25,050 nt of DNA, from positions 1 to 25,050 of the IMG/VR virus record IMGVR_UViG_3300010430_002724; one strand, written 5' to 3'. The notes under the pieces are model-generated. The model was given only the letters and a program-made list of their open reading frames with translations. It made no database searches and was not told where the DNA came from. Each line of letters opens with the position of its first letter. The stretch's first letter is position 1. Shown here piece by piece: positions 1 to 25,050 of this stretch. The stretch comes from a virus. The position numbers and the translations under genes were made by a program.

Positions 1-42
1 AGAAGGGCAAGACTCCCACCGAAAGGTGCTGGTCGGCGTGAT

Positions 43-672
43 ATGGCCGCTCGCAAGAAGAAGGCCGTCAAGAAGGCCACCAAGGACAAGGGAGGCCGCC
101 CGACCCTGCTGATGGAGCCCGAGATCCGCAAGCGGCTGCTCAATACGATCAGGCTGGGCAACTATGAGCGTGTCGCCGCGGAGGCCGCCGGAATCAACCC
201 GAGGACCCTAAGTCTTTGGAAGGAAAAGGGTAACGCCGATCTGCTGTCTGGAGCGGACACGACGTACTCTCGGTTCGTGCAGGACCTTACGCGCGCTCGC
301 GCGGAGGGCGAGGTCGGAATGGTCGGCCAGTTGCGCCGAGCAGGGGCCGGATACACCGACACTTGGAAGGAGATGGTCAAGAACCCCGAGTACCATCCGG
401 AGCGGAACCCGGACGCCCCGAAGCTCATCGAGGTCACCAAGACGCGCCGGGTGCCTGCTGATCCTCGGGTGACGATGTTCGTGCTGGAGCGGACTCGCGA
501 GACATGGCGCCGCTCGGACCGCCTCCAGCTATCGGACGACGGGACTCGGGAGCCCATGACTGAGGACGAGCTGGAGCGCCTCAGGAAGACTTTGAACCGC
601 CATGCTGGGAAGAGGCCTCGGAAGGACAAGCGTGGCTTCCTGTCTCGCCTGCTCGCCGACGAGGACGAGTGA
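43..672 (+). CDS. Terminase small subunit (probable)
   Basis: This probably encodes the DNA-recognition subunit of the packaging motor, which selects phage DNA and recruits the large subunit. The 209-residue product has a lysine-rich N-terminus (residues 4-18), then a helix-turn-helix-like segment at about 40-62 (YERVAAEAAGINPRTLSLWK), the layout expected of small terminases. The C-terminus is basic (about 180-203) and ends acidic. Its stop overlaps the GTG start of the large terminase as GTGA, a usual small/large pairing. The ATG at 43 is the first start in the window, but the frame stays open to the left edge, so the true start could lie outside. The family call rests on the HTH and on position; primary sequence in this family is poorly conserved. 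Confidence 0.75.
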   Translation: MAARKKKAVKKATKDKGGRPTLLMEPEIRKRLLNTIRLGNYERVAAEAAGINPRTLSLWKEKGNADLLSGADTTYSRFVQDLTRARAEGEVGMVGQLRRAGAGYTDTWKEMVKNPEYHPERNPDAPKLIEVTKTRRVPADPRVTMFVLERTRETWRRSDRLQLSDDGTREPMTEDELERLRKTLNRHAGKRPRKDKRGFLSRLLADEDE

Positions 673-2207
673 GCGGTCCGGCCCCGGCGGAGCTGGCCCA
701 CCTCGCTGAGGAGGCCGTCATTACGCTCGCCCGACAGGAGTTCGGGGCGTTCATCGAGTACGTCGGGAAGGACCGCCGCGGCCACCCCATCGAGCAGCAC
801 GAGCTCCATGAGCTTCTCTGGGAGGTGGCCGAGGAGGCTTGGGATCTGGGCCTGTTCCTTTGCGCCATGATCCCGATGGGTCACGGCAAGACCACTCAGT
901 GCTGCTATCGAGCGGCCTTTGAGATCGGCCGCGACCACAACCTGATCGGCTGTATCGTCACGGACAACGACCCCAACGCCGTGATGCGTCAGGAGCTGGT
1001 CCGCGAGATCATGGCGACGGAGGAATACAGGCGGGTCTTCCCGGGCGTCAAGATGGTCGACGGCAAGGATTCCAAGGGGGCCTTCACCATCCAGAGGACG
1101 GGTCACTCCAAGGACGCTACCCTCGACAGCCTCGGGGTCATGAGTGGCGTAGGTGCGCGAGCCTCCCTGCTGATGCTGGACGACGTTATCACTTTGAGAA
1201 ACGCCCTGTTCATGCCTGCAGAGCGCCGGAAGGTCTATGACGCCATCCGCTCGACATGGTCGTCCCGTCCCATGCTTGGCGAGGAGGACGAGCCGAACCG
1301 GATCATCTGGATCCAGACGGCCTATCACGACGATGATGCCGCGGCCCGTCTCCGCCGCGACCCCGATTCCGGCTGGGTCTTCCTGATCGTCAGGGCGGAG
1401 GCGCCCTATGAGGACTTGCTGGTCGAGGTCTGGATGAAGGGCAAGCTCCGCCGCTCGGCTAGGATCCCGGGCTTCCACTCAGCGAATGAGCTTCAGGTGA
1501 TGGCTGGTCGGATGGGGCCGACCCATGCGGGGCGGGGCCTCGGGAACCGGGCGCTGTCGGGAGAGGAGCAGCCGTTCAAGGAAGAGATGTTCGGGGCGCC
1601 GCCTCCCCTGCCTCTGCTGAAGTACCGCCGCCGGGTCATGGTTGTCGATCCAGCCGGCGACGCCACCAAGACGCGGACCGCCGACACGGACTATTGCGCC
1701 AATGCGCTGATCGGGCTCAGGGCCGATGGTGTATGGGAGGTCGTCCGGTGCGAGCGGGTCAGGGGCTCGCCGAGCGTGCAGGCGGAGTTCTCCGCGAGGA
1801 ACGCGAAGGAGTGGCGCCCCACCGAGTTCCACCTTGAGGCCGTCGATATGACGTTCCCGACCGTGATGGGTCAGGCCCTCCGCCGCCTCAAGGTCCCGAT
1901 CAAGGTCCGGGAGTTCAAGCCGACCCAGAACAAGATCTACCGGATCATCGAGATCCTTGAGCCACCCCTCTCCAGCGGGGAGCTGGTCTGCGACGGCGAG
2001 ACATTCGGGGCCTTGCGCTCAGAGGCCCTCAGCTTCCCCGTGGGAGCCCATGACGACATGGTGGATGCGGTAGCCTCGGCCTACCGGATCGCCACCTCTA
2101 CCGGCCCGAGCAAGATCAGGGCGACCACTGAGCGCCCGACCTTCCTTCAGGAGCAGGCCCGCAAGGTCCCCCAGATCCGCCGAGCCAAGTTGTGGGATGG
2201 CGAGTGA
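669..2207 (+). CDS. Terminase large subunit (packaging ATPase-nuclease)
   Basis: This is the motor that pumps DNA into the prohead and cuts the concatemer. In the 512-residue product a Walker A motif, PMGHGKTT, is at 69-76, a Walker B motif, LLMLDD, ends at D171-D172, and a coupling-type segment, IQTAYHDDD, is near 215-223. The RNase H-like nuclease half shows the expected acidic residues: D327 in VVDPAGD, E390 in LEAVD, and D462/D463/D466 in HDDMVDA. The length is normal for the family. It starts at GTG 669, whose last two bases belong to the upstream TGA. It ends 11 bases inside the annotated portal start. The family assignment is firm; the packaging mode (cos, pac or other) cannot be told. 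Confidence 0.93.
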   Translation: MSGPAPAELAHLAEEAVITLARQEFGAFIEYVGKDRRGHPIEQHELHELLWEVAEEAWDLGLFLCAMIPMGHGKTTQCCYRAAFEIGRDHNLIGCIVTDNDPNAVMRQELVREIMATEEYRRVFPGVKMVDGKDSKGAFTIQRTGHSKDATLDSLGVMSGVGARASLLMLDDVITLRNALFMPAERRKVYDAIRSTWSSRPMLGEEDEPNRIIWIQTAYHDDDAAARLRRDPDSGWVFLIVRAEAPYEDLLVEVWMKGKLRRSARIPGFHSANELQVMAGRMGPTHAGRGLGNRALSGEEQPFKEEMFGAPPPLPLLKYRRRVMVVDPAGDATKTRTADTDYCANALIGLRADGVWEVVRCERVRGSPSVQAEFSARNAKEWRPTEFHLEAVDMTFPTVMGQALRRLKVPIKVREFKPTQNKIYRIIEILEPPLSSGELVCDGETFGALRSEALSFPVGAHDDMVDAVASAYRIATSTGPSKIRATTERPTFLQEQARKVPQIRRAKLWDGE

Positions 2208-3738
2208 GCCTCCGCCCGGTTACGATGCGGCCATGGTCCAACAGCGCGCGGTGAAGGTTCTGCCCGGACGAGGTCGCGTGACCGCGCATATCAACGAGAG
2301 CGCCGCTGCTCTCCGTCAGGCGCAGGACTTCCGCCGCGACTCCGAGGACACCGGCCTCGACATCTGGCAGGGCCGCCAGCTCGGAAGCAACGCATCTCTC
2401 GAGCGGGACATGACGCCGATGGAGCGCTTGCGCGCGATCCGGCTCTCGCGTACCAACTACAAGCGGAGTGGCGTCTACGGACAGATCCTCGACAAGATCG
2501 TGGACTTCACGCTTGGCGACGGGATCGCCATCGAGGGCTTCGAAAGCCCGTCCGTCGAGAGGCACGTTCGCCGCTTCCTTGAGAACCCGCTGAACGCATG
2601 GGACCGCAAGCTGAAGGATCGGTGGCGGGCCTGCCTCACCGATGGCGAGCTGGTCCTGAACGTCATGACGGACCGCCGCAACCCCGGTGAGATCGGTCGC
2701 CCTGTTCCGACCGGGCTGGTCCGCCTCGGCCGCTACGAGCCCGACCAGATCGTGGACGTCTCGGTCAGCAAGCACAATCAGGACCGCATCGTGGACCTGA
2801 CGCTTGAGATCGAGCTGAGCAAAAAGAAGTTCCCGATTGCAGAGCCGGGTCGGATGCCCACCGAGAACGAGACTGTGGTCGACGGCAAGGTGGTCAAGGA
2901 CGGGACCATGAGCGCCCTGTCCTACTGGGCCGTGAATCAGCTCGGCGTCCGGGGCCTGCCGTACCTCTCGCGATCCATCGACAAGGCCACCATGCTCGAT
3001 GAGCTGGTCGAGGCCCTGTCGCGCAAGGCGGAGTACACCAACCGCTTCTGGGTCCATGGCGTCTACGACCCCACCGGGGACGACTCCAAGGACAAGGCGT
3101 TCGAAGAGAAGCTCCTCGGGTTCCTGACGTCCGCCCTGCCGGGTGAGGCGCAGGTCACGAGCAAGGACGTCGAGATCAAGGTGCTCGCGCCTGACCTCAA
3201 GATGCCGGACCATGCCAGCCTCTACGAGCTGGTCCTCGACTACATCCTCGGAAGTCACGGCATCCCGCGAATGTGGTTCAGCTCCGGAGGGGACACGAAC
3301 CGCGCGACCGCCGTTGAGCAGGGGACCCCGATCCACCGCTCGCTGCTCTCGCTTCAAGAGGAGCTACGCTGCAACATCGAGGACTTGATCCTCTACGTGG
3401 TCTGGCTCGGCAAGGAGTCCGGCCGGATCCCGATTGACGCACCGACAGGCTTCTCGGTGGTGATGTCCCAGACAGCTACGAGGGACACCCTCCGGGACGT
3501 CGACGAGATGATGCGCCTCAGCACCATGCTGACGGAGGCGGTCGTGAGTGGGAAGCTGCACCCCGGCGAGGCGCAGACGGCTTTCCGCAACGCCTTCGCC
3601 GCCAAGACACAGTGGGAGATCGACTTGGAAGAGGAGCCGCCGGATCCGTCCGCGATGGCTACTATCGCTCCGGTCATTCCCGCGTTAGAATCCCGTCTGC
3701 CGGGTCACCGGCGCCAACGCCGCGGAGAAACCGAATGA
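2197..3738 (+). CDS. Portal protein
   Basis: The portal forms the dodecameric ring at the packaging vertex through which DNA enters and leaves the head. The call rests on position directly after the large terminase, length (513 residues), and portal-like segments: a GDGI stretch near residue 106, and GSHGIPRMWFSSGG with TAVEQGTP near 352-375, followed by a long helical region. The C-terminus is acidic (EEEPPD). Two starts are possible. ATG 2197 overlaps the terminase by 11 bases and lacks a Shine-Dalgarno sequence. ATG 2233 lies six bases after TACGAT, a pattern shared with other genes here, and may be the real one. The stop overlaps the next gene as ATGA. Confidence 0.88.
   Translation: MASEPPPGYDAAMVQQRAVKVLPGRGRVTAHINESAAALRQAQDFRRDSEDTGLDIWQGRQLGSNASLERDMTPMERLRAIRLSRTNYKRSGVYGQILDKIVDFTLGDGIAIEGFESPSVERHVRRFLENPLNAWDRKLKDRWRACLTDGELVLNVMTDRRNPGEIGRPVPTGLVRLGRYEPDQIVDVSVSKHNQDRIVDLTLEIELSKKKFPIAEPGRMPTENETVVDGKVVKDGTMSALSYWAVNQLGVRGLPYLSRSIDKATMLDELVEALSRKAEYTNRFWVHGVYDPTGDDSKDKAFEEKLLGFLTSALPGEAQVTSKDVEIKVLAPDLKMPDHASLYELVLDYILGSHGIPRMWFSSGGDTNRATAVEQGTPIHRSLLSLQEELRCNIEDLILYVVWLGKESGRIPIDAPTGFSVVMSQTATRDTLRDVDEMMRLSTMLTEAVVSGKLHPGEAQTAFRNAFAAKTQWEIDLEEEPPDPSAMATIAPVIPALESRLPGHRRQRRGETE
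2221..2232 (+). promoter_or_regulatory. Candidate leaderless promoter before an internal portal ATG
   Basis: TACGAT (2221-2226) is followed by six bases, gcggcc, and then ATG at 2233. The spacing and spacer resemble the elements before 10491 and 12885. If used, transcription would start at or next to the ATG and the portal would begin with MVQQRAVK, 12 residues shorter than from 2197. No good -35 hexamer is visible and the site lies in coding sequence, so this is an inference from the repeated pattern. Confidence 0.4.
3686..3691 (+). promoter_or_regulatory. Candidate -10 element at the portal 3' end
   Basis: TAGAAT followed by cccgtc resembles the TACAAT-ccggtc and TATAAT-ccggcc elements before 10491 and 12885. 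Here no start codon follows at six bases. The next gene begins at 3735 and has a GGAG Shine-Dalgarno at about 3724-3727, so a transcript from here would carry a leader of roughly 35-40 bases. No convincing -35 is seen. Confidence 0.35.
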
Positions 3739-4163
3739 AGCTCGTCGCTCGCAAGGTCCTCATCATCCCGTTCAACCACGAACCCAAGACCCTTGTGGAG
3801 GACTCCGCTCTGGGCTGGTGGCTCGCCATGAGCCAGCGTCACGGCGTGGAGCGATGCCGCGAAACGGACACGGGCGCTTGCGCCGTCCTCGTGGCGCACC
3901 CCGACCCGATGGAGGGCGACCCGCCCTACGTCACGCGATGGTTCCGGGCTCTCCCGAACCACAAGATCGAGTGGGGCGAGAAGTACCGAGGTCACCGCAC
4001 GGTAGGCCTCTCGTGCCCTGAGGCGGACTTCAACCGCGACCGCGCCGCAGGCCTCCGCCGGAAGGCTCGCGAGGGTCGGTGGACACCTGAGGAGGCTGAG
4101 CGCCGGATCGCGCGAGGCCCCAACCGCTCGCCGGTTAAGCTGCCGAGCACGGAGGCTGAGTAA
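3735..4163 (+). CDS. Hypothetical protein after the portal
   Basis: I do not recognise this 142-residue product. It is predicted soluble, with a hydrophobic N-terminal strand (VLIIPF), a Trp-rich segment (LGWWLAMSQRHG), three cysteines spread through the chain and a basic C-terminal third with a helical EEAERRIARG stretch. It has neither a signal peptide nor a membrane span. The start was set at ATG 3735 because it forms an ATGA overlap with the portal stop and has GGAG seven bases upstream. The longer in-frame start at 3612 would overlap the portal by over 100 bases with shadow-like sequence. Its place suggests a head or portal accessory role, but that is only context. Confidence 0.75.
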   Translation: MKLVARKVLIIPFNHEPKTLVEDSALGWWLAMSQRHGVERCRETDTGACAVLVAHPDPMEGDPPYVTRWFRALPNHKIEWGEKYRGHRTVGLSCPEADFNRDRAAGLRRKAREGRWTPEEAERRIARGPNRSPVKLPSTEAE

Positions 4164-4600
4164 TGGCTGTTGGTGCCTATGCCCAAGGAATCCTCTCCGC
4201 GCTGACGGACTGGCTCACCACCGCGGACCTGTACGCGGTTCTGGTGGATCAGGACTACACGCTCAACAAGGAGACGCACGACTTCCTGAACGACATCACC
4301 GACATCTACGGCGGGACGTCGAAACAGCAACTCGACTCGCAGGCGGTAGCGATCGACCTCGCGCTCGATCAGGTGGAGATCACCGCCGCCGCGGAGGTCT
4401 TCTCGGCCGTCGCGATTTCCGGCACGGATACGGTGGAGGCGGTCATCGTCTTCGACAACGCGCCGGCGACGGACGCCACTCGTCCCCTCGTGGCTCACGA
4501 CGATGGTGGATCCGGCTTTGGGCTGACGCCCAACGGGTCGAACATCACCTACACTCCGGACCCGACCAACGGCATCATCTACTACGACTACGGAGCCTGA
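4163..4600 (+). CDS. Small virion-type protein, possible surface or decoration protein
   Basis: The 145-residue product starts with a helical segment and continues as beta-rich sequence. The pattern YAVLVDQDYTLNKETHDFLN and, later, TVEAVIVFDNAP followed by PLVAHDD recalls a widespread family of small phage virion proteins (KVALVDxxYTFxxxHxFLxDV ... VEAlVLY), usually annotated as hypothetical. The resemblance is from memory and was not searched. ATG 4163 overlaps the preceding TAA by one base, with GGAGG about seven bases upstream. It opens the surface-protein block that runs to 9081. Exact virion location is unknown. Confidence 0.7.
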   Translation: MAVGAYAQGILSALTDWLTTADLYAVLVDQDYTLNKETHDFLNDITDIYGGTSKQQLDSQAVAIDLALDQVEITAAAEVFSAVAISGTDTVEAVIVFDNAPATDATRPLVAHDDGGSGFGLTPNGSNITYTPDPTNGIIYYDYGA

Positions 4601-4604
4601 TCGA

Positions 4605-4958
4605 ATGGCACACGCAATTATCACGGGCGCTCGACGCGGCGATGCGGGCACGGCCCTCAGCGTCGGCATCATCTACGCCATCCCGGTTGCCGACCGGGTT
4701 GCCAACGCGGTCCACACCGCGTCGAGCGACCTCGCGGAGCCCGTCGCGTCCATCGCGACCGTCGCCGAAAAGGACGCGCTCGACGCCGGCGAGGCCGTCT
4801 ACTTCACGAGGTCGATGGTGATCCCGCTCGGGATGTCCCTTGCCGATGCACGCACGAACGTCGAGCGCAAAGCTCCGGATTGGGCCGCGAAGGTCATCGG
4901 CGACTACAAAAAGAAGTACCTGCTGTACGGCAAGGACTTCACGTTCACGGAGGCGTAA
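4605..4958 (+). CDS. Hypothetical protein in the surface-protein block
   Basis: This 117-residue protein is not recognised. Its N-terminal half is rich in Ala, Val and small residues (GARRGDAGTALSVGIIYAIP), and its C-terminal half has a helical, basic region (WAAKVIGDYKKKYLLYGKDF). It has neither a cleavable signal peptide nor a cysteine. It begins four bases after the previous stop, with GGAG about nine bases before the ATG. Tight packing with the genes on both sides implies co-translation with virion proteins. Confidence 0.7.
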   Translation: MAHAIITGARRGDAGTALSVGIIYAIPVADRVANAVHTASSDLAEPVASIATVAEKDALDAGEAVYFTRSMVIPLGMSLADARTNVERKAPDWAAKVIGDYKKKYLLYGKDFTFTEA

Positions 4959-4961
4959 CGG

Positions 4962-5336
4962 ATGGGCTGGACTACTCTCCCCACCTCGCAGACCAAGGCT
5001 GCGCAGGACGATACCGAGGCGTACTTCGATGCAGTAGCCCTCAACCCCGGCGAGATCTCACACGTTCGGATCACGGGGGACAACAACGACGCGACTCCCA
5101 GCGATGATCTCGAAGTCAAGGTCTACGCCTGCCTTGAGGACTCGACCGAGGAGTGGGACACGATCCCCTTCATGACGTTCGTGATTGCGGCTGCGGACGC
5201 AGCGCAGAACGTCGACCAGCTCCTGTCGTTCCAAGTCAGCGGCGTCTACAAGTACCGCGTCGGTGTCGCCAGCTCCGGAGCGACCGACACTTGGGATGTC
5301 GAGCTGGACCACCGCGAAGACGGCGTCAACGCCTAA
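4962..5336 (+). CDS. Hypothetical beta-rich protein upstream of the LamG gene
   Basis: The 124-residue product alternates polar and hydrophobic residues (DLEVKVYACLED, YKYRVGVASSGATD) in a way that suggests a beta-sandwich, and is acidic overall. The family is not recognised. It starts three bases after the previous stop, with GGAGG eight bases upstream of the ATG. Its TAA stop (5334-5336) touches the left arm of a hairpin covering the start of the next gene, so its translation may open that gene. A small adaptor or decoration role for the LamG-like proteins is possible but unproven. Confidence 0.7.
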   Translation: MGWTTLPTSQTKAAQDDTEAYFDAVALNPGEISHVRITGDNNDATPSDDLEVKVYACLEDSTEEWDTIPFMTFVIAAADAAQNVDQLLSFQVSGVYKYRVGVASSGATDTWDVELDHREDGVNA

Positions 5337-5350
5337 CGGGGACTCCCCGT
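5336..5350 (+). promoter_or_regulatory. Perfect inverted repeat covering the LamG gene start
   Basis: ACGGGGA-C-TCCCCGT is a perfect 7+1+7 inverted repeat. As RNA it folds into a six-pair GC-rich stem with a three-base loop. It contains the only Shine-Dalgarno-like bases (GGGGA, 5338-5342) and the first two bases of the GTG start at 5349. It begins at the last base of the upstream TAA. Translational coupling, with a terminating ribosome melting the stem, is a plausible reading; a DNA operator is the alternative. Confidence 0.5.
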
Positions 5351-7040
5351 GGCGCTTTCGCTTCGTGACCCGTCCAACTCATCCGGCGTCGGTATGCGCG
5401 CCGGGAGCGCGGCTACGGCCCCGTTCCAACAATGGCCGATTTCCATGTTCACATGGGCACGCACGTTGGAGACGTCGTCGTTCGGATCACAGGCGGTCAT
5501 GTGGATCGGTCGCGCCGCCGCGACAAACGAGTTTTGCGCCATCCGATTTCAAAACAGCGGAAACATCCGGGCGACCGTTACGTCATGGGGGGGCACCGGA
5601 ATTGCGGCGGAGATCCCGGGAGGGTGGAACGTCGGCGAATGGTATCCAATCCTCGCCATTTACGAGGAGCAACGGGTCGAGGTTTACACCGTGATAAACG
5701 GTCGTGTGGTCACGGCGTTCGCCACGGACAGCGGCACCCGGGACAATTCATCGTTCGGCCGCATCGCCGTGGGTTACAACGCCGACTCTTCCCCCAACGC
5801 GCACTTCCGCGGGGACGCCGCACATATGTCGATGTGGAATCGACGATTGACCCCCAGCGAAATTCATGGCCTGCTACAAGGCGACGTCCCGAACGAGTGG
5901 CACCCCGGGGGCTTGGAGTTCTACCACTCCGGGATGTCGCCGGGACGACCCATCGGATCAGGGGGGTATAACGACCCGCACCCGAATCATTTCCTCGGTC
6001 AGCCTATGACCGTCATGGAAGGCGGGTTGACAACCACGAGCCCGACACCCGGGCACATCTACGACGATTCCTCGGAGCCTCCGGGGATGATTTATCGGAG
6101 CAAGCAGCCCCGACAGCGCCGCCGCGTCTGGACGACGGGCATCGCGAAGCCGACGAGCGACGGCAAGTACCCCAACAAGAGCACGGTCCTGCCGGTCAAG
6201 GTCGTGGAGACGATCCCGCACCGCTCGCCTGTTGCCAACACTCGGATCAAGCCCGCGCAGATCGCTCTCTCAATCAGCGACGTTGCCCCCGAGTGGCGTT
6301 GGTTCTGGCGCAAGCTGTCGTTCTTTGTTCTCCCGTCGCACAGAGGCGGGGAGACGCCGCGCATCCACTACGTCAATGGGGTGTACCCCGACACGGACGG
6401 GAAGGCCCTCCCGCTCACCAGCTACGGTTCGGGAGCATGGAAGGAGAACAAGACTGGTCGGGCTTGGGACAATGTCGGCGTTAGTGGCCTGCTGGCGCGC
6501 AACGATGCCTATGCCGCCTCCGGCCCGAACATGAACGAGGACGGAATCACGGTGGGGTTCCTAGGGGTTTCGCCTCACGACGGCGGGATGTGCTTGACTG
6601 AGTTCCGATACACATCTGGCGACTACAACTTCGGCCTCTACCGTTCAGGTACTTCGCTTCAATATCTCTACTATGACACCGGCGTTAGTGTGGGGGGAGG
6701 GCTTACGGTTCCCGACGACCGCGCCTACCAGATCGTTGCTGCGGAATCCGCCGAAACGCGATTCATGGTTGGCGAGGACTATGCAACGGGATCGGGGATC
6801 ACGTTGGTAAACGAGGGGGCAGGCGTAGTCATCGGCGTCCTCTGCCGATGGAACAATGGAGAGAACATTCGTTTTGAGTGTGACAACGGCGACGTAGAAC
6901 TTGCGTGGGCCTGCAACGCCGCACTGACCAAGCAGGAAATGCAGAGGGTTCGTGACGCGGGGTTCGCGCCGTTCGCGAAGGCGCAGCCCCGCCGCTTCAT
7001 CCGTGAGCGCCGCTTCTCCAAGAGGATGCCGAGGCGATGA
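5349..7040 (+). CDS. Large virion protein with two LamG/concanavalin-like domains
   Basis: This is a probable carbohydrate- or receptor-binding virion protein of 563 residues. The first jelly-roll-like unit spans about 1-200 and ends with the LamG-type signature MSMWNRRLTPSEIHGLL. A Pro/Arg-rich linker (about 235-300) leads to a second unit ending in a similar helix (NAALTKQEMQRVRDAGF, near 530). The C-terminus is strongly basic (RRFIRERRFSKRMPRR). It uses a GTG start inside the hairpin at 5336-5350; no better start is visible. The base composition looks more mixed and less GC-rich than in neighbouring genes, which would fit horizontal exchange. No catalytic motif is recognised. Head fibre, tail fibre or spike are all possible; the position after the portal leans towards a head-attached role. 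Confidence 0.7.
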   Translation: MALSLRDPSNSSGVGMRAGSAATAPFQQWPISMFTWARTLETSSFGSQAVMWIGRAAATNEFCAIRFQNSGNIRATVTSWGGTGIAAEIPGGWNVGEWYPILAIYEEQRVEVYTVINGRVVTAFATDSGTRDNSSFGRIAVGYNADSSPNAHFRGDAAHMSMWNRRLTPSEIHGLLQGDVPNEWHPGGLEFYHSGMSPGRPIGSGGYNDPHPNHFLGQPMTVMEGGLTTTSPTPGHIYDDSSEPPGMIYRSKQPRQRRRVWTTGIAKPTSDGKYPNKSTVLPVKVVETIPHRSPVANTRIKPAQIALSISDVAPEWRWFWRKLSFFVLPSHRGGETPRIHYVNGVYPDTDGKALPLTSYGSGAWKENKTGRAWDNVGVSGLLARNDAYAASGPNMNEDGITVGFLGVSPHDGGMCLTEFRYTSGDYNFGLYRSGTSLQYLYYDTGVSVGGGLTVPDDRAYQIVAAESAETRFMVGEDYATGSGITLVNEGAGVVIGVLCRWNNGENIRFECDNGDVELAWACNAALTKQEMQRVRDAGFAPFAKAQPRRFIRERRFSKRMPRR

Positions 7041-8686
7041 GCCGCATCTTGATGCCCTCGCGCTATGCGCGCACGAGGTCAGACAGCCCGCGCAACAAGC
7101 GGTGGATTTGGGACGATCTGACGGCGTACTATCCGTTCTTTGCGTTCCCTCCGCAGGACGGGGTTTGTCCGAATCTCGCGGACCAGCGCACCGACAAGGT
7201 CGAGATCGTTACCGCGTCCGGCTTCCCGGCGAAGGTCGTGACGCGCATAGGGCAGGGTTGGGAGACGAACAGTTTCGACCCGGAGGTAAACCTAAAGCAC
7301 GACGCGCCTCCGAGTGAAGCGACAATCCTCTGGCTTGGCGAGATCCTGACGGCCCCGAATGAGGGCGCCGGGACGACGCTCTATTCCCGCTCGCACCCGA
7401 CGCTGACTAACCGCTATATCTCCGTTCAGTACCGGGGAACGTCCTACGGCGTTTCCGGCGAGCAGGGAATGGCCTGTGTAACGAGGAACAACGGCAACCA
7501 GTACAGCGCAGCCTACGGCCCAAACACCGGCTCCAAGATAGGCCTCCATTGCGTCGTAGGCTCCACCGAGAGCGAGGGTGGAGAATCGTCCGGCGTCTCG
7601 TGGAACGGGAAGCCCGCGCAGATCGTCGGCACGGACGGTATTGCCGACGGAACCCTCTCCCTCGCGTCGGTCGGATATTTCGACTACGCGGGAAACGCCT
7701 ACTACCACAACACCGGGCTGGCTCATCTCGTCGTCATGGAGTGGGGCAACATCGTCCACTTCAAAAAGACTCCGTTACTCTCGAACCCGGATTGGCTCGT
7801 CGATGCGATCACGCGACCCGTTCGCCTCGGTTGGGTCCGCACGCTGGAGCCGGTGTCCGAGGAAGTCACGGGACCGCAGGGGCTCACCGGCGTCGGCTCA
7901 CTCGTCACGGTTGCGGCCGGTGCTGGCTCGCTATCGGGGACCGGGTCGGCCGGGCTCACGGGCTCTGGTTCTCCCGTCACCGTCGCCGCAGGATCGGGTA
8001 CGGCATCGACCGGCGGACAGTTCCTCACCGGCTCCGGGTCACCCGTCACGGTCGGCGCGGGCGCCGGGACCTTGAACGGAACCGGATCAGCCCCCCTCGC
8101 CGGTCAGGGCTCGGCGGTAGCGGTAGCCGCGGGCGCGGGGTCGCTTGATGGGACCGGGACCGCCAGCCTCGCGGGCGCGGGGTCACCCGTCACGGTAACC
8201 GCTGGCGCGGGAGGGCTCGCAGCCGGTGGCGCTTCGCTGGCCGGGGCGGGCTCCCCTGTCAACGTCGCTGCTGGCGCCGGAGGACTGGCCGCAACAGGCT
8301 CCGCCTCGCTACAGGGCTCAGGAGCCCCGGTGAGCGTCGAGGCCGGTCTGGGGGCGCTGGTGGGCTCAGGTGGCGTGGCCCTCCCGGGCTCAGGATCCGG
8401 GGTCACCGTAGGCGCGGGCGCGGGCGGTCTTGCCGCGGGCGGGGTCAGTCTGGTCGGGGCCGGTGCTCTGGTGCAGGTCGCCGGCGGATCCGGAGCGCTC
8501 ACCGGGACAGGGAACGCGAACCTTTCAGGTCAGGGCGCCCTCGTGACCGTCGCGGTCGGGAGAGGCGGAATCTCGGGAGGGGACGTCCTCTCCTACGCGA
8601 CCCACCGCCTCCTCGGCGTGGTCCGGCTCGTAGAGCTCCGAGGCATCACCGGCCGCTCCACGATAACTGGTAAGGTGACGTCGTGA
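7037..8686 (+). CDS. LamG-like virion protein with ten C-terminal 24-residue repeats
   Basis: The 549-residue product has three parts. Residues 1-280 resemble a concanavalin/LamG-type sandwich (AHLVVMEWGNIVHFKKTPLL near 233-252). Residues 282-517 form ten back-to-back repeats of 23 or 24 residues, consensus xLxGxGSPVTVAAGAGxLxG, with almost no charged residues. Residues 518-549 form a different, basic tail (HRLLGVVRLVELRG). The repeat period and V-T-V core suggest a stacked beta or extended fibrous stalk. ATG 7037 overlaps the previous stop as ATGA, and GAGG lies two bases upstream. It is probably a partner or paralogue of the preceding LamG protein. No enzymatic motif is seen. Confidence 0.7.
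   Translation: MSRILMPSRYARTRSDSPRNKRWIWDDLTAYYPFFAFPPQDGVCPNLADQRTDKVEIVTASGFPAKVVTRIGQGWETNSFDPEVNLKHDAPPSEATILWLGEILTAPNEGAGTTLYSRSHPTLTNRYISVQYRGTSYGVSGEQGMACVTRNNGNQYSAAYGPNTGSKIGLHCVVGSTESEGGESSGVSWNGKPAQIVGTDGIADGTLSLASVGYFDYAGNAYYHNTGLAHLVVMEWGNIVHFKKTPLLSNPDWLVDAITRPVRLGWVRTLEPVSEEVTGPQGLTGVGSLVTVAAGAGSLSGTGSAGLTGSGSPVTVAAGSGTASTGGQFLTGSGSPVTVGAGAGTLNGTGSAPLAGQGSAVAVAAGAGSLDGTGTASLAGAGSPVTVTAGAGGLAAGGASLAGAGSPVNVAAGAGGLAATGSASLQGSGAPVSVEAGLGALVGSGGVALPGSGSGVTVGAGAGGLAAGGVSLVGAGALVQVAGGSGALTGTGNANLSGQGALVTVAVGRGGISGGDVLSYATHRLLGVVRLVELRGITGRSTITGKVTS
7880..8587 (+). repeat. Ten in-frame 69/72-bp tandem repeats
   Basis: Within the preceding gene, ten units encode 24, 23, 24, 24, 23, 24, 24, 23, 24 and 23 residues (236 in all) with no interruptions. 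Each unit starts with a residue followed by L-x-G and contains a V-x-V core followed by G-x-G. The DNA copies have diverged at third positions, so this is an old repeat held by protein constraint more than a fresh duplication. The bias also creates a Pro/Ala-rich open frame on the opposite strand at 8104-8502, which is not a gene. Confidence 0.85.
8671..8682 (+). promoter_or_regulatory. Candidate leaderless promoter before GTG 8683
   Basis: TAAGGT (8671-8676) plus six bases, gacgtc, places GTG at 8683 in the same geometry as the elements before 2233, 10491 and 12885. TAAGGT is the weakest match to a TAnnnT -10 element in the set and lies in the coding end of the repeat protein. AAGG could instead act as a Shine-Dalgarno with seven bases of spacing, so both readings remain open. 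Confidence 0.35.
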
Positions 8687-9081
8687 GCCCCACCGGACCC
8701 AAGGACTATGACGAGCCGATCCCCGTCTTCATCGGGGAGAGCTGGAAACCCGAGATCACCGTCAGGGATGGAGTCCGCACCTCGGCCCTGCCTGACGGCG
8801 CGACAGTGGACATCTCCTCAGCGAACCGCGACGTCCTCCTGACCATCTACAAGCCGGACGGCTCTGCGAACTACGTTCGCTCCCTCGTGGACGACGGGAC
8901 CAAGACGGACGCGCCGAACGGCAAGGGGGAGTTCGCGGTCGCAGACACCGTGACGGCCCTGTGGGGCGAGGGCGTCTACGCTTGGGAGATGGAGTATCAG
9001 GACTCGACGCCGACGCCTGAGACGAAGCTGCTGATCGCGACGGGCACCATCGTCGTGCGGAAGAAGCCGAGTGCCTCGTAG
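8683..9081 (+). CDS. Small beta-rich protein closing the surface-protein block
   Basis: The 132-residue product looks like a single Ig-like or baseplate-type beta-sandwich: alternating strands (KPEITVRDG, VLLTIYKPDGS, YAWEMEYQDS, LLIATGTIVVRKK) with polar turns. No known family is assigned with confidence; it recalls the small sandwich domains of tail-fibre or upper-baseplate proteins. GTG 8683 overlaps the upstream stop as GTGA and has either AAGG or the TAAGGT element before it. The last 11 bases overlap the Mu gpF-like gene. A structural accessory role is inferred from context only. Confidence 0.72.
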   Translation: MSPTGPKDYDEPIPVFIGESWKPEITVRDGVRTSALPDGATVDISSANRDVLLTIYKPDGSANYVRSLVDDGTKTDAPNGKGEFAVADTVTALWGEGVYAWEMEYQDSTPTPETKLLIATGTIVVRKKPSAS

Positions 9082-9970
9082 TGACCTTGGCCGCTACGAA
9101 ACCAAGGCCCTCCATGGGGTGCTCAACACCCTCAAGCGCTCACGCGCGGACCTGATCGACCTGCTCACGAAGGGCGTGGATCCTTCGGGCAAGACGCCCT
9201 CGGACTTCGATAGCTTCTTCGCCGCCGAGCGGGCGGACGCCATCAACCGCGAGATGGACGCCGTGACGGACGAGCTGCTACGCCGCGTCGACAATGAACT
9301 CGCGGGCATCGCGCAGGTAGGCGTCGAGGACTTCAACCGTTCAGCGCGATCCGCCTCCACTCGGATGCCCACCGTTGGCGTGGACGCAAACACCGTCGCG
9401 TTGGTGCAGGAGATCGCAGGCGCGAAGATCGCGCAGGTCACCGCGGTCATGAAGGCCGACGTCCGAATCGCCATCTCTCGAGCTGTCTCCGGAGGGCTCA
9501 CGATCCCGCAGCTACAGGCGGAGATCAAGACCATCATGGGGGGCGAGCGCACCGCAGCCCAGATCGAGCGCATCATTCGGAATGAGATCGGGACCGCCTA
9601 CTCGCAGGCGCAGGCCGCCGCGAACGATGAGCTGATTGACGCGGGCGCCGAGGAGGACCTCATCAAGGTCTGGCGGACGACCGGGGACGGGCGCTCTCGG
9701 CCGGAGCACCGAGACATCCATGGTCAAGAGCGGGAGCTTTCCGACCTGTTCAACATGGGCAACCACAAGGCCGGAATCGTCATCACGTTTGAGGACGGTC
9801 CGTCGCGCAAGGGCCACCGGATCAACGGCCCCCAAGACCCTACCCTCCCGATCCACCTTGCCATACAATGCCGCTGCACGGTGTCGTGGGTCCCTCGATC
9901 CAAGGCCCGACAGAGCTACATCACGAAGGACCCGAAGAAAGCGCGCAAGAAGGAGGCACTGACGCCATGA
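9071..9970 (+). CDS. Mu gpF / SPP1 gp7-like minor head protein
   Basis: This is a head morphogenesis protein; members of the family bind the portal and are packaged in a few copies. The 299-residue product has a helical N-terminal two-thirds and the family C-terminal signature: YSQAQ near 177-181, KVWRTTGDGRSRPEHRDIHG at about 199-218, and P-x-H followed by CRCT at 267-270. The paired Cys, His and Arg residues are well conserved. The start is GTG 9071, inside the end of the previous gene, with GGAAGAAG upstream. The C-terminus is Lys/Arg-rich. In most phages this gene is next to the portal; here about 5.3 kb separates them. The family call is firm, the detailed function less so. Confidence 0.85.
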   Translation: MPRSDLGRYETKALHGVLNTLKRSRADLIDLLTKGVDPSGKTPSDFDSFFAAERADAINREMDAVTDELLRRVDNELAGIAQVGVEDFNRSARSASTRMPTVGVDANTVALVQEIAGAKIAQVTAVMKADVRIAISRAVSGGLTIPQLQAEIKTIMGGERTAAQIERIIRNEIGTAYSQAQAAANDELIDAGAEEDLIKVWRTTGDGRSRPEHRDIHGQERELSDLFNMGNHKAGIVITFEDGPSRKGHRINGPQDPTLPIHLAIQCRCTVSWVPRSKARQSYITKDPKKARKKEALTP

Positions 9971-10452
9971 TCACCCTGTTTGCTGGCCCGAAGAACAAGG
10001 GCATCCACAAGCTGCTGTTCGTCCCTGCCGGGGACTCTCTCGATTCGACGGCCCGTCATGGGTGCGTCATCGAGGGACCGGCCATCGTCTACGATGTGTT
10101 CAGCCCCATCAAGGACCCCGACCCGACCGGAGCCCGCTTCAAGCACGAGCTGGAGTCGTCGGCCGTCCACTACGGCGTCACCGAGGCCATGGGCGACGAT
10201 TCGATCCCGGACGAGTGCAAGGACGCTCTCCTGAATGCGGAGGGCGTGCCCGGGCTCAATGAATTCCTCGCCAAGGTGCAGGACGCCCCGGGGGCGGACG
10301 AGGGCCTCACGCCGCAGGAGAAGGGCGCCATCACGAAGCGGAAGAACGCGATCCGGAAGGATCTGGAGACCGCTGACGGGTGGGACGCGCTCTCCGAAGA
10401 GGAGCAGGCCGCGGCCGTCGACGACGAGTACGCGACCCAGACGGGCGACTAG
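9967..10452 (+). CDS. Hypothetical protein before the protease-capsid gene
   Basis: This 161-residue, acidic protein is not recognised. Its N-terminal half is beta-like (HKLLFVPAGD, GPAIVYDVFSPI), and its C-terminal part is helical with a Lys-rich then Glu-rich stretch (KGAITKRKNAIRKDLE, EEEQAAAVDDEYA). ATG 9967 was chosen because it gives an ATGA overlap with the previous gene and has AAGGAGG about 11 bases upstream. The earlier in-frame ATG at 9868 lies deep inside the Mu gpF-like gene and encodes shadow-like sequence. Location between two head genes suggests a head assembly role. Confidence 0.75.
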   Translation: MITLFAGPKNKGIHKLLFVPAGDSLDSTARHGCVIEGPAIVYDVFSPIKDPDPTGARFKHELESSAVHYGVTEAMGDDSIPDECKDALLNAEGVPGLNEFLAKVQDAPGADEGLTPQEKGAITKRKNAIRKDLETADGWDALSEEEQAAAVDDEYATQTGD

Positions 10453-10456
10453 GCCC

Positions 10457-10490
10457 TTGCGGGCGGATGCGATCCAGCTACAATCCGGTC
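10457..10490 (+). promoter_or_regulatory. Probable leaderless promoter of the protease-capsid gene
   Basis: TTGCGG (10457-10462) and TACAAT (10479-10484) are separated by 16 bases and could serve as -35 and -10. The six bases ccggtc then lead straight to ATG 10491. No Shine-Dalgarno sequence is present just before that ATG. The 19 bases TACAATCCGGTCATGTCGG match the element before 12885 at 16 positions. Transcription would start at or just before the ATG. Confidence 0.55.
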
Positions 10491-12815
10491 ATGTCGGTAC
10501 TGCTGGGTCGCATCCTTCGAACCGTGGAGTCTGGACCGAAGCGCCACGTTCGCGAAGTGGTGCTGATCGAGGCCGGATGGAGCTTGAACGGAGGCTTCTA
10601 CCCCGCGGCGACCCTGATCGCAGCCGTCCAAGAGGGGCTCTTTGAGCGCCGACCGGCGATGCTGCTGGAGCGGGTCACGGCAGACGGAAGCGTCGCCGAC
10701 CACCAGACCGAGGATGACCTTGTAGGCAAGGAAGTCCTCAACCAAGTGGGGTTCTACGAGAGCGCGCGATGGGACCCCGATGTGGGCGAGCGCGGTGCAG
10801 TCGTGGCGAACCTCGTGGTGCTGGAGTCCGAGGACGAGGACCATGTCTCGCAACGGTTCCTCTCCCACCTGAAGGCCCTTGAGGAGTCGGAGGGGATGGA
10901 CACCATCGGCCTCTCCATCAACGGCCTCGGTTCCGAGCCCACCTCGGACGGCCGGATCGACCAGATTGACGAGATTTTCTCTGTGGACATTGTGACGCAA
11001 CCTGCCGCTGGCGGTAAGATCGGCCATCGTGTAGCCGCGTCGGTGTCTCGACCCAAGCGGGATAGGAGCCCCAAACCCATGAAACTGCTGGCCGCGCTTC
11101 GCGCAATGTTCCCCGTGCTCATGTCGGGCCTCCGCCTGACAGAGAGCGACAGCGAGGGCGTCATCCTCAAGACGCTCATCCGCCGAATCAAGGAGTCCGA
11201 GGAGGCCGCCAAGGAGGCCGGCGAGCACCTCGATGAAGATCCCGCCGAGCTGCGGGAGATGGACGCGACGGAGCTGCTGGATCAGGCCATGCAGATCCTT
11301 GCCGCGGCCAAGGAGCAGATCGGAGGCGTCGCCGGAGGCGACACCGAGGAGCCCGTCGAGGAGGCGGACGGAGACGAGGAAGAGGAACTCTCCGACGAAG
11401 AGAAGAAGAAGATCAAGAAGGCCCTCAGCGAGAGCGAGCGCAACGCCGCCGCCGCTGCCGCCTCCGCCAAGTCCGCCAAGGCGTCCGAGAGGAAGGCCCT
11501 TCTCCGGGAAAGCCGCCTGCTGCTCAAGGATCAGATCACGAGCCAGAAGCTGCCGACCGCGGTCGGGACGCGGATGCTCAAGGCCTACGATAAGGCGCCG
11601 GTCATCCTCACTGAGTCCGCCGCCAAGTCGCTCGTGAAGGAGCAGGTCGAGATCATCGACGAAGTGCTGCAGACGCGCGGCGCCTCCGACCTGACGGTTC
11701 TCCGCGAGGCGCGGGACAATCAGGGCGACATCCTCGCCTATATGTTCCACGACGGCGTCGACGTCAGCAACGAGGTCAAGACCATGGCGCAGAAGGAACT
11801 CGGCATGAGTTTCTCACGCTTCATGGAGGCGTTCCTCGGCGTGGACATCCGCGATGCCGTCCGAGGCCACGGCCACCGGATGCGGATGCGCGAGGCCATC
11901 AACGACACCAACTTCGATCAGGTGTTCGCGGACGTCATGAACCGCGCGGTGCTCGCTGAGTACGGCGGACTGACGAAGTACAACTTCGACCGAATCGTCT
12001 CCTACGAGAGCTTCAACGACTTCCGCAGCCGGAAGCTCGTGACGCTGGGCTACTACGGCAACCTGCCGACCGTAGCCAAGGGAGGCTCGTATGTGGCCCT
12101 GACCACGCCGACCGACCGTCAGGAAACCATCGCGCTCGCCAAGAAGGGCGGAACCGAGAGCATCCTCATGGAGGACGTCCTCAATGACGACCTCGGGCTC
12201 TATCAGGCGATGGTGAAGCGGATCGGCCGCGCCGCCAAGGAGACGGCCTACGCGACCGTCATGAGCCTGATCCGCAAGGCCTCCCAGCCGACGATGGCGG
12301 ACGGCGACAAGCTCACCGACCTGACCCGTTCCCCGGCGAACGAGCTGACGGTCGCGCTGTCGAAGGACGCCGCGGGCAAGACGGCGTTCATCAACGCGGT
12401 CATCCAGATGATGTCGCAGACCGGAGGCTCCGGCGAGAAGAAGGGCGTCACGCCGTCCACGATCATCCTGCCGTTGCAGTTGGTCGAGGCGTGGTCGTAC
12501 ATTCGCAAGGAGCTGGTCGGCGGCCTGACGGGCGTCGAGGTCCGCGAGACGATGGAGCAGCTCGGCGCGGTCATCCCGGAGTTGATGATCGACCTCGGGA
12601 CCACCAACGCGACGGATTGGTTCCTCCACTCCAACGAGGTCAAGAACCTCGTCTTCGCGACCTTGGGCGGCCGACGCGAGCCGGAGATCTTCCTCGCCGA
12701 CGACGAGCGGTTCGGGAATATGTTCACCAAGGATCAGCTCGACCTGAAGGTCCGCTTCATCTACGCCGCTGCCGCTGCCGACTTTGTCGGGGTGCAGGGC
12801 AACGACGTCGCCTAA
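10491..12815 (+). CDS. Prohead protease - scaffold - major capsid fusion protein
   Basis: One 774-residue frame carries three parts. Residues 1-185 resemble a prohead maturation serine protease: H71 in ADHQTE, S142 in IGLSING and a SVDIVTQPAAGG segment at 164-175 match the herpes/T4-like protease pattern. Residues 215-345 are charged, helical and partly acidic (EEEELSDEEKKKIKKAL), like a scaffold or delta domain. Residues about 460-774 resemble a Mu gpT-type HK97-fold capsid subunit. The protease would cut itself and the scaffold away during maturation. ATG 10491 is preferred over 10380, which overlaps the previous gene; it sits six bases after TACAAT. An internal ATG at 11079 may yield scaffold-capsid alone. 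Confidence 0.82.
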   Translation: MSVLLGRILRTVESGPKRHVREVVLIEAGWSLNGGFYPAATLIAAVQEGLFERRPAMLLERVTADGSVADHQTEDDLVGKEVLNQVGFYESARWDPDVGERGAVVANLVVLESEDEDHVSQRFLSHLKALEESEGMDTIGLSINGLGSEPTSDGRIDQIDEIFSVDIVTQPAAGGKIGHRVAASVSRPKRDRSPKPMKLLAALRAMFPVLMSGLRLTESDSEGVILKTLIRRIKESEEAAKEAGEHLDEDPAELREMDATELLDQAMQILAAAKEQIGGVAGGDTEEPVEEADGDEEEELSDEEKKKIKKALSESERNAAAAAASAKSAKASERKALLRESRLLLKDQITSQKLPTAVGTRMLKAYDKAPVILTESAAKSLVKEQVEIIDEVLQTRGASDLTVLREARDNQGDILAYMFHDGVDVSNEVKTMAQKELGMSFSRFMEAFLGVDIRDAVRGHGHRMRMREAINDTNFDQVFADVMNRAVLAEYGGLTKYNFDRIVSYESFNDFRSRKLVTLGYYGNLPTVAKGGSYVALTTPTDRQETIALAKKGGTESILMEDVLNDDLGLYQAMVKRIGRAAKETAYATVMSLIRKASQPTMADGDKLTDLTRSPANELTVALSKDAAGKTAFINAVIQMMSQTGGSGEKKGVTPSTIILPLQLVEAWSYIRKELVGGLTGVEVRETMEQLGAVIPELMIDLGTTNATDWFLHSNEVKNLVFATLGGRREPEIFLADDERFGNMFTKDQLDLKVRFIYAAAAADFVGVQGNDVA
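11015..11078 (+). promoter_or_regulatory. Candidate internal promoter and ribosome binding site
   Basis: Inside the fusion gene, TAAGAT (11015-11020) is followed by cggcca, close to the ccggcc spacer seen elsewhere. Further on, AGGAG (11064-11068) lies ten bases before the in-frame ATG at 11079, in the linker between the protease and scaffold parts. Together they could drive separate production of the scaffold-capsid portion. The Shine-Dalgarno is the stronger half; the -10 is a weak inference. Confidence 0.4.
11079..12815 (+). CDS. Nested scaffold-capsid product from an internal start (predicted)
   Basis: ATG 11079, codon 197 of the fusion, begins MKLLAALRAMFPVL and would make a 578-residue scaffold-capsid precursor lacking the protease. 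It has AGGAG ten bases upstream and falls in the non-conserved linker (SRPKRDRSPKP) after the protease motif. A nested scaffold start is known in lambda, where Nu3 lies inside gene C. The logic is similar: hundreds of capsid copies are needed but few protease copies. This is a prediction from sequence; a single fused product cut after assembly is the alternative. Confidence 0.45.
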   Translation: MKLLAALRAMFPVLMSGLRLTESDSEGVILKTLIRRIKESEEAAKEAGEHLDEDPAELREMDATELLDQAMQILAAAKEQIGGVAGGDTEEPVEEADGDEEEELSDEEKKKIKKALSESERNAAAAAASAKSAKASERKALLRESRLLLKDQITSQKLPTAVGTRMLKAYDKAPVILTESAAKSLVKEQVEIIDEVLQTRGASDLTVLREARDNQGDILAYMFHDGVDVSNEVKTMAQKELGMSFSRFMEAFLGVDIRDAVRGHGHRMRMREAINDTNFDQVFADVMNRAVLAEYGGLTKYNFDRIVSYESFNDFRSRKLVTLGYYGNLPTVAKGGSYVALTTPTDRQETIALAKKGGTESILMEDVLNDDLGLYQAMVKRIGRAAKETAYATVMSLIRKASQPTMADGDKLTDLTRSPANELTVALSKDAAGKTAFINAVIQMMSQTGGSGEKKGVTPSTIILPLQLVEAWSYIRKELVGGLTGVEVRETMEQLGAVIPELMIDLGTTNATDWFLHSNEVKNLVFATLGGRREPEIFLADDERFGNMFTKDQLDLKVRFIYAAAAADFVGVQGNDVA

Positions 12816-12840
12816 GACCTTCCCTGACCATCAAGAAACG

Positions 12841-12868
12841 GGGCGCCTCTCGCATAGGGAGGCGCCTC
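12841..12868 (+). terminator. Terminator-like hairpin after the capsid gene
   Basis: GGCGCCTCTC (12842-12851) pairs with GGGAGGCGCC (12857-12866), with one G-U pair and a five-base loop, gcata. The stem sits in the only non-coding gap between the capsid and connector genes. The following bases, tcgcctt, form a poor U-tract, so termination may be partial, or the stem may protect the 3' end of capsid mRNA. It directly precedes the TATAAT element at 12873. Confidence 0.6.
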
Positions 12869-12872
12869 GCCT

Positions 12873-12884
12873 TATAATCCGGCC
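12873..12884 (+). promoter_or_regulatory. Probable leaderless promoter of the connector gene
   Basis: A perfect TATAAT (12873-12878), six bases ccggcc and then ATG 12885. No Shine-Dalgarno is close to the ATG; the nearest GGAGG belongs to the hairpin stem 20 or more bases upstream. No clear -35 hexamer is found at 16-18 bases. The extended match to the element before 10491 supports a functional site. Confidence 0.6.
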
Positions 12885-13592
12885 ATGTCGCGACGGCCCC
12901 CCTTCACCGCCCTCTCGCAATACGCCGAAGCCCTGAAGGGACTGGTCCCCGACGCGCGGGGCAAGATCATCGACGCGGACGTCATCGAGGACGCGCTCAA
13001 GGTCTACAACGAGCAGCATCCCGCGGTAGAGACGCAGGACATCGGTGACGGCTCCCAGTTCGAATGGCCGATGGGCTCGGCCCCCTTCACGCGATGGGAT
13101 GAGGGCTTCTCGGAGAACTACCCCGTCAAGGTGGAGGAACTCACAGCCGGCGAGCCTCAGCGGCCGCAGGTATGGCTCACCGAGGATCGATCCTTCTGGT
13201 TTGAGCGCAGGTACGTCTCGGGCGTCCTGACCCGCGTGCTCGTGTTCAACGACATCCCTTCGGTCGATGAGGTTCGCGTCCACTTTTCTCGACGCCACCT
13301 ACTCGATAACGCAGGGGTCAGCGAGGTCCCCGAGCACCACCAGATGGCCGTGGTCTGGGAGGCCGCCTCGCTCAAGTGCCAGATGCTCGCGCAGGTCTAC
13401 CGCTCCTCGGTCGACCATGGGCTCGGCGCTCTCGCCGGGGGAGTGGACGAGAAGGCGGACGCCTACGAGCGTGACGCCGCGAAGTGGCACAAGCGGTTCT
13501 CCAACACCCTCGGAGTGGGACGCCGCTCGCAGGTCACGACGGGTCAAATCCGCACCGGGACCTCGCGCGTCTTCCGTCGCGGCTATGCCTAA
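12885..13592 (+). CDS. Probable head-tail connector protein
   Basis: The 235-residue product lies directly after the capsid gene, where siphoviruses encode the adaptor that docks on the portal. It has a helical N-terminus (FTALSQYAEALKGLVPDARG), a beta-rich middle with many aromatic residues (FEWPMG, WFERRYVSG), and a helical C-terminal part (MAVVWEAASLKCQMLAQVYR) in keeping with adaptor folds, ending in a basic tail (RVFRRGYA). The start at ATG 12885 follows the TATAAT-N6 element. It overlaps the next gene by eight bases. The call is from position and secondary-structure pattern; no signature motif is diagnostic. Confidence 0.55.
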   Translation: MSRRPPFTALSQYAEALKGLVPDARGKIIDADVIEDALKVYNEQHPAVETQDIGDGSQFEWPMGSAPFTRWDEGFSENYPVKVEELTAGEPQRPQVWLTEDRSFWFERRYVSGVLTRVLVFNDIPSVDEVRVHFSRRHLLDNAGVSEVPEHHQMAVVWEAASLKCQMLAQVYRSSVDHGLGALAGGVDEKADAYERDAAKWHKRFSNTLGVGRRSQVTTGQIRTGTSRVFRRGYA

Positions 13593-14187
13593 GAGCCAAG
13601 TCCGGGTCATCCAGATCCCGACGATGCTCACCGAAAAGGGGAGCAAGGACGTCTACCTGAAGGCCGCGGACAACGGGCTTCGCGAGATCGGGGCGGTCGG
13701 CTCGTCCAAGGTGCAGGACCGGATCCGGGGCACCACCGACTCGCGTGGCTACAAGGGCCGCGTCGACAAGGCCCTCATGGTCAAGAGCATCACCGCAGGT
13801 CGCCCGCGACGGTCCGGCGAACGAGTCACTCAGGAGACGTTCAGCCAACCGCCTGCCTCCCAGTGGACTATCGTGAACGAGCTCGGACGTCGGCCCGGGA
13901 AGAAGCCTCCGCCGCCCAAGGTCATCGAGTCGTGGCTGAAGCGTACCCAGAAGGGCCGCAGCTTCTTGATGCGCGTAAAGGCGGACCTGCAGAAGGCCCG
14001 TCGCAAAGTCCCCTCAGACGCCATCCTCGCGGCCCGCATGGCATTCATCGTCGCGCGGTCGATCGGTCGTAAAGGCGTGCCCGGGATCTTCATGTTCAGG
14101 CGGACAGCCGAGGAGCTTCGCCAAGGCCTGTCGGCCAAGATCTTCGCTAAGCACCTGAACCGCCTCACCAAGGGAGGCAAGGCGTGA
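13585..14187 (+). CDS. HK97 gp10-like neck or tail completion protein (probable)
   Basis: The 200-residue basic protein shows WTIVNELGRRPGKKPPPPKV at about 93-112, and a later helix followed by IVARSIGRKGVPGIFMF. This arrangement is typical of gp10-like neck/tail-completion proteins, in which an A-R-x-I-x-x-x-G-x-P-G pattern precedes a short C-terminal helix. The order connector, gp10-like, terminator, tube fits. ATG 13585 overlaps the connector gene by eight bases and lacks a strong Shine-Dalgarno; the upstream in-frame ATG at 13267 would give over 100 residues of shadow-like sequence. The GTG of the next gene overlaps its stop. Confidence 0.6.
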   Translation: MPKSQVRVIQIPTMLTEKGSKDVYLKAADNGLREIGAVGSSKVQDRIRGTTDSRGYKGRVDKALMVKSITAGRPRRSGERVTQETFSQPPASQWTIVNELGRRPGKKPPPPKVIESWLKRTQKGRSFLMRVKADLQKARRKVPSDAILAARMAFIVARSIGRKGVPGIFMFRRTAEELRQGLSAKIFAKHLNRLTKGGKA

Positions 14188-14636
14188 GCCTCGCGACGTC
14201 GGTAGCCCGCATCGCCTCGATCCTTGAGGCCGTGGCCGGAGTGTTCAATGTGAACGTCGGCCCGCTCATCACGAGGGACCGGCTGGAGGCCGAGGGCGAG
14301 CAGTTCATCGGCCAGCACCTTCGGAGCTGGGTGATCCAGTACGTCATCCAAGTGGGCCACCTCGGCGTTCAGGCGTCCGCTCATACGGAGCTGGACGTCA
14401 CCGTCATTGCTCGCCACGAGGTGCAGGAGGGGCGGGAGCAGGAGACGTACACCGAGTTCTCGGCGCTGCTCGAGGAAGCCGCGCAAGCGCTCATCGTCGA
14501 AGGCTCCGGGATGCCCGCAATCGACGAAGCGGGAGTTACGATAGACTTCACCTCGGAGCCGCAGATCACCGACACGGGTCACCTCTGCTGGGAGGCCCAA
14601 CTCCGGTTCCACTTGCTCGATGTGACCAGCTCATAG
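14184..14636 (+). CDS. Probable tail terminator protein
   Basis: The 150-residue product sits between the gp10-like and tail-tube genes, the usual place for the protein that caps the tube and joins it to the head. It begins with a helix (SVARIASILEAVAGVF), followed by beta segments (AHTELDVTVIARHEV) and a helix (FSALLEEAAQALIV), ending in a strand (CWEAQLRFHLLDV). That order and length fit gpU/gp17-type terminators. GTG 14184 overlaps the previous TGA as GTGA with GGGAGG upstream. The sequence itself has no signature I can name. Confidence 0.5.
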   Translation: MSLATSVARIASILEAVAGVFNVNVGPLITRDRLEAEGEQFIGQHLRSWVIQYVIQVGHLGVQASAHTELDVTVIARHEVQEGREQETYTEFSALLEEAAQALIVEGSGMPAIDEAGVTIDFTSEPQITDTGHLCWEAQLRFHLLDVTSS

Positions 14637-14645
14637 GAGAATCCA

Positions 14646-15713
14646 ATGTCCTCGACCGGCCTGACCTTCGACTCCAAGATCGCCATCGAGAAGGCGACCA
14701 CGTGGCTCACCCCGGCCTCCCTCGGCGCAGGCTCGCGGATCCCCGTGATCAGCGCGAACTTCGACGCGACTCCGGACATCATCGAGGACGATACGATTGT
14801 GGACACCGCCGAACGGGCGGAGCACGACCTCGGCCCGAGCCGCCTCAGCCCCGGGGACATCCAGAGCGCGTTCGACTACGCCCAGCACAAGATCCACTTG
14901 ATCCTCGCCCTCATCATGGGGCAGGCGGGCGTACCGACCGAAGTGGAGGCCGCGGCTCGCTACAAGCACGTTCTCAAGTGGGTCCCGAACGTCCAAGGGC
15001 TGTTCGCCACCCTCGGAAAGGAGCTGGCGCTCGGCACGAGCAAAGCCCTACAGGTCGCCTCCGCCAAGCCTTCCGTCGTGAAGCTCAGCGGCAACGCGGG
15101 CGGGCGCATCGAGCAGATTGCGACGTTCCTCGGCGCTGGGTTCCTCCGCGACGTGGACCCGAGTTCGTGGGCCTTCGACGCGGACCCCAACCGGGGCGGC
15201 TCGGTTCACGGCCTACTCCAGCAAGGCGTCTTCCGGATCAATGCGGTCAGCGGCGGCGCCCTCGCCTCTGGCGATGTGGTCTACCCGAGGGACTTCACCC
15301 TGTCTCTCGACCGGGGGCACGCCGAGGAGGCGACCCGGGAGAACCTCATCGAGGAGCCGCAGCCGGACGGCTTCGCGTCGGTGAAGTTCGACATGGGGTT
15401 CTTCCGCGCGACGGAGGCCCTCGTCGACCTGCTTCGGGACTCGCGTGACAACAAGACCCCGCTCAAGGCGGACTACGTTTTCACCGGCCCGACCCTCGGC
15501 GCCGGCAACTACACGCTGACCAAATACCTCCCTCGGCTGGTCGTGACCCCGGACAGCGCCGCTCTCGACCTGCCCTCGGCCGGTCGGGTTCCGTTCGCCG
15601 TCTCGTTCAACGCCCACGAGGCGCCCTCGCTGCCGACTGGCTTCCCGACCGGCTACGTCGAGGCCCTCTGCATGGAGCTGGTCAACGGAACGAACGCCGA
15701 CATCCTCGCGTAA
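14646..15713 (+). CDS. Probable major tail tube protein
   Basis: The 355-residue product is in the tube position, just before the frameshifted chaperones and tape measure. It is beta-rich, with an internal helix (FDYAQHKIHLILALIMGQAG), a repeated DxTLSLDRGH/VKFDMGFFR type of sandwich strand, and a C-terminal YVEALCMELVNG strand. It is longer than lambda gpV, so it may carry an extra surface domain. ATG 14646 has AGGAG about seven bases upstream, a good ribosome site for an abundant protein. Nothing else in the tail region is a better tube candidate. Confidence 0.65.
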   Translation: MSSTGLTFDSKIAIEKATTWLTPASLGAGSRIPVISANFDATPDIIEDDTIVDTAERAEHDLGPSRLSPGDIQSAFDYAQHKIHLILALIMGQAGVPTEVEAAARYKHVLKWVPNVQGLFATLGKELALGTSKALQVASAKPSVVKLSGNAGGRIEQIATFLGAGFLRDVDPSSWAFDADPNRGGSVHGLLQQGVFRINAVSGGALASGDVVYPRDFTLSLDRGHAEEATRENLIEEPQPDGFASVKFDMGFFRATEALVDLLRDSRDNKTPLKADYVFTGPTLGAGNYTLTKYLPRLVVTPDSAALDLPSAGRVPFAVSFNAHEAPSLPTGFPTGYVEALCMELVNGTNADILA

Positions 15714-15801
15714 GTCCTGACGCCGGGGGGCGAGACACCCTACGGCTGACGGTTTCGCTCGGGGGGCGTGGGCCTCCCGGGCCTTTGTCTCGGAGACCAC
15801 A
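15714..15801 (+). promoter_or_regulatory. Structured leader between tube and chaperone genes
   Basis: This 88-base gap is one of the longest in the window. CGAGACA (15731-15737) pairs perfectly with TGTCTCG (15786-15792), and the second arm can instead form a small GTCT-CGG-AGAC hairpin that takes in the GGAG ribosome site before ATG 15802. CGGGGGGCG occurs twice (15724-15732 and 15760-15768). The two pairings are mutually exclusive, so the leader could tune chaperone translation or end tube transcription. No T-tract or clear promoter is seen. Confidence 0.35.
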
Positions 15802-16146
15802 ATGCCCATCCAGATCACCAAGAACGAGGAATGGTCCGTCGAGATCGACGGGACCACCTTCAAGGGCCGCTACCTCAGTGGCGGAGAGAACCTGAAGCTC
15901 ATCGCGGAGCACACCCACCTCGGGAAGCTCGACGAGCAGGCCTACCAGCGAGCCCGCTGGGAGAGGTGCCTGACCGGCTGGGGCGAGCTCTACGGCGAGA
16001 ACGGCAACCAGATCCCGTTCAGCGCGTCGTCCGCCGCGGACATCGGAGAGGCCCTCAGCGTGTCGCTCCAGAACATCCTGAACAACAAGATTCTAGGGAC
16101 GGTCTTCGTCGCGAAAGAGGCCTTGGGAAACTCCTCGGGGTCCTGA
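15802..16146 (+). CDS. Tail assembly chaperone, short form (gpG-like)
   Basis: The 114-residue product corresponds to the upstream frame of the two-frame chaperone that coats the tape measure during tail assembly. It starts with beta strands (EEWSVEIDGTTFKGRYLSGG) and continues with helices (LDEQAYQRARWERCLTGWGE), as seen for gpG-like proteins. GGAG lies eight bases before the ATG. The frame ends at TGA 16144-16146, shortly after a slippery heptamer, and most ribosomes should stop here. The call depends on the paired frame and on position between tube and tape measure. Confidence 0.8.
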   Translation: MPIQITKNEEWSVEIDGTTFKGRYLSGGENLKLIAEHTHLGKLDEQAYQRARWERCLTGWGELYGENGNQIPFSASSAADIGEALSVSLQNILNNKILGTVFVAKEALGNSSGS

Positions 16147-16463
16147 GTCAAGCGGACGGCTCACCGGACCCACTCGCCAACGCCCATCGCCAGCTCGCAG
16201 AGGATCCCGCCTTCGACTTCGACGCGTCGATTGAGTACCTCAAGAAGTCGGGCTACGTCTTCCCGGATGCCCGCACGAAGGAGGCTCTCCGTGTTGCGAG
16301 CGTGGTCTATCGAGTAGGATGGCAGGGCGCTCGGGACCTGCTCACAATCGAGTGGACCGAGGCTGAGGCGGACTTCATGGCGGAAATGATCACGCGCATC
16401 CTCGACCACGAGCACGCTCTCCGCGTGGCCCGCGACTACCGGATGCTTGGGGGCTCGGAATGA
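15802..16463 (+). CDS. Tail assembly chaperone, frameshifted long form (gpGT-like)
   Basis: A -1 shift at G GGA AAC (16125-16131) joins 110 codons of the first frame to 110 codons ending at 16460 in the -1 frame, giving a predicted 220-residue product with its stop at 16461-16463. The added T part is helical (DASIEYLKKSGYVF, EADFMAEMITRILDHEHAL). The -1 frame is open through the junction and has no credible start of its own near it. The stop overlaps the tape-measure start as ATGA. In lambda-like phages, the long form recruits the tape measure and the G:GT ratio matters. The site, stem and layout agree, so this is well supported. Confidence 0.8.
16125..16171 (+). promoter_or_regulatory. Programmed -1 frameshift signal
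   Basis: The heptamer GGGAAAC (16125-16131) lies in the X XXY YYZ phase of the gpG frame. It differs at one base from lambda's GGGAAAG. After six bases, GGGTCC (16138-16143) pairs with GGACCC (16166-16171) and TGAG (16144-16147) with CTCA (16160-16163), with two bulged C and a 12-base loop. The zero-frame TGA lies in the stem. Spacer and geometry are typical of stimulated -1 frameshifting. Confidence 0.82.
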
Positions 16464-17965
16464 CTGGCCCGGTAGCTGCGAACTCGGTCCGCCTGAAGCA
16501 TGAGGTGGACGCGAGCCAATCCATCGCGACCGCCAAGAAGATCGAGGGCGAGTACAAGAAGACCCACCAGAGCATGAACACTCAGGTGGCGTCGTCCGGC
16601 GAGGCCATGAAGACGATGGCGGACCGCGGCGCTCAGGCGACCGGGCAGATCGCAGCCGGACTCGGAGTCGCGACCGCCGCCGCAGCCTCGATGGAAGGTG
16701 CCTTCCTCGGCGCCGCAGGAGCCGTTCTGGGAGCCTTCGCCGCGGGAGGCCCGGTAGCAGGCGCCATCGCCATTGTCGCCGCTGGCGCGGGCGTGGTCAT
16801 CGGCAAGGCCGCCAAGGCGCGGGAGGCCTTCGCCCAGTTCGGAGCCAACGCCGCGGCCGACACCGCATCCATCCGGGGCGAGATCGAGGCCATGAACGCC
16901 AAGCTCGACGAGGCCGCGGGGAAGAACCCCATCGAGCAGAAGCTGAAGGACATCCGCCGCCAGATCAAGCAAGCCGAGGAGATCTACGCGAACACCGTCC
17001 CGGCGAGCGATTACGAGGACTTCTTCGGTGGCCGGAGCGGCTCGGGCGTCGGATTCGCTGAGCAGATGAAGCGCTCGGCGCAGAGCATGAAGGAGATGTT
17101 CGGCGCCAAGAGCCGCGAGGATGTGGCGGCCGTTCTGACGGAGCTGGTCAACAAGGAGTCCGAGCTGTTGCTCCTCAGGAGCAAAAGCAGCGAAATCTTT
17201 GAGCTCGACGCGAACGTCACAGCGCAGACGCTTCTCGACCAGCTCAACGAGCAGAACAAGACGCTCACGACGAGGGACGCCAAGGAGCGAGCCCTGCTGG
17301 AAGTCGACCGCCAGATGCTCAAGGTCTGGAAGGACATCGACGCCGTCGCGGGCGGAGTGCCTCAGGCGACGGTCCGCAAGCTGGAGGACGCCATGGAGCG
17401 CCAGAAGGCCATCATGACGGAGGCCGTCGAAGAATCGTTCCCGACCCAGTTTGACCAGCTCATCGAGAGCACCGGGCCGACGCTCCAGAGCACCCTCTCC
17501 AGCTCCATCATGGCAGGCTTCAGTGAGGGGGCGGACGGCGCGAAGCGGGTCATGCAGAACCTGATGACCCAGATCCAAGGGAAGATCCTGAACATGGCGC
17601 TCGGCGCCGGGATGCAAGCCCTCGGGATGCCGGGGACCGGCGGAACCAAGTTCTTCGCTGAGGGCGGGACCATGGTTCACGGCCCGGGCCTCTTCGTCGC
17701 CGGCGAGGGCAAGGAACCGGAGCTGATCCAGTCGGACCGCCACCGCACGAAGGTCACGCCGCTCTCCAAGATGAACGGGGGCGCCTCTGGCGGCGAGGGC
17801 GGAGGGGGCGGACTCACGTTCGCGCCGGTTCTCGGCGAGGGGTTCATGAGCCTGCCTGCCACTCGCCAAGGGCAGATCATCGGAGAGGCGTGGATGAAGT
17901 TTGCTCGTGACGGGGTCGCAGGGAAGCGGCTCATGAGGCGGGCCGTGAAGCGGAGCCTGAACTAG
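16460..17965 (+). CDS. Tape measure protein (short)
   Basis: The tape measure sets tail length and lies inside the tube. The 501-residue product has a helical N-terminus, a long Ala/Gly hydrophobic stretch at about 64-116 that could act at the host membrane, coiled-coil-like helices (130-330), and the common tape-measure C-terminal motif FAEGGTMVHGPGLFVAGEG (about 399-417). Gene order directly after the chaperones fixes the call. It is short compared with lambda gpH (853 residues); at about 0.15 nm per residue a tail near 75 nm would be expected. No lysozyme or peptidase motif is seen. ATG 16460 overlaps the chaperone stop as ATGA. Confidence 0.85.
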   Translation: MTGPVAANSVRLKHEVDASQSIATAKKIEGEYKKTHQSMNTQVASSGEAMKTMADRGAQATGQIAAGLGVATAAAASMEGAFLGAAGAVLGAFAAGGPVAGAIAIVAAGAGVVIGKAAKAREAFAQFGANAAADTASIRGEIEAMNAKLDEAAGKNPIEQKLKDIRRQIKQAEEIYANTVPASDYEDFFGGRSGSGVGFAEQMKRSAQSMKEMFGAKSREDVAAVLTELVNKESELLLLRSKSSEIFELDANVTAQTLLDQLNEQNKTLTTRDAKERALLEVDRQMLKVWKDIDAVAGGVPQATVRKLEDAMERQKAIMTEAVEESFPTQFDQLIESTGPTLQSTLSSSIMAGFSEGADGAKRVMQNLMTQIQGKILNMALGAGMQALGMPGTGGTKFFAEGGTMVHGPGLFVAGEGKEPELIQSDRHRTKVTPLSKMNGGASGGEGGGGGLTFAPVLGEGFMSLPATRQGQIIGEAWMKFARDGVAGKRLMRRAVKRSLN

Positions 17966-18528
17966 TGAGCATCGCGATCTTCACCGAGATCCCGCGCGTC
18001 GGCGGTAGGGACGGAGGCAACCAGTTCACCGCGGCCCTGAACTACTCGGGCGGCGGCGAGCAGCGGGCCAAGACCCAGAGCAGGAAGTTCTCCCGGTTCA
18101 CGATGGACTTCAAGCGGGACACCGCAGGTCGCGCCCTCATTGACGAGTTTTTCGACGACAGGGACGACGAGCTTGAGGCGTGGTTCTGGCGTCTCTCGAG
18201 CTGGTCGCGGGCGGCCTACTCGCTTCCGGCCGCCGTCGCCGCGCAGACGGTCTACCCCATTCCGACCGGCAAGCCCAACGGCGGGGACTACCCACTCGAC
18301 AACGTGAACGCCATCTTGAAGCTGGACGGCTCGCCGGTCACCAAAACAGTGCAGACGGAGGCCCGGACCATGACGGCCTCGGTGGGCGCGACCGGCGGCG
18401 AGCTGGTCACCATCGAGTACGACTTCTACCGCCTGTTCCGGCTTGAGGCGCCTTTCGAGTGGACCCATATCGCGGCCGGTGACGGTTGGTTTCAAACGGC
18501 CTTCGGGGTCGTGGAGGTCGAGGCGTGA
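17965..18528 (+). CDS. Distal tail protein-like (DUF2460-type, tentative)
   Basis: The 187-residue product follows the tape measure, where distal-tail/Dit-type proteins occur. It has a Dit-like beta pattern: QSRKFSRFTMDFKRDTA near 37-53, a helical FFDDRDDELEAWFWRL segment, and a C-terminal FRLEAPFEWTHIAAGDGWF stretch. This recalls DUF2460 proteins, which in gene transfer agents and related phages lie between the tape measure and a DUF2163 hub gene. The assignment is from memory of that order, not from a search. GTG 17965 shares one base with the tape-measure TAG; GGAG lies about ten bases upstream. Confidence 0.55.
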   Translation: MSIAIFTEIPRVGGRDGGNQFTAALNYSGGGEQRAKTQSRKFSRFTMDFKRDTAGRALIDEFFDDRDDELEAWFWRLSSWSRAAYSLPAAVAAQTVYPIPTGKPNGGDYPLDNVNAILKLDGSPVTKTVQTEARTMTASVGATGGELVTIEYDFYRLFRLEAPFEWTHIAAGDGWFQTAFGVVEVEA

Positions 18529-19046
18529 CCCGGGGCCTTCCGTCATCCCTGCTGACCGCCCTCCAAGCCGCCAGCCTCACGCCGATCCATCTCGTGGAGG
18601 TCTACACCGGCCTCGGGTCCCCGAGTGTCGTCAGGGTCACGGACTGGGACCACGACATTGAATTCCCGACCGGTAGCGGGACCGTCTACACGAGCCGCAG
18701 GGCGGAGAACGGCATCGCCTTCGACGGAGGCGAGATCGGCGTCGACCCCGGTTCGGAGGACGGCGCGACGGAGATCCGCTTCGGTGACGGCGACCGCTAC
18801 TGGCGCGGGCTCGTTGACTCCGGGATGGACCTGTCTCGCCAGATGGTCAAGATCATGCGCGTCGAGAACTCGCAGCTCGGGAGCGAGTCGAACCGGATGC
18901 TGAACACCTTCCTCGTGGACTTCCCCGAGTGGCCTGACTACGAGATGGTGCTCCACCTCAAGAGCCTCCTCGCCCTGCTCACGCAAGTCGAGCTGCCTAT
19001 CGGCATGGTGACGCGCGAGGAATACCCCGGGATCCCCGCGGAGTAG
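18525..19046 (+). CDS. Baseplate hub-like tail protein (DUF2163-type, tentative)
   Basis: The 173-residue product is placed third after the tape measure. It contains THL/VEVYTG-type strands (IHLVEVYTGLGSPSVVRVTD), a Tyr/Thr-rich segment (TVYTSRRAENG) and VKIMRVENSQLG, matching the small beta-barrel hub proteins that lie between Dit and the large J-like protein. DUF2163 proteins are similarly placed, but this one is shorter than most. GTG 18525 overlaps the previous stop as GTGA and is preferred over ATG 18486, which would add 13 residues inside the previous gene. GGAGG lies before it. Confidence 0.55.
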   Translation: MTRGLPSSLLTALQAASLTPIHLVEVYTGLGSPSVVRVTDWDHDIEFPTGSGTVYTSRRAENGIAFDGGEIGVDPGSEDGATEIRFGDGDRYWRGLVDSGMDLSRQMVKIMRVENSQLGSESNRMLNTFLVDFPEWPDYEMVLHLKSLLALLTQVELPIGMVTREEYPGIPAE

Positions 19047-19048
19047 TC

Positions 19049-21223
19049 GTGAAGCTGATCGCCACCCTCCTCGCCTACGGGCAGTTCATCTACGCCCTCG
19101 TGATGTTCGCGATCTCGGTCGCGATCACTCTCGCGACGCGTCCGGGCAATCAGTCGTTCTCATCCTCACCGACCTACTCATTCGACAACCTCGGGAACAA
19201 CCGCGGTGAGGGCGCCCCGAAGACGGTCATCCTCGGCAAGCGGAACCGGGTGAAGCCGCAGATCACCTCTACGACCATCACCACCTCGGAGGGCCAGCAA
19301 CGGTTCAAAGGACTGTACTTCGTGTGCAGGGGCGAGATCGCCTCGATGGATGAGGACTGGCGCGAGCGGCTCCGGATCAACGGCGTCTCCGCCAGCGAAT
19401 TCCCCTCGGTGAAGGCTCAGTTCCGGTATGGAACGGCGGACCAGACCGTCATTCCCGGGGCGGACACCGTAGGGACCGCGCACGACCAAGGGAATCACCA
19501 CCTTGGGTTGGACCAGAGCAAGATCCACGAGATACAGGACCCCGACGCGGAGACGCTTCAGCTCCTCTTCGTCGCCCGGGGCGGCATCATGAAGGCGACC
19601 GGCAAGGGAGGAATCCGGCCCTCCGCCGCGGGCGTCCGCTTTGAGGTCTACAACGAGGCCTACGACCTCTGGGAAAAGCTGACCATCTTCCACGATGGCG
19701 TGCCTGCCGTGAACGCGGAGAAGTTCCACGACAACCGGGAGGCGGACGCGCCGACGCTGAGCTGGGTCAAGAACGGCAACTTCGCTTATGCCGACATCGC
19801 CACCGAGAACCCGGAATGGTCGCGAGTCGAGGAGGACGGTTACGGCCGGAAGGCGGGCGAACTGTTCGTGATCGACGAGACTCGCTCTCCGGTCAATATG
19901 CAGCTCGACATCCACTTGCCGACCACCTCTCAGAACAAGGGCAAGTACACGAAGGTCCGGGTGACGGGGCTGGTCGAAAACGACTCCAACGACACCCGCG
20001 AGTGCGACTTCACCACCGTCATCGAGGTCAAGGACGCCGAGGCGGATGCTCACCCCGGCGACGTCTTGATGCTGCTGGAGGGGCTCGCGAGTGAGGAGTT
20101 CCAAGGGGGCGTGCCCGAGGTCGAGCTGGACAGCACCGGCCTGCTCGTGACGGATCCCCGCACCGGGGTTCGCGCCGAGTCCGAGAATCCTTGGGTCCTG
20201 CTTCGCGAGGTGCTCACCAACAAGGTTTGGGGCCTCGGCCTGTACCTGCCCGAGCCTTCCGTTCTGGACGACGGCTCTGGCTTGAGCTGGCGGGCCGAGA
20301 TGGACTACGCTGACGGACTGGTCGCCGTGGACTCCGCGGAGGGCGGAGGGGCGGAGGAAGCCCGCTATCGCCTGAACTACGTCATGGACGTCAAGGCCCC
20401 GGCCAACGACCATATCGCGCAAATCCTACTGAGCTGCCGAGGCTCCATCTACGAGGTGCAGGGCGTTATCAAGGCCGCGAGCGATCGCGTGTCTTCCTCG
20501 GTCCGGACCTTCGACGCGCGAGCGGACCAGACCACGAACCGCAAGAACGTCATTCGGTCGCCGGACAACCGCAGCACCATCAAGATCCAGCCGGTTCCGG
20601 AGGCGGAGATCTACAACGTCGTCCGGATCCTTTTCCTGAACAGCGCCGAGGGCTACGAGAAGCAGACCTACACCCTGCCGCTCAATGACGATGTGGGCGT
20701 GACAGTCCGCGAGGTCCCCCTTGAGCTGCAAATGTTCGGGATCGTGGACCTGTCGCAGGCGCAGCGAGAGGCCCGCTACCACCTGAACACCGCCCAGAAC
20801 TCGACGCTCCTCGCGGAGTTCAACGTCGGGTGGGGCGACTCCGATCTGGAGCCCGAAAACAAGGTGACGGTGCTGGACGACTACCGCTACCCGAGCGGCA
20901 AGGTGTGGCGCCTCCTCGTTCCTGTCTGGAGTCCCACCGGACTCGGCCGCCTCCAGTTGCGCGAGGCGAACGACGACAACTACGACGACGCGTTGGACAC
21001 GGTTCGCCCCGTCAAGGCCGTTCACCGCCGGTACACTGACGCCCAGTGGAAAGTGAGCATCGGCGTATCGCGGGTTCAGGCTACGAAGTCAGCCCCGAAG
21101 GTGGCGGCCGCCTCGCCGGCGCCTCCGAGCGGCTACCCGAAGGCGGCCTCCAAGCCCACGAGCTTCGTGCTGAAGGTCCGGGCCTTCATGGCGGCCGCTC
21201 GCAAGAAGGGCAGTAAATTCTAA
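19049..21223 (+). CDS. Tail tip / central hub protein, gpJ-like
   Basis: The 724-residue product is the largest tail protein and probably forms the central tip that contacts the host. After a hydrophobic segment at about 6-30 (YGQFIYALVMFAISVAITLA), residues 54-72 read EGAPKTVILGKRNRVKPQI, matching the common gpJ motif in which G-x-P-h-P-V-V-x-G-R precedes the first strand of the hub. A long beta-rich body follows, and the C-terminus is basic (AARKKKGSKF-like) after a Pro/Ala linker. It starts at GTG 19049 with GGAG five bases upstream. Unlike lambda gpJ, there is no C-terminal FN3 array; those domains seem to be in the next gene. Confidence 0.7.
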   Translation: MKLIATLLAYGQFIYALVMFAISVAITLATRPGNQSFSSSPTYSFDNLGNNRGEGAPKTVILGKRNRVKPQITSTTITTSEGQQRFKGLYFVCRGEIASMDEDWRERLRINGVSASEFPSVKAQFRYGTADQTVIPGADTVGTAHDQGNHHLGLDQSKIHEIQDPDAETLQLLFVARGGIMKATGKGGIRPSAAGVRFEVYNEAYDLWEKLTIFHDGVPAVNAEKFHDNREADAPTLSWVKNGNFAYADIATENPEWSRVEEDGYGRKAGELFVIDETRSPVNMQLDIHLPTTSQNKGKYTKVRVTGLVENDSNDTRECDFTTVIEVKDAEADAHPGDVLMLLEGLASEEFQGGVPEVELDSTGLLVTDPRTGVRAESENPWVLLREVLTNKVWGLGLYLPEPSVLDDGSGLSWRAEMDYADGLVAVDSAEGGGAEEARYRLNYVMDVKAPANDHIAQILLSCRGSIYEVQGVIKAASDRVSSSVRTFDARADQTTNRKNVIRSPDNRSTIKIQPVPEAEIYNVVRILFLNSAEGYEKQTYTLPLNDDVGVTVREVPLELQMFGIVDLSQAQREARYHLNTAQNSTLLAEFNVGWGDSDLEPENKVTVLDDYRYPSGKVWRLLVPVWSPTGLGRLQLREANDDNYDDALDTVRPVKAVHRRYTDAQWKVSIGVSRVQATKSAPKVAAASPAPPSGYPKAASKPTSFVLKVRAFMAAARKKGSKF

Positions 21224-22716
21224 TGCTGATCCCCGTCGAGCTGTCTTGGTCGGTCCGCGTCCACGAGAACCAGCGCAAGGACTACCGGGTCTACGCGAGC
21301 AAGTCCCCTGAGACGCTCGGTACGTTGATCGGGACTCCCACCGCGCCCCGGATCGAGTTTGAGATCGAAGAAGGGTCGTGGTACTTCCGCGTCGTCCGGA
21401 GCTATCGGAACGGCTCTGTCGAGGACTGGCGAAACGCAGCCGTGACCGCGGAGATGAACGTCGCGCGAGACGCGACCGCTCCGACCACGCCGAACAATGC
21501 GGTCGTGTCCCAAGTGGAGCCCGGTAACCAGTCGCGGATCAAGGTGGACGACCTGCCTTCGGACGACCCGGACGCGACCACCGAGGTCATCCAAGGCTCC
21601 TCTCCCGAGCAGGGCCAGCTCATCGGCCACCAACCCGCCCGGTACGACGCCGCGGACGAAAACCACTCGCCCGGAGGGGCGCCGGGACCTGACGTCCTCC
21701 TCTACGGCTCCGGGGCGCCCCATGGCGCCGGAACGGACCGTCGGGTATGGGTCCGGAACCGTAGCCAGTCGGGAGCCCCCAGCGCAGCCTCAGCGCCTCA
21801 GAGCGTGCCCTTCTTCGACCGGCCCAATCACGGTCGCGTGACGATCATGGACCTGAACGCCGGAGTGCTGACGCATATCACAGCCCCGGCCCTCACGGAC
21901 CCGTGGGAGATGCCGGGGTCTGAGATCCAGCTCAAGGAGATCCCGGCCGCGAATGCGCTGCTCGCGGCGAACGGTTGGGGCTCTGCAGACGCGGGGCTGT
22001 TCGCGGAGACCCCGGCCGGTGCGGAGTTCCTGACGTCCGGGCTGGTCGAGTCCGACGAGAAGGACCTCGCAGCCATCTTGACCTTCAAGCTGGAGTTCTA
22101 CGACGACACCGAGCGCCGGTCAGCCACGACCAAGACGATGCCCGCTACGTCATGGTCGCGCTTCCCGGTGAACGCCGCGGGGGTGACCCGCCTCGTGGGC
22201 TCGCCCCTCGGGCCGGAGTGGTATCTCACCGAATACACTCAGGAGTGCAAGCCCAAGCGGCCCCTCACCGGGGTCAAGTGGTTCGTCAAGTACGGCGACT
22301 CGTCGCCTATCTCGATGGACTATCGGCAGGCCTTCCCGGGCGAGCGGATCAAAGCCCGGTACGTTCAAACCGCCCTGCTCATGGCGGACCCGATGGGCAA
22401 GCACCAACTCAAGGCGTCGCGCATCTCGGCGGAGGCCGTCTTTGAGTACGCTCACGACGGCGGGACCGAGACGGTCGCGGGAGGCATCTCGACCAAGATC
22501 GTGCAGACCCGCTCGGATCCGGTGACGGGGCTCGCCAGCCTGTTCACGAACAAGCTCATTCCGGTCACTCAGGAAACGAACGCCGTCGCCTACTGGACAA
22601 GGGTGATCGCGGTGAACCCGGCTCTCGGGCAGTTCACGGTTCAGGCCATGACCGCCACCGGAGCGGATTATTTGGCTGGCCCTTGGGGCTTTCATTGGCA
22701 GGCGTTAGGATTCTAG
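21223..22716 (+). CDS. Tail tip or fibre protein with N-terminal FN3-like domain
   Basis: The 497-residue product begins with a fibronectin III-like unit (about 1-95; YRVYASKS, WYFRVVRSYRNG, EDWRNAAVTA). A variable Pro/Gly/Ser-rich linker follows (about 125-205), then beta-rich domains with many aromatic residues (AILTFKLEFYDD, GVKWFVKYGDSS). ATG 21223 overlaps the gpJ-like stop as TAATG, with AAGGG upstream. It probably extends the gpJ-like tip and may contain the receptor-binding part; this pair could be a split form of one long gpJ. No cleavage or chaperone domain is visible. Confidence 0.6.
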   Translation: MLIPVELSWSVRVHENQRKDYRVYASKSPETLGTLIGTPTAPRIEFEIEEGSWYFRVVRSYRNGSVEDWRNAAVTAEMNVARDATAPTTPNNAVVSQVEPGNQSRIKVDDLPSDDPDATTEVIQGSSPEQGQLIGHQPARYDAADENHSPGGAPGPDVLLYGSGAPHGAGTDRRVWVRNRSQSGAPSAASAPQSVPFFDRPNHGRVTIMDLNAGVLTHITAPALTDPWEMPGSEIQLKEIPAANALLAANGWGSADAGLFAETPAGAEFLTSGLVESDEKDLAAILTFKLEFYDDTERRSATTKTMPATSWSRFPVNAAGVTRLVGSPLGPEWYLTEYTQECKPKRPLTGVKWFVKYGDSSPISMDYRQAFPGERIKARYVQTALLMADPMGKHQLKASRISAEAVFEYAHDGGTETVAGGISTKIVQTRSDPVTGLASLFTNKLIPVTQETNAVAYWTRVIAVNPALGQFTVQAMTATGADYLAGPWGFHWQALGF

Positions 22717-22726
22717 AGGAGCACCC

Positions 22727-23407
22727 ATGTCACAAGACTGGCACAATTCAAGCGTAGATCAGCCTGTCGGCGGCGAGGATGGCTGGGTCTGGCTGGAGCG
22801 GCTCAAGAAGGGCGTCAACGCGAGCCGGACCATGTACCGCGGATCGGGTGACCCGAGCAGCGGAGCCTCACCCGCTTGGGGCGCGACGGAGCTCGGCGTC
22901 CTCTGGCTCGATGATAGCGACCCCATCCAGACGACGTGCTGGCAATGGTCGCAGCTCGACCTCGGCCCGACCTACGGTTGGCGCCTCACGCGGATCCCGA
23001 AGGTGAAGTGGCTGACGGCTCCGAGCGCATGGACGTTCAGCCCTGCCTCACCGGCCGCCGCTGACGTCGCGTGGACCGCGCAGGACTTGGCGAGCCAGCT
23101 CGACACTCTGCAGGACTCTCCGGCCGTCAATCACCTCGTGCTGGCCGTCTACGTGTCGATCAAGTTCCGCACCGGGGCCTCGGAGACCGTCCCCCTCACT
23201 GACGACTGCTACATCGCGTTCAGGACCACCGGAGGAACGAACGAGAACCGCTTCTACCCGCAGGTTCAAAACCGATTCATGCAACAGAAGTTCTGGCTTC
23301 CCCTCTCGACGCTCGAGAAGTTCGACTTCAAGGTTGAGGTCGGCGGCGGGACCCCGGCGTTTGAGTACGAGCTGGCCATCGAGGGGCTCATGGAGCTGGC
23401 CTTGTGA
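22727..23407 (+). CDS. Small tail-associated protein, function unknown
   Basis: This 226-residue protein is rich in Trp (WVWLERLKKG, TTCWQWSQLDLG, YGWRLTRIPKVKWL) and ends in a beta-sandwich-like region (KFRTGASETVPLTDDCYIAF, FDFKVEVGGG, YELAIEGLMELAL). I do not recognise a family. It is the last gene of the tail-tip run and has the best Shine-Dalgarno there, AGAGGAG about seven bases before ATG 22727, suggesting good expression. A small fibre or tip decoration protein is plausible. Confidence 0.7.
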   Translation: MSQDWHNSSVDQPVGGEDGWVWLERLKKGVNASRTMYRGSGDPSSGASPAWGATELGVLWLDDSDPIQTTCWQWSQLDLGPTYGWRLTRIPKVKWLTAPSAWTFSPASPAAADVAWTAQDLASQLDTLQDSPAVNHLVLAVYVSIKFRTGASETVPLTDDCYIAFRTTGGTNENRFYPQVQNRFMQQKFWLPLSTLEKFDFKVEVGGGTPAFEYELAIEGLMELAL

Positions 23408-23420
23408 TAGGCTGATCGCG

Positions 23421-23426
23421 GATAAT
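23421..23426 (+). promoter_or_regulatory. Candidate -10 element before the lysis-type genes
   Basis: GATAAT followed by tcggca resembles TATAAT-ccggcc at 12873 at nine of twelve positions. It lies in the short gap (23408-23450) between the tail and lysis-type genes, 24 bases before GTG 23451, which has its own GGAAGG site. No clear -35 is found. Confidence 0.3.
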
Positions 23427-23450
23427 TCGGCAGGAATTAGGAAGGCCCTC

Positions 23451-23762
23451 GTGAACGTGACCAGCTCTCAGAAGTATGCCGTCGACTTGCTAGCCCGCGG
23501 GCTCAACGGCATCACTTTGACTCTCGTGCTTGGCCTTGGGACCTACGCTTGGAATTCCTCCTCGCACAACGCGGAGACGATCCAAGAGCACATGACGGTA
23601 GGCACTGTCCACGAGACTACCGAACAGAAAACCAACCGAACGCGGTCCATCGCGTCGGAGGAAGTGGATAAGCAGGCCGAGAAGGTGCAGGCGCAGCTCG
23701 ACAGGATCGAGGGGATTCTGGAGAAGGTGCGCGACAGGCTCCCGAACGGCTCAAGCGACTAA
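23451..23762 (+). CDS. Single-span membrane protein with coiled coil, candidate inner spanin
   Basis: The 103-residue product has one hydrophobic span at about 18-34 (LNGITLTLVLGLGTYAW), then a polar region with a heptad-like coiled coil (about 68-95; EEVDKQAEKVQAQLDRIEGI). A single N-terminal span followed by a coiled coil is the layout of inner-membrane spanins. The order is reversed from XhlA-type proteins, where the coil comes first. GTG 23451 has GGAAGG eight bases upstream; the earlier ATG at 23334 lies inside the tail gene and adds shadow-like sequence. Next to it is a lipoprotein gene. A holin accessory or tail-anchored protein is also possible. Confidence 0.5.
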   Translation: MNVTSSQKYAVDLLARGLNGITLTLVLGLGTYAWNSSSHNAETIQEHMTVGTVHETTEQKTNRTRSIASEEVDKQAEKVQAQLDRIEGILEKVRDRLPNGSSD

Positions 23763-23775
23763 GGAAGGACCCACC

Positions 23776-24228
23776 ATGAAGCACCTGACCCTTTTCCTGA
23801 CCGCCCTCGTGGCCCTTGCGCTCACCGGATGCACCGCACCGGGGCAGGGGGGCAAGTCGCAGCAAAACAACCCCAACGCCGTCGCCGGCGCCCAGAACGT
23901 CGGTCGCTCGCAGGGCGCCACGAGCACCATCACCATCGGCGGGGACCAGACGTACAACTTCAATATTGCTGGCTCGGCTGACAATGAGGCCTTGCTCATG
24001 TCCATCGAGGCGCTCAATAAGGAGATCGAGGACTTCCCGGAGAGCGGCGCCCCGGGCGACCGCGCGAAGCTGGTCGAGGCCCGATCCAAGCTCATCGAGA
24101 AGCTCCAGAAGGTGCCCGGTGTCACGATCACGCTGACGGGGGATGCGGAGGGGGGCGGAGCGGACTCGGCGGCCGCAGCGGGCGAAACGGGCGTGCCACC
24201 GGCAACGTCACCCGACCGGCCGGAGTAG
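23776..24228 (+). CDS. Lipoprotein, candidate outer spanin
   Basis: The 150-residue product has a short lipoprotein signal: MKH, a hydrophobic core, and lipobox LTGC with the acylated Cys at residue 19. Residue +2 is Thr, not Asp, which in enterobacteria would favour outer-membrane sorting. The mature part is Gly/Asn-rich, then has a helical segment (about 70-115; EALLMSIEALNKEIEDF, KLVEARSKLIEKLQKV) and a disordered acidic Pro/Ala tail. GGAAGG is seven bases before ATG 23776. Following a single-span coiled-coil gene it could be the outer half of a spanin pair, though it is larger than typical outer spanins. A surface or superinfection-exclusion lipoprotein is the alternative. Confidence 0.6.
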   Translation: MKHLTLFLTALVALALTGCTAPGQGGKSQQNNPNAVAGAQNVGRSQGATSTITIGGDQTYNFNIAGSADNEALLMSIEALNKEIEDFPESGAPGDRAKLVEARSKLIEKLQKVPGVTITLTGDAEGGGADSAAAAGETGVPPATSPDRPE

Positions 24229-24235
24229 GTGAGCC

Positions 24236-24436
24236 GTGGCCGACGAGGCGAAGGCCTTCTGGGACGCGCTTTATGGCGCCCTCGTCGCTCGCCGGATCGA
24301 CCCCTACACCGCGAAGGCCGTCCGGGCTCATGTTCAGTCGATCATGCTGCCTTACATCGACGCCCTTCGCGAGCATCCGGACATGACCCCGGAGGCGTTC
24401 GCCGCCTTCATCCTGATTTTCATTGGAGAGGATTGA
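24236..24436 (+). CDS. Small hypothetical protein in the lysis-type cluster
   Basis: The 66-residue product is helical and fairly hydrophobic (DALYGALVARRIDPYTAKAV, EAFAAFILIFIGED) but has only a short C-terminal hydrophobic run, too weak for a confident membrane span. The family is unknown. GTG 24236 follows AGGTGA by a few bases and lies seven bases after the lipoprotein stop. It ends two bases before the next ATG. A longer overlapping frame beginning at GTG 24229 reads as shadow sequence until the real start at 24439. Confidence 0.55.
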   Translation: MADEAKAFWDALYGALVARRIDPYTAKAVRAHVQSIMLPYIDALREHPDMTPEAFAAFILIFIGED

Positions 24437-24438
24437 CC

Positions 24439-24633
24439 ATGCAGGTGCAGGAGTCCAAGCTCAAGAGCCGCAAGCTCTGGTGGGGGATTGCCGCCCTGAC
24501 CGCCTCGACGACGCTGGCCTTCCGCGGTGTCATCACGCCTGAACAGTGGATCGAGCTGTTCCGGTATCTCTCCGGTTTCTACCTTGTCACGCAAGGCTCG
24601 ATTGACCTGATCACCAAACTGAAAGGTCGCTGA
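24439..24633 (+). CDS. Small membrane protein, candidate holin
   Basis: The 64-residue product has a basic N-terminus (SKLKSRK), a hydrophobic segment at about 13-28 (LWWGIAALTASTTLAF), a short polar turn (RGVITPEQ) and a second, more amphipathic segment at 37-55 (WIELFRYLSGFYLVTQGSI), ending in a basic tail (KLKGR). Two spans with charged ends fit a small class II-type holin. GGAGAGG is eight bases upstream of ATG 24439. The longer frame from 24229 was rejected because it overlaps the preceding gene throughout. No endolysin lies next to it in this window, so holin function is a suggestion. Confidence 0.5.
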   Translation: MQVQESKLKSRKLWWGIAALTASTTLAFRGVITPEQWIELFRYLSGFYLVTQGSIDLITKLKGR

Positions 24634-25007
24634 TGGTCTCCTCCCAACTCCCCCAAGGCCTCACGGTCGAAATCACAATTCAGGGACCCGGTGGGGACCC
24701 TATCGGAGACTGCCGCATCGTTGGCTTCGCCGGTGGCGTCAGTTCCTTCAGTGGCTCAGTCGGCACCCCGCTCGTGATCCCGGTGCTGGTCGCGAACGAC
24801 AACCCGGGCAAGGCCTACAAGGTGGTCGACGCCATCGCTGAGCGAGTGGATGGCGCGAGCGTCGTGAGTGACGTTCCGGCCCCGACCGTCCCCCTTCCCG
24901 CGGGCGTGCTGGACACGCAAGTCGATGTCACGCTCGTTCCGCTCGCGAGTGTTCGCGGATCCAAGTCCGGGACCTACCGGATCTTCCTGCTCGTTGACGA
25001 GGCGTGA
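24633..25007 (+). CDS. Hypothetical beta-sandwich protein
   Basis: The 124-residue product alternates strands and turns (LTVEITIQGPGGDPIGDC, TPLVIPVLVANDNPG, DTQVDVTLVPLAS, TYRIFLLVDEA) like a single Ig-like or adhesin-type domain. It has no signal peptide, so it is either a virion component or cytoplasmic. ATG 24633 overlaps the previous stop as TGATG with AAAGG upstream. A structural role is possible. No family is assigned. Confidence 0.65.
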   Translation: MVSSQLPQGLTVEITIQGPGGDPIGDCRIVGFAGGVSSFSGSVGTPLVIPVLVANDNPGKAYKVVDAIAERVDGASVVSDVPAPTVPLPAGVLDTQVDVTLVPLASVRGSKSGTYRIFLLVDEA

Positions 25008-25050
25008 TGCCGGTCTTGGACTCCAACCTCCCCGCTCCGCCTCCGCCCAG
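25007..25050 (+). CDS. Start of a further gene, cut by the window edge
   Basis: ATG 25007 overlaps the preceding TGA as TGATG, with GAGG just upstream. The visible 14 codons read MPVLDSNLPAPPPP and stay open to the edge. The Pro-rich start says nothing about function. It is kept because the overlap matches the junction style of the whole operon. Confidence 0.45.
   Translation, partial: MPVLDSNLPAPPPP

Follow-up and report, generated by a model that had tools for sequence, protein, structure and literature searches.

The window analysed here is an entire virus contig from IMG/VR (25,050 bases, 65% GC). All of its assigned genes lie on the plus strand as a co-directional cluster (Table 1). The start codons behind the counts given below (28 assigned starts) were assigned in this analysis from sequence. 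The portal-like gene at 2233 had no PHROG or Pfam match. A sequence-only reading of this DNA had proposed that a repeated module, a TAnnnT hexamer placed six bases before a start codon, marks leaderless transcription of phage structural genes. The four strings that it quoted agreed exactly with the window in letters and coordinates, and each hexamer lay 6 nt before its codon.

Table 1. Genes, putative promoter elements and other features of the window, by position
Feature	Position	Strand	Remarks
Small terminase	start 43	+	
Large terminase	start 669	+	
TACGAT-gcggcc-ATG	2221-2235	+	-10-like hexamer 2221..2226; N6 to portal-gene ATG 2233
Portal-like gene	2233..3738	+	by position, flanked by terminase and head morphogenesis genes; 46% identity to L083
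TAAGGT-gacgtc-GTG	8671-8685	+	hexamer 8671..8676 before GTG 8683
Head morphogenesis gene	start 9071	+	
-35-like TTGCGG	10457..10462	+	16 nt before TACAAT; same TTGCGG-N16 at G006 and L083 capsid genes
TACAAT-ccggtc-ATG	10479-10493	+	candidate -10 at 10479..10484; N6 to capsid-fusion ATG 10491
Prohead protease / scaffold / major capsid fusion	10491..12815	+	PHROG head maturation protease and major head protein matches
Internal SD TAGGAG and in-frame ATG 11079 (codon 197)	11063..11081	+	candidate start; scaffold-capsid product without protease
Terminator-like hairpin	12839..12869	+	13-bp stem, 5-nt loop; -27.6 kcal/mol, z -4.3
TATAAT-ccggcc-ATG	12873-12887	+	candidate -10 at 12873..12878 directly after hairpin; N6 to ATG 12885
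Head-tail connector-like gene	12885..13592	+	by position; one of the window's connector-like genes; 38% identity to L088 orthologue; without SD
Tail-tube-like gene	start 14646	+	
Tape-measure-sized gene	start 16460	+	
Tail fibre J homologue	start 19049	+	
TAGGAT	22706..22711	+	15 nt before ATG 22727, SD GAGGAG; candidate promoter with very short SD leader
TGATAGGCT	23405..23413	+	-10-like TAGGCT fused to the stop of gene 22727; SD-led GTG 23451 lies downstream

The four sites do not carry equal weight. Those at 10479 and 12873 are firm, because a Shine-Dalgarno (SD) sequence is absent and true gaps lie upstream of both genes. Each gene begins with ATG and has an SD pairing energy of 0, as against -5 to -12 for most remaining starts in the window, which bears out the earlier claim that these two gap genes lack an SD while most other genes have one. 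For the portal-like gene, a second possible ATG occurs at 2197, overlapping the terminase stop; an SD is absent at both positions (pairing energy -2.4 at 2233), and 2233 is preferred as the start. Three of the four module starts (10491, 12885 and 2233) were therefore without an SD, and the fourth, 8683, was not. The site at 8671 reads TAAGGTGACGTCGTG and contains AAGGTG, an SD-like sequence with a pairing energy of -4.9 kcal/mol. It is probably a Shine-Dalgarno, TAAGGTGA-CGTC-GTG, rather than a promoter; a promoter role for its TAAGGT is uncertain and is not counted here. In the relative L083, the gene in place of 8683 has both TAGCAT and GGAGGG upstream.

The hairpin that follows the capsid gene and precedes the connector gene has counterparts in three relatives (L083, L085 and L088), where stems of 12-13 bp lie at the same place, before the orthologous connector gene. 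In the window and in G006, the record that contains L088, a TAnnnT follows within a few bases 3′ of the stem. No proper U tract was found at the hairpin in the window, L083, L085 or L088. We read the hairpin as a putative terminator of the capsid transcript, with a new promoter directly after it.

The placement of TAnnnT before start codons was evaluated statistically. In the 25 kb window the hexamer is scarce on the coding strand, with 56 occurrences. It was found at -12 in 4 of the 28 assigned starts, and at any other offset within 60 nt upstream at no more than one. From the coding-strand density, 0.063 matches would be expected at exactly -12 among the 28 starts, in keeping with the previous rough estimate of well under one. 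Poisson probabilities were 6e-7 for four starts, 4e-5 for three, and 0.002 when only the two gap genes are counted; these values must be read in the light of a hexamer and spacing picked in part post hoc. Random displacement of the starts, by at most 60 nt, gave fewer than three matches in every one of 20,000 trials. The -12 offset is not arbitrary, since it is expected where a transcript begins on the start codon; TANNNT is found about 12 bp before leaderless starts (PMC3160421). Taken across the window on both strands, the bare pattern TAnnnT-N6-RTG was only mildly enriched, about 2-fold over shuffles (7 against 3.2 expected, with 7 reached in 3 of 100 shuffles). Across six contigs, the coding strand held 12 copies of TAnnnT-N(6-8)-ATG where 3.6 were expected, only moderately more than the highest count, 10, seen in 300 dinucleotide shuffles. 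The coding-strand spacings peaked at N6 (six), N7 (two) and N8 (four), with zero at N4, N5, N9 and N10, and the opposite strand of the same contigs gave a histogram without a peak.

Scans of viral contigs yielded five relatives suited to the comparison, with protein identities of about 35-48% (L082, L083, L085, L087 and L088), L088 being part of the 29 kb record G006. L086 was left out as too distant, and terminase relatives were left out of the upstream-region comparison for the same reason. When the relatives were scanned for the hexamer at the proposed spacing, with shuffled controls, it was enriched and orthologous genes carried the module, as the sequence-only reading would have it. G006, at 36-46% protein identity, has only 18 coding-strand TAnnnT in 29 kb. 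In six cases an ATG follows after 6-8 nt (two at N6, one at N7, three at N8), and spacings of 3-5 and 9-12 are empty. Five of the six are at plausible gene starts and the sixth is inside a gene. The orthologues of 2233, 10491 and 12885 carry TAGACT-N8 (portal), TAGGAT-N8 (capsid) and TAGGAT-N6 (connector); the further modules are TACGGT-N6 at the gene in the small-terminase position and TAGGAT-N7 at another ORF. In L082, the sole coding-strand TAnnnT in 4 kb is the TACGGT-N7-ATG at the capsid start. The L083 capsid gene has TTCGAT-N7, which is not TAnnnT and is kept as a weak -10. In the same upstream region, GGTTCGATCCC resembles a T-arm; a tRNA was considered there and rejected, as ARAGORN found none. 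Portal genes have a TAnnnT no more than 26 nt from the start in four of four phages, although in L083 and L087 (TAGCCT and TAGTGT) the start is SD-led and some 20 nt further on, which leaves a short SD leader. Because these two portal genes are SD-led, as are the connector orthologues of L083 and L085, where TAnnnT is absent, leaderless starts are not obligatory at orthologous portal and connector genes.

To look for -35 elements, we searched for TTGCGG followed, after a gap of 15-18 nt, by T[A/T]nnnT. The arrangement TTGCGG-N16-T[A/T]nnnT is present a single time in each of three contigs (window, G006 and L083), and in all three it lies at the capsid gene; upstream of the L082 capsid gene, TGGACG was read by eye at N16. 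Only the capsid promoters show such an element, with no convincing -35 at 2221 or 12873. A conserved -35 is likewise absent from the TANNNT promoters of Mycobacterium tuberculosis (PMC3898074). No site passed a strict sigma-70 scan of positions 1-16000, in which the consensus was that of E. coli. Because that scan was empty, the promoter reading draws on TAnnnT and on the comparison between phages. The idea that the shared spacer CCGGYC (TAYRATSCGGYC at three sites) is an operator in its own right was rejected, as the relatives keep only its GC-richness; the spacer is treated here as discriminator composition.

A further candidate promoter lies downstream at 22706, and a further -10-like hexamer within the string at 23405 (Table 1). 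The TGA-TAGnnT arrangement of the latter recurs at L083 3792 and 5372. A fourth string similar to TAYRATSCGGYC, TAGAATCCCGTC at 3686, is away from any start; it may be a promoter for gene 3735, giving a leader some 37 nt long, or chance.

The capsid gene also contains a possible second start. In four of four capsid homologues, an in-frame ATG at codon 187-197 is preceded by an SD-like sequence, in the same region of the alignment. The pairing energies were -6.5 for TAGGAG in the window, -11.4 for GAGGGAGGC in L083, -6.4 in L082 and -5.6 in G006. This inner ATG falls at the junction of the protease-like and scaffold-like regions.

The comparison leads us to regard the modules as real promoters, whose mRNAs would most likely be leaderless; promoter function, the 5′ end and the mode of translation are deduced from sequence. 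The sites at 10479, 12873 and probably 2221 would be host-type (sigma-70/SigA) promoters. With the -10 ending 6-8 nt before the codon, transcripts would begin on that codon or no more than two bases from it. Within the head module, transcription would start anew at the portal gene, the protease-capsid gene and the connector gene, in the last case behind the hairpin terminator. The mRNAs so produced would lack a Shine-Dalgarno, and their translation would be that of leaderless messages, through recognition of the 5′-terminal AUG. We consider this explanation, taken as a whole, to be probable. The sequence-only reading thus gains from the relatives and the conserved capsid -35 and loses the 8671 site, which is probably an SD, with the 5′ end at the codon a deduction.

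The hexamers might instead not be promoters at all, and could be AT-rich, unstructured stretches that aid ribosome loading on non-SD starts within a long polycistronic message. The co-directional cluster is in line with such a message, and there is precedent in other bacteria, where non-SD initiation through weakly structured start regions occurs. What is conserved at a fixed distance, however, is T1, A2 and T6 and not AT content, and the spacers are GC-rich (ccggtc, ccggcc, cccgtcc). Ribosome loading is also hard to square with the TTGCGG that three phages have at a distance of N16 from the hexamer, with the hairpin upstream of the connector gene, and with the TAnnnT about 20 nt before SD-led portal starts, which fits a promoter. 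Because the portal TAnnnT also precedes the SD-led starts of L083 and L087, the promoter position appears to have been kept while the leader went from none to a minimal SD. A ribosome-loading element is disfavoured because it would not keep its place while the leader changes, and we regard this alternative as unlikely.

Less likely again is that the promoters are real and that transcription starts further downstream, or translation at an inner ATG or GTG, so that the messages have a short leader. The SD short-leader promoters at the L083 and L087 portal genes and at 22727 in the window, together with the conserved inner SD-led ATG of the capsid gene, point this way, but the conserved N-terminus of the capsid fusion comes from the first ATG. 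Chance combined with start-codon choice, that is, four post hoc matches in a 25 kb window, is the least credible reading: the 2-fold excess over shuffles, the SD at 8671 and the alternative start for 2233 would suit it, but it is largely refuted by orthologues at 36-46% identity that repeat the module where TAnnnT is very rare.

With leaderless promoters as the preferred reading, the inner ATG of the capsid gene suggests that one capsid transcript might be translated in two modes. Leaderless initiation at 10491 would give a limited amount of the protease-scaffold-capsid fusion, and SD-led initiation at 11079 the bulk of a protease-free scaffold-capsid protein. This dual-start model is offered as an economical proposal, not as a result, and we hold it only tentatively.

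Similar arrangements are known from bacteria. In M. tuberculosis, experimentally mapped leaderless genes have TANNNT 7-12 nt before the TSS, and leaderless genes make up a quarter of those that have a primary TSS (PMC3898074). The genes described here share with them the TANNNT, the weak or absent -35, the lack of an SD and, by inference, a TSS on the codon. They differ in that the M. tuberculosis genes were mapped by experiment, whereas the present sites are predicted, belong to virion genes of an uncultivated phage and, at the capsid gene, come with a -35-like TTGCGG that is conserved. In Deinococcus-Thermus, TANNNT right before ORFs drives leaderless mRNA and is widely used, and, as in the window, such -10-adjacent genes coexist with an RBS motif at other genes (PMC12340547). 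There the genes are on host chromosomes and make up about 30% of ORFs; in the window they are about 3 of 28 phage genes. Two scans of bacterial genomes with the window capsid protein found no relative.

Among phages, the sequence-only reading had called such modules in a late region unusual. This holds only in part, since leaderless promoters were predicted earlier in cluster O mycobacteriophages, for example Corndog (PMC4351075). Those promoters differ in placement, PR2 and PL1 being divergent and intergenic and PL2 serving a small leftward gene, whereas those of the window precede the portal, capsid and connector genes. No sequence relation to cluster O was found: the window capsid protein matched distant phages only, and the window terminase had no match in the phage collection. 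The start-associated sequences of cluster K (described in PMC11373665) are likewise short and repeated just before start codons; the window site, in contrast, replaces the SD and resembles a -10 box. The leaderless mode itself is thus known, and what the present analysis would add is a conserved set of such starts at the portal, capsid and connector genes of an uncultivated phage family.

Leaderless translation is inefficient in E. coli. In M. tuberculosis, leaderless genes are depleted among growth genes (PMC3898074). If the leaderless mode is conserved at the portal and protease-capsid genes, then late virion genes of these phages use leaderless translation. The hosts would be predicted to translate leaderless mRNA well, which would help to narrow the search for them, and the module would provide a start-codon rule for annotating these phages. 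The proportion of protease fusion relative to capsid might also be set by leaderless initiation; were the dual-start model true, this mode of initiation would control the dosage of the prohead protease and would have been retained across wide sequence divergence.

The string preceding gene 3735 is similar to the start modules (TAnnnT hexamers 6-8 nt before a start codon) but lies 49 nt upstream of the ATG, and is possibly a leadered promoter. TGATAGnnT, in which TAGnnT immediately follows a TGA stop, occurs in the window and in L083, a viral contig related to the window phage. The result is a double stop, which can be read as an extended -10 as well, with a Shine-Dalgarno (SD)-led gene lying downstream.

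Within the protease-capsid fusion gene, an SD precedes an in-frame inner ATG at codon 197, and a counterpart ATG was found at codons 187-189 in three relatives. A sequence resembling a tRNA T-arm lies immediately 5′ of the L083 capsid start; ARAGORN reported no tRNA at these positions. Many hairpins occur in the gap 3′ of the tail tube gene, where an 11-bp GC stem followed by CTTTGTCT is probably a terminator.

Gly/Ser/Ala-rich repeat units (GSGSPVTVAAGAG-like) form the end of gene 7037, and a similar repeat tail occurs at the same position in L083. A gene located after the portal gene and before those for head morphogenesis has a Laminin_G_3 (concanavalin A-like) domain; a binding domain is unusual in such a place.

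Positions of the features in the window and in L083
Feature	Window	L083
Module-like string, TAGAATCCCGTC	3686-3697	
Laminin_G_3 gene	5349-7040	
Repeat tail	7900-8560	in 6909-9170
T-arm-like sequence, GGTTCGATCCC		10860-10925
SD and inner ATG	11063-11081	
Gap with hairpins	15714-15790	
TGATAGnnT	23405-23413	3792-3800, 5372-5380
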